From positions 496,001-560,000 of the forward strand of contig NZ_CP046244.1 of NCBI RefSeq assembly GCF_009735625.1: a DNA stretch of 64,000 nt. The letters are read 5' to 3'. Shown here piece by piece: positions 1-64,000 of this stretch (position 1 is its first letter; each line of letters begins with the position of its first letter). The stretch is from Moorella glycerini. GTDB taxonomy: Bacteria; Bacillota; DSM-521; Neomoorellales; Neomoorellaceae. The notes under the pieces are model-generated. The model was not told the DNA's origin. It worked only from the letters and a program-made list of their open reading frames with translations, and made no database searches. The position numbers were made by a program, and so were the translations under genes.

Positions 1-44
1 AGCTGATAGTAGGGAGGTACAAAAGAGTTTTTGTCTATAGCCAT
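1..44 (-). CDS. N-terminus of a GntR-family regulator (partial)
   Basis: Only the first 14 codons lie in the window; the rest runs off the left edge. They read MAIDKNSFVPPYYQ followed by a probable Leu. Such a Lys-Asn-Ser, Pro, Tyr-Tyr-Gln-Leu opening is typical of GntR-family repressors just before their winged-helix domain. The ATG at 42-44 is preceded by GAGGTGG with a 7-base spacer. A SigH-type promoter at 200-228 points at it across a leader of about 150 bases. The call rests on a very short stretch, and the effector and targets cannot be seen. Confidence 0.55.
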   Translation of the reverse strand, partial: MAIDKNSFVPPYYQ

Positions 45-199
45 GTGTTAACCACCTCACTCAGGTAGGAGTAACCAGTAGTAGGTATATCTTGAGCAAA
101 AACCATTTTTTTAAAGTCAGGACATCGGAAATCTGATACTTACCGGCATTTTTTCGTTTAACAATCCTGGGTTTCAAAAAAGCATTATCGTTTATACAG

Positions 200-228
200 C
201 TATTCTCCATTTATTTAATAATTCCTGC
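200..228 (-). promoter_or_regulatory. SigH-type promoter reading into the GntR gene
   Basis: The minus strand reads GCAGGAATT, 11 bases, GGAGAATAG. This fits the Bacillus SigH pattern RNAGGAWWW-N11-12-RNNGAATWW and the same sequence stands before ten other units in this window. Transcription would start near 192 and enter the GntR-like start codon at 44. The interval 229-440 shows no gene or structure that I can support. Confidence 0.65.
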
Positions 229-440
229 TTAAGGGGAAACTAACAGCAGCATTAATTTAGTTCAAGCCGAGCACTCGCTGCTACTACGTTTTTTCTCTTG
301 TGTTTTTTATAACTTGAAGATCCCATCTGGCAATTAGGCGGCCGTATCCAGAGCCAGGATCACGATCTTTCCACCCGCCATGATGCTTATCTCTATCCCC
401 GGAAAGGCCGGTAAACATGAAGCCCTTTTTTGCTCGCCTT

Positions 441-478
441 TATAAAATTAAAAGGCCCCGGCTAAGTCCAGGGGGCCT
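441..478 (-). terminator. Rho-independent terminator of the carbohydrate-binding gene
   Basis: AGGCCCC (453-459) pairs with GGGGCCT (472-478). On the minus strand the hairpin is followed by the T-rich run at 441-452. It lies 33 bases beyond the stop codon of the gene at 511-900. Confidence 0.75.
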
Positions 479-510
479 CTAGATCACTGTTATGGATAGG
501 AGGCTTGCTT

Positions 511-900
511 TTACTTGCGTCCCGGCAGGTTGCCGTTGTGGATTTCAAAGCTCCAGTTGAGGCCGTTATTGTTGTCCCAGTTGTTGGCGCTGTCCTTGAA
601 GCAGATGTTCAGGCGGCTGCCGTCTTCCACCCGGATGTTTTTCACCCAGCCGTAGCCGGTACGCTCCATGCGGTAATCATAGATATTCTGCCAGCTATTG
701 GCGTCCCCGTAACCGGTATGCAGCCATACCTGGTCGGCGCCGCAGGCATCCAGGAGACCGTGGTAAAGGATGGTCACTTCGTCGCCGGCGGTAATGGGTA
801 CCGGGTCCACCACCACCCCGCCGGGATATTCGGCCGCCCGCATCTGCTGCAGGCGCGTCCCTTCATCACTCACAAAGCGGCTGCGGTTTTTATCGCCCAA
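511..900 (-). CDS. Small stand-alone carbohydrate-binding-module protein
   Basis: A 129-residue protein without signal peptide or catalytic domain. The body resembles the starch-binding CBM25/CBM53 type: a beta-rich stretch with conserved aromatic positions (YHGLL, VWLHTGYG, YGWVKNI) and the closing pattern DNNNGLNWSFEI. Such modules usually form part of amylases or starch synthases; here one is alone, so it may act on glycogen-like polymer inside the cell. The start is TTG at 898-900, chosen because GGGGAGG lies 8 bases upstream; no ATG fits. A terminator follows. It is separated from the lipoate ligase gene by 159 bases and may be its own unit. The fold call is by pattern only. Confidence 0.6.
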   Translation of the reverse strand: MGDKNRSRFVSDEGTRLQQMRAAEYPGGVVVDPVPITAGDEVTILYHGLLDACGADQVWLHTGYGDANSWQNIYDYRMERTGYGWVKNIRVEDGSRLNICFKDSANNWDNNNGLNWSFEIHNGNLPGRK

Positions 901-913
901 ATCTATAACCTCC

Positions 914-945
914 CCAGGGAAAGTTGCTAAAATTAGTTTCCCTGG
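914..945 (-). promoter_or_regulatory. Perfect inverted repeat next to the ribosome-binding site
   Basis: CCAGGGAAA and TTTCCCTGG, nine bases each with a 14-base loop, end directly at the Shine-Dalgarno sequence of the carbohydrate-binding gene. It could be an operator or an mRNA hairpin limiting ribosome access; nothing in the sequence decides between the two. Confidence 0.4.
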
Positions 946-1059
946 AGCGAGGCGGGGCTATGCAAAAATGCTACCTTCTCGCCGGTCCGGTAATAGCGCT
1001 GCTCTCAGACACCAGGCGCGAAAAATGAGTTTAGAGATGCAGGTCGGTTCTTTAGGAAC

Positions 1060-1881
1060 TTACCGTCTTTCCAACCAGTCTTTACTGGCATATTTCGCCC
1101 TTAACTCCTCCAGGCGCCCTTTTTCCCCATCTGTCAGCTCTCCCCGTATAAATTCTAAGCCGTAGAGCCTGGTAAAGGCCCGGGCTATACCGGCCTTTAT
1201 TTCCCCTTCTTCGACCCGGCGGCCTAAAATTTCCTCCAGGCCGCAGGCCTGGTGGTAAAATTTATCCTTGAGGCGCTGGCGTACGGCTTCCGAAGGCATC
1301 TTCAGGACGGCAAAGAGGTCGTCAACATTTAAGGCGATGACTATCGACCCGTGCTGGAGGACCACGCCCCCTTTGCGGGTCTGGGCACTGCCTACCAGCT
1401 TGCGGCCGCCGCTGGTTATCTCATACCAGGAGGGGGCATCAAAACAGGCAGCCGAAGTATGCTCATCCTGGCCTCCTTTGCGGCCGGAGGCAATCTCCAC
1501 CGGCGCTCCCAGTTCCCTTAACCCCAGGGCCAGGGCCTCCGCCAGGCGCAGGTAAGAAGGGCGAATCCCGCCGGCCATGAGGGGGTGGTCTTCCCGGGCC
1601 ACCACGCTGTAAGTGACTTCATTGTCATGAAGGACGGCCCGGCCGCCGGTTAAGCGGCGCACCAGCCCCAGGCCCCGATCTTTAATAGCCTCCAGGTCAA
1701 TTTCTTTCTCTAACTGCTGGAAATACCCCAGGGAAATGGTTGGCGGCGACCAGGCGTAAAAACGTAAGGTCGGCGGCGTTTTGCCTTCCCGGTGCTCCAG
1801 GAGGATGGCCTCGTCCACGGCCATGTTGGTGTAAGGGTCGGTCACGCCGGTATCTAACAGCCGCCAGGTTTCAGCTGGCAT
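1060..1881 (-). CDS. Lipoate/octanoate-protein ligase family (LipM/LplA type)
   Basis: The 273-residue product attaches octanoyl or lipoyl groups to carrier proteins such as GcvH. The BPL_LplA_LipB fold is shown by RRLTGGRAVLHDNEVTYSV (residues 75-93), by a Cys in SAACFDAPS (C146), and by GRKLVGSAQ with the family lysine K161. The Cys position agrees with the catalytic cysteine of the octanoyltransferase LipM, which favours LipM over an ATP-dependent LplA; the two are hard to separate by eye. The ATG at 1879-1881 has GGGAGG upstream. The gene lies on the same strand as the glycine cleavage operon, whose H protein needs lipoyl groups. A structured leader precedes it. Confidence 0.8.
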   Translation of the reverse strand: MPAETWRLLDTGVTDPYTNMAVDEAILLEHREGKTPPTLRFYAWSPPTISLGYFQQLEKEIDLEAIKDRGLGLVRRLTGGRAVLHDNEVTYSVVAREDHPLMAGGIRPSYLRLAEALALGLRELGAPVEIASGRKGGQDEHTSAACFDAPSWYEITSGGRKLVGSAQTRKGGVVLQHGSIVIALNVDDLFAVLKMPSEAVRQRLKDKFYHQACGLEEILGRRVEEGEIKAGIARAFTRLYGLEFIRGELTDGEKGRLEELRAKYASKDWLERR

Positions 1882-2049
1882 AGATATACCTCCCTGGACC
1901 TGAACGGACTATATGACACAGAAATATTCCTGTTGTCTGGGGTGCCAGTCAACCGGGACAAGGCGAAGGCTGGTACCATCCTCGTCTACTGCGTGTCCCC
2001 GCTCCATACCTGATACAACCTCTTTTTACTTCCGTTTTTCTGTATTATA
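1882..2049 (-). promoter_or_regulatory. Promoter and structured mRNA leader of the lipoate-ligase gene
   Basis: TATAAT at 2044-2049 (minus strand) is a good -10 box, with a poor -35 region. The leader of about 155 bases can fold: GACACGCAG near 1995 can pair with CTGTGTC near 1915, enclosing GTTGACTGG/CCAGACAAC and GACGAGG/CCTTGTC hairpins. I do not recognise it as a known riboswitch. The last bases hold the Shine-Dalgarno site of the ligase gene. Confidence 0.4.
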
Positions 2050-2192
2050 ACAGATCCGGGAAATATAATCCCCATTAAAAACTGCACCCGGGGACTAATC
2101 TTAAATATTTACCCTGATATTGACATACTTCTCGCATAATGCTATCCTGTAAATAGATGGGAAAATATGTAATAATATTGCAGGTGTTGAAA

Positions 2193-2582
2193 ATGCCTGA
2201 AAGAAGCAGCGACTGGCTGCGGCAAGCAGAAGCAGACTTAAGGCATGCCATTAATTCGTTTAACGCCGGGGATTTTGAATGGTCCTGTTTTGCCGCCCAG
2301 CAGGCGGCGGAAAAAGCAGTAAAAGCATTATTTCAAAAGTTGCACCTTGATGCCTGGGGTCATACCGTGTCCATTTTACTAGCAAATCTTCCTGCGGAAA
2401 TTACCGTGCCCGGAAAATTGATTGAGCAAGCCAAAGTTATCGACAAGCATTATATCCCGGCCCGCTATCCGAATGGTTTTGAAATCGGAGCGCCCACCGA
2501 TTTTTACACTGCCGGGGAGGCCGACACCGCCATCAAGATTGCAGGTGAAATCATTGAATTCTGTAAGAGTCATCTCAGTTGA
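2193..2582 (+). CDS. HEPN-domain protein
   Basis: About 129 residues, nearly all helical, matching the HEPN family: SDWLRQAEADLRHA at the start, then CFAAQQAAEKAVKAL, the usual second helix. HEPN proteins pair with minimal nucleotidyltransferases; some pairs are toxin (RNase) and antitoxin. The RX4-6H catalytic motif of the toxic RNases is not clear here, so this may be a non-toxic HEPN. I chose ATG 2193 because AGGTG lies 9 bases upstream; an in-frame ATG at 2157 has no such site. The partner gene overlaps its 3' end. Confidence 0.75.
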   Translation: MPERSSDWLRQAEADLRHAINSFNAGDFEWSCFAAQQAAEKAVKALFQKLHLDAWGHTVSILLANLPAEITVPGKLIEQAKVIDKHYIPARYPNGFEIGAPTDFYTAGEADTAIKIAGEIIEFCKSHLS

Positions 2583-2874
2583 CGAAAATACTGTCAGAAA
2601 TGCCCTGGAAGACCTGGCGGCAAGGTTGAAGTCAAGGCCGGAGGTGCTGGCTGTTTACCTCTGCGGTTCCTGGGCAAGGGGGAACTACACCCCTTATAGC
2701 GACATCGACCTTTTGATTCTGGTTACAAATGACGATAGAAAACCCTGGGATAGAGTACCGGATTATTTGCCCGGCAAATTTCCCGTGGGGCTGGACCTTT
2801 TTGTGTACACCCCCGGCGAACTTAAAAACAGCCGTTTTGCCGGGGAGCTTTTAAAAAATGCCATCCAACTCTAG
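2554..2874 (+). CDS. MNT-type minimal nucleotidyltransferase
   Basis: A protein of about 106 residues with the nucleotidyltransferase signature CGSWARGNYTPYSDIDLLI, that is GS-X10-DXD, which binds metal and nucleotide. In MntA/HepT pairs this partner AMPylates and silences the HEPN toxin. The start is probably TTG 2554, six bases behind AGGTG, or GTG 2545; no ATG is suitable. It overlaps the HEPN gene by about 29 bases, suggesting translational coupling. Both genes are more AT-rich than the surrounding operons, as is common for mobile toxin-antitoxin pairs. Confidence 0.75.
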   Translation: MNSVRVISVDENTVRNALEDLAARLKSRPEVLAVYLCGSWARGNYTPYSDIDLLILVTNDDRKPWDRVPDYLPGKFPVGLDLFVYTPGELKNSRFAGELLKNAIQL

Positions 2875-2970
2875 CCTTGCTATACACTCCCTATGCTTAT
2901 GATTATCCCTAATAAGTGGCACAGCTTATTCTCCTGATTTAATTAGGTTGATCCAGGGAGCCGAATAAAA

Positions 2971-3207
2971 ATGGATGAATTAAAACCGCCATCGATACCG
3001 TTTATCGAGAAGGAAAAGATAATTGAGCTGTTAAAGTATTTCACCAAAGAAGAAGCAGCTATCTTAAGTATGCGTTACGGTATAAATCAGCCCGCCATGC
3101 CGATTTATAAGATTGCCGAAGTAACAAATATGGACCTTACAAAAACGAAGTTAATGCTAAGGGATATTGAAAGACGTTTACTTAATAAATTACGCTCGAG
3201 CAAGTAA
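2971..3207 (+). CDS. Small sigma-70 region-4-like DNA-binding protein
   Basis: This 78-residue protein resembles only region 4 of sigma-70 factors: KEEAAILSMRYGI, then IYKIAEVTNMDLTKTKLMLRDIERRLLNKLR, a helix-turn-helix followed by the basic helix that in sigma factors contacts the -35 box. There is no region 2, so it cannot act as a complete sigma factor; it could be a regulator built on the same fold. The start ATG has AGGGAG upstream. It stands alone next to the group II intron, and its role is unknown. Confidence 0.55.
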   Translation: MDELKPPSIPFIEKEKIIELLKYFTKEEAAILSMRYGINQPAMPIYKIAEVTNMDLTKTKLMLRDIERRLLNKLRSSK

Positions 3208-3275
3208 GCAGCATCCCTCCTCCCTTACTACCGGGTATAAGCTTCGGTAAAATGCGTTTTATTAGGTATAGATCG

Positions 3276-5163
3276 ATCGAGTAGGAGGGGGCGGCTAGCC
3301 CCCGTCCTCTCACACCACCGGACATGCGGGTCCGCATCCGGCGGTTCACCAAGCTTGACGAAGACTTTGATAACGTTCGGTTAAGCTCATCAGGCCCTGG
3401 GACTGCCAGTAGGCATTACCCAGGGCTCTATTCATTGGCCCATGGGCCATTCGCCACGGCCCTTTGCGGGCGTTGGCGAAATTATGCACCACCCAATCCG
3501 GCAATCCCAATGCGCGTAGCTCGCGGTACCTGGTCCGTACTCGCTTCCACTGCTTCCAGAGGCACATGCGTAGCCTTCTCCGCATCCAGCCTTCCAAGTT
3601 CCTGAAAGTGCTGGGCGTGTCGGCCAGGGCGAAGTATCCTATCCATCCACCCAGGTAGGCGTTTAGCCGCTCTATGCGCTCTTCCATGCTTACGGGCTTA
3701 TTCCGGGAAGTTATCTCCCGAATTTTCATCTTAACCCGTTCAATGGTTTGCGGCGCTAGACGGATAAGGATTTCTCCGGCTTTGGCTTTGTACATGCTAA
3801 ACCCCAGGAATTTTAGTTTCCACGGCCGGTCTACCGCGCTCTTCTGCTCGTTAATCTTGAGCTTTAACCGCTCCTGCAGGAAGTTGCGGATACTGGCCAT
3901 GACCCTTTCTCCCGCCCGTTTGCTTTTGACGTAGATGTTGCAGTCATCGGCGTAACGGACGAACTTGTGGCCCCTCTTTTCCAGCTCTTTGTCCAGGTCG
4001 TCCAGGAGGATGTTGGCCAAAAGCGGGCTTAAGGGTCCGCCCTGGGGCGTCCCTTCTGCCGTCTCCATGACCACTCCCTTCACCATGACGCCTGCGGTAA
4101 GATAGCGGCGGATAAGGGTAAGTACCCTCTTATCCGTTACTTTCCGGGCCACCCGGGCCATGAGTATGTCGTGGTTTACCCGGTCAAAATATTTCTCGAT
4201 GTCCAGGTCCACCGCCCATTCGTATCCTTCTTCTACGTATTGTCGCGCCTTCTTTACCGCGTCATGGGCTCTCCTTCCGGGTCGGAACCCGAAACTGTTT
4301 TCTGAGAACTGCGGGTCAAAAATGGGCGTCAATACTTGCAGGAGCGCCTGCTGGATCAGGCGGTCCATTACGGTGGGTATCCCTAGCAGCCGTTTGCCTC
4401 CTCCGGGTTTCGGGATTTCGACCCGGCGCACGGGCTTCGGTCTGTAGGTTCCTGCGAGCAGTTCTTCCCGGATGCGCGGCCATTCGGTACGAATTTGGTC
4501 CCGAAGCCGTTCGGTCGGGATGCCATCTACGCCGGGCGCGCCTCCGTTCCGCTCTACACGCTTTAGAGCGGCCAGCATGTTACTCCTGGCCACCACCTGT
4601 TCCATCAGGCCGCTACCTTGGCCTCTGCGAGGTGACGTTCCGCTTTGTGCCGGAGAAGAACTCGGCCCTCCCGCGGTCCCCTGCGGCTTCACCACTTCCT
4701 CCCGTGGGCAGGCCCCTTCCGGGGTTTTCTGCTGTCTTCGTCCTTCTCGCGAACGCATCGTTTCACCTCTGACTTGATGTTCGGGCCTTCCCCTGCGGTT
4801 CATGACCCCCAGGGTACTATGCCTTCTGCTGACTCCTGCCGGTTCAGTCGTGCCTTTCGACACGGGTTACCAGCTTTCCCTGGCCTACCCGGCAGGTCTC
4901 CCCGGGTAAGAGCGTTAACCTTCACCCCGCGCCCGCCCCATCTACTCTACCGCCCCTTGGCAGCCTGGGATTTCGCTGTGTATTGCCAGCTCATCCGGAC
5001 GGTCTAGCCTCGTATGGGGTTCTTGTTCATCGGGCCGTGGCTTTGCCTCCGGCTTCCTTCAGATTCCACCTCGCGATGGACACCCTTGCCTTTGGCTAAC
5101 AGACTGTGCTGCCTCGCCTGCAGTGGACTTTCACCACTAAGTTAACGCCCATGCCGGGCGCAC
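3276..5163 (-). mobile_element. Class C (IIC) group II intron
   Basis: The element begins on the minus strand at 5163 with GTGCGCCCGGCATGGGCG and ends near 3276 with CCTCCTACTCGAT. Domain V (GAACCGCCGGATGCGG up to GTCCGGTGGTGTGA) and domain VI lie at about 3280-3350. These blocks closely resemble the Oceanobacillus-type IIC introns. IIC introns prefer to insert behind rho-independent terminators, and this copy starts three bases past the T-run of the glycine-cleavage terminator (5166-5197). It encodes its own reverse transcriptase. About 1.89 kb; it appears intact. Confidence 0.9.
3346..4758 (-). CDS. ltrA: Group II intron reverse transcriptase/maturase
   Basis: The 470-residue protein supports splicing and retrohoming of the surrounding intron. 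Visible parts are RT block 1 (GGAPGVDGIPTERL), the fingers with FGFRPGRRAHDA, the palm motif QGGPLSPLLANI and the catalytic FVRYADDCNIYV. A maturase X domain lies toward the C-terminus (AYLGGWIGYFALA), followed by the short basic C-terminus typical of class C proteins, which lack an HNH endonuclease. An in-frame start exists at 4863, but ATG 4758 is preceded by AGAGGTG at 5 bases and opens with the usual MRSREG sequence. No frameshift is seen. Confidence 0.93.
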   Translation of the reverse strand: MRSREGRRQQKTPEGACPREEVVKPQGTAGGPSSSPAQSGTSPRRGQGSGLMEQVVARSNMLAALKRVERNGGAPGVDGIPTERLRDQIRTEWPRIREELLAGTYRPKPVRRVEIPKPGGGKRLLGIPTVMDRLIQQALLQVLTPIFDPQFSENSFGFRPGRRAHDAVKKARQYVEEGYEWAVDLDIEKYFDRVNHDILMARVARKVTDKRVLTLIRRYLTAGVMVKGVVMETAEGTPQGGPLSPLLANILLDDLDKELEKRGHKFVRYADDCNIYVKSKRAGERVMASIRNFLQERLKLKINEQKSAVDRPWKLKFLGFSMYKAKAGEILIRLAPQTIERVKMKIREITSRNKPVSMEERIERLNAYLGGWIGYFALADTPSTFRNLEGWMRRRLRMCLWKQWKRVRTRYRELRALGLPDWVVHNFANARKGPWRMAHGPMNRALGNAYWQSQGLMSLTERYQSLRQAW

Positions 5164-5165
5164 AG

Positions 5166-5197
5166 TAAAAGCCGGCAGCCCTGTACCTGCCGGCTTT
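5166..5197 (-). terminator. Terminator of the glycine cleavage operon
   Basis: AAAGCCGGCAG (5168-5178) pairs with CTGCCGGCTTT (5187-5197) and on the minus strand is followed by TTTTACT. It lies 23 bases behind the gcvPB stop and directly before the group II intron. Confidence 0.9.
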
Positions 5198-5219
5198 GCT
5201 CATCTTTCGCCAGGGACGG

Positions 5220-6677
5220 CTATTTTCCCTGCCAGCGTAAGACCGGATTCCGGGCGGCGCCGACTTCGTCCAGGCGCCGCACCGGGGTGTTATGGGGCGC
5301 GCTGTGGAGGAGGTCCGGATTCTCGACTACTTCTTTACTGATAGCTATCAAAGCATCGCAGAAGGCATCCAGGGTTTCCTTGGGCTCCGTTTCCGTGGGC
5401 TCAATCATCATGGCCTCCGGAACAACCAGGGGGAAGTAGATGGTCGGCGCGTGGAAGCCGTAGTCCAGGAGGCGTTTGGCGATATCCAGGGTATGAACGC
5501 CGGCGTCACTAACCTCTTTAGAAGGAACAATGACAAACTCATGCTTGCACACCCGGTCGAAAGGCACCTTGAAGTAGGGCCTGAGGCGCGCCAGCATATA
5601 ATTGGCGTTTAAAACGGCCTGCTCGCTGGCCATTTTCAGGCCGGCAGGACCCAGGGTACGGATATAGGAGTAGGCCTTGACCATAACGCCGAAGTTGCCG
5701 TAGAAGGAACGTACCTGGCCGATGGTCTGCGGCCGGTCGTAATCCAGGTAATACTGGCCGGCTTCGTTGCAAGCCACCACCGGTACCGGCAGGAAGGGCG
5801 CCAGGTGCTTTTTCACCCCCACCGGGCCGCTACCGGGTCCGCCGCCGCCGTGGGGGGTGGCAAAGGTCTTGTGGAGGTTCAGGTGTACCACATCAAAGCC
5901 CATATCCCCCGGCCGGGTAATACCCATAATGGCGTTCAGGTTGGCGCCGTCATAATAGAGGAGCCCGCCGGCCGCGTGGACCAGGGCGGCCATGGCTTCA
6001 ATATCGCTTTCAAAAAGGCCTAAAGTGTTGGGATTGGTCAGCATGAGGGCCGCCGTGCGGGGGCCGACGGCCGCCTGCAGGGCTTCCAGATCCACCAGGC
6101 CCCGCTCGTCCGAGGGTATCTGGACTACCTCCAGGCCGGCCATGGCGGCGCTGGCCGGATTGGTCCCGTGGGCAGAATCCGGCACCAGTACCTGGCGGCG
6201 TTCCAGGTCGCCGCGGCTCTGATGATAGGCGGCAATAATGGCCAGGCCGGTATACTCGCCGTGGGCCCCGGCGGCCGGCTGCAGGGTAACGGCGTCCATA
6301 CCGGTGATTTCCGCGAGATACTCCTGCAGGTTGTACATGAGTTCCAGGGCGCCCTGGGCCGCTTCCACCGGCACCAGGGGGTGCAGGCCGGTAAAGCCGG
6401 GCAAACCGGCGGCCGCTTCATTGACCTTGGGGTTGTACTTCATAGTGCAGGAGCCCAGGGGGTAAAAGCCGGTATCCACACCGTAGTTCATGCTCGACAG
6501 GTGGGTAAAATGGCGGACGACTTCCACTTCGCCCAGCTCCGGCAGGGCGGCATCAGCCCGGCGGCGGGCCGCTGCCGGGAGGTAATCCTCTACCTTCCCC
6601 GGCACGTCGCACTCCGGCAGGGTATAACCCCGCCGGCCGGGAGCCCCCAGTTCAAAAAGTAACGGTTCCGTCTTCAT
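5220..6677 (-). CDS. gcvPB: Glycine dehydrogenase (decarboxylating) subunit 2
   Basis: The 485-residue C-terminal half of the P protein. With GcvPA it decarboxylates glycine and passes aminomethyl to the lipoyl arm of GcvH. It carries the pyridoxal-phosphate lysine in [18 protein letters not shown], preceded by [10 protein letters not shown], and the tetra-glycine loop near the cofactor. The N-terminus has [18 protein letters not shown], also typical. Length agrees with the family. Last gene of the operon; its start overlaps the gcvPA stop by four bases (ATGA). Confidence 0.97.
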
Positions 6678-8008
6678 GCCAGTATCCCTCCCATGGCCGC
6701 TACCAAAGCGTCAATTTCGGCCCTGGTCCGCACTTCCGTGACGGTAAAGAGCATGGCGCCTGCAAGTTCCGGGTAATAAGGACTCAAGTCAAAACCGGCG
6801 GCAAAACCCTGATCCGCCAGGCCCCGGGCCACCTCCCCTGGCCCCCTTTTCGTCCTCAGGACAAACTCGCAGAAGAAGGGGCCATTAAAGACCGGCGTCA
6901 CCCCCGGCAGGTCGGCCAGCCTGTCGTAGGCGTAATGGGCCTTCAGCAGGCACTGGCGGGCCACTTCTTTCAGGCCCTCCCTGCCCAGGGCCGCGAGATA
7001 TATGGTGGCTGCCAGGGCGCAGAGGGCTTCATTGGAGCAGATGTTGGAAGTAGCTTTCTCGCGGCGGATATGCTGCTCCCGGGCCTGGAGGGTCAGGACA
7101 AAGGCCCGTTTACCTTCGACATCAGTGGTCTGGCCGACGATGCGGCCCGGCAGCCGCCGTACCAGTTTCTCCCGGGCGACGATAAAGCCCAGGTAAGGGC
7201 CGCCGAAGTTCAGGGGATTGCCCAGGCCCTGGCCCTCGCCTACGGCCAGGTCGGCCTCGTATTCCCCCGGTGCCGCCAGTAGTCCTAAGGAAATGGGGTC
7301 CACGACGGCAATGCTTAAAGCCCCGGCCTGATGGGCCAGTTCCGTTGCTGCGGCCATGGATTCAATTTGACCAAAGAAATTAGGATTCTGCAGGATAACC
7401 CCGGCAACGTCCTTCCCGGCCATTTTTTCCAGGGCAGCCAGGTCCGTCCGGCCATCAGCCAGGGGTATCTCCACCAGCTCTACTCCCTGGCCTCTGGTAT
7501 AGGTAGTCAGGACGGCCCGGTACTGGGGATTGACGGCCCGGGAAACTAAAATCTTCTGGCGCCGGGCGGCGTTGCAGGCCACCAGGGCCGCCTCGGCTGT
7601 GGCCGTAGCCCCGTCGTAATGGGAAGCCGTGGCTACATCCAGGCCCGTCAACTCGCACATTAATGATTGAAATTCAAAAATGGCCTGTAAAGTCCCCTGG
7701 CTAATCTCCGGCTGGTAAGGTGTGTAGGCCGTGTAAAACTCGGAGCGGGCCAGGAGGTGGCCTACCACGCTGGGAATATAATGTTCGTAAGCTCCGGCGC
7801 CCAGGAAGGAGACCAGCCTTTTATTCTTCCCGGCCAGTTCTTCCAGGTGGCGCCAGACCTCGGCTTCCGCCATGGGCCGGGGGAGATTGAGGTCCCGGCC
7901 CAGGCGGACAGTCGCCGGTATGTCAGTAAAAAGCTCTTCCATCCGGTTGGCACCGCAGGCCGCCAGCATCTGCTGCCGTTCCGCTGCCGTGGTGGGAATG
8001 TACGTCAT
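6674..8008 (-). CDS. gcvPA: Glycine dehydrogenase (decarboxylating) subunit 1
   Basis: The 444-residue N-terminal half of the P protein, found as a separate polypeptide in many Firmicutes and archaea. Characteristic segments are [13 protein letters not shown] at the start, [36 protein letters not shown], and [14 protein letters not shown]. It forms the catalytic heterotetramer with GcvPB. ATG 8008 lies five bases after the gcvH stop, behind GGAGAAGGGGGAG. Translation is coupled to gcvPB. Confidence 0.97.
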
Positions 8009-8012
8009 CCCC

Positions 8013-8405
8013 CTACTCCCCCTTCTCCTCCTTTACCAGTTGCCGGTAAGCGCCGGCATCCATCAGGTCTTCCACTTCAGCCGGGTCACTCATTTCCAGT
8101 TCAATCATCCAGCCCTTGCCGTAAGGGTCGGCGTTGATGTCCTGGGGTGAATCCAGGAGGGTTTCATTGACGGCGACGACTTTGCCGCCTACCGGTGCGT
8201 AGACATCGGAGGCCGACTTGACGGACTCGACGACGCCAAAGCTGTCACCGGCAGCCAGTTCGTCGCCCACCTGGGGTAACTCGACAAAGACGATATCCCC
8301 CAGGGCTTCCTGGGCGTAGTCGGTAATGCCGATGCGGGCGCGATTGCCCTCAACTTCCACCCATTCATGATCCTTGCTGTAATACAGGTTAGCAGGGAAT
8401 TCCAT
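8013..8405 (-). CDS. gcvH: Glycine cleavage system H protein
   Basis: A 130-residue lipoyl carrier that shuttles the aminomethyl group between P, T and L proteins. The lipoylated lysine is K63 in VVESVKSASD; the flanking DIVFVELPQVGD and GWMIELE strands complete the lipoyl domain. The ATG at 8403-8405 has AAGGAGGAATGGGAAG upstream. No lpd (L protein) gene is in the window. The lipoate-ligase-type gene at 1060-1881 could supply the cofactor. Confidence 0.97.
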   Translation of the reverse strand: MEFPANLYYSKDHEWVEVEGNRARIGITDYAQEALGDIVFVELPQVGDELAAGDSFGVVESVKSASDVYAPVGGKVVAVNETLLDSPQDINADPYGKGWMIELEMSDPAEVEDLMDAGAYRQLVKEEKGE

Positions 8406-8422
8406 CTTCCCATTCCTCCTTC

Positions 8423-9532
8423 TTACTTTTTGGTCCGGCGGTAGAAGGGGAGATCCACCACCACGGCGCGGTGCAGGCGGCTGCGGATGCTCACCTCTAC
8501 TTCGGCGCCGGCACTAACAGTTCCTGCTGCCACCAGGGCCAGGGCAATATTTTTCCCTAAAGTGGGGGCATAGGAACCGGAAGTAACATAACCTATTTCC
8601 CGGCCACCCGCCAGGACGGGGTACCCCGGCCGCGGGATGCCCCGGTCGACCATGGCCAGGCCTACCAGCCGGCGTTTGATGCCGGCTTCTTTTTGCGCCG
8701 CCAGGGCTGCCCTGCCGTTGAATTCACCCTTCTCCAGGCAGACGAAGCGGCCCAGGCCGGCCTCCAGGGGACTGATAGCCGGGCCCAGCTCATGGCCGTA
8801 CAGGGGCATGGCTGCTTCGAGGCGCAGGGTATCCCGGGCCCCCAGCCCGGCCAGCACCAGGCCCGCTTCCCGGCCTGCGGCCAGGAGCTGGTGCCACATG
8901 GCGGGGGCGTTGTCAGCATTAAAATAGATCTCAAAACCGTCTTCCCCCGTATAACCGGTGCGCGAAATCAGGCAATCCACCCCCAGCACCCGGCCCCTGG
9001 TCCAGCGATAGTAGCCCAGGGGCGCAAGTTCCACATTTGTCAGGGGTTGGAGGATGGCCAGGGCCAGGGGGCCCTGGATGGCCAGCTGGGCCGTGGCCGG
9101 GGAAATATTGCTTACCTCCACTTTCAGGCCGGCGGTGTTCTCCCGGATCCAGGCAAAGTCCTTATCGATATTGCCGGCGTTAACTACCAGCAGGTACTCG
9201 CTTTCCCCCCGGGGATAGACCAGGAGGTCGTCGACAACACCCCCGTCCGGGTAACACATGGGACTGTAAATCACCCGGTCGCCGGTAGCCCGGGCGGCAT
9301 CGTTGGTGATTAATTTTTGGACCAGGTTAAAGGCTTCCGGTCCTTTAATGACAATCTCGCCCATATGGGAAACATCGAAGAGCCCGGCACAGTTACGCAC
9401 CTGCTGGTGTTCTTCGATAATGCCGGTGTACTGGACGGGCATCAGCCAGCCGCTGAATTCCACCATCCTGGCCCCGGCAGCTATATGTTCTTCATACAGA
9501 GGTGTCTTTTTTAACTCCGCCACCTCATCCAC
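8423..9532 (-). CDS. gcvT: Glycine cleavage system T protein (aminomethyltransferase)
   Basis: The 369-residue protein transfers the methylene carbon from aminomethyl-GcvH to tetrahydrofolate, releasing ammonia. It shows TPLYEEHIAAGARMVEFSGW, FDVSHMGEI, and ISRTGYTGEDGFEIY of the folate-binding GCV_T domain, and the C-terminal barrel with SGSYAPTLGKNIALA. First gene of the gcv operon. The start is uncertain: GTG 9532 and GTG 9523 are both possible and the GAGGTGGATGAGGTGG stretch can serve as Shine-Dalgarno site for the second. A tandem glycine riboswitch and its terminator stand directly upstream. Confidence 0.95.
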   Translation of the reverse strand: MDEVAELKKTPLYEEHIAAGARMVEFSGWLMPVQYTGIIEEHQQVRNCAGLFDVSHMGEIVIKGPEAFNLVQKLITNDAARATGDRVIYSPMCYPDGGVVDDLLVYPRGESEYLLVVNAGNIDKDFAWIRENTAGLKVEVSNISPATAQLAIQGPLALAILQPLTNVELAPLGYYRWTRGRVLGVDCLISRTGYTGEDGFEIYFNADNAPAMWHQLLAAGREAGLVLAGLGARDTLRLEAAMPLYGHELGPAISPLEAGLGRFVCLEKGEFNGRAALAAQKEAGIKRRLVGLAMVDRGIPRPGYPVLAGGREIGYVTSGSYAPTLGKNIALALVAAGTVSAGAEVEVSIRSRLHRAVVVDLPFYRRTKK

Positions 9533-9554
9533 CTCGCTTTAGTTAGTATGTCCA

Positions 9555-9589
9555 CAAAAAAAGCCATCGCCGCATCATGCGGTGATGGC
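9555..9589 (-). terminator. Riboswitch-controlled terminator before gcvT
   Basis: GCCATCGCCGCA pairs imperfectly with TGCGGTGATGGC (9563-9589), followed on the minus strand by a run of T at 9555-9562. It sits between the second glycine aptamer and the gcvT start, so glycine binding should decide read-through. Confidence 0.85.
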
Positions 9590-9591
9590 CT

Positions 9592-9780
9592 CTGTCCTGG
9601 TACCTGAGAGATTAGGCAGCTGCCTGCCTTCCCCTTTGGTGTCCCTTAAAGTCAGGCTTTAAGGAAGCTCTCCAGAGTTGGGTCCGGGAGCAGTACTTTT
9701 GCCTGAGAGGTTCCTTCCCCCGTCACCTGCCCGGGGGAAATTGCTCCTTCGGCGCCCTTGGGGGGTCTCTTCCACTCCCT
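9592..9780 (-). ncRNA. Tandem glycine riboswitch
   Basis: Two glycine aptamers in series on the minus strand. The first has AGAGACC, GCCGAAGGAGCAA and CTCTCAGGCAAAA; the second has CTGGAGAG, ACCAAAGGGG and CTCTCAGGTACCAGGACAGAG. These are the conserved aptamer blocks. The downstream terminator at 9555-9589 gives an expression platform in front of gcvT, which in known cases is switched on by glycine so that excess glycine is burned. Confidence 0.95.
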
Positions 9781-9811
9781 TCATCCGCCCGGTATGCAGT
9801 TTTATTCTATA

Positions 9812-9840
9812 ATATTCGCTTGACAGGCAGGAATTCCTGC
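9812..9840 (-). promoter_or_regulatory. SigH-type promoter of the glycine cleavage operon
   Basis: GCAGGAATT (9832-9840), 11 bases, AGCGAATAT (9812-9820) on the minus strand. Transcription would start about 25 bases before the riboswitch. GCAGGAATTCCTGC is itself palindromic. A SigA-type promoter is not evident in the same interval. Confidence 0.7.
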
Positions 9841-9872
9841 TGTCGAGTAAAAATTTTTCAGGTAATTTTTCC

Positions 9873-9901
9873 TTGACAGCACCTGATGTAAGGCATAAAT
9901 T
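9873..9901 (+). promoter_or_regulatory. SigA-type promoter of the AbrB/PIN pair
   Basis: TTGACA (9873-9878), a 17-base spacer and TAAATT (9896-9901). The -35 box is perfect, the -10 box weak. It precedes the AbrB gene and its AAGGAGGTG ribosome-binding site. Confidence 0.6.
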
Positions 9902-9921
9902 TAATGTAAGGAGGTGCTTTT

Positions 9922-10182
9922 ATGTTTAGAGCGAAATTAACAAGTAAGGGACAGGTCACCATACCTGTAGCTGTCCGCCGCAAATTAAGCCTCCAACCTG
10001 GAGACGATCTTTTATTTGATATCAGTACGGATGGAGAGGTTAAACTCCGGGCGTTAAAGCGGAAACCTTTAACCGAACTTTATGCGGCCTTACCTGCGTC
10101 AAGACCCTATCCCGGTACGGCTAAGGTTCGCGAAGAGGTGGCTGGTGAAATGGCCCGGCAAATCCTGCCAAAGGAGAAATAG
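9922..10182 (+). CDS. AbrB/MazE-type antitoxin (VapB)
   Basis: 86 residues. The N-terminal half is a SpoVT-AbrB swapped-hairpin DNA-binding domain: MFRAKLTSKGQVTIPVAVRR followed by LSLQPGDDLLFDI. The C-terminal tail is the part that in such pairs wraps and neutralises the toxin. ATG 9922 stands behind AAGGAGGTGCTTTT. The PIN gene starts five bases after its stop, so both form a type II toxin-antitoxin operon, presumably autoregulated by the antitoxin at the promoter upstream. Confidence 0.9.
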   Translation: MFRAKLTSKGQVTIPVAVRRKLSLQPGDDLLFDISTDGEVKLRALKRKPLTELYAALPASRPYPGTAKVREEVAGEMARQILPKEK

Positions 10183-10187
10183 CAATA

Positions 10188-10595
10188 ATGGTTTATTTGT
10201 GGATTGACGCTAATGTTATTCTGCGTTTTATCACTGGTGATCCACCCGAAATGGCTGCCAAAACCCTGAAACTCATGGCCCGTGCTGAAAAAGGGGACAT
10301 CGGTCTAAGGGTGTCCCCCCTGGTGTTAGCCGAAACCGTCTGGGTGCTGTCCTCTTTTTATAAATACCCGAAAAAGGAGATTGCTGAAAATCTGATCTCC
10401 TTTATCTGTGCTGACGGCATTTACCCGGAAAACCAGGCTTTACTTATCCAGGCCCTGAAAGATATGGCTGATAAAAATGTCGATTTTGCGGATGCTTACC
10501 TGGCTGCCTTAGCTGGCAACCAGGAAGAAGCTATCTGTTCATTCGATGTTGATTTTCAGAAATTAGGCGCTAGATGGGTTATGCCGCCAGGTTGA
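10188..10595 (+). CDS. PIN-domain toxin (VapC)
   Basis: A 135-residue PIN-domain ribonuclease. The acidic metal-binding residues are visible: D in YLWIDANVILRF near the N-terminus, E in LVLAETVWVL, and D in NVDFADAYLAAL and in SFDVDFQKLG. Toxins of this type cut tRNA or rRNA when the antitoxin is lost. Start ATG 10188 is 5 bases after the antitoxin stop, with AAAGGAG upstream. Its last 33 bases overlap the 3' end of the serine dehydratase alpha gene on the other strand, so the two genes are convergent and share sequence. Confidence 0.9.
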   Translation: MVYLWIDANVILRFITGDPPEMAAKTLKLMARAEKGDIGLRVSPLVLAETVWVLSSFYKYPKKEIAENLISFICADGIYPENQALLIQALKDMADKNVDFADAYLAALAGNQEEAICSFDVDFQKLGARWVMPPG

Positions 10596-11468
10596 AATCT
10601 GCTCCACCAGCCTCCGGGCGGTAGGGCAGGCAGCTACCCCGCCGGTACCGGTTTCCCGTAATGATGCCGGCAGGGCGCGGCCCACCTGGACCATGGCGGC
10701 TATTACCTCGTCAAAGGGTAGATAGCACTGGACGCCGGCCAGGGCGATGTCGGCTGCCGCCAGGGCCTGGGCCGCCCCGGTGGCGTTGCGCATGACACAG
10801 GGGATCTCCACCAGGCCACCCACCGGGTCACAGACCAGGCCCATCAGCCCCTGGAGGGCCACCCCGGCGGCGGCAGCAGCCCGTTCCGGTTCCCCACCGG
10901 CTATTTCTACGGCGGCAGCCGCCGCCATGGCCGTAGCTACCCCGCATTCAGCCTGGCAGCCCAGGGCCGCCCCGGAAAGGGAGGCCTGCCGGGCCGCTAC
11001 CATGCCGATGCCGGCGGCTGTAAATAAACCGTCCACCAGCTGGTCTTCTCCCAGGCCCCTTTCGGCTTCCAGGGCCAGGAGCACCCCCGGCAGGATGCCG
11101 CAGGAGCCGGCCGTAGGCGCCGCCACCACCCGGCCCATGGCGGCATTGACTTCGGCTATGGCCATAGCTATGGCTACAGCCCGGGCGGTGGTGGTACCGG
11201 AAAGGCTCTTACCGGCCCGGCGCCATTCCTCCAGGAGCTTGCCGCCCCCGCCTACCAGGCCGCTGGGGGAGCGGATATCTTCACTTAACCCTTTCTGGGC
11301 CGCAGCCCGCATGACCTGGAGCCGTCCGGCCATCAGCCCCCGTACCTCTTCCCGGGGTTTGCCTTCCAGTTCCTCCTGGTAACGGATAACCACCCCGCCC
11401 AGGGTTAATTTTTCTGCCCTGGCCAGCTCCAGGAGTTCAGCCATATTGCGAAAGTTATACCGGGTCAA
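10563..11468 (-). CDS. sdaAA: L-serine dehydratase, iron-sulfur type, alpha subunit
   Basis: 301 residues; with the beta subunit it deaminates L-serine to pyruvate and ammonia using an oxygen-labile [4Fe-4S] cluster. The cluster cysteines lie in TAGSCGILPG, GCQAECGVATA and LVCDPVGGLVEIPCVMRN. Split alpha/beta enzymes are usual in Firmicutes. The ATG overlaps the end of sdaAB by 14 bases. Its 3' end overlaps the convergent PIN toxin gene, and no clear terminator lies between them. Confidence 0.95.
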   Translation of the reverse strand: MTRYNFRNMAELLELARAEKLTLGGVVIRYQEELEGKPREEVRGLMAGRLQVMRAAAQKGLSEDIRSPSGLVGGGGKLLEEWRRAGKSLSGTTTARAVAIAMAIAEVNAAMGRVVAAPTAGSCGILPGVLLALEAERGLGEDQLVDGLFTAAGIGMVAARQASLSGAALGCQAECGVATAMAAAAAVEIAGGEPERAAAAAGVALQGLMGLVCDPVGGLVEIPCVMRNATGAAQALAAADIALAGVQCYLPFDEVIAAMVQVGRALPASLRETGTGGVAACPTARRLVEQISTWRHNPSSA

Positions 11469-12111
11469 TGCTAATCACCCGTTCAATAATTGGTAAAGAC
11501 CGCATGGCTGCTACCAGTCCCGCCGGAACTGGCTGGTCCGTTTCCACGACCATGAGCGCCTTTTCGCCGGCCGCCTGGCGGGAAACCCGCATCCCGGCAA
11601 TATTCACCCCTGCCCCGGCCAGCAGGGCCGTCACGGCGGCTATCACCCCGGGGCGATCGGGGTAGGCAGCCACCAGGGTCGGCAAATCACCGCTCAGTTC
11701 GACGGTAAAGGCATCGATCTTTTTCACCAGGACCTGGCCTCCACCCAGGGAAGAGGCTACCACCTGGACGGCCCGTTCTTTGCCTTTTAAGTTTAGCTGC
11801 ACGGAATTGGGGTGGACATCTCCCAGGTCCTTTTCGCCAAAGGTTACTGCCAGGCCTTCCCGGGGGGCCAGTTCCATGGCCTCCCGCACCCGTTCATCAT
11901 CGACATTAAAGCCCAGGAGGCCGGCCACCAGGGCGCGGTCGGTGCCGTGGCCGCGGTAAGTACGGGCAAAGGAGCCGTGGAGCAAAATCTCCGCCCGGCA
12001 GGGCACTTCACCCAGGATAGCCCGGGCCAGGCGGCCGATGCGGACGGCCCCGGCCGTATGGGAACTGGAGGGCCCGATCATTACCGGGCCGATAATTTGA
12101 AAGGCATCCAT
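11455..12111 (-). CDS. sdaAB: L-serine dehydratase, iron-sulfur type, beta subunit
   Basis: About 218 residues. The N-terminal part has MDAFQIIGPVMIGPSSSHTAGAVRIG, the beta-domain signature with GPSSSHT; the C-terminal part (YPDRPGVIAAVTALLAGAGVNIAGM) is an ACT domain, likely the serine-sensing or structural module. I prefer ATG 12111 because AGGGGTGG lies 6 bases upstream; a longer in-frame start at 12177 adds residues not seen in the family. The operon with sdaAA turns serine into pyruvate and would drain serine formed from glycine. Confidence 0.93.
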   Translation of the reverse strand: MDAFQIIGPVMIGPSSSHTAGAVRIGRLARAILGEVPCRAEILLHGSFARTYRGHGTDRALVAGLLGFNVDDERVREAMELAPREGLAVTFGEKDLGDVHPNSVQLNLKGKERAVQVVASSLGGGQVLVKKIDAFTVELSGDLPTLVAAYPDRPGVIAAVTALLAGAGVNIAGMRVSRQAAGEKALMVVETDQPVPAGLVAAMRSLPIIERVISIDPV

Positions 12112-12231
12112 CGACCGCCACCCCTTAGTTATTATAACCAGCAAGGAACGGGAGTTAAATTTTATTTTATGAGACAATAGTTCAATAATCGGAGTGAAAG
12201 CGGAGTGATTGTGGAGATGGTCCTGCCCGGC

Positions 12232-12252
12232 CAGTTAAATTATATTTAATTG
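12232..12252 (+). repeat. Copy of the CAGTTAAATTATATTTAATTG repeat
   Basis: Eighteen bases (12232-12249) equal one arm of the inverted-repeat element at 42244-42349, and the match continues for three more. A GGAGTGAAAGCGGAG stretch at about 12191-12205 also resembles the interior of that element. It lies in the 149-base gap between arcC and sdaAB. Confidence 0.5.
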
Positions 12253-12260
12253 ACCATAAC

Positions 12261-13205
12261 TTACCCCGCGACAATCCTGGTCCCAGAACGGCCGGCTACG
12301 GCCTCGGCAGCCCTGGCCAGGGAGCCGATAATGGCTTTTTCGCCCCCCGCCTCTACGAAGGCAATGGCGGCTTCGACCTTTGGTCCCATGCTGCCCGGCG
12401 GGAACTGGCCCTCGGCCAGATACCGGCGGGCCTCACTGGCGGTCAGTTCCTCTACCTCCCGCTGGGTGGGCCTGCCGTAGTCCAAGCAGACCCGCTCTAC
12501 GTCCGTCAGCAGGAAAAGGACATCAGCCCCTACCTGGCTGGCCAGGATCGTGGCCGCCCGGTCCTTATCAATGACGGCCTCCACTCCTGCCAGGCTGCCG
12601 TCGGGACGGCGCACCACCGGGATGCCCCCGCCGCCCGCGGCGACAACGATAACTCCCGCCATAGTCAAAGCCTTGATGGCTTCTTTCTCGATAATCTCCA
12701 GGGGTTTAGGCGAGGGTACCACCCGGCGCCAGCCGCGGTTGCTGTCTTCCGCCATGCGATAGCCCCGTTCCTGCATCAATTTTTGGGCTTCTTCTTCGCT
12801 GTAAAAAGGGCCTACGGGCTTGGTGGGATTTTGAAAAGCCGGATCGTCGGCCGCAACTACCACCTGGGTAATGACCGCGGCCACCGGCACCTGGAGACCC
12901 TGGCGGGCCAGTTCATAACCCAGCACCTGCTGGATGGCATACCCTATGGAACCCTGGGTGTTGGACACCAGGACATCCAGGGGCATGGCCGGGACAATAT
13001 CCTTGGCCAGTTCATTTTTAATTAGCAAATTCCCCACCTGGGGCCCGTTGCCATGGGTTAGCACCAGGCGATAACCATTACGGACAAGATCGCCCAGTTG
13101 CCGGCAGGTGACAGCAACGTTAGCCTTTTGCTCGGCAAAGGTCCCCTTTTCCCCGGGGCGGGTGATGGCATTGCCGCCAAAGGCCATGACTACGGTCTGG
13201 GGCAT
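12261..13205 (-). CDS. arcC: Carbamate kinase
   Basis: The 314-residue enzyme makes ATP from carbamoyl phosphate, releasing ammonia and CO2. The amino-acid-kinase fold shows VVMAFGGNAI at the N-terminus, LTHGNGPQVG, VVAAGGGGIPVV and VIDKDRAATILA. Length is typical. There is no arcA or arcB nearby; instead YgfK is directly upstream and a YgeW carbamoyltransferase is at 52705-53685, as in the E. coli yqeA context, so the carbamoyl phosphate probably stems from purine or ureide breakdown. It has its own SigH-type promoter (13247-13275). Confidence 0.95.
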   Translation of the reverse strand: MPQTVVMAFGGNAITRPGEKGTFAEQKANVAVTCRQLGDLVRNGYRLVLTHGNGPQVGNLLIKNELAKDIVPAMPLDVLVSNTQGSIGYAIQQVLGYELARQGLQVPVAAVITQVVVAADDPAFQNPTKPVGPFYSEEEAQKLMQERGYRMAEDSNRGWRRVVPSPKPLEIIEKEAIKALTMAGVIVVAAGGGGIPVVRRPDGSLAGVEAVIDKDRAATILASQVGADVLFLLTDVERVCLDYGRPTQREVEELTASEARRYLAEGQFPPGSMGPKVEAAIAFVEAGGEKAIIGSLARAAEAVAGRSGTRIVAG

Positions 13206-13246
13206 CTTACTCCCTCCTGTGTTATCACTCTTTATTTTATGCCTAT

Positions 13247-13275
13247 ATATTCAATACAGATTTAATTATTCCTGC
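13247..13275 (-). promoter_or_regulatory. SigH-type promoter of arcC
   Basis: GCAGGAATA (13267-13275), 11 bases, ATTGAATAT (13247-13255) on the minus strand, about 45 bases before the arcC start. It lies behind the ygfK terminator, so arcC is a separate unit. Confidence 0.65.
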
Positions 13276-13302
13276 CGGCACCAGCAGATTTTTAAGTAAA
13301 AT

Positions 13303-13331
13303 TAAAAACAGGGGTGGTTTTGCCACCCCTG
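13303..13331 (-). terminator. Terminator of ygfK
   Basis: CAGGGGTGG (13309-13317) pairs with CCACCCCTG (13323-13331); on the minus strand the hairpin is followed by TTTTTAATTTTA. Confidence 0.85.
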
Positions 13332-13392
13332 CTAAACCAGCACCGTTCCCGGCGTTGTTGTCCAGGGCATTAAAGGCTTGCCAGGTGGTAAT

Positions 13393-16300
13393 TTAAAACA
13401 AATACTTATACCCCTTATAAGCAGCCCAGACAAGGTCCAAAATGCCTTTTTCTAAATCAGCATCAGCCCTGCCAGAGGCATCAAACGTTACCTTCAATAC
13501 CCTGCCGTCAACCCGGAGCTTAAAGACAGGTTCCTCCCCGCCTGCTAACAAGAGGAAACCGTTGTTCTGGCTGTTGGTAAAATCTTCTTCCCTCCAGAAA
13601 AGAGTTAATTTATCCTTATAAGGAGCGCCGTCATAAGGGCAAAATGTCGCGCAGTTCCCGCATTCATTGCACATACCGTCCACATGAATGATCTGGTTTA
13701 CATTCTTGCAGCCTCCATTGCCGGCTACAATAGCAATATTGGCCCTGTTGGGGCACACTTCCACACAAATATTACACACAAACCCGCATTCCAGGCATCG
13801 CTCATGTTCCTGCCCCAAATCCAGGAAAACGGCTTTCAGGGTTCCTTTTTTCAGGTTAATCTCCTGCAGCCTTTTTTCCTGTTCAAATGATAGCCTTATG
13901 CCGGTGTCGTGCAAAGCACCTTCCCTGGCGAGAATCGCTCTGGCAACCTTGCGGCCATCGGCAATAGCCTCCACTATTGTGGCCGGGCCGCGCAGGGCAT
14001 CGCCGCCGAGAAAAACATTTTCAACATTTGTTTCATTGGTAGCGGGATTAATGGCAATTTCCCCCTGGGCGTTAACCTCTATACCGTTCCTCTGCAGGAT
14101 ACTATAGTCCACACCCTGGCCGATGGCAGAGATAACGGCATCAACCTCGATATTTTCAAACTCGCCCTCTAGAGGAACTACATTCATCCTCCCCGAGGCA
14201 TCCGGTTCGCTGAGTTGCATCTTGTGACACTGTAAGACACCATCAGACCAGGAGTACGGGGATAAAAGCTCCTTCAAGATTATGCCCTCTGCCAGGGCAG
14301 CTTTGATTTCTTCCCTGCTCGCCGGCATATACTCTTTAGTTCTCCTGTAGACGAGATAAACTTTTTCCACGCCTTCCACCCGCAGGGCCGCCCTGGCGGC
14401 ATCCATAGCCACGTCCCCTCCGCCGATGACGGCCACCTTTTTCCCCAGCTGCCCAGTCTTCCTGCCCGCTTTAAACTTCTCCAGGAATTCAATGGCGCTC
14501 ACTACTTTTTCGGCGCCGCTCTTTAGAGCCAGGGCTTTAGCTTCTCCCGCCCCTATCGCCAGGTACACGTATTTATAGCCGTCCCTTTTTAGCTGCTCGA
14601 CGGAAAAGTCCGGATCGGCGCCCAGCTTAAATTCGACGCCCGTCCCCTTAATCAGCTCCAGATCGTTTGCAATTGCTTCCCTTGCCATCCGGAAAGGCGG
14701 GATAATATACTCGACGGTACCGCCGGGCTTTTCTCGTTTCTCAAAGATGGTGACACCCAGGCCGGCCCTGGCGAGAAAATAACCCGCAGCCAGGCCTGAG
14801 GGCCCCGCCCCAATAATCGCCACCCTGGTTGTTTTTCGCGCGGTCGCCTGCCCATCTCTTTGCGCATGGGGCCGGCAGCCGTTTTCGGCAGCCACCTTCT
14901 TTAGGGCGCGAATGCGAACCGGCTCGTCATAGTCCAGGCGGGTACACTTGGCGGCGCAGTGCTGGGTACAAATCGTACCCGTGATAAAGGGCAACGGGTT
15001 TTTGGCAATTATAAGTTCATACGCCTCGCGATACCTTTGCTCCCCTACCAGCCTGATATACTCCGGGATGTCCTGGCCAATGGGGCAGCCAGCGGTACAC
15101 GGCGCTATAAAGCAATCCGTTAAGGGTAATTGCTTGCCTAACTTCCGGCTCCTGACCCCTCTTTTTTCCTTCAGGTAATCGGGATCTTTAAAGGCGCCGG
15201 CCGCCAGTCCGGCGAGCTTTTCCACATCTACAGTATCTGTTGCCCTGTCCTGCAGGTGAGATTCCAGTTCCCCGGCAATTTGTTGCAACCTTAGATAGCC
15301 TCCAGGCTTTAAGAGCGTCGTGGCTACGGTAATGGGCCATATCCCCGTCGCGAAGATGCGAGCAATGTTAAAAGCATCTCCTCCGCCGGCATAAGAAATT
15401 TTTAACCGCCCGGCAAATTCCGCCGCCAGCCTGGAGGCAAGATTAATGGTCAAGGGATACAGGGCCCGGCCTGAGAGATACATTTCTTCGCCCGGCAATT
15501 CGCCTTTTGTGTTTTTTACCGGCAGGGTATTGGAAAGTTTGACGCCAAAACCCCTTTCCTGTTCCTGAGCAAACCCTTGCAGCCTCTTTAATAAGGCCAG
15601 GCCCTCTTCATATTGCAGGTCATGGCTAAAAGACTCCTCTCGCAGGTGAATGTAATTATAACCCATCCTGGCCAGGGCATCTTTTACAAATTCATACCCC
15701 AGCAGGGTCGGATTCAACTTGACAAAGGTATGCAGTTTTTTCTCCGCCAGGAGATACCGGCAAATGGTTTCTATTTCTGCCGGCGGGCAGCCGTGCATGG
15801 TGGAAAGGGTAACGGATTTACAAATATTTGGTGAGATGCTGTCGATAAACTCTTCATCCGCCACCGCAAACCTTTTGATTTCTTCCTTTAGCACCGTCTT
15901 GCATTCCTGGAATATCGCGGTATTTGAGGCGTCCTTGAGCCCCTCTATGAATTGATCAACTTTGGGAGATTTTATGCCCTTTAAGTCATAGCCAACGCTC
16001 ATATTAAAAATAAAGCCCCGCTGGTCCGAACCCCACAGTTCCTTTTGCAAGATGTGCAGCAAAAACCATGCCTTGACATACTCTTCCAGGGCTTCCTCAA
16101 TGGCCAGTTCGGTCGACCATTCCACGTTATAACCTTCATCAGCAGCATCAATACACGGTTTGGCAATGTCCAGTTGGTCAAGCACCTGCACCGTCTTCAG
16201 CTCAAAAAACCTGCCGCCGGATAGAAAAGCAGCGACTATATTCTGGGCCAGTTGCGTATGGGGACCGGCAGCCGGTCCAATGGCGTTTTCCAGATATTCT

Positions 16301-16443
16301 CCGAATAATTGCAGGTAGACTTCTCTTCTCCTCTGGAAAAATTTTTCCTGCGGTAGGCCAAAAATGCTGCCGTATCTCTCTTTTTCTGCCAGTACCCAGT
16401 TTAAGAGTTTCCTGAACGGCAGCGGACGCATTACGCTACCCAT
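13393..16443 (-). CDS. ygfK: YgfK-type selenate-reductase-like iron-sulfur flavoprotein
   Basis: A 1016-residue multidomain oxidoreductase. The N-terminal half holds a TIM-barrel-like domain (STMHGCPPAEIE, FVKLNPTLLGYEF). A GltD-like part follows: cysteines in CFIAPCTAGCPIG and CTQHCAAKCTR, an FAD site (VAIIGAGPSGLAAGYFLARA), and a second dinucleotide site (VAVIGGGDVAMDAARAAL). Near the C-terminus are Cys clusters CLECGFVCNICVEVCPN and CNECGNCATFCPYDG for iron-sulfur centres. E. coli YgfK is named for selenate reduction, but in anaerobes the gene belongs to the purine/urate-degradation set with ssnA, xdhD and ygeW, all present here. It may pass electrons between NAD(P)H and the molybdenum hydroxylases (inference). 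Confidence 0.9.
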   Translation of the reverse strand: MGSVMRPLPFRKLLNWVLAEKERYGSIFGLPQEKFFQRRREVYLQLFGEYLENAIGPAAGPHTQLAQNIVAAFLSGGRFFELKTVQVLDQLDIAKPCIDAADEGYNVEWSTELAIEEALEEYVKAWFLLHILQKELWGSDQRGFIFNMSVGYDLKGIKSPKVDQFIEGLKDASNTAIFQECKTVLKEEIKRFAVADEEFIDSISPNICKSVTLSTMHGCPPAEIETICRYLLAEKKLHTFVKLNPTLLGYEFVKDALARMGYNYIHLREESFSHDLQYEEGLALLKRLQGFAQEQERGFGVKLSNTLPVKNTKGELPGEEMYLSGRALYPLTINLASRLAAEFAGRLKISYAGGGDAFNIARIFATGIWPITVATTLLKPGGYLRLQQIAGELESHLQDRATDTVDVEKLAGLAAGAFKDPDYLKEKRGVRSRKLGKQLPLTDCFIAPCTAGCPIGQDIPEYIRLVGEQRYREAYELIIAKNPLPFITGTICTQHCAAKCTRLDYDEPVRIRALKKVAAENGCRPHAQRDGQATARKTTRVAIIGAGPSGLAAGYFLARAGLGVTIFEKREKPGGTVEYIIPPFRMAREAIANDLELIKGTGVEFKLGADPDFSVEQLKRDGYKYVYLAIGAGEAKALALKSGAEKVVSAIEFLEKFKAGRKTGQLGKKVAVIGGGDVAMDAARAALRVEGVEKVYLVYRRTKEYMPASREEIKAALAEGIILKELLSPYSWSDGVLQCHKMQLSEPDASGRMNVVPLEGEFENIEVDAVISAIGQGVDYSILQRNGIEVNAQGEIAINPATNETNVENVFLGGDALRGPATIVEAIADGRKVARAILAREGALHDTGIRLSFEQEKRLQEINLKKGTLKAVFLDLGQEHERCLECGFVCNICVEVCPNRANIAIVAGNGGCKNVNQIIHVDGMCNECGNCATFCPYDGAPYKDKLTLFWREEDFTNSQNNGFLLLAGGEEPVFKLRVDGRVLKVTFDASGRADADLEKGILDLVWAAYKGYKYLF

Positions 16444-16555
16444 GCGCTATCCCCCCATATGAAAGTCCAATTCAGTCCTAACTAAAAAACTACTGGTCCT
16501 GGGGCTCCCTGCTTGTCAGCCCCCGTTACCAGATACTGCGTATTTTTATATACAT

Positions 16556-16584
16556 TAATTCGATACAATTTTATTTAATCCTGC
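16556..16584 (-). promoter_or_regulatory. SigH-type promoter of ygfK
   Basis: GCAGGATTA (16576-16584), 11 bases, ATCGAATTA (16556-16564) on the minus strand, about 110 bases before the ygfK start, in the 183-base gap behind the ABC permease gene. I see nothing else in that gap. Confidence 0.65.
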
Positions 16585-16626
16585 TTACCTGATAACATTT
16601 TTGAAAAGTCGGGCGTTGCCGCCACC

Positions 16627-17562
16627 TTATCTTTCCTCCCGGTCGTAAGGAATGGACAGGGCACCGGGGGCGCCGATGTGTTTCACCAGGGTCTGGCGGG
16701 TAGCAATGATCAGAACCACCAGGGTCAGGATATAGGGTAACATCTTTAAGAAAAAGGAAGGAATGGCGATTTTGGTGGCCGCCTGCAAGGTATAGGTCAG
16801 GGCATCCACGCCGCCAAAGAGATAGGAACCAAGGAGCGCTTTAACGGGGTCCCAGACGGCAAAGATCACCAGGGCTACGGCAATCCAGCCCCGGCCGGCC
16901 GTCATGTTCTCCAGCCAGCTGGGGGCATAGGCCAGGGAAAGGAAGGCGCCGCCGGCGCCGGCCAGCATACCGCCAATAATGACGTAGATATAGCGCAGGG
17001 CAAAGACATTGACCCCCAGGGCGTCGGCTGCCGCCGGGTTCTCCCCCACGGCCCGTAAATTCAGGCCCGGCCGGGTACGGTAAAAATAGTACCAGAGCAG
17101 CGGTACCAGGACATAGGTTAAATAAACCAGGGGGTCGTGGCGGAATAAGACCGGACCAATAAGGGGGATATTGGCCAGGAAGGGTATGGCCACGGGCTTG
17201 AAGCTTAAGGGCAGGGGAATACCAACATAGGGTTTGCCCAGGAAACCGCTTAAACCGGTGCCAAACATGGTCAGGGCCAGGCCGGTTACCACCTGGTTGG
17301 CCCGCAGGGTGATGGTCAAAAAGGCAAAGATAGCCGCCAGCAACCCGGCCGCCAGCAGGGCCACCAGGAAGCCCATCCAGGGGTTACCCGTGCGCACCGC
17401 TACCATGAAGCCGGTCACGGCTCCCACCAGCATCATGCCTTCCACCCCCAGGTTTAAAACCCCGGCCCGCTCGGCCAGGATTTCCCCCAGGGCGGCATAA
17501 AGGATAGGTGTGCCGGCAGTTATGGCTGCCGCCAGGGTGGCGATCCAGATCGAGTTTTCCAT
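16627..17562 (-). CDS. Nucleoside ABC transporter, permease 2
   Basis: A 311-residue membrane protein of the branched-chain-type (BPD_transp_2) permease family, with about eight hydrophobic segments and the motif LNLGVEGMMLVGA that marks BmpA-linked nucleoside permeases (NupQ/YufQ type). The start is ATG 17562: AGGAGGG lies 8 bases upstream, and the preceding gene stops one base earlier; a longer reading from 17586 is less likely. Together with the next two genes it forms a complete membrane complex for guanosine or similar nucleosides. Confidence 0.92.
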   Translation of the reverse strand: MENSIWIATLAAAITAGTPILYAALGEILAERAGVLNLGVEGMMLVGAVTGFMVAVRTGNPWMGFLVALLAAGLLAAIFAFLTITLRANQVVTGLALTMFGTGLSGFLGKPYVGIPLPLSFKPVAIPFLANIPLIGPVLFRHDPLVYLTYVLVPLLWYYFYRTRPGLNLRAVGENPAAADALGVNVFALRYIYVIIGGMLAGAGGAFLSLAYAPSWLENMTAGRGWIAVALVIFAVWDPVKALLGSYLFGGVDALTYTLQAATKIAIPSFFLKMLPYILTLVVLIIATRQTLVKHIGAPGALSIPYDREER

Positions 17563-17563
17563 A

Positions 17564-18664
17564 TTATTTTCCCTCCTTACGGCCAAAGTGCAGGCGGTAG
17601 CGGGTTAAGATCTCGCCACCCAGGACAAAGAAGAGGATGGCACCCTGGAGCATGGAGACCGTCGCCGCCGGCACGCCGGAAGTCTGGACGCTGTAACCCC
17701 CGACAATGAGGCCGCCAAAAAGGAAAGATACCAGGATAATGGTCGCCGGGTGGAGTTTGGCCAGCCAGGCAATAATAATGGCCGTGTAACCATACCCCGG
17801 GGAAATACCGTGCTGCAGGCGGTGGGTAATGCCTGCTACCTCGCTCATCCCCGCCAGTCCGGCCAGGGCGCCGCTCAAGAGCATCACCAGGATAATGTTG
17901 CGCTCAATTTTAATCCCCGCGTAGCGGGCGGCCCGGGGACTTTCACCAATAACCCTGATTTCGTATCCCCAGCGGGTATGCCAGAGAATAATGCTCAGCA
18001 CAATGGCAGCCAGCAGGGCAAAAATCAGGCCCAGGTGGACGCGGGTGCCGGCAATGGTCGGCAGGATTGCCGCCTTGCTGAAGGGTGCGGTCAGGGGGAA
18101 ATTAAATCCTTTGGGGTCCTTCCAGGGACCGTAAACCAGGTAATCCACCCAGAGGATGGCCACATAGTTTAACATTAAAGTGGTAATGACTTCGTTCACG
18201 CCCCACCTGGCTTTGGGCAAGGCCGGCAACACGGCCCAGAGGCCGCCCATAACGATACCGGCTATAAACATGGCCGGCAGCATGAGGTAGGCCGGCAGGT
18301 GGGGAAAGTAAAGGGCCACAAAACTGGCGCCAAAGGCACCCATGTAGAATTGTCCTTCCGCCCCTATATTCCACAAGAGCATGCGGAAGGCCACGGAAAC
18401 GCCCAGGCCCGCCAGCATCAAAGGGATGGCCTTGACGACGGTTTCCGACAGGCCGTACTTGGAGCCGATGACGCCATAAAGCATGCTCTGGTAGACCTTT
18501 AAGGGGTTAAATCCTGTCACTGCCAGGAAGATGGCTCCCACCCCCAGGGCCAGGATGACGGCAATGACAGGAACTATCACAGCCATGACCCGCGAGGGCT
18601 CGAGGCGTTTTTCCCAGGTGATCAGGGGTGCCGGGGCCGGCCCCGGTAAGGATGATCCAACCAT
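17564..18664 (-). CDS. Nucleoside ABC transporter, permease 1
   Basis: A 366-residue permease of the NupP/YufP type. It has a longer cytoplasmic N-terminus than its partner, then about ten hydrophobic segments; typical stretches are ETVVKAIPLMLAGLGVSVAFR, LWNIGAEGQFYMGAF and INEVIT-like GVNEVITTLMLNYVA. The ATG overlaps the last base of the ATPase stop codon. It pairs with the permease downstream and with the ATPase upstream. Confidence 0.92.
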   Translation of the reverse strand: MVGSSLPGPAPAPLITWEKRLEPSRVMAVIVPVIAVILALGVGAIFLAVTGFNPLKVYQSMLYGVIGSKYGLSETVVKAIPLMLAGLGVSVAFRMLLWNIGAEGQFYMGAFGASFVALYFPHLPAYLMLPAMFIAGIVMGGLWAVLPALPKARWGVNEVITTLMLNYVAILWVDYLVYGPWKDPKGFNFPLTAPFSKAAILPTIAGTRVHLGLIFALLAAIVLSIILWHTRWGYEIRVIGESPRAARYAGIKIERNIILVMLLSGALAGLAGMSEVAGITHRLQHGISPGYGYTAIIIAWLAKLHPATIILVSFLFGGLIVGGYSVQTSGVPAATVSMLQGAILFFVLGGEILTRYRLHFGRKEGK

Positions 18665-20181
18665 CAGGCACTAACCTCCATTCTTTTTGCTCCGGCCATC
18701 ATCAGGCCTAACTCCTCAACGCTGGCCTCTTCGGTAGCCACCAGGCCCATAATTTCGCCTTCATACATGACGGCAATGCGGTCGGCCAGGCGGAAAAGCT
18801 CTTCCAGGTCTTCGGAGATTAAGAGGATGGCCGTCCCGGCAGCCCGTTGCTCCAGGAGCAGCCGGTGCACTGTTTCGGTGGCGCCGACATCCAGGCCCCG
18901 GGCCGGGTAAACGGCTACCAGGAGGCGCGGCCGGGTGGAAATTTCCCGGGCCAGGAGCAACCGCTGCAGGTTGCCGCCGGACATCATCTTCACCGGGGCA
19001 TCCAGGCCGGCCATCTTGACCTGAAAGCGTTCCACCAGTTCCCTGGCCCACTGGCGCGCCGCCCGCCTGTTGAGGAGGGTTTTGCCCCAGCGGGGGTGGC
19101 GGTATTCCTTCAGGAGCAGGTTATCGACAGCCCCCAGGTTGGGTACCAGACCCATGCCCAGGCGATCCTCGGGTATATAACCCACCCCGGCGTTAATTAC
19201 CCGGCAGGGATCGCACTGGCCTAACTCCTGGCCGGCGACGGTAATAGTCCCACCCTGGCAGGGTCTTAAACCCGCAATAACCTCCGCCAGCTCGCGCTGG
19301 CCATTACCGGCCACCCCGGCTATACCAAGGATCTCGCCGGCATAAACTGCCAGGTTTATGCCCCTTAAGGCCGGCAGGCCTTTATCGTTTAAGGCCTTTA
19401 AATTCTTTATCTCCAGGACTTTATCGCCTTTCCGGGCCGCAGGTTTATTCACCTGCCATAAGATCTCCCGGCCGACCATCATCCGGGCCAGTTCCTTCTC
19501 GTTTGTTGCGCTTTTTCTGACGGTGGCTACGGTTTTACCGCCCCGTAAAATCGTAATGGTGTCGGCGGCATCCATAACTTCCTGCAGTTTATGGGTAATA
19601 AAGATTACGGCGCAGCCCCGGGCGGCCATCTTCTTCAACGTCTGGTACAGGTCCCGGGCTTCCTGGGGGGTCAAAACCGCCGTCGGCTCATCCAGGATCA
19701 ACACCCGGGCATGGCGGTACAAAAGCTTGATAATCTCCACCCGCTGCTGCTCGCCTACCGAAAGCTGCCAGATGCGGGCCTGGGGATCTACCTGGAGACC
19801 GTATTCTTTAGAAAGGGCGGCTATCTCCCCGGCCAGCTTGTTTAAGTTGAGTTTGAGGCCCCCCTTTAAGCCCAGGGCCACGTTTTCCGTCACCGTAAAG
19901 GGCGCCACCAGGCGGAAATGCTGGTGGACCATGCCGATGCCCGCCGCAATGGCATCCCGGGGTGAACGGAAATTCACCCTTTGCCCATCAATATAGATTT
20001 CCCCGCCATCGGGCCGGTACAGCCCGGTAAGGATACTCATGAGGGTGCTCTTACCGGCCCCGTTTTCTCCCAGCAGGGCATGAATTTCCCCCGCCCGGAC
20101 GGATAGATTAACCCCGTCGTTGGCCATCACGCCGGGGAACACCTTGGTTATTCCCCGCATCTCTACCAGGGGTACTACCAT
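18664..20181 (-). CDS. Nucleoside ABC transporter, duplicated ATP-binding protein
   Basis: 505 residues with two ABC domains in one chain, as in sugar and BMP-type nucleoside importers. Domain 1 has the Walker A GENGAGKST (about residue 37), the LSVGEQQRVEI signature and Walker B LILDEPTAVLT. Domain 2 has a degenerate Walker A (AGVAGNGQRELAE) and signature SGGNLQRLLLAREI, with a Walker B lacking the usual acidic pair (LLVAVYPARGLD), so only the first site is likely to hydrolyse ATP well. First gene of the importer operon, behind a SigH-type promoter and 180 bases after the BMP lipoprotein gene. Confidence 0.95.
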   Translation of the reverse strand: MVVPLVEMRGITKVFPGVMANDGVNLSVRAGEIHALLGENGAGKSTLMSILTGLYRPDGGEIYIDGQRVNFRSPRDAIAAGIGMVHQHFRLVAPFTVTENVALGLKGGLKLNLNKLAGEIAALSKEYGLQVDPQARIWQLSVGEQQRVEIIKLLYRHARVLILDEPTAVLTPQEARDLYQTLKKMAARGCAVIFITHKLQEVMDAADTITILRGGKTVATVRKSATNEKELARMMVGREILWQVNKPAARKGDKVLEIKNLKALNDKGLPALRGINLAVYAGEILGIAGVAGNGQRELAEVIAGLRPCQGGTITVAGQELGQCDPCRVINAGVGYIPEDRLGMGLVPNLGAVDNLLLKEYRHPRWGKTLLNRRAARQWARELVERFQVKMAGLDAPVKMMSGGNLQRLLLAREISTRPRLLVAVYPARGLDVGATETVHRLLLEQRAAGTAILLISEDLEELFRLADRIAVMYEGEIMGLVATEEASVEELGLMMAGAKRMEVSA

Positions 20182-20214
20182 AAAAAAATGCCTCCCTCAA
20201 AACCTTCTCGCTTA

Positions 20215-20244
20215 TAATTCGCTTTCTGAAGACCGAATTCCTGC
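20215..20244 (-). promoter_or_regulatory. SigH-type promoter of the nucleoside importer operon
   Basis: GCAGGAATT (20236-20244), 12 bases, AGCGAATTA (20215-20223) on the minus strand, 34 bases before the ATPase start. It gives the importer genes their own start site in addition to any read-through from the lipoprotein gene. Confidence 0.65.
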
Positions 20245-20313
20245 CCTAAAATATAATTTATAGTTAAATTTTTCCCTTATTAGTATTATACCACTTAACT
20301 CAACAGTTATGGT

Positions 20314-20341
20314 AAAGGCCGTGGAAATAAATTCCACGGCC
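20314..20341 (-). terminator. Terminator behind the BMP lipoprotein gene
   Basis: GGCCGTGGAA pairs with TTCCACGGCC (20317-20341), followed on the minus strand by TTTACC. The short T-run may allow some read-through into the importer genes. Confidence 0.75.
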
Positions 20342-20361
20342 TCCTGGCTTAACGCGCTCTT

Positions 20362-21507
20362 TTATTTCGGGATCTCGCCTTCTACACCCTCTACAAACCA
20401 GTTGAAACCGAGGACATCTTCGTGGCTCATTTTCTGGCCTTCCGGCACCCGTACTTTACCGCTCTGGTCCTTAATGGGACCCTGGAAGACGTTGAACTTG
20501 CCGTCAATAATCTCCTGCTTCTTCTTATTTACCAGGTCGCGGACCTCCTGGGGTACCTTGTCACTAAAGGGACCCAGGTCAACAATACCGTCTTTCATCG
20601 TACCGTAGTATTGTTCTGATTTCCAGGTGCCATTTTTGACCGCTTCCACTGTCTTTACATAGTATGGGCCCCAGTTCCAGACCGGCGAGGTCAGGTTGGC
20701 ATTAGGGGCGAACTGGCGCATATCTGAGTTATAGCCAATGCCGTATTTGCCGCGCTCCTGGGCCGCCTGCTGGGGACCCGGCGTATCCTGGTGCTGGGCG
20801 ATGACATCGGCGCCCGCATCTAAGAGGCTCAGGGCTGCCTGCTTTTCGGCCGCCGGGTCGTACCAGGTGTTGGTCCAGACTACTTTTACCTTGACGTTGG
20901 GATTAACCGCACGCGCCCCCAGGGTAAAGGCGTTGATGCCGCGGATCACTTCCGGGATGGGATGGGCGGCGACATAACCCAGGATATTGGACTTGGTCAT
21001 TTTGCCGGCCACCATGCCCGAGAGATAGCGGGGTTCTTCCATGGCCCCAAAGTAAGTGCCGACATTATTGGCCGTCTTATAACCCGAACAATGCAGGAAA
21101 ACTACATTAGGATATTTTTCCGCCACCTTAATGACGTAATCCATGTAGCCAAAACTGGTAGCGAAGATGACTTTATTACCCTTTTCCGCCAGTTCCGTCA
21201 GCACCCGCTCCACGTCGGCCCCTTCGGGGACGTTTTCCATATAAGTGGTAGCGTCCACCCAGGGCAACTTATCGGCTAAATACTTGCGGCCCTGGTCGTG
21301 GGTCCAGGTCCAGCCGGCGTCGCCCACCGGCCCCACATAGATAAAGGCTACTTTCATCTTCTCGTCTTTAGCCTGCCCACCGGCCGCCGGCTTTTCCCCG
21401 CCCTTACTTTCGCCGGCGGGTTTCTGGCCGCCGCAGCCGGCGGCAGCTACCGCAACCACCAGGGCCAGGAGCAGCACCAGTATGAAACGCCATCCTTTGC
21501 GCATCAT
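20362..21507 (-). CDS. BMP-family nucleoside-binding lipoprotein
   Basis: About 381 residues. A signal peptide with lipobox (hydrophobic stretch, then AVAAAGCGG) directs it to the outer membrane face, followed by a Gly/Lys/Pro-rich linker and the BMP domain (KVAFIYVGPVGDAGWTWTHDQGRKYL). It would feed purine nucleosides or bases to the ABC importer downstream. ATG 21507 or 21504 starts the signal peptide. The only strong Shine-Dalgarno sequence (GGAGGAGGT at about 21541-21549) is 30 bases away, with a hairpin in between. An upstream in-frame GTG at 21543 lies inside that sequence. A purine riboswitch and SigH-type promoter precede it. Confidence 0.92.
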   Translation of the reverse strand: MMRKGWRFILVLLLALVVAVAAAGCGGQKPAGESKGGEKPAAGGQAKDEKMKVAFIYVGPVGDAGWTWTHDQGRKYLADKLPWVDATTYMENVPEGADVERVLTELAEKGNKVIFATSFGYMDYVIKVAEKYPNVVFLHCSGYKTANNVGTYFGAMEEPRYLSGMVAGKMTKSNILGYVAAHPIPEVIRGINAFTLGARAVNPNVKVKVVWTNTWYDPAAEKQAALSLLDAGADVIAQHQDTPGPQQAAQERGKYGIGYNSDMRQFAPNANLTSPVWNWGPYYVKTVEAVKNGTWKSEQYYGTMKDGIVDLGPFSDKVPQEVRDLVNKKKQEIIDGKFNVFQGPIKDQSGKVRVPEGQKMSHEDVLGFNWFVEGVEGEIPK

Positions 21508-21511
21508 GTGT

Positions 21512-21536
21512 CCATAGCCTGTCCTGCAAGCTATGG
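21512..21536 (-). promoter_or_regulatory. Hairpin between Shine-Dalgarno site and start codon
   Basis: CCATAGC and GCTATGG form a perfect 7-bp stem. If folded, the distance from GGAGGAGGT to the ATG shrinks to roughly nine bases, a normal spacing. Such spacer hairpins are known from phage T4 genes; here the role is inferred. Confidence 0.45.
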
Positions 21537-21710
21537 AGTCCACCTCCTCCGGATATGAGATGTGGGTTTCCTCCGTTCAGCTGACAGTGGCACGTCACCA
21601 TTAGGGACTCCTGCGGCACCAATCACCCCCTTCCAATTTCATGTTCAAGGTGCAATTGCCACCTGCAAGCGTATCCTGTAAAAGTTTCCTAAAACATGCT
21701 GCCGTAAAAC

Positions 21711-21784
21711 AAACAAAAACCAGGTTACCGTTCAGCTGTAAAGGCAACAATGCCTTCGTAGCCAAGGTGATTCCGGTCACCTGG
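21711..21784 (-). terminator. Terminator that competes with the purine aptamer
   Basis: On the minus strand CCAGGT-G-ACCG (21774-21784) can pair with CGGT-A-ACCTGG (21720-21730), followed by TTTTTGTTTG (21711-21719). The 5' arm is part of J2/3 and P3 of the aptamer, so aptamer and terminator exclude each other and ligand should switch the gene on. Confidence 0.65.
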
Positions 21785-21821
21785 TAGATACTCCCGGACC
21801 CATTTCCGGGATTATACGAAG
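21754..21821 (-). ncRNA. Purine riboswitch aptamer with a variant core
   Basis: P1 is CTTCGTA/TACGAAG. J1/2 is TAAT, J2/3 is TATCTACC and the L2/L3 loops hold AATGGGT and ACCGGAAT for the loop-loop contact. The residue at position 74 is C (GGCTAC), the guanine type, and U51 is kept. Position 73, normally A, is G. It precedes the BMP lipoprotein gene. Confidence 0.85.
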
Positions 21822-21860
21822 ACTTCACGACAGAAGACTTCCACTTTGTTATTAATAAAT

Positions 21861-21889
21861 AAATTCGCCGTTATTTCTTAAAATCCTGC
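21861..21889 (-). promoter_or_regulatory. SigH-type promoter of the riboswitch-BMP unit
   Basis: GCAGGATTT (21881-21889), 11 bases, GGCGAATTT (21861-21869) on the minus strand, 40 bases before the aptamer. The remaining gap up to 22035 must hold the plus-strand promoter of the next gene; TATACT and TATAAA near 21922 are candidates without a clear -35 box. Confidence 0.65.
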
Positions 21890-22035
21890 TGGAGTTAAAT
21901 GACCGGATAAAATTTTATTAAATGTATACTGTATAAAATCATATTTTGTTAAAGGAAATTACATGGCCATGTCGAATATAAGCTAGAAATAAAGTCACAC
22001 TTAACTTTCTATCACCTGCCTGGGAGGGATTTATA

Positions 22036-23028
22036 GTGGCTAAATGGAACGTTTACGTAACCCGTCTGGTACCGCAACCGGCCCTGGATCTCCTGGCCGA
22101 ATACTGCGACCTGGAAATTAACCCTGAAGACCGGGTCTTAACCCGGGCGGAACTCCTGGAAAAGGTCAGGGGCCGGGACGGTATCCTCTGCTTGCTCACG
22201 GACATCCTGGATGACGAAGTCTTTACAGCGGCTAAAGGAGTTAAGATCTTTGCCAATGTGGCGGTGGGTTTTAACAATGTCGACCTGGAAGCAGCCACCC
22301 GCCACGGCATCATGATCAGCAACACCCCCGGTGTCCTCACCGAAGCTACCGCCGACATGGCCTGGGCCCTCCTCTTTACTGTCGCCCGGCGGGTAGTAGA
22401 GGGCGACAAGTTTACCCGCGCCGGCAAGTACAAGGGCTGGGGCCCCCTTTTGATGCTGGGCCAGGAAATCACCGGCAAAACCCTGGGAGTTATAGGCGCC
22501 GGCCGTATCGGCACTGCCTTTGCCCGGAAAGCTAAAGGGTTTGACATGAAGATCCTCTACCATGATGTCCAGCGGAGCGAGGCCTTTGAAGCAGCCACCG
22601 GCGGCACCTATGTGGACAAGGAGACCCTCCTCAAGGAAGCCGACTTTGTTTCCCTGCACGTCCCCTTAATGCCGTCGACGACGCACCTCATCAGTACGCC
22701 GGAACTCAAGTTGATGAAGAAGACGTCCATCCTCATTAACACTTCCCGCGGTCCGGTAGTGGATGAAAAGGCCCTGGTCAAAGCCCTGCAGGAAAAGGAA
22801 ATCTGGGGTGCGGGCCTGGATGTCTTTGAGAACGAACCGGAACTGGCCCCGGGCCTGGCCGAACTGGATAACGTCGTCCTCTGCCCCCACATTGCCAGCG
22901 CCACCTGGGAAACCCGGACCAACATGGCCCTCATGGCCGCCAACAACCTGCTGGCCGCCCTGCGGGGTGAACTGCCGCCCCAGTGCCTGAACCCGGAAGT
23001 CTATTACCGGCAGCACGGTAAAATGTAG
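22036..23028 (+). CDS. D-2-hydroxyacid dehydrogenase (glyoxylate/hydroxypyruvate reductase type)
   Basis: 330 residues of the D-isomer-specific dehydrogenase family. Visible are the NAD(P)-binding loop TLGVIGAGRIGTAFARKAKG (about residue 150), the substrate Arg in LINTSRGPVVDEKAL, and the catalytic His in VVLCPHIASATWETR. It would interconvert glyoxylate and glycolate or hydroxypyruvate and D-glycerate. GTG 22036 is the start, with GGGAGGG seven bases upstream. The aminotransferase 57 bases downstream is likely cotranscribed; together they could link serine or glycine with glycerate. The exact substrate is not certain. Confidence 0.9.
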   Translation: MAKWNVYVTRLVPQPALDLLAEYCDLEINPEDRVLTRAELLEKVRGRDGILCLLTDILDDEVFTAAKGVKIFANVAVGFNNVDLEAATRHGIMISNTPGVLTEATADMAWALLFTVARRVVEGDKFTRAGKYKGWGPLLMLGQEITGKTLGVIGAGRIGTAFARKAKGFDMKILYHDVQRSEAFEAATGGTYVDKETLLKEADFVSLHVPLMPSTTHLISTPELKLMKKTSILINTSRGPVVDEKALVKALQEKEIWGAGLDVFENEPELAPGLAELDNVVLCPHIASATWETRTNMALMAANNLLAALRGELPPQCLNPEVYYRQHGKM

Positions 23029-23085
23029 ATTTTCGACGAAAACAAAGCAGCCAAGCAAACATTTAGTTCCAGGGAGGATAAATTC

Positions 23086-24261
23086 ATGTTTGAAAACCTT
23101 TTAGCCGCTAAAATGGCCAACCTGGGTACGGAAACGGCCTTCATGGTCCTGGCCAAAGCTAAAGCCCTGGAAGCCCAGGGCAGGGAGATCATTCACCTGG
23201 AAATCGGTGAGCCCGACTTCGACACCCCCCGTAATATCATCGACGCCGGTATCAAAGCTTTAAATGCAGGTTACACCCACTATACCCCGGCGCCGGGCCT
23301 GCCGGAAGTCCGGGCGACCATCGCCGAGTATGCCACCCGGCAGAAAGGTATCCCTTATACTGCCGAGGAAGTAGTCATCACTCCTGGCGGCAAGCCCATT
23401 ATGTTCTTCACCATCCTGGCTTTGGTTAACCCCGGCGATGAGGTTATTTACCCCAACCCGGGCTTTCCCATCTACGAATCGGTCATTAACTTCGTTGGGG
23501 GCAAGGCCGTTCCCATCCCTCTCCGGGAAGAGAATGACTTCCGCCTGGATGTCGACGAGCTGGCAGCTTTAATTTCGCCCCGGACCAAACTCCTGATCAT
23601 CAATTCTCCCGCCAATCCCACCGGCGGTGTGCTGACGCCTGCAGACGTGGCCCGCATTGCCGACCTGGTCCGCGGCAAGAACATTTTCATCCTTTCCGAC
23701 GAAATCTACGACCGTATCGTCTATGATGGTGCCCAACCGGTTTCCATTGCCGCCCAGCCCGGTATGAAGGATTGGACCATTATTTTAGACGGTTTTTCCA
23801 AGACCTATGCCATGACGGGCTGGCGCCTGGGCTTCGGCCTCATGCACCGGGAACTGGCCGAACGGATTGCCCAGTTGATGGTGAACTCCAATTCCTGCAC
23901 CGCGGCCTTCACCCAGAAGGCCGGCCAGGAAGCCCTGACGGGTCCCCAGGATGCCGCCGCGGCCATGGTGGCTGAATTTAAAAGGCGGCGGGACATCATT
24001 GTTGACGGCCTTAATAGCATACCCGGCATTACCTGCAAGCGCCCTCTCGGTTCCTTTTATGTCTTCCCCAGCATCAAGGGCCTGGGCCGTTCCAGCCAGG
24101 AAATGGAGGCTATCCTCATGGAGAGGGCCGGCGTGGCGGCCTTAAGCGGTACAGCCTTTGGCAGGTTTGGCGAAGGCTACCTGCGCTTTTCCTATGCCAA
24201 CTCGGTGGAGAACATCGAAAAGGCCCTGGAAAAAATCGCCGCTGTTGTCAAAGAGCTATAG
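23086..24261 (+). CDS. Class I pyridoxal-phosphate aminotransferase
   Basis: 391 residues. The fold-type I pattern is clear: IHLEIGEPDFDTP near the N-terminus, NSPANPTGG, SDEIYDRIVYDG, and the cofactor lysine in DGFSKTYAMTGWRLGF; a C-terminal Arg in GYLRFSYANS binds the substrate carboxylate. Closest families are aspartate/alanine-type aminotransferases; substrate choice cannot be read from sequence. AGGGAGGAT precedes ATG 23086. It follows the hydroxyacid dehydrogenase, which suggests a serine or glyoxylate route. A strong terminator ends the unit. Confidence 0.92.
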   Translation: MFENLLAAKMANLGTETAFMVLAKAKALEAQGREIIHLEIGEPDFDTPRNIIDAGIKALNAGYTHYTPAPGLPEVRATIAEYATRQKGIPYTAEEVVITPGGKPIMFFTILALVNPGDEVIYPNPGFPIYESVINFVGGKAVPIPLREENDFRLDVDELAALISPRTKLLIINSPANPTGGVLTPADVARIADLVRGKNIFILSDEIYDRIVYDGAQPVSIAAQPGMKDWTIILDGFSKTYAMTGWRLGFGLMHRELAERIAQLMVNSNSCTAAFTQKAGQEALTGPQDAAAAMVAEFKRRRDIIVDGLNSIPGITCKRPLGSFYVFPSIKGLGRSSQEMEAILMERAGVAALSGTAFGRFGEGYLRFSYANSVENIEKALEKIAAVVKEL

Positions 24262-24277
24262 AAAATGCTCTAACCCG

Positions 24278-24306
24278 CCCCGGCCGAAGAACAGGCCGGG
24301 GTTTTT
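24278..24306 (+). terminator. Terminator of the dehydrogenase-aminotransferase unit
   Basis: CCCCGGCC (24278-24285) and GGCCGGGG (24294-24301) form the stem, followed by TTTTT. Confidence 0.9.
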
Positions 24307-24313
24307 GGGGCCT

Positions 24314-24355
24314 AAAAAAAAGTCTACCCGGGGGTGTGCTAACCCTCTTGTAGAC
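24314..24355 (-). terminator. Terminator of the ssnA-ygfM operon
   Basis: GTCTAC and GTAGAC (24322-24327, 24350-24355) plus an inner GGGTT/ACCCC pairing form the stem. The minus strand continues with eight T. It lies 48 bases past the stop of the FAD-subunit gene. Confidence 0.75.
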
Positions 24356-24402
24356 GTCTTCGCCTCTGGGAACTTTACCTTGTCGTCCTGTTCATTGTTT
24401 TA

Positions 24403-25290
24403 CTATTCGACATCCGTCTCTATTTTCCTGCCGGTGGCCCGGGAAAAAGCTGCGGTCAAAGCCCGGGTAACCAGGACAGCCGTCATCTCTTTACGATAGG
24501 CGCTGGACCCCCGCAGGAGACTGTCCCGGGGCCGGGCTGCTGCTTTCGCTGCCGCCGCGGCCCTGGCGATAGCGTCCGCGCCAGGCTTCTGGCCAATAAG
24601 GACCCTGGCCGCTTCCTCACACAGGAAGGGTTGCGGCGCCACCGGGGCGATACAGATGCGCGCCCGGGTGCACCTCCCCTCTACCACCTGGACCCGCACG
24701 GCAGCATTGAGCAGGGGCAGGGAAAGGGCCCGCCGGGGCGACAGGCGGGCAAAGGCCGACCCTTCACCTTCTCCCCACAGGTCAACGGTAAAGCGGGTTA
24801 ATATCTCGCGGCCGGCGTCTACCCTGGAGCGACCGACGCCTTCGTAAAGGTCTTCGACCGGTACCTGGCGTTCACCTTCCGGCCCCAGGATGGTGGCCAC
24901 TGCTCCCAGAGCCACCAGGGCTACGGCTGTGTCGGCTGCCGGCTGGGCGTTAACCACATTGCCCCCCAGGGTACCGGCATTGCGTACCTGGGGTGAACCG
25001 ACGGCGGCGGCCGCTGCTGCCAGGGCCGGCAGCTTTTCCCGGATGACTCCTGACGTTGAGACCTGGGTGTGGGTTACGGCCCCGCCCAGGATTATCTTAC
25101 CGTTTTCTTCCGCAATTATCTTTAGTCCGGGAATGCGGGTAATATCGACCAGGGTATGAATTTGCCGTTTTTCTTCTTTGAGGTCGATTACCAGGTCGGT
25201 ACCGCCGGCGATAAGGCGCGCCCCCGGGTGGGCGGCCAGCATGGCCAGGCACTCGGCCGGTGAGGTGGCAAAGAGGTATTGCCGGGGCAT
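24403..25290 (-). CDS. Molybdenum hydroxylase FAD subunit (YgfM type)
   Basis: 295 residues of the CO-dehydrogenase/xanthine-dehydrogenase medium-subunit family, which accepts electrons from the iron-sulfur subunit. FAD-binding motifs are ARLIAGGTDLVIDL (about residue 32) and GSPQVRNAGTLGGNVVNAQPAADT (about 100-123). ATG 25290 is chosen because AAGGAGGGATAAC lies before it; a longer frame to 25530 has only low-complexity Arg/Pro sequence. It follows ssnA as ygfM does in E. coli, so its natural partner may be the fused XdhD at 33501-36341. Last gene of a long operon that an IS now interrupts. Confidence 0.92.
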   Translation of the reverse strand: MPRQYLFATSPAECLAMLAAHPGARLIAGGTDLVIDLKEEKRQIHTLVDITRIPGLKIIAEENGKIILGGAVTHTQVSTSGVIREKLPALAAAAAAVGSPQVRNAGTLGGNVVNAQPAADTAVALVALGAVATILGPEGERQVPVEDLYEGVGRSRVDAGREILTRFTVDLWGEGEGSAFARLSPRRALSLPLLNAAVRVQVVEGRCTRARICIAPVAPQPFLCEEAARVLIGQKPGADAIARAAAAAKAAARPRDSLLRGSSAYRKEMTAVLVTRALTAAFSRATGRKIETDVE

Positions 25291-25372
25291 GTTATCCCTC
25301 CTTAAGGACGACAGATAGTTTGGGGTGGGGTATGTCCCGGAGCCGCGATTAGCGGAACGCCGGTGATCTTTT

Positions 25373-26698
25373 CTAAAATCGCTCCCATACTTTAGCGGCC
25401 AGCTCCCGGGCCCTGGCGGCAATGGCCGCCTCGTCCAGGTGCAAGAGCCGCCGCTCCCGCATGAGAACTTTACCGCCAATAATGGTCGTGTCCACCAGGC
25501 TGCCGTTAAAGCCAAAGAGCAGGTGGCCAAACCAGTTGGCCGCCGTCAGGGGGGTCGGCGCGTGGTAATTCACCAGGATGACATCGGCGTAGGCGCCGGG
25601 CTCTAAGCGGCCCAGGGGATGGGGGAAGAACCGGGCCAGGATGCGGCGGTTATTCTCAAACACCATGGCCGGCACTTCACTCCAGCCGGCGTTAGGGTCG
25701 CCGGAAACGAGCTTGCGCAAAACACTGGCTGTTTTGAGGGATTCAAACATATCGCTGGTATAGCCGTCGGTCCCCAGGCCAACCGTCACGCCGGCGGCCA
25801 GCATGTCGCCTACCGGGGCGCAGCCGACGGCATTGCCCATGTTGGATTCCGGGTTATGGACCACCAGGGTGCCGGTTTCCTTCAGGATAGCTATTTCCCT
25901 TTCAGTTACATGGACGCAGTGGGCGGCGATGGTCTCTGGTCCCAGGATGCCGTGGTCATACAAACGCTCCACCACCCGCTTACCCTCGCGTTCCAGGGCA
26001 TCTTCTACGTCCTGGATGCCTTCGGCCACGTGGATGTGGAAGCCGCTGCCCACCTCGGCCGCTGCCTCCCGGCAGGCGGCCAGGGTGGCGTCGGAAAGGG
26101 TGAAGGAGGCGTGGAGGCCGAAGGTGGCAGTAACTAGCTCTTCCTGGCCGTGGTATTTTTTAATGGCTGCCATATTCTCTTCAATTCCTTCCCGCATAAT
26201 GGCCTCACCGTCGCGGTCGGAAACCTCGTAGGCCAGGCAGGTGCGGACGCCGGTTTCCCGGGCCGCCCGGGCGATCATCTCCAGGCTGCCGCGGACGGCG
26301 CGAGGGCTGGCATGGTGGTCAAGGATGGTGGTGGTACCGCTCTTGATACAGTCGACCAGAGGGATCAGGGCGCTGTAATAGACATCCTCCAGGGTCAGGG
26401 CCTTGTCCAGGCGCCACCACAGCCGCTGCAGGATCTCCAGGAAATTGGTCGGCGGCGCGTCCTTCAGGGCCATGCCCCGGGCGAAGGTGCTGTACAGGTG
26501 CATGTGGGTATTGGTCATGCCGGGCATAATCACCATACCCCGGGCATCCAGCCATTCCGCCTCCGGGTAGCGTTGCTGCAATTCAGCCGTTGGGCCAACG
26601 GCAACTATCCGGTCACCTTCAATAGCCACCGCACCTTCTTCCTGATAGGGATTATCCGGGACTAGAGTTAACAGGCGGCCGTTACCAATAAGGAGCAT
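25373..26698 (-). CDS. ssnA: SsnA-type aminohydrolase
   Basis: 441 residues of the amidohydrolase superfamily. Metal ligands are in MPGMTNTHMHLYS (about residues 59-71), a later His in GFHIHVAEG and IAAHCVHV, and the Asp in GLGTDGYTSD. The sequence ARGMALKDAPPTNFLEILQRLWWRLD is characteristic of SsnA. It probably deaminates a purine such as guanine or an oxidised derivative. ATG 26698 has GGAGGTG upstream. Before the IS insertion its start lay about 36 bases behind the iron-sulfur gene that now ends at 28434. Confidence 0.92.
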   Translation of the reverse strand: MLLIGNGRLLTLVPDNPYQEEGAVAIEGDRIVAVGPTAELQQRYPEAEWLDARGMVIMPGMTNTHMHLYSTFARGMALKDAPPTNFLEILQRLWWRLDKALTLEDVYYSALIPLVDCIKSGTTTILDHHASPRAVRGSLEMIARAARETGVRTCLAYEVSDRDGEAIMREGIEENMAAIKKYHGQEELVTATFGLHASFTLSDATLAACREAAAEVGSGFHIHVAEGIQDVEDALEREGKRVVERLYDHGILGPETIAAHCVHVTEREIAILKETGTLVVHNPESNMGNAVGCAPVGDMLAAGVTVGLGTDGYTSDMFESLKTASVLRKLVSGDPNAGWSEVPAMVFENNRRILARFFPHPLGRLEPGAYADVILVNYHAPTPLTAANWFGHLLFGFNGSLVDTTIIGGKVLMRERRLLHLDEAAIAARARELAAKVWERF

Positions 26699-26731
26699 AT
26701 AAGTACACCTCCATAAAAGATATTGTACTTA

Positions 26732-28426
26732 CCTGAATCCGTGATAATAACAACTGGGTAGAACTCGCACTAACAGTAAATGGTATTAACAGTTATATTT
26801 AACATCTGCTGATACATTGAATTGGGTCTAAAGTTGATTATGTGGACGAAGGCTATTTACTCTTACCTTGGGTCCCCTGGATAAGGGAATAACAAAGTAG
26901 ACCTCTCGTCCTAAGAGGCTTGGAGCCTGCTTATACAGCTAACTGGAGCTAGAAGTTCTGTATTAAGCCAACGCTTTATATAGGTACCGGAAAGCTGGAT
27001 ACCACGGGCTGTGCTGCCCAAATCGTAATTTGACCTGCCGGGCGTGGTGAACCAGCCGGGACGCTATGGTAATCAGGTTTTGTATAACGGTACGCAGCCG
27101 CCGGCGTTGAGCTTTCTTATTGCGCAGCGGTACCTCCTTTAGCGGGAGGCTAAACTGCCCCAGAAGCCTTAGAATGTTGTAGGCGAAAACACCCAGGTGT
27201 AGCACCAGGTCATTGGTGGCAAACTTGCCGCTGGGCAGCCGTTCCAGGTCTAAATCGTTTTTGATTTCACTGTGGAATTGCTCACTGGTGCCGTGGTCGT
27301 GGTAGAGGGTAATGATATCCTCCACCGGGTCGGGTAAAGTGGTCCAGTAGGTTTCGACCTCAATTTCCGGGACCAGGAGAAGCTGGCCGTTTCGTAATAT
27401 CGTCCGCTCGGTGACCTTATACACCAGACGGACAGGGGTGTCAGCACCCTCGATTTTCACCATCTGGTGCCCCCGATAGACGGTTTTTCCCTCCCGTTCT
27501 AGGGTGGCGGTACCATTTTCCTTGGCAATGGCCAGCCAGGCCTCCGGCGTTTCCTTGCGCAGGTTACGCTTAATGATAAAATCGGCTTTGATTTCCGGGT
27601 CCAAACAGACCTGGAGATTATCCTGGCTGTCATTACCGCCATCCATCCGTACTAAAAGTGGCAGCGAAGTGATAGCGCGAGCAAAGGTTAGAGCTTGTCG
27701 CAGGAACTCCGGCGTCCCTTTTTGGCAATGCTGTTTCCCGGCCCGCAGTTCGGTATGGACGCAGTAGCCTTCCCTACCGAGGTAGGCGAAGATAGGCGCA
27801 TAACCGTCGTAGCCCTTATAGGTCCTGGAAACACCCTCTTTCTTGGAATTTGAATTATCAAAGGGAGTAACATCAATATCCAAAGGGACATATTGGCGCT
27901 TTAGTTCCCTGGAACCCAGGGTAACAGGAGTTACCGGTGCCTTAAGTTTCTTAAGGAACCTGGCCGTTTCCTCGAGGATAATCTCCTGGTAGGGTACACT
28001 ATGAGCTATCATATCCAGGCGCTGGCGCAGGGTAGGGCTTGAAGGCACATCCTGAATACCCAGCGCCGCAGCGAAGAAGGGGTCATCCCGAAAAAGCTCA
28101 ATATGGTCAAAATCACTGCGACCCTGGCAAAGCAGGCCCACGTAAGAGGTGATAACATCCCCGTGAGAAATATCCGGAGAAGAAACACCAGGTATCCGGG
28201 TCTTATTTAGCCTGAGTTTCAGAGCAGTATGATCAATGATTTCCCCCACCAGAGCCAGTCCGGCAACGGGGGTAAGGTGTTCATCAGACTGTTCAATGAT
28301 GAATTTCATGGCCGCACCTCGCAGGTGAACATGGATTCGTTTGCCATCCAGCCTATTATACCTTATTTTTCGCGAGGTTTTGAGCCATATCCAGATATTT
28401 TGTTATTGGGTTGTCACGGATTCAGG
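26732..28426 (-). mobile_element. IS1380-family insertion sequence
   Basis: 1695 bp. Terminal inverted repeats begin CCTGAATCCGTGA at both ends. The flanking bases are TACTTA on both sides (26726-26731 and 28427-28432), a target duplication. It carries one transposase gene. It sits two bases behind the stop codon of the iron-sulfur subunit gene and 33 bases before ssnA, splitting one operon. Confidence 0.92.
26963..28309 (-). CDS. IS1380-type transposase
   Basis: 448 residues, the usual length. DDE catalytic context is visible: YVPLDIDVTPFDNSNSKKEGV, LLVRMDGGNDSQDN and, near the C-terminus, HDHGTSEQFHSEIKNDLDLERLPSGKF with the catalytic Glu. The segment ATNDLVLHLGVFAYNILR is typical of the family. 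The reading frame is intact, so the element may be active. ATG 28307-28309 follows a GAGGTGCG ribosome-binding site. Confidence 0.93.
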   Translation of the reverse strand: MKFIIEQSDEHLTPVAGLALVGEIIDHTALKLRLNKTRIPGVSSPDISHGDVITSYVGLLCQGRSDFDHIELFRDDPFFAAALGIQDVPSSPTLRQRLDMIAHSVPYQEIILEETARFLKKLKAPVTPVTLGSRELKRQYVPLDIDVTPFDNSNSKKEGVSRTYKGYDGYAPIFAYLGREGYCVHTELRAGKQHCQKGTPEFLRQALTFARAITSLPLLVRMDGGNDSQDNLQVCLDPEIKADFIIKRNLRKETPEAWLAIAKENGTATLEREGKTVYRGHQMVKIEGADTPVRLVYKVTERTILRNGQLLLVPEIEVETYWTTLPDPVEDIITLYHDHGTSEQFHSEIKNDLDLERLPSGKFATNDLVLHLGVFAYNILRLLGQFSLPLKEVPLRNKKAQRRRLRTVIQNLITIASRLVHHARQVKLRFGQHSPWYPAFRYLYKALA

Positions 28427-28433
28427 TACTTAA

Positions 28434-28904
28434 CTAATCTGCCAGCGCTTTTTCTACAGCTTTAATGATGTTCTGGTAACCGGTGCAGCGGCATAAATGA
28501 CCGGACAATTCTCTTTTAATTTCTTCCCGCGTATATTTTTTACCGCTTTCTACCATGGCCGTTGCCGTAAGGACATAACCGGGCGTGCAGAAACCGCACT
28601 GGATGGCCCCCTCTTCAATAAAGGCTTTTTGTACCTTGGAAAGCTCCCCGTTTTTAGCTATTCCTTCTATCGTGACGATATTTTTGCCCTCGGCCCAAAC
28701 AGCCAGGTAAATACACGAATCAACCGGCATGCCGTCGATGAGAACCGTGCAGGCGCCGCATTCACCAACGCCACACCCTTTTTTAACCCCGGTATATCCT
28801 AAACGGTTGCGCAAGACTTCAAGCAACGATTCGCCAATGTCTACTTCCAGAGTTGCCTGTATCCCATTTACTGTCAAGGAAATTTTTTTAAGCAATTTCC
28901 GCAC
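28434..28904 (-). CDS. Molybdenum hydroxylase iron-sulfur subunit (second copy in operon)
   Basis: About 156 residues with two [2Fe-2S] clusters: the plant-ferredoxin type (GCGVGECGACTVLIDG) and the helical type (IQCGFCTPGYVL ... HLCRCTGYQ). It moves electrons from the molybdenum subunit to FAD. The start is uncertain: GTG 28904 or TTG 28895 fit the family length and follow GGCGGGGGG; a longer frame to 28955 adds an atypical extension. It overlaps the FAD gene. An IS1380 element now lies two bases behind its stop. Confidence 0.9.
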   Translation of the reverse strand: MRKLLKKISLTVNGIQATLEVDIGESLLEVLRNRLGYTGVKKGCGVGECGACTVLIDGMPVDSCIYLAVWAEGKNIVTIEGIAKNGELSKVQKAFIEEGAIQCGFCTPGYVLTATAMVESGKKYTREEIKRELSGHLCRCTGYQNIIKAVEKALAD

Positions 28905-29772
28905 CCCCCGCCTTGACAATAGCCGCTTGCAGCGCCCTCCGGGTGAGTTCTTCAACTAAGTGCTCCCTGTATTCTTTGGAAGCACGCCAGGAGGTCCTTG
29001 CCCTCGTCGATTTAACGGCTAATTTCCCAATTGCCGCTATGGTTTCCCGGGAGATTACTTTGCCTTTGGCAAACACTTCTGCTTCGCGACATCTTAAAGG
29101 AGTTGGACCGGCCACCCCCAGTCCAATCCTGACATCGGCAAAAATATTTCCTTCCTTTATTTTACAAATCACTGCCACACCTAAAGTAGCGATATCCATT
29201 GCCTTGCGCATGGAAAATTTTATATAGTGTCCACCATAGCCCTGATAATCCTCAGGGGTAACTATTATTTCTGTAAGGATTTCCCCGGGCTTTAAATCAA
29301 CCTTGCCAGGGCCCAGGTAGAATTCCTGGATGGGAACAACCCGCTCACCTTGATTGCTCTGTAATTTTAACCTGGCATCAAGGGCCAGCAAGGTGGAAGC
29401 ACTGTCGGCAGACGTGGCCCCGTTGCAAATATTGCCGCCGATAGTAGCCACGTTGCGGATCTGCGGTCCCCCCATGGACAGGGCGGCTTCTGCTAGAACA
29501 GGAATATTGTCTTTGATAACAGGATCATTGACAACTTGAGTGAAAGTAGTTAACGGCCCGATTACGATCGTACCATCTTCAAGTTTACGAATACCTTGCA
29601 AGGATTTTATTTTGCGGATGCTGAGTAACGCTGCTTTTTCAATCTGGCCATGATGCAGTTTAATCAAAACATCCGTACCGCCCGCAATGATGGTCAGGTT
29701 AGGATTAGCCGCCAGCAGCGCGGTGGCTTCATTTACTGTTGCCGCCTCAAAATATCCTTGAATGTTGTACAC
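28888..29772 (-). CDS. Molybdenum hydroxylase FAD subunit
   Basis: 294 residues. FAD motifs are LTIIAGGTDVLIKLHHG (about residue 28) and GGPQIRNVATIGGNICNGATSADS (about 100-123). In the operon it lies between the molybdenum subunit and the second iron-sulfur subunit, 17 bases after the former. Compared with 24403-25290 and 54295-55173 its codon use is visibly more AT-rich, as is that of its two neighbours. Confidence 0.93.
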   Translation of the reverse strand: MYNIQGYFEAATVNEATALLAANPNLTIIAGGTDVLIKLHHGQIEKAALLSIRKIKSLQGIRKLEDGTIVIGPLTTFTQVVNDPVIKDNIPVLAEAALSMGGPQIRNVATIGGNICNGATSADSASTLLALDARLKLQSNQGERVVPIQEFYLGPGKVDLKPGEILTEIIVTPEDYQGYGGHYIKFSMRKAMDIATLGVAVICKIKEGNIFADVRIGLGVAGPTPLRCREAEVFAKGKVISRETIAAIGKLAVKSTRARTSWRASKEYREHLVEELTRRALQAAIVKAGGAEIA

Positions 29773-29789
29773 CCATCCTCACCACCTTC

Positions 29790-32081
29790 CTATATTAAGC
29801 CGGCTTCCTTGAACTTTTCAAAGACCCGCTGGGGGTTCATGGGTAGCCTGTTAAAGGCCACGCCAGTCGCGTCTAAAACGGCATTGCGAATCGCCGGTGC
29901 CACGGGAATAGTCGGCGGCTCTCCTAAAGCCTTGCAACCAAAGGGGCTGGTGGGTTCAAAGGTTTCGACAAAAGCCACACCAATATCCGGGATATCCATT
30001 ATCGTCGGCATTTTATAGTCCAGCAAATTATTATTCAGGGGTTTGCCGGTTTTTTCGTCAAACAGCATCTGTTCTGCCAGCGCATAGCCAATGCCCATGC
30101 CTACGCCGCCATGCACCTGTCCTGCTGCTAATTGGGGGTTGATAATTTTACCTGAATCATGCACATTATATATTTCCAGGACCTCGATTTTACCAGTCTT
30201 AATGTCTACTTCCACTTCGGCAAAAGTAACACCAAAAACAAAGGCATTGATCCTGGCATTGTTGGACGTATCGCTCGTTATCGGCCTGGCAAAAACGGTA
30301 TCATAATAAGTGTACAAGGCCACTTCGGCAAGGGGCATGACAACTTCTCCTGAGTGTTTATAAATAATGTTTTGTTCCTTAATATCTAAGGCGTGGGCGG
30401 GTATATCGGTCATACCCCAGACAAAATCCAGGATTTTTTCTTTAACTTCTAATGCTGCTTTAGCCACCGCCATACCGGTAATATAAGTCTGCCTGGAAGC
30501 ATAGGCACCGGTGTCAAAAGGTGTAATATCGGTATCCTGGGTGGAAATGACATGCACCATATCCACGGGTATACCCAGGACTTCCGCCACCATCTGGGCA
30601 AAGACAGTATCGCTTCCTTGCCCTATTTCGGTGGCACCAATTTGCAATTGGACAGAGCCGTCCTGGTTTAAAACAATTCTGGCTCCCGCTATTTCCAGTC
30701 CTACCGGATGGGTACCGGAGGCGTAGCTGAAGCAGGCCATGCCTAATCCTCTGCGTTTCGTACCTGCTTGATTCTTATACCGCGCTTTTTTCTCATCCCA
30801 TTTGATTAATTCTTTACCCTTTTCAATGCACTCACGTATGCCGCAGCTCCTTACCGTGTTGCCATTCAAAGGATCTACATAGCCTTCATGAACGAGATTT
30901 TTCATGCGGAATTCAAGAGGATCGATATTAAGCTTCCTGGCAATATTTTCTAAATGGCTTTCCACGGCAAAAGTTATCTGGGGTGAACCATAACCCCGCA
31001 TGGCTCCGGCAACGGGCAGGTTAGTATATACAGTTAATGGTTCGTATTTTAAGGCCTGCATGGGGTATAGAACCCTGAATTTGGAGCCCCCCGCCATTGC
31101 AATAGAATGTCCGTGGGAAGCATAGGCCCCGGTGTTGGCAATAGCCGCAATATGCATGCCAATTAGTTTCCCGTCTTTGGCAACACCTGTTTTAATTTTA
31201 TATTTAATGGCATGACGGGTGCGCGTATCGATCATGCACTCTTCCCGAGACAATTCCAGTCTTACCGGCCTGCCGCCCACGGCCAGGGTCATTACGGCAG
31301 TTAAAGGTTCCAGGCAAACATCCTGCTTGCTGCCAAAGCCGCCGCCGACGCATGGTTTAATTACCCGTACCCTTCCCCAGGGGATACCCAGAGCCTGGCC
31401 GACGATCCTCCTGACAATATGAGGAATCTGCGTGGAAGTCACGATCACGATGCGGCCGTCGCTGTCTACATAGGCATAAGATACATGGTTTTCTAACTGG
31501 CAGTGCTGGACAATACTTGTTTCCAGTTCATCCTCAAAAATATAGTCAGCTTCCTGGAAAGCCGTTTCAACAGAGCCGATTTCATAGCCAGCAGAACTCA
31601 AGATGTTCCGTGGACAATCCTCATGGATTAAAGGCGCGCCTTCCCGCATGGCAGCCTCCGGGGTAAGCAGCGGCTCCAGTACTTCATAATCTACCTCAAT
31701 TAATTTCAGGGCTGCGGCGGCTGTCAACTCATTTGTAGCCACCACTGCTGCAATAGCATCCCCCACAAAGCGGGCTTTGCTGGTTAAAATAGTCCGATCT
31801 TCTTTATCCCTGTGCTTCGGGTCCAGGGCATAGGGGTGCCCTGCTGTGGCAAATTTGATTTTCGGCACGTCTGCATAAGTCAAAACCGCTTCTACACCTG
31901 GCAGAGCCCTGGCTTTGCTAACATCGATGTTTTTAACTATGGCGTGAGCATAAGGACTTCTCAATATTTTGCCGACCAGCATGTCTCTTGCAATAAAATC
32001 GCCGGTATATTTCGCTTTCCCGGTTACTTTGGCCACCGCATCAACCCTGTTTATACTTTTCCCAACTGCTGTATAAGCCAT
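29790..32081 (-). CDS. Xanthine-dehydrogenase-type molybdenum-binding subunit
   Basis: 763 residues, the usual length of a separate large subunit. It hydroxylates purine or other N-heterocycle carbon at the molybdopterin-cytosine or molybdopterin centre. Visible motifs are VGGGFGSKQD, GAMRGYGSPQ, LQIGATEIGQGSDT and the C-terminal GEPPTIPVAPA with the catalytic Glu. ATG 32081 follows the preceding iron-sulfur gene at once. The sequence is more AT-rich than the flanking hydroxylase genes. The substrate cannot be told; the riboswitch upstream argues for a purine. Confidence 0.93.
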   Translation of the reverse strand: MAYTAVGKSINRVDAVAKVTGKAKYTGDFIARDMLVGKILRSPYAHAIVKNIDVSKARALPGVEAVLTYADVPKIKFATAGHPYALDPKHRDKEDRTILTSKARFVGDAIAAVVATNELTAAAALKLIEVDYEVLEPLLTPEAAMREGAPLIHEDCPRNILSSAGYEIGSVETAFQEADYIFEDELETSIVQHCQLENHVSYAYVDSDGRIVIVTSTQIPHIVRRIVGQALGIPWGRVRVIKPCVGGGFGSKQDVCLEPLTAVMTLAVGGRPVRLELSREECMIDTRTRHAIKYKIKTGVAKDGKLIGMHIAAIANTGAYASHGHSIAMAGGSKFRVLYPMQALKYEPLTVYTNLPVAGAMRGYGSPQITFAVESHLENIARKLNIDPLEFRMKNLVHEGYVDPLNGNTVRSCGIRECIEKGKELIKWDEKKARYKNQAGTKRRGLGMACFSYASGTHPVGLEIAGARIVLNQDGSVQLQIGATEIGQGSDTVFAQMVAEVLGIPVDMVHVISTQDTDITPFDTGAYASRQTYITGMAVAKAALEVKEKILDFVWGMTDIPAHALDIKEQNIIYKHSGEVVMPLAEVALYTYYDTVFARPITSDTSNNARINAFVFGVTFAEVEVDIKTGKIEVLEIYNVHDSGKIINPQLAAGQVHGGVGMGIGYALAEQMLFDEKTGKPLNNNLLDYKMPTIMDIPDIGVAFVETFEPTSPFGCKALGEPPTIPVAPAIRNAVLDATGVAFNRLPMNPQRVFEKFKEAGLI

Positions 32082-32082
32082 T

Positions 32083-32565
32083 TTACCCCCTCCCTTCCCC
32101 CGCTATCATTACTGCCGCCTTTTCTACGGCGGTGATAATTTTAGCATAGCCGGTGCAGCGGCATAAATTGCCCGACAGGGCGACCTTAATTTCCTCCCGG
32201 GTGGGACGGGGGTTCTGGTCCAGCAGGGCTTTGGCGCTCATAATCATCCCCGGGGTACAGAAGCCGCACTGGACGGCCCCCTCGCTGATAAAGGCCTCCT
32301 GTAAAGGATGGAGCTGGCCGCCAGGCGGGGCCAGGCCTTCAATGGTAAGCACCTCCGACCCTTCCGCCTTAGCAGCAGGAACCAGGCAGGAGTTAACCGC
32401 CTGGCCGTCCAGGATCACCGTGCAGGCACCGCATTCCCCTTTGCCGCATCCCTCCTTGGTACCGGTGAGGCCTAAGTTTTCCCGCAGCAGTTCCAGCAAG
32501 GTAATGTCTGCCGGGGCCTCGACCTGGTACTCCTGGCCGTTGACTTTAAGTTTAAACCTGGGCAT
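32083..32565 (-). CDS. Molybdenum hydroxylase iron-sulfur subunit (first copy in operon)
   Basis: 160 residues with both [2Fe-2S] motifs (GCGKGECGACTVILDG and VQCGFCTPGMIM ... NLCRCTGYA). It is the first gene behind the purine riboswitch at 32633-32697. Its GC-rich codon use agrees with 53820-54302 but not with the molybdenum, FAD and second iron-sulfur genes directly downstream, which hints that the operon was assembled from two sources. Confidence 0.94.
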   Translation of the reverse strand: MPRFKLKVNGQEYQVEAPADITLLELLRENLGLTGTKEGCGKGECGACTVILDGQAVNSCLVPAAKAEGSEVLTIEGLAPPGGQLHPLQEAFISEGAVQCGFCTPGMIMSAKALLDQNPRPTREEIKVALSGNLCRCTGYAKIITAVEKAAVMIAGEGRG

Positions 32566-32602
32566 TTCTCCTTATCCCCCTGGTAATTGGAATCTCTGGA
32601 CG

Positions 32603-32662
32603 TAAATATAAAGAAACCAGCTGCCGGCCCTCCTCGTAGTCGGGTGATTCCGGTCACCTGGT
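32603..32662 (-). terminator. Terminator that competes with the second purine aptamer
   Basis: On the minus strand ACCAG...CCGG (32650-32662) can pair with CCGG...CTGGT (32616-32627), followed by TTCTTTATATTT. The 5' arm belongs to J2/3 and P3 of the aptamer, as in the copy at 21711-21784, so ligand should prevent termination. Confidence 0.6.
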
Positions 32663-32697
32663 AGAAACCCCCGGCCCCATCGCCGGAGTTATACGAG
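32633..32697 (-). ncRNA. Purine riboswitch aptamer
   Basis: P1 CTCGTA/TACGAG, J1/2 TAA, J2/3 TTTCTACC, P3 loop ACCGGAAT and J3/1 GACTAC give a standard guanine-class core with C at position 74. It precedes the xanthine-dehydrogenase-type operon 32565-28434 and lies 15 bases after a SigH-type promoter. Confidence 0.92.
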
Positions 32698-32711
32698 TTC
32701 TCTCATGGTAT

Positions 32712-32740
32712 ATATTCGGCAGAGTAGAATTTAATCCTGC
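32712..32740 (-). promoter_or_regulatory. SigH-type promoter of the riboswitch-hydroxylase operon
   Basis: GCAGGATTA (32732-32740), 11 bases, GCCGAATAT (32712-32720) on the minus strand. The transcript would begin just before the purine aptamer. Confidence 0.65.
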
Positions 32741-32806
32741 TTACAATTTGTTTTTGATCTTACATATCCTCGCGTTCAAGGCTCACAACCACCCGGCTGC
32801 CTTCCT

Positions 32807-33478
32807 TTAAATCTCATGGTCGCGGATGGGACCCGTTTCCCCGAGGCCGAGCTCCGCTTTCTTCGCCGCCCAGGCTTCCCGTCCCAGGGCCGTTACCATA
32901 GTTGCTTCGGCCACGGCCCGGCCCAGGCCCCGGACAGTGCCCATACCCACTTCATCCTCAGCCGCCCCCCTGGCCAGGCCGTCCCGGGTCCAGACCTTGC
33001 CGCCGGAATAGCAGCCGCCGGTACCGCCGCAGACCAGCATCTCGTGCATGAGGAAGAAGTTAATAAGGGAAATAAGGGCCGTTTCCTGGCCGCCGTGGCG
33101 GGTTCCACCTAAAGTAATGGCGCCGGCAGCCTTATTGCGCAGGGCCCCCGGGTGGACCAGGAAAATGGGCCGCAGGCGGTTAAAGCAAGTGGCCAGCTGG
33201 GCGGTAATATTCATGTCGTAGACAGGAGAACCGACAATAAAACCGTCGGCCGCGAGGACCAGCTGCTCCAGTTCCTTGACGTCGTCTTCTTTGCAGCACA
33301 TGCGCTTTTCCCGGATGCACCGGTCGCAGTGGGTACAGAACTGGATTTTTTTCGCCCTTACCGTCCAGAAGCGGGTTTCAATCCCGGGAATTTCCGCTGC
33401 CGCCTTGAGGGCTTCCTGGACGGCATATTCCGTCGCCCCTTTGCGGGGGCTGCCGCTGATGCCTAAGATTACCGGCAT
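32807..33478 (-). CDS. Iron-sulfur flavoprotein (Isf type)
   Basis: About 223 residues. A flavodoxin-like FMN fold opens with VILGISGSPRKGATEYA, the phosphate loop. Cysteines CTHCDRCIREKRMC follow the pattern CX2CX2CX6C that holds a [4Fe-4S] cluster in archaeal/clostridial Isf proteins. ATG 33478 has AGGAG eight bases upstream; GTG 33487 is less likely. It directly follows the fused hydroxylase gene 33501-36341, which has no FAD subunit next to it. A paralogue stands in the same position at 60662-61354. It is a candidate electron acceptor of the hydroxylase. Confidence 0.88.
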   Translation of the reverse strand: MPVILGISGSPRKGATEYAVQEALKAAAEIPGIETRFWTVRAKKIQFCTHCDRCIREKRMCCKEDDVKELEQLVLAADGFIVGSPVYDMNITAQLATCFNRLRPIFLVHPGALRNKAAGAITLGGTRHGGQETALISLINFFLMHEMLVCGGTGGCYSGGKVWTRDGLARGAAEDEVGMGTVRGLGRAVAEATMVTALGREAWAAKKAELGLGETGPIRDHEI

Positions 33479-33500
33479 GATAATCACTCCTATCTTTTGC

Positions 33501-36341
33501 TCACTTCCCTAGAGCTGCCAGGATCTTTTCGGGCGTTACCGGCAGGTCGTTAAAATCCATCCCCAGGGCGTCGGCGACGGCGTTGACCACCGCCGGCGCC
33601 ACGGCCACCGTGGCCGCTTCGCCGATACTTTTAGCCCCAAAGGGGCCGTGCTCTTCGCCCTTTTCAACCAGGATGACTTCTATCTCCGGCATAGCGGCGG
33701 CCTTGAAAAGGCGGTATTTTTTCAGGGACGGGTTGAGGACCTTGCCGCTGGCCGGATCGACCTTTAATTCTTCACTCAAAGCATAACCCAGGCCCATCTG
33801 GATACCCCCTTCAATCTGGCCTTCAACCATGAGGGGATTGATGGCCCGGCCGATATCATGGGCGGCCACCAGTTGCAATACCTTGACGGCACCTGTTTCC
33901 GTATCGACCTCTACCTCGGCAAAGACGACGGCATAGGAACCAGGGCCAAAGACGGAGTGATAGCTTTCATAGGCTTTGATTTCCCGCTGGTCCGGCCCCT
34001 GCTGGGCGGCAATGACAATCTCTCCCAGGCTCACCCGTTTTGCCGGGTTGCCCCTGCTAAAGACGTAACCGCCGTCCAGGTCCAGTTCCTCTACCCGTTC
34101 GCTTAAGAGACGCGCCCCTTCCTCCAGCAGCTGCTGGCGCACCTTTTCCGCGGCCTTTTTGGCTGCATTGCCGCCGACCCAGGTTACCCGGCTGGCGTAG
34201 GTACCGACATCCCAGGAAGTAAGCTCGGTGTCGGCTTCCACCACTTCAATCTGGTCAGGCCTGATACCCAGGACTTCAGCTACGATCAGACTCAGCATGG
34301 TGTTGCTGCCCTGGCCGATGTCCTGGTTGCCGGTAAAGAGGGTACAGCTCCCGTCTTCATTCATTTTCAGGGCGATGGTGGTCAGGTCTACATGGACGCC
34401 GAAGACGCCGGTACCGTGGTTGCCGGCAGCCACACCGATGCCGCGGCGGTAACGCCCTGTTCCTTGGGGCCGCGCCTTTTTCCCTGCCCAGTCAAAGCGG
34501 GCCGCTCCCTCTTCCAGGCAGTCCAGGGGCCGGCAGTTGCCCAGGGTCTTGTTGAAGCGGGGGTTAATGTCCCCCGGCCGTACCAGATTCTGGCGACGAA
34601 AGTCAACGGGATCGCTTCCCAGGGCCCGGGCAATGCGGTCCAGGTGAATCTCCCGCGCCGCCATGAGCTGGGGCGACCCGTAACCGCGCATGGCCCCGCC
34701 GATGGGGTTATTGGTATAGACGGGTAAAGAGGTAATCCGCAAATTGGGAATGCGGTACAGTTTAAAGGCTTTGTCGTTCATGGCTGAGGGGACGTTGAGG
34801 GCGCTGGTGGCGTAGGCACCTTTATCCATCACCACCCTGATATCCTGGGCAACGATGGTGCCGTCCTTTTTAACACCCGTTTTGAGATAAAAAACGGCGG
34901 CATAACGGGTACGGGTGGAAACCATCACTTCCCGCCGGCTGAGTTCCATACGGACCGGCCGGCCGGTCTTCATGGCCAGCAGGGCCGCTACCGGTTCCAG
35001 GACGGCTTCCAGCTTGCCGCCAAAGGCGCCTCCTACAGGGGGCTTGATGACCCTTACTTTGTTGAGGGGCAAGCCCAGGACCTCGGCCAGGATCAGCCGG
35101 GTGGCAAAAATATTCTGGTTGGCCGACCAGACGGTTAGCTTGCCGTTACTGTAATCGGCCAGGCAGGCATGGAGTTCCAGGGCGGCATGGGTTACCCGCG
35201 GCGTGGTAATCCTGTCGGTAAAAATAAAGTCGGCGGCAGCCATGGCCTGCTCCACATCCCCGGCCTCGGCCTTGATGGTAGCCACCAGGTTGCCGCCGGG
35301 GTGGACGGCCGGGGCTCCGGGCTGCAGAGCCTCCTCGGGGTCAAAGACGGCCGGCAGTTCTTCGTACTCCACCTTAATCAGCTTTAACGCCCTGGCGGCC
35401 GTCTCTTCATCGTCGGCCGCCACGGCTGCTACCCGATCGCCGACAAAGCGTACGGTGTCGTCGAAGATGTATTCATCGCGGGGGATATTATGGCCGGCAA
35501 AGCGCAGGGCGCTGTTGTAGGCCACTCGGGGCGAGTTCTGGTAGGTTACTACGGCCCGGACACCGGGCAGGGCCGCGGCCGCGCTGGTATCGATACTTTT
35601 AATCCGGGCATGGGGTACCGGGCTAAAGAGGATTTTACCATGGAGCATGTGGGGCAGTTCCATGTCGCCGACATAGGCCAGGCGGCCGGTGGCTTTGGCC
35701 ACGGCATCCTTGAGGGGCGCAGGTTTGCCCACCTGTCGTAAGCCGGCAGGGGCGCCATGTGGCGGCTCAGGCGGGCCCGCCTGTTGCTGACCGGCCGGGG
35801 CACCGGCCGGCCCCGGGTGCTGCCCCGCCACCTGCCCGTCCTTTGCCCCTTCCGGCAACCACGACGGCAAGTTTTCTCCCCTTAACCGGGCGGCAGCCAG
35901 CTGGATGGCCCGGACAATTTTTACGTAACCGGTACAACGGCAGAGGTTGTTGTCCAGGGCGGCACGGATTTCCGCCTCACCGGGGTTAGGGTTACGGTCC
36001 AGCAGGGCTTTAGCCGTGATAATCATCCCCGGCGTGCAGAAGCCGCACTGGATGGCCCCGGTATCAACAAAGGCCTGCTGGATGGGGTGCAGCTTATCCC
36101 CCTGGCTCAAGCCCTCGATGGTTGTAATCTTTTTACTGGCGGCATTACGGGCCAGGATGGTACAGGAGTTGACGGCCGCGCCATCCACCAGCACCTTGCA
36201 GGCGCCGCAGTCGCCGGTGGCGCAGCCGCACTTGGTCCCTTTCAGCTTTAAAACATCCCTGATGACCTTGAGCAGGGTCCAGTTGGGCTCAATTACCATT
36301 TTATAGGAAATGCCGTTTACTTCCAGGGTAATATTAAGCAC
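33501..36341 (-). CDS. xdhD: Fused iron-sulfur/molybdenum hydroxylase (XdhD type)
   Basis: 946 residues. Residues 1-160 form an iron-sulfur subunit (CGCATGDCGACKVLVDG, QCGFCTPGMII, NLCRCTGYV). A Pro/Gly/Ala/Gln-rich linker of about 45 residues (about 165-210) follows, then a complete molybdenum subunit (PPVGGAFGGK, GAMRGYGSPQ, GNQDIGQGSN, catalytic Glu in SIGEAATVAVAPA). E. coli XdhD, a putative purine hydroxylase of nearly equal length, has the same fusion. No FAD domain is present; possible partners are YgfM (24403-25290) or the flavoprotein downstream. A SigH-type promoter lies upstream. Confidence 0.92.
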   Translation of the reverse strand: MLNITLEVNGISYKMVIEPNWTLLKVIRDVLKLKGTKCGCATGDCGACKVLVDGAAVNSCTILARNAASKKITTIEGLSQGDKLHPIQQAFVDTGAIQCGFCTPGMIITAKALLDRNPNPGEAEIRAALDNNLCRCTGYVKIVRAIQLAAARLRGENLPSWLPEGAKDGQVAGQHPGPAGAPAGQQQAGPPEPPHGAPAGLRQVGKPAPLKDAVAKATGRLAYVGDMELPHMLHGKILFSPVPHARIKSIDTSAAAALPGVRAVVTYQNSPRVAYNSALRFAGHNIPRDEYIFDDTVRFVGDRVAAVAADDEETAARALKLIKVEYEELPAVFDPEEALQPGAPAVHPGGNLVATIKAEAGDVEQAMAAADFIFTDRITTPRVTHAALELHACLADYSNGKLTVWSANQNIFATRLILAEVLGLPLNKVRVIKPPVGGAFGGKLEAVLEPVAALLAMKTGRPVRMELSRREVMVSTRTRYAAVFYLKTGVKKDGTIVAQDIRVVMDKGAYATSALNVPSAMNDKAFKLYRIPNLRITSLPVYTNNPIGGAMRGYGSPQLMAAREIHLDRIARALGSDPVDFRRQNLVRPGDINPRFNKTLGNCRPLDCLEEGAARFDWAGKKARPQGTGRYRRGIGVAAGNHGTGVFGVHVDLTTIALKMNEDGSCTLFTGNQDIGQGSNTMLSLIVAEVLGIRPDQIEVVEADTELTSWDVGTYASRVTWVGGNAAKKAAEKVRQQLLEEGARLLSERVEELDLDGGYVFSRGNPAKRVSLGEIVIAAQQGPDQREIKAYESYHSVFGPGSYAVVFAEVEVDTETGAVKVLQLVAAHDIGRAINPLMVEGQIEGGIQMGLGYALSEELKVDPASGKVLNPSLKKYRLFKAAAMPEIEVILVEKGEEHGPFGAKSIGEAATVAVAPAVVNAVADALGMDFNDLPVTPEKILAALGK

Positions 36342-36407
36342 TTTCTCGCCCCCTGGTTAAAAGCCTTCTTTACGTTAAAAGGCACAATTAAATGATACTT
36401 AATATTT

Positions 36408-36436
36408 ATATTCGCTATCAGACGCTAAAATCCTGC
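36408..36436 (-). promoter_or_regulatory. SigH-type promoter of xdhD
   Basis: GCAGGATTT (36428-36436), 11 bases, AGCGAATAT (36408-36416) on the minus strand, 67 bases before the xdhD start. The rest of the gap up to 36705 is AT-rich and shows no further feature except the ribosome-binding site of the next gene. Confidence 0.7.
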
Positions 36437-36705
36437 TCGGCAACAATTACGTCCTGATCGGAGATAAATGTTTATCATGAAGAGCTAAGGATTATTTTAT
36501 TAACCCTGCTCCTAGTCTTTTCCCAGGTTCTGCGCCGAGGCGATAGCCGGTGGTATTATCTGCTATTGTTTTATAAAGAGGTTTAGATATGGCAAGTACT
36601 TAATCTTAACGTATAACTCAATTGAAGAGATAATATGCATAGTGATGATAAATGTTGACTAAGATTAAGACCAGTGATAATATATACGTTGGAGGTTGGT
36701 ACATC

Positions 36706-37977
36706 ATGGAAAGGGAATTCCTCACCACAAAAGAGGCTGCTAAATATTTGGGGGTAAGTATTTCAACTATATATAGAGCCATATCACAAAATGCTTTCTC
36801 TTACATACGAACGCCAGGGGGACAACGACGTTTCCTTCGTACAGAGCTAGATATTTATATCGAACAGAGTCGACACAAAATAGCCCCCCAGAATCCGAGC
36901 CTGTATAAACAAAAGAAACAACAGATTATAGAAGTATGTGAAGAAATGAAACAACTCAGTTTGGAAGACTACGATACCGATTCGCGTACTGTAATTACCC
37001 AACCAAACGAAAGTATATTACCGGAAGCAGCATCCTTTTCCAGTGCTAATACCCTATGTGAAGTATCATCAGAGAACCGGAAAATCATAAATACTTTAAA
37101 TGAGCTTTCAGGTAAAGAGTGGATCGCTGAAACTAAAAGCGTCTGGTTTCAAAAGGGATTAGGTAGTTCCCATCCGGAAGCCCAGATTGAACGCATGCAT
37201 CCCGCTCCATTTTCGTATCAAGACGTAGCCCGGTTAATTAGGTTTTTTACCAAACAGGGGCAATGCGTACTTGATCCTTTTTTAGGTGTAGGTTCTACAC
37301 TTAAAGCTGCTATCCTTAACGGACGTAACGCAGTCGGTATAGAAATCGCCCAAAAATGGATTGAGTTGTCCTATAAGAGGATGAAAACTGAGGTGGGCGA
37401 GCGCGCACTTGGTACTTACACAATCATTCACGGCGATTCAAGAGAGGAAATTCCTCGTCTCGCTACTCAAGGAAAACTTTTTGACTTTATTGTTACCAGC
37501 CCTCCCTATTGGTCTATTCTCACAAAGAAACCCGACCACAAGGTCAAAGAAGTTCGCCTCAACCATGGTGTTGATGTTAAGTATAGCGAAGATGAGAGAG
37601 ATCTCGGTAATATCAATGATTATAGCCTTTTTTTAGATGAACTCGGTAGCATTTTCATTAACTGCTGGGATGTTTTACGGCCTGGTAAGTACATGGCTAT
37701 TATCGTCAGTGATTTCCGGCATGGATCCAAATATATACCATTCCACGCGGATTTAATTAACAAGTTAGTCAGTGGAGACACCCGACGGCAATTTGAACTG
37801 CAGGGTATTAAAATTTTGGTTCAACACAACAAAAAATTATACCCTTATGGATATCCCAACACGTATGTCCCGAACATCCACCACCAGTATATATTAATCT
37901 TCAGAAAACCTGCCGTAAAGGGCAAAAGAGGTGCGACTTTTGCAACTGGTTACCTCCATCATACCGCAGCTAAGTAA
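36706..37977 (+). CDS. DNA methyltransferase with N-terminal helix-turn-helix
   Basis: 423 residues. The first 55 form an excisionase/MerR-like helix-turn-helix (LTTKEAAKYLGVSISTIYRAIS, then TPGGQRRFLRTELDIYI). The rest is an amino-methyltransferase: the AdoMet site DPFLGVGSTLKAAILNGRNAVGIEI precedes the catalytic TSPPYWSILTK, typical of N4-cytosine or N6-adenine enzymes. GGAGGT lies nine bases before ATG 36706. The gene is markedly more AT-rich than both flanks and on the opposite strand, which suggests transfer. No restriction endonuclease is recognised beside it. The HTH-methyltransferase fusion is unusual and may guide target choice. Confidence 0.85.
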   Translation: MEREFLTTKEAAKYLGVSISTIYRAISQNAFSYIRTPGGQRRFLRTELDIYIEQSRHKIAPQNPSLYKQKKQQIIEVCEEMKQLSLEDYDTDSRTVITQPNESILPEAASFSSANTLCEVSSENRKIINTLNELSGKEWIAETKSVWFQKGLGSSHPEAQIERMHPAPFSYQDVARLIRFFTKQGQCVLDPFLGVGSTLKAAILNGRNAVGIEIAQKWIELSYKRMKTEVGERALGTYTIIHGDSREEIPRLATQGKLFDFIVTSPPYWSILTKKPDHKVKEVRLNHGVDVKYSEDERDLGNINDYSLFLDELGSIFINCWDVLRPGKYMAIIVSDFRHGSKYIPFHADLINKLVSGDTRRQFELQGIKILVQHNKKLYPYGYPNTYVPNIHHQYILIFRKPAVKGKRGATFATGYLHHTAAK

Positions 37978-38389
37978 GTTTTGGGAGTTACCTTATAGAC
38001 AACCCCCATATAATTCAAGATATTGGGGACATCCGCTTCATAACCTGTGCTCATACCCCAGCAAGCTAAAACCGGCAATTGCTCACATTTTAATAAGGTA
38101 TTTCACTGAACCCGGTGATGTGGTACTTGACCCGTTTTCAGGTGTTGGTACGATACCGCTGGCTGCCTGTCTGGAAGGACGAACCGGGATAGGTATTGAT
38201 CTCAACCCGCTGGCTTACTGGGCAACGTTATCTAAGACAAATGTTCCACAAGCAGCTTCGATTCAGGCTCTTGTATCAGAATTGACCGCCCAGCTCGCCC
38301 ATATTGATGTCACTGATATCATAAGACAGGAACACTACGAAATGGAAATTCAGGAGTTCTTTCATGAACAGTCTGGGCTGAATATATGA
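37931..38389 (+). CDS. Truncated second DNA methyltransferase
   Basis: 152 residues containing only an AdoMet-binding region: HPLHNLCSYPSKLKPAIAH, then VVLDPFSGVGTIPLAACLEGRTGIGID. In complete relatives a catalytic (S/T)PPY motif follows; here the frame ends at EIQEFFHEQSGLNI. Either the gene is cut short or it acts as one subunit with the preceding methyltransferase, which it overlaps by 47 bases in another frame. GTG 37931 is the apparent start, with a weak AAAGAG before it. I favour a remnant. Confidence 0.6.
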   Translation: MRLLQLVTSIIPQLSKFWELPYRQPPYNSRYWGHPLHNLCSYPSKLKPAIAHILIRYFTEPGDVVLDPFSGVGTIPLAACLEGRTGIGIDLNPLAYWATLSKTNVPQAASIQALVSELTAQLAHIDVTDIIRQEHYEMEIQEFFHEQSGLNI

Positions 38390-38568
38390 AAAAACGCCTC
38401 GAGGTTGTTATCCTTGGTGAATTATCCGAAAAGGCAAAAACCCTTCGCAACCATTTTCCCCAGGGAAAACTATGTAAAGAAGTTACCGTAGATGAGCTGC
38501 TAGGACGATGGAAGGGGGAAATTGAACTTTTGCGGCAACTCTCGAGTTACCTTTTCCCGACCAAATGA
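38386..38568 (+). CDS. Small protein coupled to the truncated methyltransferase
   Basis: 60 residues, not recognised. The ATG overlaps the previous stop (ATGA), but no Shine-Dalgarno sequence is visible. It may be the displaced C-terminal part of a damaged methyltransferase or restriction gene rather than an independent protein. It ends 27 bases before the convergent M20 gene. Confidence 0.35.
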   Translation: MKKRLEVVILGELSEKAKTLRNHFPQGKLCKEVTVDELLGRWKGEIELLRQLSSYLFPTK

Positions 38569-38594
38569 TAACACTAGAACCAGTTAACCCTGGC

Positions 38595-39797
38595 TTAAAA
38601 ATCAACCATGGTTTTTTCTGCCAGGGCCGCCAGGAGGGCAGCGCCGATAGGCAGGCAGTCTTCGTTGATGTTAAACTGCGGGTGGTGCCAGGGGCGGGGG
38701 TCCTCTCCCGGCCTGGCCGCCCCCAGGTTAAAATACACCGCCGGGACCTTCTCGGCATAGCGGGCAAAATCCTCGGCACCCATAGAGGGGGCCGCCAGTT
38801 CGAAAACCTTTTCCGGCCCCAGGATTTTCGCGGCTACCCGGCGAAAGAGTTCAGTAAGCCCGGCATCGTTTATGAGCGGCGGGTAACCCCGCAGGTAATC
38901 CAGTTCAATCTCCGTCCCGCTGGCGGCCGCCACCCCGGCCAGGACCTGGCGCATACCCCTTTCCAGTTCCTGCCGGGCAACCTGGTTCAGGGCGCGGGTG
39001 GTACCGGTCATGGTTACCTCGGCGGCGATAATGTTTTCCTTATCGCCGCCATGAATGGTACCGATGGTGAGAACGGCCGGCTGCACCGGGTCCATACGCC
39101 GGGAAACAATAGCCTGCAAAGCCAGAACGGCCTGGGCGGCAGCGACGATGGCATCGGCCCCCAGGTGGGGCGAAGCTCCGTGACTGGTGCGGCCTTTAAT
39201 TTTAATGGTAAAGTTGTCGGCCGATGCCATGGCAGCCCCCGGGCGAATGCCCACCGTACCCACCGGGAGATAAGAAGTAACGTGGAGGCCGAAAATTGCC
39301 TTCACCAGTGGGTTGTCCAGGACGCCCGCCTTTAATATCAGGGCGGCCCCGCCCGGCGGTAATTCTTCTCCGGGTTGAAAAATAAATACTACCGGCCCGG
39401 GGAGTTCCCGGCTACGTTCGGCTAGCAGTGCCGCCGCTCCTAAAACTACTGCCATATGGGCGTCATGGCCGCAACCGTGCATCCGGCCCGGGTAGCGGGA
39501 AGCATACTCCACCCCGGTAGCCTCCTGGAGGGGCAGGGCATCCATATCGGCTCTCAGGGCTACGGCAGGGCCGTCCTTCACCCCCTCCAGCAAACCTACG
39601 ACGCCAGTGCCGGCGATCCCGGTTCTAACCTGTAGTCCCAGTTCTGCCAGCACGCCGGCCACCAGGGCGGCCGTCTCCCTTTCTTCAAAGCTCAGTTCCG
39701 GGCACTGGTGCAACTGCCGCCGCCAGGCCACCAGGCGAGGTTTGAGGGCTGCTGCGGCAGCCAGGAAATCATTGCTCTTTAAGTTGCTTTTTAGCAT
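38595..39797 (-). CDS. M20-family amidohydrolase/peptidase
   Basis: 400 residues of the M20D (IAA-amino-acid/hippurate hydrolase, N-acyl-amino acid amidohydrolase) group. Metal-binding motifs are ALRADMDALPLQE, MHGCGHDAHMAVVLG, FIFQPGEELPPGG and PSMGAEDFARY. ATG 39797 is preferred because AGGTG lies nine bases upstream; a GTG at 39809 is inside that site. It could cleave N-carbamoyl or N-acyl amino acids, possibly linked to ureide breakdown, but substrate is not visible. No SigH-type site precedes it. Confidence 0.88.
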   Translation of the reverse strand: MLKSNLKSNDFLAAAAALKPRLVAWRRQLHQCPELSFEERETAALVAGVLAELGLQVRTGIAGTGVVGLLEGVKDGPAVALRADMDALPLQEATGVEYASRYPGRMHGCGHDAHMAVVLGAAALLAERSRELPGPVVFIFQPGEELPPGGAALILKAGVLDNPLVKAIFGLHVTSYLPVGTVGIRPGAAMASADNFTIKIKGRTSHGASPHLGADAIVAAAQAVLALQAIVSRRMDPVQPAVLTIGTIHGGDKENIIAAEVTMTGTTRALNQVARQELERGMRQVLAGVAAASGTEIELDYLRGYPPLINDAGLTELFRRVAAKILGPEKVFELAAPSMGAEDFARYAEKVPAVYFNLGAARPGEDPRPWHHPQFNINEDCLPIGAALLAALAEKTMVDF

Positions 39798-39875
39798 GCA
39801 GGGAGTCACCTTTGTTTCTTTAAATTACCCGCCTGCAGGCCTAAAAGTGTCCTGGCAGGCCGGTTGCCAGTCTAA

Positions 39876-40076
39876 TTATACTCCCCCGCCCATGTTTAAT
39901 ACAATTTCCACTTTATCGCCCTGCTGCAAGTTCTGATTATATTCCTCAGGCAATAATAGCCGCCCGTTGACTTCAACGGCCACCGTCACGGGATTAAAAT
40001 TAAGCTGTTCCACCAATTCCTTTATGGTAATACCTTCCGCCACCTCTTTTTCCTGCCGGTTTAAAATAATCGTCAC
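39876..40076 (-). CDS. ThiS/MoaD-like sulfur-carrier protein
   Basis: 66 residues with the beta-grasp fold of ThiS: MTIILNRQEKEVAEG, TIKELVEQLNFNPVTVAVEVNG and QQGDKVEIV. It ends in NMGGGV instead of a bare Gly-Gly. A carrier becomes active as a C-terminal thiocarboxylate, so one or two residues would have to be removed first. It overlaps the TusA-like gene by four bases and is the last gene of an operon with sulfite reductase and an E1-like activating enzyme, which fits a role in cysteine, homocysteine or thiamine sulfur transfer. Confidence 0.88.
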   Translation of the reverse strand: MTIILNRQEKEVAEGITIKELVEQLNFNPVTVAVEVNGRLLLPEEYNQNLQQGDKVEIVLNMGGGV

Positions 40077-40321
40077 TGGTCCTCTCCCCTTTCCACGAGT
40101 AATGAATAAATATTGGGGCCAACCTTCCTTACCTGGTGGATCTTATGGCCCTCGAATTTAAGGCTCCGGGGGACATTATTCAATGGCTCCCCTTCTGCCA
40201 GCAAAACCTCCAGGATTTCCCCTGGCTGCATCTCCTCCAGGGCCAGTTTGGTTTTCACAAAGGTTATGGGGCAGCAGTCCCCGGTAATGTCCAGGCGTTT
40301 CGTCGCTCTAATCTCCGCCAC
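40073..40321 (-). CDS. TusA-like sulfur-transfer protein
   Basis: 82 residues. The TusA/SirA motif is RLDITGDCCPITFVKTKLALEEMQPGEIL, with a Cys-Cys-Pro in place of the usual Cys-Pro, then the alpha-beta sandwich. GTG 40321 is chosen because GGGAGG lies nine bases upstream; an ATG at 40357 would add 12 residues outside the family. It probably receives sulfide or persulfide sulfur from the reductase upstream and passes it to the ThiS-like carrier. Confidence 0.85.
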   Translation of the reverse strand: MAEIRATKRLDITGDCCPITFVKTKLALEEMQPGEILEVLLAEGEPLNNVPRSLKFEGHKIHQVRKVGPNIYSLLVERGEDQ

Positions 40322-40413
40322 CGGTAGCAACCTCCCTGTAATAGATGTCAGAGGCAAGAGGTCAGAAGCAGGAAAACGATTTGAAGCCGTCTTTTTCGTT
40401 ATACCTCTTGCTA

Positions 40414-41304
40414 TCAGCGTGCCATATTAGCCTTCCGCAATGCCTCACCTGGGCCGGGAAAAGAGACGAGTTGCCGGAACAATTCCGGTCCGAGACGTTT
40501 TACAGTATCGGCCAGGCGCTCCTGCCCTTTCCTTTTTTGCTCAAAAACCGTTAAGATCGAATCAATTAAAGGTATTACCTCATCCTCCGGGACAAAGTCG
40601 AACATCTTATACCCCAGCCGGGGGTTGCGGCCCATTTTACCGCCAACGAAGACCACAAATCCCCTCGCCGCCTCTACCCAGGCACTGGTGGGACAGGAAG
40701 CTATGCAGGCCCCGTCGCCATAGCACTTTTGCCGGTTGATGGTTACTTTTTCATCAATGATTTTAATTGCTCCACCGGGGCAGATGGACTGGCACAACCC
40801 GCACAGTCTGCAGCGTTCGGCCACCAGTTCCGGGTAAACAATGCCCTGCAGGCCAACATCGTTTTCCCTGGGCTTGGTGCAGGCATTGAAACATGCGGCG
40901 ACGGCAATTTTAAATTTAACCGGTACTTCGCGGCCGAAAAAAGCCCGGTCTATTTCCCGGGTCATCTCCCGGGTATCAAGAACACCGTTGGGACAAACTT
41001 CCTTTCCCGGGCAGGCGACAATCGAACGTACGCGCGGGCCGCAGGCCCCCGGTAGCAGGTTCAGGGCCTTGATTTCTTCAATCAGTGCCTGGTAATCTTC
41101 CAGCCTTACGCCGGGTATTTCTACCCCCTGGCGGGTGGTCAAGTGGACTTCGCCCCGGCCGTATTCAGTAGCCACCTTAGCAAGATTCTCCAGGTCCCGC
41201 GCCGTTAAATGCCCGCCAATGGTCCGTAGCCGCATGAGAAAAAGGCCGGGGCCCTGCTGCTTGATAAAGCCGCCTTTTTTTAGTTCATGAAAATCCGGTG
41301 TCAT
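40414..41304 (-). CDS. Siroheme sulfite/nitrite reductase with ferredoxin domain
   Basis: 296 residues. Siroheme-[4Fe-4S] ligands are in CPGKEVC (C98, C104) and CFNAC (C138, C142), with the substrate-site pattern LTTRQGVEIPG. An inserted 2[4Fe-4S] ferredoxin domain follows (CRLCGLCQSICPG and CYGDGACIASCP). This small one-repeat form is common in anaerobes for assimilatory-type or uncharacterised sulfite reduction. ATG 41304 has AAAGGTG nine bases before it; GTG 41316 overlaps the preceding stop. Its neighbours point to sulfite reduction for sulfur-carrier loading. Confidence 0.88.
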   Translation of the reverse strand: MTPDFHELKKGGFIKQQGPGLFLMRLRTIGGHLTARDLENLAKVATEYGRGEVHLTTRQGVEIPGVRLEDYQALIEEIKALNLLPGACGPRVRSIVACPGKEVCPNGVLDTREMTREIDRAFFGREVPVKFKIAVAACFNACTKPRENDVGLQGIVYPELVAERCRLCGLCQSICPGGAIKIIDEKVTINRQKCYGDGACIASCPTSAWVEAARGFVVFVGGKMGRNPRLGYKMFDFVPEDEVIPLIDSILTVFEQKRKGQERLADTVKRLGPELFRQLVSFPGPGEALRKANMAR

Positions 41305-41312
41305 AAGTGATT

Positions 41313-42122
41313 TCACCTTTCGCCTTTTGCTTCACAGACAAAAGTGTACTCTTCCAGTTCACGGATACGCGGATTTTCCCCGCAGACAGGGCAATTACGG
41401 TTACGCTCGGCCTTTATTTCCCGGAAGCGCATCTCCAGGGCATTGTAGATCAGCAGGCGGCCGGTGAGGGTTTCCCCAACCCCGAGTAAAATTTTAATTA
41501 CCTCGGTAGCCTGAATGGCCCCGATGAGCCCTGGTACCGTACCCATGACGCCGGCTTCCTGGCAGCTGGGCACGGCTCCTGGCGGTGGTGGGTCGGGAAA
41601 GATACAGCGGTAGCAGGGACCCTGGCCGGGTTTGATGGTCATGACCAGGCCGTCCCATTGCAATACCCCTCCCTCAACCATAGTTTTTCCCGTCATGACA
41701 CAGGCATCATTTAATAAATAGCGAGTGGGAAAGTTGTCAACGCCGTCGACAATGACGTCGTAGTCGCGGATAATAGCTAAAATGTTGCCTTTACCTAAAC
41801 GCAGCGGGTAAATATTTATAGTCAGCGCTGGATTTAAGGCCAGCAAGGTTTCGCGGGCCGATTCCGCCTTGAGCCGTCCCAGGCGGTCGCTATTGTGGAG
41901 AATCTGGCGTTGTAAATTGGAAAGGTCTACCCTGTCGCTATCGACTATACCTATAGTACCTACGCCGGCAGCCGCCAGGTAGTAGGCTACCGGCGAACCA
42001 AGACCCCCGGCCCCCACGATCAACACTTTTCCCTGTTTCAGCTTTTCCTGGCCGCGGCCGCCGACGTTCTTCAGGATAATCTGCCGGCTGTAACGTTCCA
42101 TTTCTTCGTTGGTTAAGGCCAT
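41313..42122 (-). CDS. ThiF/MoeB-type activating enzyme
   Basis: 269 residues of the E1-like family that adenylates the C-terminus of ThiS/MoaD carriers. The ATP site is VLIVGAGGLGSPVAYYLAAAGVG (about residue 33), with the Arg of SRQIILKNVG and DGVDNFPTRYLLND; the C-terminal CPVC plus CYRC cysteines bind zinc. First gene of the sulfur operon, behind a good SigA-type promoter at 42166-42194. Its likely client is the ThiS-like protein at 39876-40076. Confidence 0.92.
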   Translation of the reverse strand: MALTNEEMERYSRQIILKNVGGRGQEKLKQGKVLIVGAGGLGSPVAYYLAAAGVGTIGIVDSDRVDLSNLQRQILHNSDRLGRLKAESARETLLALNPALTINIYPLRLGKGNILAIIRDYDVIVDGVDNFPTRYLLNDACVMTGKTMVEGGVLQWDGLVMTIKPGQGPCYRCIFPDPPPPGAVPSCQEAGVMGTVPGLIGAIQATEVIKILLGVGETLTGRLLIYNALEMRFREIKAERNRNCPVCGENPRIRELEEYTFVCEAKGER

Positions 42123-42165
42123 TCTTAGCCCTCCAATCTCGACTAAATATATCGGTTTATCTTAG

Positions 42166-42194
42166 ATTATAGCAGGGGCCAAAAAGGTGGTCAA
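42166..42194 (-). promoter_or_regulatory. SigA-type promoter of the sulfur operon
   Basis: TTGACC (42189-42194), a 17-base spacer and TATAAT (42166-42171) on the minus strand, 44 bases before the ThiF-type gene. Confidence 0.8.
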
Positions 42195-42243
42195 GACAAT
42201 TTTTTGCCTCTTAAAGGCTGAACCGGCCGCCCTTCTATAGGCC

Positions 42244-42349
42244 GCAGTTAAATTATATTTAACCGACGTCACCCCCTTTATTCCCCCCTTTCCCTCCGCT
42301 TCTACTCCGCTTTTGTGCCCAATTTCACAATTAAATATAATTTAACTGC
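42244..42349. repeat. 106-bp element with 19-bp perfect inverted ends
   Basis: GCAGTTAAATTATATTTAA (42244-42262) returns as its exact reverse complement at 42331-42349. The 68 bases between are C- and T-rich with two CTCCGCTT-like repeats. A related copy stands at 12232-12252. It may be a miniature mobile element or a paired operator. The following stretch 42350-42820 has a 71-codon frame (42371-42586) that I do not recognise, and nothing else I can support. Confidence 0.5.
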
Positions 42350-42822
42350 ACGCCACCATCTCCTACCTGCTTGTTAAAGGCAACCTGGCAGCTCTCCTGG
42401 TGCTTGAAAAAAATCTTCCTGGGATGTACGGTGCCAATTCCTGCAGGATTTTTCCTCCTGGACCTCGCGGAACTAGTGGCCATGGCACTAGGCATTCCTA
42501 CTGTTGATCAGACTCCCACTGTGCTGGCCTACATGCAAGAGATTGCCAGGCAAATGGCGGATAGCAGGATGGTTAAGGCCGGGTAAACCGGCGGTACTCC
42601 CAAATGAATTGTTAACCATAAACCTCCCGATCTCTAAAACAACCAGGACCGCTGGCCACTCCCACGCTCCCGAGTCTGCTGCCACAGCAGAACCCAAGGG
42701 CTAGCTGGCATCTATAATAAAGAAAGCCTTACATGGCAACTTTTAATCCGGCTTTATTTACGGGCCTGTCCTTTGCAACTTTTTATAGCCTGGGGTCATA
42801 AGCCACATCAGGAAACTGGTGG

Positions 42823-42851
42823 GCAGGATAAAAATGATTCTGGTAGAATTT
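42823..42851 (+). promoter_or_regulatory. SigH-type promoter of a small peptide gene
   Basis: GCAGGATAA (42823-42831), 11 bases, GTAGAATTT (42843-42851). This is the only plus-strand member of the set. A Shine-Dalgarno site, an 18-codon frame and a terminator follow within 175 bases. Confidence 0.65.
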
Positions 42852-42884
42852 TATTTATAGACTTAAGTAGAGGAGGGATCAAAA

Positions 42885-42941
42885 TTGACTAGGAAGCGCT
42901 GGATGCTGAGGGCAGTCGCCCACTGCAAAGAAGGCTGCTGA
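42885..42941 (+). CDS. 18-residue Cys-containing peptide
   Basis: The frame TTG to TGA encodes MTRKRWMLRAVAHCKEGC. An excellent AGGAGGGA lies six bases upstream, a SigH-type promoter 33 bases before that, and a strong terminator at 42995-43024, so the unit is complete and very short. The peptide has a basic N-terminus and two cysteines, one of them the last residue. In Bacillus several Phr signalling peptides are made from SigH promoters; this peptide has no visible export signal, and no modifying or export gene is next to it. Function unknown; an internal ATG at codon 7 is an alternative start. Confidence 0.5.
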   Translation: MTRKRWMLRAVAHCKEGC

Positions 42942-42994
42942 ATTTAGTCCCAGGCATGACGTTAAACTGCCCATATGTTTGTTCCTCACCATCG

Positions 42995-43024
42995 GCCTTC
43001 TCCTTTAGAAGGAGAAGGCTTTTT
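42995..43024 (+). terminator. Terminator of the small peptide unit
   Basis: GCCTTCTCC and GGAGAAGGC form a perfect 9-bp stem with a 7-base loop, followed by TTTTT. Confidence 0.92.
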
Positions 43025-43272
43025 AAATATATTTGGTTAAAACGAGCAGAAAATAATTTTGTAGTTTTTGTGAAGTTCATTGACACTAAATGAACATCAA
43101 AATAAAATGGAGATAAAAATACGGGTGGGGGGTAGAAAAAATCTTGTTTAGGACACTAGCCCGGAAAACGACCATTGTCTCTCTCATAAATGGTTCACCC
43201 GTTTATAAAATTGGCAGAAAAAGGGAAATGTAGAATAAAAGTAGTTGATAATTACTTACCCGGGGGTGAAAG

Positions 43273-45849
43273 ATGGTGCCTGCCAGCGAAAAAAGCAGCC
43301 TGGCCCAGGTAAATTTGCCCGTTATGGGCATGAGTTGCGCGGCCTGCGTCACCAGGGTGGAAAAGGCTTTGAAAAATATGGCGGGCGTAAAGGACGCCCG
43401 CGTCAACCTGGTTGCCGGGAAGGCTACCGTGGAATATTTCCCGGACCAGGTCAGCGTGCCCCAAATGGCCAAGACCATCCAGGCGATCGGCTATGAGGTA
43501 CCGGAAGAGGAAGTTCTCCTGACGGTAAGAGGGATGAGTTGTGCTGCCTGTGTGGCCAGGGTGGAAAAAGCCGTTAAAGCCCTGCCCGGCGTAACTTCGG
43601 TAGTAGTGAACCTGCCGGCAGAATCGGCCAGAGTACGGTTCTACCCCGGGGCCGTGGACAAGGCACGCATTAAAAAGGAAATCAATGCCCTGGGCTATGA
43701 GGCTACGGAAAAGCTGACCGGTAAGGCAGCCCTGGACCAGGAGAAAGAGGCCCGGGAGCGGGAGATCCGGTACCAGCGCCGCAATATGTGGATTGCCTGG
43801 CCCCTGGCAGCCCTGGTGATGCTTGGCATGTTCCGCGATGTATGGATTTTCCCCTACTTTGTACCGGAATGGCTGGGGAACGTGTATGTGCTGTGGGCTT
43901 TAACCACACCGGTCACCTTTATCCCCGGCTGGCAGTTTTTCGTCCACAGCTGGAACGGCCTTAAACGCGGAACTACCGATATGAACCTCCTCTATGCGAC
44001 GGGTATTGGTGCAGCCTACATTATCGCCACCATCAACACCCTGTGGCCGGAAGCCGGTTTCGGCGGGCGCGGGGCTACCTTCTTCGAGTCTGCCGCCCTG
44101 TTAACCGCCTTTATCGTCCTGGGCCGTTACCTGGAGGCTATTACCCGCGGCCGTACTTCCGAGGCCATCCGCAAGCTCATGAGCCTGCAGGCCAAAACCG
44201 CCCGGGTTATCCGGGACGGCCGGGAGATGGAGATTGCTGCCGATGAAGTTGAGGCAGGGGACATTGTGGTGGTCCGCCCCGGCGAAAGCATCCCGGTGGA
44301 CGGGGAAGTTATCGAGGGTTATTCGGCCGTAGATGAATCCATGCTTACCGGCGAGAGCATTCCGGTGGAAAAACGTCCCGGAGCCCAGGTGGTAGGGGCG
44401 ACCATCAACAAAACCGGTTCCTTCAAGTTCCGGGCCACCCGGGTGGGGAGCGAAACGGCTTTAGCCCAGATTATCAAGATGGTAGAGGAGGCCCAGGCTT
44501 CCAGGGCTCCCATTCAAAAACTGGCCGACTTCGTGGCCGGCCACTTCATCGCCGGCGTCCACGTCCTGGCCCTGGTCGTCTTCCTCTTCTGGTTCTTTAT
44601 TGGCTACGATGCCTTTTTCCGGCCTGACAGCCACTTTATCCTTTCACCCTACAGCCTGGCCGGGGTGAGTGTCTTTGGCTTCGCCCTCCTGTTATCGGTA
44701 ACCACCCTGGTCATTTCCTGTCCCTGTGCCCTGGGCCTGGCCACTCCCAGTGCAGTCATGGCCGGGACAGGCAAGGGAGCCGAGAATGGTATCCTCTTTA
44801 AAGGCGCCGATGCGGTGGAGGCGAGCAGCAAGCTCAATGCCATTGTCTTTGATAAAACGGGAACCCTGACCAGAGGCGAACCCTCGGTCACCGATGTGAT
44901 TGCCGCTCCGGGTTTTGAGCAAAAAGAAATCCTGCGGCTGGCCGCCATGGCGGAAAAAACCTCCGAGCATCCCCTGGGCGAGGCTATTGTCCGCAACGCC
45001 AGGGAAGAAGGCTTAGGCTTAGAAGAAGTAGAGGATTTTGAGGCCATGCCGGGCCATGGTGTCCGGGCCATCTACCAGGGTCAGGAAATCCTGCTGGGCA
45101 ACCGCCGGCTGATGCAGCAGCGAAACATCGCCATCGGCGACCTGGCCGGGCAGATGGAGAAGCTCGAAGAAGAAGGCAAAACCGCCATGTTGATGGCGGT
45201 GGACGGCAGGGCCGCCGGCATCATCGCCGTGGCCGACACTTTAAAAGAGCACGTAAAGGTTGCCATCGAACGCCTGCACAGGATGGATATCCAGGTGGCC
45301 ATGATCACCGGTGATAACCGGCGGACGGCTGCGGCCATTGCCCGCCAGGTCGGTATCAAGACCGTCCTGGCCGAGGTGCTGCCCCAGGATAAAGCCGAAG
45401 AAGTAAAGAAGCTCCAGGCCCGCGGCCTCAAAGTAGCCATGGTGGGTGACGGCATCAACGACGCCCCGGCCCTGGCCCAGGCCGATGTGGGCATTGCCAT
45501 CGGCTCCGGTACCGACGTGGCCAAGGAGACAGGGGACATTATCCTCATTAAGGACGACATTCGCGATGTGGTGGGGGCCATTGAGATCGGCCGCGCCACC
45601 ATGCGCAAGATCAAAGAGAACCTGGTCTGGGCCTTCCTGTATAATACCCTTGGTATTCCCATTGCCGCCGGCATCCTCTACCCCTTCACCGGGCTGATTG
45701 TCAGTCCCGAACTGGCCGCCTTCTTCATGGCATTGAGTTCTGTCTCTGTGACCATGAATACCCTCACCCTCAAACGCTTCCAGCCCTCCCTCCGCCAGGA
45801 GCGGGATGAGGCTGCACCCAAGGGGCGACCGGCGCCCCATGCCGGTTAA
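43273..45849 (+). CDS. copA: Copper-translocating P-type ATPase
   Basis: 858 residues. Two heavy-metal-binding domains lie at the N-terminus (CAAC at residues 22-25 and 90-93). Then come eight expected membrane segments, the actuator motif TGES, the ion-channel CPC in [15 protein letters not shown], the phosphorylated Asp in [12 protein letters not shown], and the HP motif SEHPLGEA that marks copper pumps. The hinge [10 protein letters not shown] is intact. ATG 43273 follows GGGGGTGAAAG. It exports Cu(I) from the cytoplasm. No copper-sensing repressor or chaperone is adjacent; the 250-base upstream gap shows no clear operator. Confidence 0.96.
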
Positions 45850-45963
45850 TTTTCATCCCCGACGTAGAGCGTTTGCAAATGGAGGGGGAGCTTGGAGGTG
45901 AGAGTGGGGATAACAGTGAACAGGGAAGATCCCTGAAAAAATTATTTTATTATGAGGTGAGAT

Positions 45964-46209
45964 ATGATGACGGAGCTCGAAACACAAGCCGCCCGGCGGG
46001 CCGGGATAATCTATACCGGTATTTCCCTGGGGATGACCCTCTTTTTCCTGGCCCTTACCTTCCTGACGGGAAAAAGCTATACCCCGGTGGCCCGGGCTGG
46101 CGGCGCCGTCTGGGTATTTATCCTGACGATGATCGTGACTATGCCCATAGTAATCCCGACGGTAAAGAATAAAGTAATGGGATATGGGATAAAAAGTAAA
46201 GAAAGGTGA
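45964..46209 (+). CDS. Small membrane protein, two helices
   Basis: 81 residues with two hydrophobic segments (about 15-35 and 47-66) and a basic C-terminus. Not recognised. GAGGTGAGAT precedes the double ATG. It lies 114 bases behind copA on the same strand and could be part of that transcript. A terminator follows at 46331-46364 within the left direct repeat of the IS. The sequence between (46210-46283) contains short peptide-like frames without clear start. Confidence 0.55.
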   Translation: MMTELETQAARRAGIIYTGISLGMTLFFLALTFLTGKSYTPVARAGGAVWVFILTMIVTMPIVIPTVKNKVMGYGIKSKER

Positions 46210-46283
46210 GGTGACCATTACCATACAGGAAGTAATTGAAAACAAGCCATAATAGTAAAGGGTGAATTCGCAAAAAATCTTCA

Positions 46284-46364
46284 AGGGTTGCCGGAACAGT
46301 ATGTGCTCCGGTACCACATTAAGTACAAATAAGGCTGTTCCCCATTGTGAGGTAACAGCCTTTT
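46284..46364 (+). repeat. Left 81-bp direct repeat flanking the IS
   Basis: The 81 bases from AGGGTTGCCGG to CAGCCTTTT are identical to 48251-48331. They lie directly outside both ends of the insertion sequence and are therefore a long target-site duplication. They include a terminator hairpin (AAGGCTGTT/AACAGCCTT, 46331-46364). Confidence 0.9.
46331..46364 (+). terminator. Terminator inside the left direct repeat
   Basis: AAGGCTGTT (46331-46339) pairs with AACAGCCTT (46354-46362), followed by T. It would end transcription from copA and the small membrane gene. The IS begins right after its T-run. Confidence 0.8.
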
Positions 46365-48250
46365 CCTGAGTTTATCAGTTGCGACATTTTACTGATTCAA
46401 GAACCCAGATAAAATCTAGCTTTGGGCGTTAAAAATAGCCCAAAAAGCGAAAAACGTAGTGGCAACTAATATTGTGAAATACCAAATATTATCTAGACAA
46501 TAGGCAATGTTAGTGGTATCATTTAAGCATGTTCATCAAAATAACTAAAACCAAAAACCACCAGTACGTCCAGCTAGTCCAATCTTACCGGGAAAATGGA
46601 GCTGTTAAACACAAGGTCCTCCTCAATCTCGGTCGCCTGGACGAGATTGAAAACAACCCCAGCTTTCAAAGACTTGGTAAGCGCCTCTTAGAATTGTCCA
46701 AGGCCAGGGAGGTGACCAGTTTAGCCAGCTTTTCCGAGGCGCAGATCAAGAACTGGGGCTATGTGGTCTACCAGAAGATCTGGAACCAATTTGAGCTACC
46801 CAAACTTTTAAAGAAGATCAGTGCCAAACGTAAGGTACAATTCGAATTAAGCGACGCCAGTTTTCTTATGGCTATCCAGCACCTCCTTGAACCCAGGAGT
46901 AAATTAGGTACCTACAACTACCAGCACCGTTATGCCAGTTTACCCGACGTAGCCTTAAACCACCTCTACCGCTCCTTGGATTTACTCTGCGAGTATAAAG
47001 AGTTGTTGGAGGAGGAGATGTTCCAAAAGAACCGCCACCTTTTTAACATGCAGGTGGATGTGGTTTTTTATGATGTAACGACCTTTTCCTTTGCCAGCGT
47101 CGAAGCCGACACTTTACGCGATTTCGGCTTCAGTAAAGACGGTAAGTTCAACGAAGTCCAGGTGGTATTGGGCCTGCTTATTGATTGCGAGGGGCGGCCC
47201 ATTGGCTATGAGCTTTTCCCCGGCAATACCTTTGACGGCAAGACCCTGGAGACGGCCTTAGAAAAGCTGGAAAAACGTTTTGGCCTGCGCCGGGTGATCA
47301 TCGTCGCCGACCGGGGGATCAACAGCAAGCTTAACTTAAAACGCATAGTGGAACGGGGCTACAGCTACATCTTTGCCGCCCGCATCAAGAGCATGAAAAA
47401 AGAGATTACCGATATGATATTGGACGAAAATGGCTACCAGGAGATAAAGGACGATGAAGGAGAAGTCCTTCGCTACAAGGTTATCGAGTACATAAACGAA
47501 TTCACCGCTGAAGGGAAAAAATACAAATTACCCGAAAAACTGATCGTCACCTACTCCAGCCGGCGGGCGGAAAAAGACCGGGCCGACCGGGAAAGGTTAA
47601 TCGAGAAAGCCCAAACCCTTTTAGAAAGCAAGGCCAAAATCCAGGCCAGCAACAAACGTGGCGGCAAGAAATACCTCAAAGAAATAGACTGTACGGGCAC
47701 GTGGATACTGGACGAAGAAGCCATTGCCCGGGACAAACAATTTGACGGCTACTACGGCATCCAGACCAGCGAGAAAGAAATGAGTGCCAAAGACATCCTG
47801 GATGCTTACCATAACCTGTGGCGGATTGAAGAATCTTTTCGCGTCATGAAAAGCACCCTGAAAGTCCGGCCGGTTTTTCACTGGACCGAAAGGCGGATTA
47901 AAGGACACTTTGTAATTTGCTTCCTCGCCTTTCTTCTCGAACGCACTCTGGAATTCAAGCTCCGGCAAGCGGTGGAAAATGCCTCGCCGGCAGAAATCCG
48001 GGAAGCGTTAAACTCCCTCAACTTTGCCGAGGTAGAGATCAAAGGAGAGGTGTTCTTTATCAAGACCCAGAGTACAGAGTTGAGCAAAAAGATCCTGCGC
48101 CTAATGCGGATTGCACCGCCGGGAAACATTACCCGTGTAGAGGAGTTTGCTGCCCGCTGGCAGGACCGGTTGTAGTGGCAAAATGCGCGTCTTGTTTTCT
48201 ATTTTTCTAGGTTTTATGCGGGTTCTAGGGATTCAACTGATAAAGTCAGG
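46365..48250 (+). mobile_element. IS1634-type insertion sequence
   Basis: 1886 bp. The ends read CCTGAGTTTATCAGTTG on the left and, inverted, CCTGACTTTATCAGTTG on the right. One transposase gene is present and intact. It is flanked by an 81-bp direct repeat; long and variable target duplications were described for IS1634 of Mycoplasma. Confidence 0.9.
46529..48175 (+). CDS. IS1634-type (IS4-like) transposase
   Basis: 548 residues. The N-terminus is the small domain common to the group (FIKITKTKNHQYVQLVQSYRENG). DDE residues are seen in VDVVFYDVTTFSF, RVIIVADRGINSK and, near the C-terminus, DAYHNLWRIEESFRVMKSTLKVRPVFHW with the YREK-like Glu. ATG 46529 follows a poor ribosome-binding site, as often in such elements. 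No frameshift is seen. Confidence 0.93.
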   Translation: MFIKITKTKNHQYVQLVQSYRENGAVKHKVLLNLGRLDEIENNPSFQRLGKRLLELSKAREVTSLASFSEAQIKNWGYVVYQKIWNQFELPKLLKKISAKRKVQFELSDASFLMAIQHLLEPRSKLGTYNYQHRYASLPDVALNHLYRSLDLLCEYKELLEEEMFQKNRHLFNMQVDVVFYDVTTFSFASVEADTLRDFGFSKDGKFNEVQVVLGLLIDCEGRPIGYELFPGNTFDGKTLETALEKLEKRFGLRRVIIVADRGINSKLNLKRIVERGYSYIFAARIKSMKKEITDMILDENGYQEIKDDEGEVLRYKVIEYINEFTAEGKKYKLPEKLIVTYSSRRAEKDRADRERLIEKAQTLLESKAKIQASNKRGGKKYLKEIDCTGTWILDEEAIARDKQFDGYYGIQTSEKEMSAKDILDAYHNLWRIEESFRVMKSTLKVRPVFHWTERRIKGHFVICFLAFLLERTLEFKLRQAVENASPAEIREALNSLNFAEVEIKGEVFFIKTQSTELSKKILRLMRIAPPGNITRVEEFAARWQDRL

Positions 48251-48331
48251 AGGGTTGCCGGAACAGTATGTGCTCCGGTACCACATTAAGTACAAATAAG
48301 GCTGTTCCCCATTGTGAGGTAACAGCCTTTT
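48251..48331 (+). repeat. Right 81-bp direct repeat flanking the IS
   Basis: Identical to 46284-46364. It carries the second copy of the terminator (48298-48332), now followed by the native TTTTTCTTTTGGG, which marks this as the original downstream side. Confidence 0.9.
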
Positions 48332-48420
48332 TCTTTTGGGTGTTGTTATGGTCGTCCTAAATAGGATAAAATAGGTAGGGAATACCATGAAACACAGAAA
48401 TCTTGGAGGTCAAAGGGGTT

Positions 48421-49323
48421 ATGAGCCTACTGGAAACGACTGGCCGGGCGGGAACCATAGCATCCCGTTATTTCTGGCGCTACCTGTTTTTAAGCCTGCG
48501 GCCGAAACAATGGACCAAAAACGCCTTCGTCTTTGCCGCCATCCTTTTCTCCCGCCACGTGCTGGATATCCCCCTGCTGGTACGCACTGTCCAGGTGTTT
48601 GTTATCTTCTGCCTTCTCTCCGGCGGCACTTACTTGATCAACGATCTGGTTGACCGGGAAAGAGATCGCTGCCATCCCCGCAAAAAGCATCGCCCTATTG
48701 CCGCCGGCCTGCTGCCTCCCCTGCCGGCAGCTGCGGCAGCAGCTGTCATCCTGGCCGGCAGCCTTACCTGGGCTTTTGCCTTAAGCTGGCAGGTGGGCCT
48801 TATAAGCCTTACCTATACCCTCCAGACCCTGGCCTATTCCTTTTATTTAAAGCAAATGGTCCTCATTGATGTCTTTATCGTCGCCCTGGGTTTTGTCCTG
48901 CGGGTAGTGGCCGGCGCGGTGGCCATCATGGTACCGGTTTCGGCCTGGTTGCTCATTGCCGTTATCCTCCTGGCTCTTTTCCTGGCTTTATGTAAACGCC
49001 GCCACGAATTGGTCCTCCTCGACAACGCTACTGCCCACCGGGGAATCCTGGCCGAGTATTCCCTGGGGCTTTTGGACCAATTGATTGCTACTGTAACTTC
49101 TGCTACCGTCGTCGTCTATGCCATTTACACCTTTATCGGCGCCGCCCGGCCCCAGTTGATGTATACCGTTCCCCTGGTGCTCTTTGGCATTTGCCGCTAC
49201 CTGTACCTGACCTACCGCTGCCAGGGCGGCGGCGAGCCGGAAAGCCTGGTTCTCAAGGATAAACCCCTGGCAGCCACCATCCTCCTCTGGGCGGCCAGTT
49301 GTTTTGTCATCCTGTACTGGTAA
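48421..49323 (+). CDS. UbiA-family prenyltransferase
   Basis: 300 residues with about eight hydrophobic segments. The first Asp-rich motif is NDLVDRERDRCHPRKKHRP, exactly the pattern of decaprenyl-phosphate phosphoribose synthases (NDxxDxxxDxxHPxKxxRP), and the N-terminus LSLRPKQWTKN also fits that subgroup. It probably transfers a group onto polyprenyl phosphate in the membrane to make a lipid-linked sugar donor. ATG 48421 is preferred, with GGAGG and AAAGGGG upstream; a TTG at 48403 overlaps that site. The membrane glycosyltransferase-like gene 45 bases downstream probably uses its product. Confidence 0.88.
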   Translation: MSLLETTGRAGTIASRYFWRYLFLSLRPKQWTKNAFVFAAILFSRHVLDIPLLVRTVQVFVIFCLLSGGTYLINDLVDRERDRCHPRKKHRPIAAGLLPPLPAAAAAAVILAGSLTWAFALSWQVGLISLTYTLQTLAYSFYLKQMVLIDVFIVALGFVLRVVAGAVAIMVPVSAWLLIAVILLALFLALCKRRHELVLLDNATAHRGILAEYSLGLLDQLIATVTSATVVVYAIYTFIGAARPQLMYTVPLVLFGICRYLYLTYRCQGGGEPESLVLKDKPLAATILLWAASCFVILYW

Positions 49324-49368
49324 AATGACATGCGCACGTAAAACTCTCCGGTATAAGCGTGAGTTAGC

Positions 49369-51213
49369 ATGGGGGCTGGTTGTTTGTCCTGGCTGGTTTT
49401 TGCCGGCGGCAATTTAATAGTTCTCCTGACGGCCTATTTTTTGACGCGGCGGCGGGGGCTGGCCCCCGCTGAAAAGTTCCTGGCCATCTTCGCCGTGGCG
49501 ACGGGGCAAATTGTCTTCACCATGCTCCTGGCCGGGACCGTATTACGCCTGACAATTACTACCCTGCTGGTATTAAATTTAATTTTGCTGGCTGCGGCTA
49601 TCCTGCTGGGGCACCTCTTTCCCGGTCCCAACCGGGCACCAGTTACCCGGCCTGATGTCAGCTGGCGCCATAATTTCTGGGCCAGGCTTTTACTGTTCCT
49701 GGCCTTACTGGAAACGGCGTGGCTGATCTTCCTGGGATACCTGTTTCCGCCCTATGCCTGGGACAGCCTCTACTACCACCTGACGGCAGTCGCCACCTGG
49801 CTACAGAGCGGCCGGATCGTTTTAAGCCCCTATACCCTCTGGGCTAACGTCTACCCCATGAACACCGAACTCATTTTTGCCTGGAATATGTTGTTTTCAG
49901 GCAGCGACCTGCTGGTCGACCTGACCCAGCTACCCTTCGCCCTGGCCGGGGGCCTGGCCGTCTATGCCCTGGGTCGCGAAACGGGTTTGCAGCAGGCCAA
50001 TAGCGCCGTAGCAGCCTGCCTTTTTTTCCTGACGCCCATTGTCCTGGTGCAGAGCAAGACCTGCTATGTGGATGTCGCCTTTGCGGCCATGTTCCTGGCG
50101 GCCTTTTACTTTGCTTACCGCTATTACCACTGCCCGCGGCGCGTCTATTTACTCCTGGCCGCCCTGGCCAGCGGCCTGATCTTCGGGATGAAGGCTTCGG
50201 CCGCCCCTTATGTGGCTACAGTTTTTCTCTTAATCATCGCCGGTAACTGGATGGCCAGGCGGGCAACTAACCACCCTTTCAGGCAATCCCTGCTCCCTTC
50301 CCTGGTTATCTTGAGCGGAGCCCTGCTCCTGTGGGGCAGTTTCTGGTACCTGCGCAACTGGCTGGCTTACGGCAACCCCCTTTTCCCTTTTACGTTTAAA
50401 GTTCTGGGATATACCCTCTGGTCAGGCCAGGGCAGCGTGGCCGATCTGGTCATGGTCAAAAATATGCCCCCGGAACTGGCAGGCCTGCCGGCCTGGCAGC
50501 AGTTATTGCGCTCCTGGCAGGAAACCAGCGGTCCCTATACCTTCGACCAGCGCCTGGGTGGATTCGGCCCCCAGTGGCTCTACCTGGAGCTGCCGGCCCT
50601 GGCCGTAACCTTTATCCTGGCCCTGGCCCGGGGTCACCGGCGCCTCCTGCTCCTCCTCCTGCCCCTGGTCCTGCTTTTCTGGCTGCAGCCATCCAACTGG
50701 TGGACCCGCTATACCATCTTCATTGTCGCCGCCGGGACTTTAAGCCTGGCTTACCTGGAGGAAAGGCTACCAGGTTTCTGGGCGCGGCCTTTGCGAGCCG
50801 CTACCCTGGCCCTGGTCATCATCTCCCTGGCCGGTAGTTTAACCCACGGTTACTTCACGCCCCAGGTAATCGGCCGCTTCCTGGCCCTGCCCCCGGAGCA
50901 GCGTACCTTTTTCCAGCTAACGCCCTGGGGTGATGAGTTAGCCTGGGTTGCCCGGGTGCCTCCTGGTTCGCGCATTGCCTTTACGGAAACAGCCTTCCCC
51001 TACCTGCTCTTTGGCCCCCGCCTGGAAAACCGGGTCTACCGCGTCATTGCCACCTCAGAAGAAGATATGCTCCGCCAATTGCGCGAGAATAACAGCCAGT
51101 ATTTCCTGACGACCACTACTTCGGCCTATTACCACTGGGCCCAAAGGAATTCGCAAATCTTCCAGCCTTTCTTTAGTTATGGTGATTATGTTGCCTTCAA
51201 GGTGCTAAAATAA
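49369..51213 (+). CDS. GT-C-type multi-spanning membrane glycosyltransferase-like protein
   Basis: 614 residues with about 12 hydrophobic segments. After the second or third one comes an extracytoplasmic loop with FPPYAWDSLYYHLTAVATWLQSGRI; an Asp at this place is the catalytic base in ArnT/PMT-like enzymes that use polyprenyl-linked sugars. The segment WGSFWYLRNWLAYGNPLFPF is common in this group. The C-terminal 130 residues are soluble and outside. With the UbiA protein upstream it suggests lipid-linked pentose or similar transfer to a surface polymer. The acceptor is unknown. Confidence 0.75.
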   Translation: MGAGCLSWLVFAGGNLIVLLTAYFLTRRRGLAPAEKFLAIFAVATGQIVFTMLLAGTVLRLTITTLLVLNLILLAAAILLGHLFPGPNRAPVTRPDVSWRHNFWARLLLFLALLETAWLIFLGYLFPPYAWDSLYYHLTAVATWLQSGRIVLSPYTLWANVYPMNTELIFAWNMLFSGSDLLVDLTQLPFALAGGLAVYALGRETGLQQANSAVAACLFFLTPIVLVQSKTCYVDVAFAAMFLAAFYFAYRYYHCPRRVYLLLAALASGLIFGMKASAAPYVATVFLLIIAGNWMARRATNHPFRQSLLPSLVILSGALLLWGSFWYLRNWLAYGNPLFPFTFKVLGYTLWSGQGSVADLVMVKNMPPELAGLPAWQQLLRSWQETSGPYTFDQRLGGFGPQWLYLELPALAVTFILALARGHRRLLLLLLPLVLLFWLQPSNWWTRYTIFIVAAGTLSLAYLEERLPGFWARPLRAATLALVIISLAGSLTHGYFTPQVIGRFLALPPEQRTFFQLTPWGDELAWVARVPPGSRIAFTETAFPYLLFGPRLENRVYRVIATSEEDMLRQLRENNSQYFLTTTTSAYYHWAQRNSQIFQPFFSYGDYVAFKVLK

Positions 51214-51268
51214 GGTTTGCAATAGCCCCTTAAGCAGCCTCCTCAAGCAAACTAGCAACATAACACGC

Positions 51269-51298
51269 AAAAAAATGGCCGGGTGATGAAAACCCGGC
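51269..51298 (-). terminator. Terminator of the BMP lipoprotein gene 51321-52385
   Basis: GCCGGGT (51278-51284) pairs with ACCCGGC (51292-51298); the minus strand continues with ATTTTTTTG. Confidence 0.85.
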
Positions 51299-51320
51299 TC
51301 GCTTAATATTCTCTTCCGCC

Positions 51321-52385
51321 TTACTTCTTCTCTTTCTCGGCATCGGCCAGCTTCTGGATATCGATCTTACCCGCTTTCGCATCTTCGATAATCCTGGTCA
51401 TCTTATCCTTCACGCCGTCGGGCAGCTTGTAACTGGGATTCCAGATGATGCCGGTAGCGCCTTCCTTTACCCCCATAGGATAGAATTTAGCTTCAAATTT
51501 GCCATCCATAACTAATTTCACAAAATCTACAATGGCAATGGGATAGCTCTGGATTGAGGTCCCGACAATTGTCTCGGGAGCAACATTGCTCTGATCATGG
51601 TCGTAGCCGACAGCCATGACACCCTTTTCCTTGGCCGCCTGGACGACCCCCAGGCCGGCCTGGTCGGCATTACCCAGGACAACATCAGCGCCCTGCTGGA
51701 TAAAGGCGGTTGCGGTTTCTTTGGCTTTAGCTACATCCTCAAAGCTGCCGGTTAAAGCTGTTTTAACTTCTACTTTAGGATTAACATATTTGGCCCCGGC
51801 TTTAAAACCATAAAGAGCATTGGTAATGGGTGGAATTTCCATGCCGCCTACATAGCCAACTTTGCCTGTCTTGGTCACCAGGCCCGCCAGGGCACCGCCG
51901 AAGAAACCGGCTTCAACGTTCATAACCTGCAGGGAAGCCACATTGGGGGCCTGGCTAATATCCGAACTGGTAACTACAAATTTGACATTGGGGAAGTCTT
52001 TAGCTACGCGCTTGGCGGCATCGCCAAATTCAAAGCCGTGGCCGATGATCACATCATAGCCCTGGGTCGCATAGGCCCGGAAAGCGTCTACCTGGTCCGA
52101 CTGGCTGACCCTTTCCCGGTAGGCCGTCTCGACACCCAGCTCTTCTCCTGCCTTCTTCAGGCCCTCGTAAGCACTGGCATTCCAGCCGTTGTCATTGATA
52201 GGACCAGGTAATAACAGGGCCACCTTTAACTTCTTGCCAGTATCTTTACCCTGGTTGGTCTGGCTGCTCTGGGAAGGCTGCTCCTGTTTGCCGCTCTCCT
52301 TCTTGCCGCCACAGCCGGCCACCAGGACCGTTGTTAATAAAAAGACAACCGCCAGCCCTAACGCTAAAATCCGCCACCGTCTCAT
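51321..52385 (-). CDS. BMP-family substrate-binding lipoprotein
   Basis: 354 residues. Signal peptide with lipobox (LLTTVLVAGCGG), Ser/Gln/Lys linker, then a BMP domain opening with KVALLLPGPINDNGWNASAYEGLKKA. It is close to 59585-60628 and more distant from 20362-21507. ATG 52385 follows AGAAGGAGGCAAAAAA. No permease or ATPase is beside it, so it may share the importer at 16627-20181. It stands alone between a SigH-type promoter and a terminator. Confidence 0.93.
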   Translation of the reverse strand: MRRWRILALGLAVVFLLTTVLVAGCGGKKESGKQEQPSQSSQTNQGKDTGKKLKVALLLPGPINDNGWNASAYEGLKKAGEELGVETAYRERVSQSDQVDAFRAYATQGYDVIIGHGFEFGDAAKRVAKDFPNVKFVVTSSDISQAPNVASLQVMNVEAGFFGGALAGLVTKTGKVGYVGGMEIPPITNALYGFKAGAKYVNPKVEVKTALTGSFEDVAKAKETATAFIQQGADVVLGNADQAGLGVVQAAKEKGVMAVGYDHDQSNVAPETIVGTSIQSYPIAIVDFVKLVMDGKFEAKFYPMGVKEGATGIIWNPSYKLPDGVKDKMTRIIEDAKAGKIDIQKLADAEKEKK

Positions 52386-52530
52386 TTTTTTGCCTCCTTC
52401 TAAAACTGTTTAAAATTTAAACTACCTTATTTCCCAATCCCCCTGCTCAGCGGCTCCGACTAATCAGAAGACTTATTCCCCCTTTCTTAAGCATTATTTG
52501 AGGTTTTAAGAAAGCCTTAACATAGATTTA

Positions 52531-52559
52531 ATATTCGACGCTCAAGTTCAAATTCCTGC
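52531..52559 (-). promoter_or_regulatory. SigH-type promoter of the second BMP lipoprotein
   Basis: GCAGGAATT (52551-52559), 11 bases, GTCGAATAT (52531-52539) on the minus strand. The transcript has a leader of about 140 bases in which I see no riboswitch. Confidence 0.7.
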
Positions 52560-52593
52560 TCTCTATAATCGCTGCCAGCACCCTAATTCCCGG

Positions 52594-52638
52594 AAAAATA
52601 TAAAGCCGCCTCTCTTCTGTCTTGAAAAAAGGCGGCTT
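52594..52638 (-). terminator. Terminator of the ygeW operon
   Basis: AAGCCGCC (52603-52610) pairs with GGCGGCTT (52631-52638); the minus strand continues with TATATTTTT. It lies 66 bases past the ygeW stop and directly before the next SigH-type promoter. Confidence 0.85.
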
Positions 52639-52704
52639 CGTTGCCCGGTAAGCGTCCTTGCTTACGGAAGCTATTATAGTCTACTACTAACGTAATGTCA
52701 ACCT

Positions 52705-53685
52705 TTACTTTAATGTAGCCGCCAGGATGGCCTTGATGGTGTGCAGGCGGTTTTCGGCCTCGTCGTAAATGACCGACTGGGGACCGTCCATGACTTCTTC
52801 CGTAACCTCAATGCCCCGGTCGGCAGGCATGCAGTGCATGTAAATGGCATCTTTATGCCCCAGGGCCATGCGCCGGCTGTCCATGACCCAGTTGGGATAC
52901 TTATCGATGAGTTCGGCCCCTTCGGTATCACTGCCGGTATAGGCGATGGGACCCCAGCTTTTGGCATAAATGATGTCGGCATTCTTGCAGGCCTCATCCA
53001 TATCGTTGACGATGTTAAATTTCACGCCGTTTTCTTCGGCATTTTTCCTGGCCTGTTCCACAATTTCCGGCAGCAGGTAAAACTCAGGCGGGTGGGCCAG
53101 GGTTACATTCATGCCAAAGCGGCTCATGAGGAGAATGAGAGACTGGGGCATGGAGAGAGGCCGCACGTACTTGGGCGCATAGGTCCAGGAAATGGTGAAG
53201 TTGAGACCACGGGTATTCTTGCCGAACTTCTCCTGGATGGTCATAATGTCGGCCAGGGCCTGGGTGGGGTGGTAGAGGTCGCACTGCATATTGATAACAG
53301 GAATCCGGGCGTATTTGGCCAGCTCGCGCATGTAGGCGTTACCAACTTTATAGGTGCAGTTACGAACGCCAATACCGTTACCAAAACGGCCCAGGACTTC
53401 CACTGTGTCCTTGGGCGTCTCGCCGTGGCCGATCTGGGTGGCTTTGGGAGTAAGGTAAATGGCATGACCGCCCAGCTGGGTCATCCCGGTCTCGAAGGCA
53501 TTGCGGGTGCGGGTGGATTCTTCAAAGAAGAGCATGTAGAATGTCTTGTCCTCGAGGAGGCGATGCTTCTCGCCCAGGGCTTTGCGCCGCTTGAGGTCAA
53601 AGGCGATGTCCAGCAGGGTGTCGATTTCTTCTCTGGTCCACTCCTGCAGGGTGATTAAGTGCTTCCCGCGTAAATCGGTCTTCAT
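52705..53685 (-). CDS. ygeW: YgeW-type knotted carbamoyltransferase
   Basis: 326 residues of the aspartate/ornithine carbamoyltransferase superfamily. The carbamoyl-phosphate loop is FFEESTRTRNAFETG, with HPTQALADIMTIQE as the second-domain motif and HCMPADRG near the C-terminus. The insertion FTISWTYAPKYVRPLSMPQ matches the knotted YgeW/acetylornithine-transcarbamylase branch rather than ArgF or PyrB. In E. coli ygeW belongs to the cluster with ygfK, ssnA and xdhD. Working backwards it could yield carbamoyl phosphate for ArcC. It is the last gene behind a molybdenum hydroxylase operon; 134 bases with a GCAGG/CCTGC hairpin and a TATAAT separate it from that operon. Confidence 0.9.
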   Translation of the reverse strand: MKTDLRGKHLITLQEWTREEIDTLLDIAFDLKRRKALGEKHRLLEDKTFYMLFFEESTRTRNAFETGMTQLGGHAIYLTPKATQIGHGETPKDTVEVLGRFGNGIGVRNCTYKVGNAYMRELAKYARIPVINMQCDLYHPTQALADIMTIQEKFGKNTRGLNFTISWTYAPKYVRPLSMPQSLILLMSRFGMNVTLAHPPEFYLLPEIVEQARKNAEENGVKFNIVNDMDEACKNADIIYAKSWGPIAYTGSDTEGAELIDKYPNWVMDSRRMALGHKDAIYMHCMPADRGIEVTEEVMDGPQSVIYDEAENRLHTIKAILAATLK

Positions 53686-53819
53686 GTGATTCCCTCCATA
53701 TTGGAATGTATTTGGTTAAATTATATCACCAGCAGGACCCCACGGGACCTGCCAGAAAACGGATGTCGGGGGCCGGAAGTCGGAGAGCGGAATTTGGTGC
53801 CGCCTTGCGGCATGGGTAT

Positions 53820-54302
53820 CTACTCTCGCCCGGCCATGTGGGTGGCCGCGTCCTCGATAGCAGCTACAATCTGCTCATAGCCGGTACAGCGGCATAAATT
53901 GCCGGCAATGGCGGCCCGGATTGCGGCCCTGGTGGGATGGGGGTTTTTATCCAGCAGGGCCTTGGCGCTCATGATCATCCCCGGGGTGCAGAAACCGCAC
54001 TGGAGGGCATTATGCTTGATAAAAGCCTCCTGCAGGGGGTGGAGGCGCCCGTCCTGCTCCAGACCTTCGATGGTGATAATCTCCTTCCCTTCCGCTGCTG
54101 CCGCCAGAACCAGGCAGGAATTGACCGCCTGGCCGTCCATAATGACGGTACAGGCGCCGCACTCGCCAATGCCGCAACCCTCTTTCGTACCCGTGAGCAT
54201 TAATTCATCCCGCAGGACATCCAAGAGGCGGGCATTGGGAGCAACCCTGACGGTATAATCGCGGCCGTTGACCTTGAGCTGGAGGCTGATTTTTTCACTC
54301 AT
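53820..54302 (-). CDS. Molybdenum hydroxylase iron-sulfur subunit
   Basis: 160 residues; [2Fe-2S] motifs GCGIGECGACTVIMDG and LQCGFCTPGMIM ... NLCRCTGYE. It overlaps the FAD-subunit gene by eight bases, which implies coupled translation and a 1:1 complex with the two preceding subunits. Order here is molybdenum, FAD, iron-sulfur. Confidence 0.94.
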   Translation of the reverse strand: MSEKISLQLKVNGRDYTVRVAPNARLLDVLRDELMLTGTKEGCGIGECGACTVIMDGQAVNSCLVLAAAAEGKEIITIEGLEQDGRLHPLQEAFIKHNALQCGFCTPGMIMSAKALLDKNPHPTRAAIRAAIAGNLCRCTGYEQIVAAIEDAATHMAGRE

Positions 54303-55173
54303 CTTCCCTCACCCCCGCGGCCTGTAAAATCGCCCGCCTGGTCAGGACGGCAATTACCGGGAGCTTGTACTCTGTTGACCAGCGCACGCCACTTAAGCGT
54401 ACCATTTCCTGCCCCACCATCTCGCCCGCCTGCCGTGCTAATTCCGGGCTCACCATATTCCCAAGCAGCAGGGCTTCCGCAGGCGGTACCCGGCTGGCCA
54501 CCGGCAGAGCGGCGCCGGGTACAATGCGGGCCGCGGTTACCCTGCCGGCTGCATCCCGGTCAATGACTACGGCTATATTTAACCGGGCGATGCTTAAGGC
54601 CTTGCGCCGGCCGAGTTTCAGGAAGGCACTGCCCGCTGAAGGCGGTAATTTTTTAAAGGTAATGGCTGTGATTATTTCCCCTGCCGCCAGGGTGGTCCGG
54701 TAGGGCCCGGCGAGTAAATCCTGGACCGGCACCTGGCGCTCACCCTGGCTGCTTACCAGGTTGACCCGGGCCTCAAGGGCAATAAAAGCCGGCACCGTGT
54801 CGGCGGCCGGGGAGGCATTGGCGAGATTCCCGCCCATAGTTCCCCGGTTGCGGATCTGGGGCGATCCCACCTGAGCGGCGGCCATGGCCAGGAGGGGAGC
54901 ATATTTCTGGAGCAAAGGAGAAGCAGCTATGTCCGTATGCGTGGTCAGGGCGCCGATGCTGATGGTATCGCCCTCTTCCCGGATATAGTTCATTCCCCCC
55001 AGATAGCCCAGGTCAATAATTTCGCTGACCCCGGCCAGGCGGCGATTTTCTTCCCGCAGGGCTACTACCAGGTCCGTACCCCCGGCCATTACCCGGGCAG
55101 CAGGGCCGTATTGCGCCAGGAGCCGGCAGGCCTCCATGAGGCTCCCGGGGCGGTGATAGTTAAAGGCCTGCAT
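54295..55173 (-). CDS. Molybdenum hydroxylase FAD subunit
   Basis: 292 residues; FAD motifs ARVMAGGTDLVVAL and GSPQIRNRGTMGGNLANASPAADT. The start follows the molybdenum-subunit stop with no gap. It completes a three-subunit enzyme of the xanthine dehydrogenase type together with 53820-54302 and 55174-57483. Confidence 0.94.
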   Translation of the reverse strand: MQAFNYHRPGSLMEACRLLAQYGPAARVMAGGTDLVVALREENRRLAGVSEIIDLGYLGGMNYIREEGDTISIGALTTHTDIAASPLLQKYAPLLAMAAAQVGSPQIRNRGTMGGNLANASPAADTVPAFIALEARVNLVSSQGERQVPVQDLLAGPYRTTLAAGEIITAITFKKLPPSAGSAFLKLGRRKALSIARLNIAVVIDRDAAGRVTAARIVPGAALPVASRVPPAEALLLGNMVSPELARQAGEMVGQEMVRLSGVRWSTEYKLPVIAVLTRRAILQAAGVREDE

Positions 55174-57483
55174 TTAAGCCCCCCCTCCCCGCTTTAAAGC
55201 TCTGCCCAGCAAGACCCGTTCCAGGTTGGCCGGCAATTCCCGTACCGTCTTGCCGGTGGCGTCGGCAATGGCACTGGCTATAGCGGCTGCGATGCACTCT
55301 GTCGCCGCTTCCCCCATACTCTTCGCCCGGAAGGGACCGTGATAATCTTCGCTCTCGTAAAGGATGGTTTCCATGGCTGGCATGTCCAGAGCGGTAGGAA
55401 TAATATATTCATCAAAGTTGGGGTTTAAGATGCGGCCCTGATCAAATTCGATTTCTTCCGTGAGGGCCATGCCCAGCCCCATGGCCACGCCGCCATAGAT
55501 CTGGCCCTGCAGCAGGGCCGGGTTGATGGCCTGGCCGACATCATGACCGGCCGTAACCTTCAATACCTCGACCTGGCCCGTTTCCATATCAACCTCTACT
55601 TCGGCCACCACGCAAGCATAGGTATAGGTGGGAAAAGCCTTGCCCTGGCCGGTAGGCCGGTCCCATACCGGCGGTTCAGGCTGGTACCATTTAAAACTCG
55701 TTAACGTATATCCCCTTTGCAGGGCCATCCTGACGGCTTCCTGGAAAGTCACCTTGCGAGCAGGATCCTGCCGGCAATAGATTATACCTTCCCTGCCCTC
55801 CAGATCTTCCGGCCGGCAGCCGAGTTGTTCTGCCGCCACTCCATGGAGGATCTTTTTGATCTCCCTGGCTGCCTCCTGCATGGGCTTGCCCCCGGTAAAG
55901 GTACCCCGCGACGCCACTGTCATGCCACCATCGGGCATGGTAGTGGTGTCCACCCGCGTGTAAATGATATTTTCCATACCTATACCCAGTTCTTCGGCCA
56001 CAATCTGGGCATGGGCCGTTGACAGCCCCTGGCCGTTATCGGTTAACCCCGAACGGACGGTCACGCTACCATCGCTGGCCACCGTAATCATTCCCCCGGT
56101 GGCATCATAGGTTTCCGCCCCCAGGCCGCAGCCGCGGAAGCTTACCACCAGGCCAATCCCCCGGCGTTTGGAACCGCCCCTGGCCCTCTCCCGGGCATAT
56201 TTTTCCCGCCGGGCATAGTAGTTACTCCTGGCGATAACGGCATCCATCACTTCTACCAGGGGTACCGTCTGGTCAACAAGTTGCTGCCCGGTGGCAGTAA
56301 TGGAGCCCGGTCGCAGGGCGTTTTGGCGCCGCAACTCCACCGGGTCCATATTCAGGGCGGCCGCCAGCTCATCCATCAATTGTTCCTGGGCGTAAATAAT
56401 CTGGGGCGAGCTGTAACCCCGCATGGCGCCGGCGTAAACCTTGTTGGTATGGACAGCATAAACATCGACTTTTACGTTGGGGATTTCGTAACACCCTGCC
56501 GCGTGGACGCAGGCGCGCCAGTTCATGAACTGGGCCTGGGAGTTATAGGCCCCTCCTTCATCCACCAGTTCGGCTTCCAGGGCCAGGATCTTACCTTCTT
56601 TTGTAGCTCCTATTTTGTAACGGAACCGGAAGGGATGGCGCTTGGAACTCTCAATAAAGGATTCTTCCCTGGTATTGACCATCTTCACCGGCCGGCCGGT
56701 TTTGACGGCCATGATGGCGGCACGGCCGCACATCATCCCCATCTGTTCCTCTTTACCGCCAAAGGAACCGCCCAGGGTCTGCTGGATGACGTGGACCTGG
56801 CCCAGTTTTAGACCTAAGGCGGTGGCCACAGCCCAGCGAGTCATATAGGGATTCTGTAACGAGCCATAGACTATAACCCCGTTGTTGACCGGATCCGGCA
56901 CCACCACACAGGCCTCCGGCTCGATATAAGCATGCTCAATATATTGCGTCCGGTATTCGCGTTCAATAATTACATCGCAGGCCGCAAAACCGGCTGCTAC
57001 ATCCCCTTTGCGCACCGGCCAGTGGGTGTTCTGGACAATATTCCCCGGGGCGTACTCCTGGACCTGAGGTGCGCCCGGCGCCAGGGCCTCTTCAATGGAG
57101 TAAACACCGGGCAAGGGCTCATACTCCACCTTAATGGCTTTAATGGCGGCCTCGGCCTGCTCCCTGGTTTCAGCGGCCACCATGGCCAGGGCATCGCCGG
57201 TATAGCGGACGCGGTCCCTGGCCAGGAAGAGGTAGGTACACCAGGAAGGCTCCCCTGGTAAATCGTCGGCAGTCAAGACACAGTGGACGCCGGGCATTTG
57301 CCTCGCCGCGTTTGTCTCCAGGCTTTTAATGCGGGCGTGGGCTACTTTACTCCGTAATACTTTGCCGTATAGCATGCCGGGGAAATATAAATCGGCAGCG
57401 TACCTGGCCCGCCCGGTAACCTTTTCATAGGCATCTACCCGTGGGACCGGGTGATTGACAACTGCAGGGCTCACAAGCCTCAC
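55174..57483 (-). CDS. Xanthine-dehydrogenase-type molybdenum-binding subunit
   Basis: 769 residues. Motifs: TLGGSFGGKEE, GAMRGYSSPQ, VRSGLTDNGQGLST and the catalytic Glu in SMGEAATECIAAA. The GYSSPQ variant replaces the usual GYGSPQ/GFGAPQ near the active site, and the C-terminal ECIAAAIASAI lacks the usual Val-Ala-Pro-Ala; both set it apart from the other three large subunits here and may mean another substrate. It overlaps the amidohydrolase stop by four bases. Confidence 0.93.
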   Translation of the reverse strand: MRLVSPAVVNHPVPRVDAYEKVTGRARYAADLYFPGMLYGKVLRSKVAHARIKSLETNAARQMPGVHCVLTADDLPGEPSWCTYLFLARDRVRYTGDALAMVAAETREQAEAAIKAIKVEYEPLPGVYSIEEALAPGAPQVQEYAPGNIVQNTHWPVRKGDVAAGFAACDVIIEREYRTQYIEHAYIEPEACVVVPDPVNNGVIVYGSLQNPYMTRWAVATALGLKLGQVHVIQQTLGGSFGGKEEQMGMMCGRAAIMAVKTGRPVKMVNTREESFIESSKRHPFRFRYKIGATKEGKILALEAELVDEGGAYNSQAQFMNWRACVHAAGCYEIPNVKVDVYAVHTNKVYAGAMRGYSSPQIIYAQEQLMDELAAALNMDPVELRRQNALRPGSITATGQQLVDQTVPLVEVMDAVIARSNYYARREKYARERARGGSKRRGIGLVVSFRGCGLGAETYDATGGMITVASDGSVTVRSGLTDNGQGLSTAHAQIVAEELGIGMENIIYTRVDTTTMPDGGMTVASRGTFTGGKPMQEAAREIKKILHGVAAEQLGCRPEDLEGREGIIYCRQDPARKVTFQEAVRMALQRGYTLTSFKWYQPEPPVWDRPTGQGKAFPTYTYACVVAEVEVDMETGQVEVLKVTAGHDVGQAINPALLQGQIYGGVAMGLGMALTEEIEFDQGRILNPNFDEYIIPTALDMPAMETILYESEDYHGPFRAKSMGEAATECIAAAIASAIADATGKTVRELPANLERVLLGRALKRGGGA

Positions 57484-58802
57484 CTCCAGAATGCCAGGGC
57501 GGCGTCCCGGGTCTCAGCTTTTACTTTAGCCGCCTCCAGGGTCAGCAGGCGCCCTTCCCGCTGCAAGAATTTGCCGTTCACCATCACATCGACTACATCC
57601 CCGGGATTGCGAAAGAGGATAATCTGGTCGAAGATATTTTCGGCATTGATGGGAGTCGGTGTGTCGGCTTTAATGGTAATTAAGTCTGCCGGGCAATCAG
57701 GTTCCAGGCGGCCCAGTTCCGGCTCCCCAAGGGCCCGGGCACCCATGTCGGTGGCCAGCCCGAAGACCGTCCGGGCAGGCATCACCTGGGGGCTCTTCAT
57801 ATTAGCCTTGTGGATCAGGAAGGCCCCCCGCATGACTTCAAAGAAGTTATTGATATAACCATCGGTTCCCAACCCCAGGGGTACACCGGCCGCTAAAAGC
57901 TGGGGTACCGGGGCAATGCCACCGCCGACTTCACAGTTGGACAGGGGCATGTGGACCAGCCGCGCCCCGCTGGCTGCCAGGAGTTCAATCTCTCCTGCCG
58001 CCAGGTCCACTCCCTGGGAGGCCAGGATATGGGCCCCCAGGATATTCAGGTCGCGGTAAACCTCAACCGGCCGCTTGCCGTAGGTTTGCCGGCAGTATTG
58101 AGGCTCATAAGGGCTTTCCGAGAGGTGCATGTGCAGGTCGCTGCCCAGTTCCCGGGCCAGTTCGCTGGCCCGGATGAGGAATTCCGGTGAACAGGTAAAG
58201 GTGGTGTGCACGCTCATGAGTCCCTTGACCAGGGGATCTCCCTGGCAGGCCCGGATAAACCCGGCATTTTCCTTTAATCCTAACTCGCCGTTTTCCTGGC
58301 TTATCCTTTCACAGGCTTCAAAGGAAAGGATAGCCCTTAAACCGGCCCGGCGGACGATCCCGGCTTCCACCTCCAGGGCCCCGGGAATGGCTGCCGGCGC
58401 CTCCAGGATATCGCAGAAAGTGGTAATGCCGCTGGCGATCATCTCCACACAGGCCCAGGCCGTGGTTGTAGCGACCAGGTTATGGTCAAGGCGGTTCTCT
58501 ACCTGGGGCCACCAGAAATCCTCCAGGAAACTGTAAAAACCGGCAGGAGCGTTTTTCACGCTGATGCCATGGGACAGGATGCCGTACATGTGCATGTGCC
58601 CGTTAATGAAACCGGGACTGATAATAGCGTCACGGGCGTCGATGACCTCACCCCGGTCGGGTGCCGCCAGGAGTTCTTCATTAGGCCCTATGGCAGCGAT
58701 CTTACCACCGGCTACCCGGACTCCCCAGCTGGGGTGCACTTCCGCCCGGGAAGAGGTTATCAAAAACCCGCCGAGGATGGTTACAGGACCTGGCACCGGC
58801 AA
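57480..58802 (-). CDS. SsnA-like amidohydrolase, second copy
   Basis: 440 residues of the same amidohydrolase branch as ssnA. Metal ligands are in SPGFINGHMHMYG, HMHLSESPYEP, and the Asp in GLGTDGYINN. The segment GISVKNAPAGFYSFLEDFWWPQVENRLD mirrors SsnA, but the His that SsnA carries in IAAHCVHV is replaced: here the corresponding stretch is GAHILASQGVD/ARLVHMPLSN, so the metal site may differ. First gene of the operon that continues with a three-subunit molybdenum hydroxylase and YgeW, so it probably deaminates or hydrolyses a related heterocycle. Confidence 0.88.
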   Translation of the reverse strand: MPVPGPVTILGGFLITSSRAEVHPSWGVRVAGGKIAAIGPNEELLAAPDRGEVIDARDAIISPGFINGHMHMYGILSHGISVKNAPAGFYSFLEDFWWPQVENRLDHNLVATTTAWACVEMIASGITTFCDILEAPAAIPGALEVEAGIVRRAGLRAILSFEACERISQENGELGLKENAGFIRACQGDPLVKGLMSVHTTFTCSPEFLIRASELARELGSDLHMHLSESPYEPQYCRQTYGKRPVEVYRDLNILGAHILASQGVDLAAGEIELLAASGARLVHMPLSNCEVGGGIAPVPQLLAAGVPLGLGTDGYINNFFEVMRGAFLIHKANMKSPQVMPARTVFGLATDMGARALGEPELGRLEPDCPADLITIKADTPTPINAENIFDQIILFRNPGDVVDVMVNGKFLQREGRLLTLEAAKVKAETRDAALAFWR

Positions 58803-58835
58803 AATAACACCTCCAGAATTAAGCCACGTTTAATC

Positions 58836-58864
58836 TTATTCAACTTTTTTTAGTAAAATCCTGC
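58836..58864 (-). promoter_or_regulatory. SigH-type promoter of the amidohydrolase-hydroxylase-ygeW operon
   Basis: GCAGGATTT (58856-58864), 11 bases, GTTGAATAA (58836-58844) on the minus strand, 34 bases before the GTG/ATG start region at 58802. Confidence 0.65.
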
Positions 58865-58927
58865 TGAAAAAGGGTCAAGGTTAAAAAAAATATTTCTCCC
58901 GGGCGAGAGGAGGTAGTCTAATTCCTT

Positions 58928-59467
58928 TTAGAAACTTGGCGGCGTACACGCCAGCAATACAATCGCCGGTTCCTCGCTATGATTAAACCAGCGATGGGGT
59001 ATATGGGCCGGATAATAAATGATATCTCCTTGTTTTAGCTGGTAATAATCCTTTTCATCAAAACAAATCTCCACTTCCCCTTTTAAAACATAACAAAATT
59101 CTTCGCCCTGGTGGCAACTGGACTTATTGGTAGCACTACCGGATTGCAGTTTAATAATAGTTGCTTCCAATTTTTCCGCTGCAAAAAGGAGTTCTATAGT
59201 CACCCCTTCATTACGAACGTATTCCTGGCGTTCCTCCTGCTTGATTAATTTAATTAATGGCCTGATGTCATCCTCCAGGAGGAAAAACACCGAAGGGACT
59301 TCCAGGGCGGAAGCTAAGTCTTTAAGCAGGCTGACGCTTAAATTGGCTTTACCGTTCTCGATCTGGCTGAGGTAGGAATAAGATATGCCAACTTTGGCGG
59401 CTAATTCTTGCAGGCTGAGGCCCCTTTGTTTGCGTAAAGACCTGATCCTTTTACCTACAGTATCCAC
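58928..59467 (-). CDS. XRE-family regulator with cupin domain
   Basis: 179 residues. Residues 1-60 are a Cro/XRE helix-turn-helix (IRSLRKQRGLSLQELAAKVGISYSYLSQIENG). Residues 105-175 form a cupin barrel (HQGEEFCYVLKGEVEICFDEKDYYQLKQGDIIYYPAHIPHRWFN), which probably binds a small ligand. Proteins of this build (PuuR, SinR-cupin types) repress catabolic operons for amines and amino acids. It is monocistronic and lies between two purine-type operons, so it is the best candidate local regulator. Leu-rich linker between the domains. Target sites were not identified. Confidence 0.92.
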   Translation of the reverse strand: MDTVGKRIRSLRKQRGLSLQELAAKVGISYSYLSQIENGKANLSVSLLKDLASALEVPSVFFLLEDDIRPLIKLIKQEERQEYVRNEGVTIELLFAAEKLEATIIKLQSGSATNKSSCHQGEEFCYVLKGEVEICFDEKDYYQLKQGDIIYYPAHIPHRWFNHSEEPAIVLLACTPPSF

Positions 59468-59519
59468 CAGTTATTCCCCCGACTGTTGCTGTGAAATCAT
59501 GCGCAACTAAATTATGGCT

Positions 59520-59556
59520 AAATGCCGCAGTTGCTGAGCAGCAACTGCGGCATTTT
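59520..59556 (-). terminator. Strong hairpin behind the BMP lipoprotein gene
   Basis: AAATGCCGCAGTTGC and GCAACTGCGGCATTT form a perfect 15-bp stem with a 6-base loop. T-runs on both sides are short. It ends the minus-strand operon 64000-59585 and separates it from the XRE-cupin gene. Confidence 0.75.
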
Positions 59557-59584
59557 AGGTACTAGACCTTTTTTACTTGGGTTT

Positions 59585-60628
59585 TTACAGCTTATTGACA
59601 TCAATCTTCTTTTCAATCAAGTCTTTTTGGACCTGTTCTGCTTTTTGCACCGCCTCCGGGTTCAATTTACTCTTCAACTTCTCATTCCAGATGATACCGG
59701 TAGCTCCCTCTTTGGTAGCCACGACATACCCCCTGGCTTCAAATTTACCATCCAGAATCTCTTTCACGATATACTTGATAGCTACACTATAATCATACTT
59801 GGAACTGGCCGGAACATTATCCGGGGCTACATTGCTTTGATCGCCGGCAAAGCCGACGGCATAGACATTCTTGCTCTTGGCAGCCTCAATAACCCCCAGG
59901 CCGGCCTGGTTGGCATCCCCCAGAACAACATCGGCTCCCTGCTGGATGAAGGCCAGGGCTGTTTCTTTCGCCTTGGCTACGTCATCCCAACTGCCAATTA
60001 ACGTCCCCAGAGCTTCAACCTTGGGATTAACCATTTTCGCCCCGGCTTTAAACCCGGCTTCGGCATCGGTAATGGGCGGCATATTGACGCCACCGATAAA
60101 GGCCACCTTGTTGCTTTTAGTAAGCAAACCTGCAAGAATCCCGCCAATGAACCCGGCCTCTTTGTTGGAGACCTCCAGGGAAGCAACATTGGGTCCTTGC
60201 GCTATGTTCGAGCTGGTGACGATGAATTTAACCTTGGGGAAGTCTTTACCTACTTTTTTAGCCACATCGTTAAATTGGAACCCATGGCCGATGATGACAT
60301 CATAACCCTGGTTGGCATAGGCCCGGAAAGCTTCTTCCATATCTGACTGGGTTACATTTTCCCGGTAGGCGCCTTCAATCCCCAGCTCGGCCTGGGCCTT
60401 TTTTAGCCCTTCATAGGCTACCGAATTCCAGCCATTATCATTAATTGGTCCCGGTAAAACCAGGGCCACTTTCAGCTTTTTGGCAGCCGCACCCGTATTT
60501 TGTTGCGCCTGTCCCTGGGGCTGTCCTTTATCTTCCGGCTTTGCTTGCTTGCTGCCGCCACACCCGGCTAAAAACACGCCTCCAATTAGCGCCAGCGTTA
60601 ATAATATCGCCCCTATCCTCTTGCGCAT
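59585..60628 (-). CDS. BMP-family substrate-binding lipoprotein
   Basis: 347 residues. Signal peptide and lipobox (ALIGGVFLAGCGG), Lys/Gln-rich linker, BMP domain with KVALVLPGPINDNGWNSVAYEGLKKA. ATG 60628 follows AAAGGAGGAAGGTAAG; a longer frame to 60652 runs through that site. Closely similar to 51321-52385. It is the last gene behind a molybdenum hydroxylase and an iron-sulfur flavoprotein, so uptake and oxidation of the same substrate are probably co-expressed. Confidence 0.93.
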   Translation of the reverse strand: MRKRIGAILLTLALIGGVFLAGCGGSKQAKPEDKGQPQGQAQQNTGAAAKKLKVALVLPGPINDNGWNSVAYEGLKKAQAELGIEGAYRENVTQSDMEEAFRAYANQGYDVIIGHGFQFNDVAKKVGKDFPKVKFIVTSSNIAQGPNVASLEVSNKEAGFIGGILAGLLTKSNKVAFIGGVNMPPITDAEAGFKAGAKMVNPKVEALGTLIGSWDDVAKAKETALAFIQQGADVVLGDANQAGLGVIEAAKSKNVYAVGFAGDQSNVAPDNVPASSKYDYSVAIKYIVKEILDGKFEARGYVVATKEGATGIIWNEKLKSKLNPEAVQKAEQVQKDLIEKKIDVNKL

Positions 60629-60661
60629 CTTACCTTCCTCCTTTGACGTCAAAAATTAAGA

Positions 60662-61354
60662 TTACTCTTCTTCCGTAAGATCCTTGTAATGATCTTTAAA
60701 CCACAGCGTTTCGCGCTTAAGATCAATTCCCTGGGATTGTAAAGCTTCCTTCCCTGCTTTCAATATCAGCGCTGCCTCGGCTACCCGGCGCCCCAACCCG
60801 CGTACCTTTTCCATCCCTATCTCATCTTCAATGGCCCCCTCCTCCTTCCGATCTTTGGTCCAGACGCAGGCACCGCAATAATTGCCCCCGGGTCCCCCGG
60901 TAACTAAAATTTCATAGGTTAAGAAGAAATTTTTGATAGTCAACAAGGCCATTTCCTGGCCGCCATGGCGGGTGCCCCCGGTAGCGATGGCCCCCCCAAC
61001 GCGGTTGGCAAAATGGCCGGGATAAACCAGGTAGGTTGGCCGCAGCCGGCTGCAGAAATCCTGCAACAGGGGAGTAGAATTCATCTGGTAAACCGGCGTT
61101 CCCAGGATATAGCCGTCGGCGGCTAAAAATTTCTCCTGGACTTCCTGGAAATCGTCCTTGATCTGGCATAACTGGCTGGTCTTGATACACTTGTTGCAAT
61201 GGATGCAGTGGCCGATTTTTTTTCCCCTGAGGGAGACAAATTCAGTAGTAACTCCCGGCACGGTAGCCGCAGCTTTTAAAGCTTCCTGGACGCAGTATTC
61301 CGTAGCCCCCTTACGATGACTCCCGCTGATACCCAAAATTTTTACACTTACCAA
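60662..61354 (-). CDS. Iron-sulfur flavoprotein (Isf type), second copy
   Basis: 230 residues; FMN loop KILGISGSHRKGATEYC and the [4Fe-4S] motif CIHCNKCIKTSQLC (CX2CX2CX6C). Closely related to 32807-33478. The start is TTG 61354, with GAGGGGG eight bases upstream; no ATG is available. Like its paralogue it directly follows a molybdenum hydroxylase that lacks an adjacent FAD subunit, which supports a role as electron acceptor. Confidence 0.88.
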   Translation of the reverse strand: MVSVKILGISGSHRKGATEYCVQEALKAAATVPGVTTEFVSLRGKKIGHCIHCNKCIKTSQLCQIKDDFQEVQEKFLAADGYILGTPVYQMNSTPLLQDFCSRLRPTYLVYPGHFANRVGGAIATGGTRHGGQEMALLTIKNFFLTYEILVTGGPGGNYCGACVWTKDRKEEGAIEDEIGMEKVRGLGRRVAEAALILKAGKEALQSQGIDLKRETLWFKDHYKDLTEEE

Positions 61355-61376
61355 AGCACATTCCCCCTCGCTTATT

Positions 61377-63686
61377 TTAATTTTTGATGGCGCAATCAGG
61401 CCGGAGAAGTGCCCGCCAGACGCGCTCCGGCGTCAGGGGTAGTTCCGTAAAGTGCACTCCCGTAGCCTGAAAAACGGCACTGGCAACCGCCGGCGCCACA
61501 GGGGCCACGGCATTTTCCCCTACCCCCCTGGCACCAAAGGGTCCTGTAGGTTCTCCTGCTTCCACGACAATTGTTTCCATTTCCGGCACGTCAACTGCCG
61601 TGGGCAGCATATATTTATGGTAGCTATCCTGGAGCTGCCGGCCTTGCGGATCATAAGTTATTTCTTCACCCAGGGTGTAGCCAAGACCCATAACGGCACC
61701 GCCCTGGATCTGGCCCCGGACAATCTCCGGATTAATCGCCTTGCCCATATCATGGGCGGCGACCAGGCGGATAACTTTAATGGACCCGGTGGCCGTGTCT
61801 ACTTCGACTTCAGCAAAGTGGGCATGCCAGGAAAGGGCGTTCTGGGAAGCATTCTGACCGATAGTGGCCAACTGCCGGTTGTGAAAATCGGCATCGGCCG
61901 CCAGTTCTTTTAAAGTGATCTGCTTCCCCGGATCATCCCTGGACAAGATGGTGGCCTTTTGCCAGATCAGCTTTTCTTTGGGTATTTGCCATTTTTCGCT
62001 GGCATAAGTTAAAATCTGCTCTTTTAAATCCCGGGCCGCCTGCAAAGTGGCCATGCCGGCGGCGTAGCAACTGCGGCTGGCCTGGCTACCCACATCATAG
62101 GGTACCATTTCCGTATCCCCAAGGGACACAGCTATATCTTCCACCTCAACTTCCAGCACTTCCGCGGCGATCTGGGCCAGGGTAGTTTTGGTGCCTGTCC
62201 CCATCTCGACGACACCGCTGGCCAGCTGGATTGTCCCGTCGGGCTGGAGGGAGAGATAGACATTGGAATAATCGGTTTGGAAGGGAAAAGCGCTGCTGAT
62301 ATGGTTGCCAACAGCCACACCCAAACCCCGCTTATAGCGTCCTGAGCCGGCATGGCCTGCTGCCAGTTCCCGGCGCTTCTCCCAGCCGATTTTTTCCGCC
62401 CCTTTGATTAAACATTCTCGCAGGCCACTGCTCAGGCAAGGAAAAGGAGCAACCCAGGTATCCCCGGGGGTAATGATATTTTTTAACCGCAATTCCAGGG
62501 GGTCTATTCCTAAAATGGCAGCCGCTTTGGCAACCGTCATTTCCACGGCAAAGGTAGGCTGGGGAGCACCAAAGCCCCGGCAGGCTCCGGCAGGTGTAGT
62601 ATTGGTATAAACGCTATAACCCTCGAAGCGGGAGTGGGGCACCCGGTAAATAGTCAGGCCCCGCGAACCAATAGCCCCGGGCACATCAGCACTCCAGCTA
62701 CAATAGGCGCCGCCATTCATAATGGCCTGCATGTAGAGGGCCTGGAAAATGCCATCCTTACTTAACCCCAATTTCACCGTAATATAACCGGCATGCCTGG
62801 TATCCGAAGCAATGAAATCCTCCTGGCGATCATAGACTACCTTCACCGGCCGGCCGGTAGCCAGGGCCAGGGCGGCAGCAATGGGCTCTGCCTTGGCGCT
62901 CAAGCCAATCCTGACCCCGAAGCCCCCCCCAACATAGGGCGGGTTTAATACCCGCACTTTACTCAAGGGCAATTTAAAAATCTCGGCCACAATTCGCCGC
63001 GTCGGGTGGGGGGTTTGGGTCGGCGACCAGATGGTTAACTTGCCATCGCCGGTTAAAGCAGCCACGGCCGCCTGGGTTTCTAATTGACCCTGTTTTTGCA
63101 CCGGTAATTTATAAGTCGCCTCCACAACAATTTCCGCAGCAGCCAGGCCGGTGGCGATGTCGCCCAGCCCGAATTGCAGGATATCACCAGCTATATTCTT
63201 TTTGGTGCAATGGGGGTGAAGCAGCGGTGCTTCAGGTTTTAAAGCCTCCAGGGGATCATATACTGCCGGTAAAATTTCGTATTCTACCTCAATCAGGTCC
63301 AGGGCGGCCCGGGCTATCTCCTCGCTCACGGCAGCCACCGCCGCCACTTCATCACCCACGTAACGGACGACATCATCAAAAAGATATTGATCTTTAACTG
63401 CTGCCAAGGGAGGAATAGTATAGGTTGAAGTTGCCGCAGCGTTAAATGGCACCCGGGGAGTATTGCGATAAGTTAAAACTGCTTTCACCCCGGGCAAGGC
63501 TTCAGCCTTGCTGGTATCAATCTTAATGATGCGGGCATGGGGATGAGGGCTGCGTAAAACTTTAGCGTATAACATGCCGGGTAAAGTTATATCCGTTGTA
63601 TAAGTGGCTTTGCCCGTAACTTTTTCTAAAGCATCCAGGCGGGAAATGCCCCGGCCTACGATCTGGTATTTAGCAGCAGCCTTCAT
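61377..63686 (-). CDS. Xanthine-dehydrogenase-type molybdenum-binding subunit
   Basis: 769 residues. Motifs: PPYVGGGFGVRIG, GACRGFGAPQ, LASGVVEMGTGTKT and the catalytic Glu in GVGENAVAPVAPA. ATG 63686 is chosen because AGGAGGGATTAAAA precedes it; a frame to 63734 would overlap the previous gene more. It overlaps the iron-sulfur gene by 17 bases. No FAD subunit follows; the next genes are an iron-sulfur flavoprotein and a BMP lipoprotein. Confidence 0.93.
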   Translation of the reverse strand: MKAAAKYQIVGRGISRLDALEKVTGKATYTTDITLPGMLYAKVLRSPHPHARIIKIDTSKAEALPGVKAVLTYRNTPRVPFNAAATSTYTIPPLAAVKDQYLFDDVVRYVGDEVAAVAAVSEEIARAALDLIEVEYEILPAVYDPLEALKPEAPLLHPHCTKKNIAGDILQFGLGDIATGLAAAEIVVEATYKLPVQKQGQLETQAAVAALTGDGKLTIWSPTQTPHPTRRIVAEIFKLPLSKVRVLNPPYVGGGFGVRIGLSAKAEPIAAALALATGRPVKVVYDRQEDFIASDTRHAGYITVKLGLSKDGIFQALYMQAIMNGGAYCSWSADVPGAIGSRGLTIYRVPHSRFEGYSVYTNTTPAGACRGFGAPQPTFAVEMTVAKAAAILGIDPLELRLKNIITPGDTWVAPFPCLSSGLRECLIKGAEKIGWEKRRELAAGHAGSGRYKRGLGVAVGNHISSAFPFQTDYSNVYLSLQPDGTIQLASGVVEMGTGTKTTLAQIAAEVLEVEVEDIAVSLGDTEMVPYDVGSQASRSCYAAGMATLQAARDLKEQILTYASEKWQIPKEKLIWQKATILSRDDPGKQITLKELAADADFHNRQLATIGQNASQNALSWHAHFAEVEVDTATGSIKVIRLVAAHDMGKAINPEIVRGQIQGGAVMGLGYTLGEEITYDPQGRQLQDSYHKYMLPTAVDVPEMETIVVEAGEPTGPFGARGVGENAVAPVAPAVASAVFQATGVHFTELPLTPERVWRALLRPDCAIKN

Positions 63687-64000
63687 TTTTAATCCCTCCT
63701 GTCCCCCGGGCAGCCTGCATAATAGCTTCTTCAATCTTCACGTAGCCGGTACAGCGGCAAATATTGCCGCTGATGGCTTCCTTTATTTCATCCCTGGTAG
63801 GCCTGGGGTTATGGTCCAGCAGGGCTTTAGCGGCCATGATCATACCGGGAGTACAAAAGCCGCATTGGACGGCGCCTGCCTTGATAAAAGCCTGCTGGAG
63901 AGGATGCAATTGTTCTCCCCTGGCCAGCCCTTCAATAGTTTCCACCCGCCTGCCCCGCACCTTTACGGCCGGCAATAAACAAGAATTTACCGCCTGGCCA
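63670..64000 (-). CDS. Molybdenum hydroxylase iron-sulfur subunit (partial)
   Basis: The C-terminal 109 codons; the N-terminus with the first [2Fe-2S] cluster lies beyond the right edge. The frame is open to the edge (GQAVNSCLLPAVKV...), and the second cluster motif is present (VQCGFCTPGMIM ... NICRCTGYV). It belongs to the complex with 61377-63686. Confidence 0.93.
   Translation of the reverse strand, partial: GQAVNSCLLPAVKVRGRRVETIEGLARGEQLHPLQQAFIKAGAVQCGFCTPGMIMAAKALLDHNPRPTRDEIKEAISGNICRCTGYVKIEEAIMQAARGTGGIKNEGCC

Follow-up and report, generated by a model that had tools for sequence, protein, structure and literature searches.

A small flavoprotein of the Isf type, encoded directly after a molybdenum hydroxylase in Moorella glycerini, tracks one clade of hydroxylases without their own FAD gene across genomes and phyla, which makes it a concrete and cheap candidate for testing. 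The DNA analysed, here called the window, is a stretch of 64,000 nucleotides (G000:C1:496001-560000, where G000 is M. glycerini) from a 3.56 Mb genome in two contigs. The preferred reading, held at about even confidence, is that the flavoprotein (Isf 1) would be a dedicated small electron carrier, with predicted FMN and one [4Fe-4S] cluster, for the hydroxylase at 33501-36341. Such a role would be facultative and clade-specific, found in anaerobic degraders of purine-like N-heterocycles, and would be no general replacement of the FAD subunit.

The gene pair and its surroundings

On the minus strand the order of genes is hydroxylase, Isf 1, an iron-sulfur (FeS) subunit, XdhA, XdhB (FAD), XdhC (FeS), an IS1380 element, SsnA and a further FAD subunit (Table 1). 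A gap of about 20 bp separates the hydroxylase from Isf 1. The hydroxylase gene is an intact open reading frame with the Pfam domains Fer2, Fer2_2, Ald_Xan_dh_C, MoCoBD_1 and MoCoBD_2. All eight FeS cysteines (8/8) are kept, as is the glutamate motif GAKSIGEAA; domains, cluster cysteines and catalytic Glu motif together assign the protein to the xanthine oxidase family of molybdenum hydroxylases. The initial annotation had described two hydroxylase units without a FAD gene beside them. For this first unit the description holds: no FAD gene lies directly beside it.

Table 1. Features of the locus and of the second hydroxylase unit (positions are those of the window)
Feature	Position	Strand	Basis
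FAD-less molybdenum hydroxylase, fused [2Fe-2S]2 + Moco chain, 946 aa	33501..36341	-	Pfam, cofactor motifs, clade position
Isf 1, Isf-type flavoprotein, FMN_red fold, CX2CX2CX6C	32807..33478 (ORF open to 33487)	-	Pfam, motif, structure model
[2Fe-2S] subunit of following XdhA set	32083..32565	-	profile match; same place in L066, L217, L239, L246
XdhA, molybdenum subunit, xanthine dehydrogenase	29790..32081	-	NCBIfam NF007426 above cut-off
XdhB, FAD subunit of XdhA set	28888..29772	-	NF007427 above cut-off
XdhC, second [2Fe-2S] subunit of XdhA set	28434..28955	-	NF043084 above cut-off
SsnA amidohydrolase, purine/urate degradation marker	25373..26698	-	TIGR03314 above cut-off
Additional FAD subunit, ssnA-linked; also in relatives without xdhD	24403..25530	-	Pfam; neighbourhood comparison
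Isf 2, Isf-type flavoprotein, other Isf clade, beside FAD-bearing hydroxylase	60662..61354	-	Pfam, motif, Isf tree
Mo subunit of second unit, likely ATG at 63686	61377..63734	-	Pfam
[2Fe-2S] subunit of second unit, reaching 64173 past the edge	63670..64000 in window	-	Pfam
FAD subunit of second unit, beyond right edge	64151-65038 (G000:C1:560151-561038)	-	PF00941, genome-wide profile search
BMP-type substrate-binding lipoprotein, after Isf 2	59585..60652	-	profile match; BMP downstream in L276 too

The name xdhD, used below for convenience, is a loose one. Against TIGR03313 (E. coli XdhD urate reductase) the hydroxylase scores 451.5 bits, with the cut-off at 1101.9, and in a tree with E. coli and ssnA-neighbour sequences added its clade stays intact (support 100) with E. 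coli XdhD outside; orthology to the E. coli protein was rejected on these two grounds. The best PDB match of the molybdenum part is 4-hydroxybenzoyl-CoA reductase (1rm6), followed by the aldehyde oxidoreductase of D. gigas (1sij). A structure model of the hydroxylase, built from 6 sequences, reached pLDDT 68 and is too poor for an interface argument.

Isf 1 (226 aa) matches PF03358 (FMN_red) with an E value of 2e-25, and its AlphaFold (AF2) model, at pLDDT 91, finds WrbA and flavodoxin as the best PDB folds. The cysteines are C51-x2-C54-x2-C57-x6-C64, and all four are invariant across 30 aligned sequences; the family motif has been defined as a compact CX2CX2CX5-7C (PMC3164229). By fold and cysteine motif the protein is thus an Isf, predicted to bind FMN and [4Fe-4S]. 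The window has a second such gene, Isf 2, 55% identical to Isf 1, with the FMN_red fold and CX2CX2CX6C common to both, and the observation that two hydroxylases are directly followed by related Isf-type flavoproteins is borne out. Genome-wide there are 14 FMN_red proteins, 13 of them with the Isf-type cysteine motif. With so many in one genome a single Isf neighbour means little, and it is the phylogenetic tests that decide.

Does Isf 1 belong with xdhD or with XdhA? The FeS-XdhA-XdhB set, too, is close by, 241 bp downstream of Isf 1, which leaves ambiguous the earlier statement that the other two hydroxylase sets of the window are FAD-bearing and have no Isf gene. The XdhA set is present without an Isf in three relatives that have no xdhD (L217, L239, L246), and in G017 and G018 the xdhD-Isf pair stays together away from XdhA; Isf 1 therefore goes with xdhD. 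Another FAD-bearing set, at 53820-57483, has the gene order Mo-FAD-FeS.

The number of FAD subunits first given for the window was incomplete, as there is a fourth, at 24403-25530. It follows ssnA on the same strand, about 8 kb downstream of xdhD. That xdhD really has its electron partner in a FAD subunit from another locus, this one being the likeliest, and that Isf 1 does something else, for example clearing O2 or peroxide so that oxygen-sensitive metal centres are spared, is an explanation we regard as very unlikely. In its favour, the gene belongs to the same-strand run and follows ssnA just as ygfM does in E. coli, and Isf proteins have been proposed to reduce O2 and H2O2 (PMC3164229). 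However, its counterpart is kept in the three relatives without xdhD named above, it is far from xdhD in G017 (L244), and an own FAD gene is missing from most of the hydroxylase clade. The ssnA-linked gene was accordingly judged unlikely to be a hidden xdhD subunit: it is probably not xdhD's, because relatives that lack xdhD retain it.

A second unit cut by the window edge

The PF00941 search of the whole genome gave a match at C1:560529-561026, 529 bases beyond the window edge. This places a FAD gene directly past the right edge in the same operon as the second unit, a finding that the initial annotation had named beforehand as a refutation. The order is FAD, FeS, Mo and Isf 2, all on the minus strand, with overlapping reading frames between FAD and FeS and between FeS and Mo. 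The second unit is a normal three-subunit hydroxylase plus an Isf in one operon, and the second supposed FAD-less example was an artefact of the window edge.

The same arrangement is conserved in a second bacterial family (f80). The molybdenum subunit of G203 is the sister row of that of the second unit (support 99), and its locus (L276) reads FAD-FeS-Mo-Isf, then an HTH regulator, BMP and an amidohydrolase; in the window Isf 2 is followed by BMP and an HTH gene, in reversed order relative to L276. Isf genes also lie beside Mo-FAD-FeS sets in L275 and L277 and adjoin complete FAD-bearing sets in L133 and L137. Isf 2 falls in a clade different from that of Isf 1, and the hydroxylases adjacent to members of its clade are FAD-bearing (EXT_198, L114, L119).

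The proposed mutual exclusion of Isf and FAD subunit consequently fails, as the second unit, L275, L276 and L277 have both. Because Isf adjoins FAD-bearing sets in these four and in L133 and L137, it is not a general stand-in for the FAD subunit, and 'Isf replaces FAD' is unfit as an annotation rule. What survives of the idea is a probable functional link between the clade of Isf 1 and one clade of hydroxylases.

Co-occurrence of Isf 1 and a FAD-less hydroxylase clade

A tree of molybdenum subunits (78 sequences; besides those of the window, they come from loci that the Isf search or the hydroxylase search had picked up) places the window hydroxylase in a 43-row clade (SH-aLRT 100). When an own FAD gene is defined as one that adjoins the hydroxylase with at most one FeS gene between, it is present in 2/43 clade members versus 27/35 hydroxylases outside the clade; the first unit and 41/43 of the clade are without one. 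The absence of FAD is thus an old trait of the hydroxylase clade and does not accompany Isf. Among hydroxylase-search loci outside the window's family, Isf is part of the operon in 4/27 FAD-less clade loci (L231, L233 and L234 being assigned by hand) and absent from it in 23. That Isf is missing from the neighbourhood of most FAD-less clade members counts against Isf as an obligate replacement of FAD.

The Isf tree comprises 101 sequences, and Isf 1 falls in a 17-row clade (support 100/99). A member of the FAD-less hydroxylase clade is found within five genes in 12/17 rows of this clade, a count that includes L067, where the intergenic gap of 407 bp is just over the 400 bp rule, versus 4/84 other Isf rows, a count that includes L124 by hand (Fisher 8e-9, with rows that are not independent). 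The two genes are directly adjacent in eight cases (G000, G008, G017, G018, L107, L108, L109 and L111). L111, from a Treponema MAG, stands out in its order Mo-Isf-FeS-(FeS-Mo), where Isf lies between Mo and FeS genes, to be compared with Mo-FAD-FeS in the window's set at 53820-57483. A suspected Isf-FeS fusion at this locus proved to be an open alternative frame, and the genes are separate. Three more of the 17 rows (L101, L106, L110) have nearby a relative of the FAD-less orphan molybdenum subunit at 73893-76154. The association of hydroxylase and Isf in other genomes, expected from the initial annotation, is thus present for the clades of the first unit in Bacillota, Spirochaetota and Fusobacteriota.

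At the genome level, 398 genomes of the phylum were searched with the hydroxylase, Isf, ssnA and a control hydroxylase of the 73893-76154 type. Isf 1 clade members were called at >=55% identity and >280 bits (14 genomes), and hydroxylase clade members as matches at E 1e-170 that the tree placed in the clade (24 genomes). Every genome with the Isf has the hydroxylase clade (14/14, with 0.84 expected; p 9e-20 in 398 genomes), although these 14 represent five families and the p values overstate independence. Among the 86 genomes with ssnA, Isf occurs in 13/15 with the hydroxylase clade versus 0/71 without it; a truncated Isf match in G079, with broken FeS/Mo frames and the same operon layout (L274), was left out and would give 1/71 if counted as Isf without the clade. 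In clade genomes that have no ssnA, Isf occurs in 1/9. The window's family has 11 ssnA genomes, four with both hydroxylase clade and Isf and seven with neither, and the pattern recurs both between and within families. The control hydroxylase is present in 38 genomes, 12 of them with Isf (12/38), and so is no predictor. Beyond the 398-genome sample, the hydroxylase clade is also present in the genomes behind L105, L106 and L111; the genome of L110, which carries the Isf, gave no clear member, its match reaching 39% only. The co-occurrence test rules out chance adjacency owing to the many Isf paralogues, and the comparative sequence data support a functional tie of Isf 1 to the FAD-less hydroxylase clade.

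The link might be indirect. Isf could be a general redox protein of operons for the uptake and degradation of N-heterocycles (BMP/ABC transporter clusters), belonging with the hydroxylase to the same catabolic package, a reading that we find doubtful. Among the recognised neighbours of the Isf 1 subfamily, transporter genes come up most often; clade members belong to BMP/ABC transporter operons in many genomes, and in G130, G095, G297 and L106 they do so away from the hydroxylase. Across the wider subfamily, neighbouring genes encode tungsten AFOR, UbiD, DHOD and FAD-bearing hydroxylases. However, the co-occurrence conditioned on ssnA is specific to the FAD-less clade, another hydroxylase of the same clusters does not equal it (12/38), and direct adjacency in eight genomes also speaks against an indirect link.

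A candidate electron carrier

If Isf 1 is the dedicated carrier, we infer that it would contact the hydroxylase, whose exposed [2Fe-2S] cluster would exchange electrons with the FMN/[4Fe-4S] of Isf 1; Isf 1 would in turn give them to, or take them from, a carrier shared across the cell, for which ferredoxin is the probable choice. An Isf with [4Fe-4S] could exchange single electrons with ferredoxin.

Could Isf 1 instead be an enzyme? A role in reducing what the hydroxylase consumes or a product that it makes, comparable to that of FLR in gut bacteria, seems unlikely to us. The best PDB sequence match of Isf 1 is a chain labelled Cd1 (7d38, E 1e-7), which we take to be flavone reductase FLR, and sister Isf genes in L070 and L073 have ygeY on one side and a DHOD-type reductase on the other. 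FLR, which acts as an FMN ene-reductase, has been compared with WrbA (PMC7862272). Against this, FLR binds its substrate via an extra C-terminal tail (PMC7862272), Isf 1 has 226 aa versus 310, and their alignment is confined to residues 7-107.

The carrier reading has a precedent. The Desulfovibrio gigas aldehyde oxidoreductase, which is FAD-less, feeds flavodoxin, and FMN has been modelled near its exposed FeS centre, where FAD sits in xanthine oxidase (PMC6274584). By analogy, Isf could serve the window hydroxylase as flavodoxin serves that enzyme; the two hydroxylases are alike in having no FAD and in carrying two [2Fe-2S] and Moco in one chain of similar length. The systems differ in that the flavodoxin has no [4Fe-4S], unlike the one predicted in Isf 1, and in that the D. 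gigas direction is oxidative. It is plausible that the pair is a variant of this known arrangement, a FAD-less hydroxylase with a separate FMN carrier. The idea of Isf in place of the FAD subunit is wrong as a rule and plausible for one clade.

Other systems offer partial likenesses. The Isf of Methanosarcina thermophila is likewise a flavodoxin-like FMN protein with a compact CX2CX2C cysteine motif; its context is the energy metabolism of methanogens, and it is not known to be tied to molybdenum hydroxylases. In 4-hydroxybenzoyl-CoA reductase the extra cluster lies within the hydroxylase complex itself, in contrast to the window pair with its separate flavodoxin-fold protein. The title of a work cited in PMC10420851 ascribes to that enzyme an additional [4Fe-4S] cluster and an inverted electron flow in reductive dehydroxylation. 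The E. coli urate reductase XdhD-YgfM resembles the window hydroxylase in its fused FeS-Mo chain and its place in an ssnA/ygfK-type purine cluster, but it includes a FAD subunit, and its XdhD groups outside the clade. A literature search restricted to open-licence papers found no published pair of an Isf with a molybdenum hydroxylase.

Two further enzymes can be set beside the window hydroxylase by published descriptions, as distinct from sequence. XdhAC of Clostridium sporogenes is described as having a physiological electron donor, and a possible accessory protein, still to be discovered (PMC12990295), and the XdhD of C. difficile has no YgfM, with use of ferredoxin suggested (PMC12507026). 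Isf 1 offers a testable candidate for the electron partner of FAD-less enzymes. Tentatively, a multi-phylum clade of molybdenum hydroxylases may have given up its FAD subunit and may use instead a dedicated Isf, with FMN and [4Fe-4S], as an electron module that can be exchanged. This would tie the reactions of molybdenum on purine-like compounds to ferredoxin, and a partner of this kind could then be the missing donor of the FAD-less urate-reducing enzymes.

Related enzymes in ssnA-type clusters reduce urate (PMC12507026). The window hydroxylase may act on a different purine or N-heterocycle, since 71/86 ssnA genomes are without its clade and many of these have another Mo-FAD-FeS set beside ssnA.

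An insertion between xdhABC and ssnA

The xdhABC genes are separated from ssnA by one of two IS1380-family copies, which are 99.8% identical across 1636 bp; the insertion is therefore recent.

Features in the Moorella glycerini genome (window numbering, continued past the right edge, unless stated)
Feature	Position	Remark
IS1380-family copy	26963-28309	in the window
IS1380-family copy	about 70081-71427	past the window edge
Mo subunit	73893-76154 (locus L009:14893-17154)	no adjoining [2Fe-2S] (FeS) or FAD subunit gene
Mo subunit as two genes	locus L014 (G000:C1:2989001-3005000)	433 and 334 aa

Orphan, split and broken hydroxylase genes

Relatives of the Mo subunit past the edge are likewise orphans in genomes G017 and G018 and in Paradesulfitobacterium. 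The split Mo subunit resembles that of nicotinate dehydrogenase (3hrd), also divided over two genes, and similar short Mo frames recur among related genomes. In genome G079 (L274, C1:60000-79000), an FeS-Mo-ABC-amidohydrolase-Isf-ABC operon is present in short broken frames, reflecting either decay or assembly errors.

Other settings of Isf

Genes for tungsten aldehyde ferredoxin oxidoreductase (AFOR) adjoin or stand near same-subfamily Isf at four loci (L105, L113, L136 and L148). Two Isf operons (L064 and L069), which carry a dihydroneopterin-aldolase-like gene, an amidohydrolase and a BMP/ABC transporter, look like pterin or folate degradation operons; that of L064 additionally has a methenyl-H4MPT-cyclohydrolase-like gene (PF02289). 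Among Lokiarchaeota and relatives (L145-L175), many Lokiarchaeal genomes have one Isf each; its gene surroundings are conserved and include small redox-like proteins but no hydroxylases.
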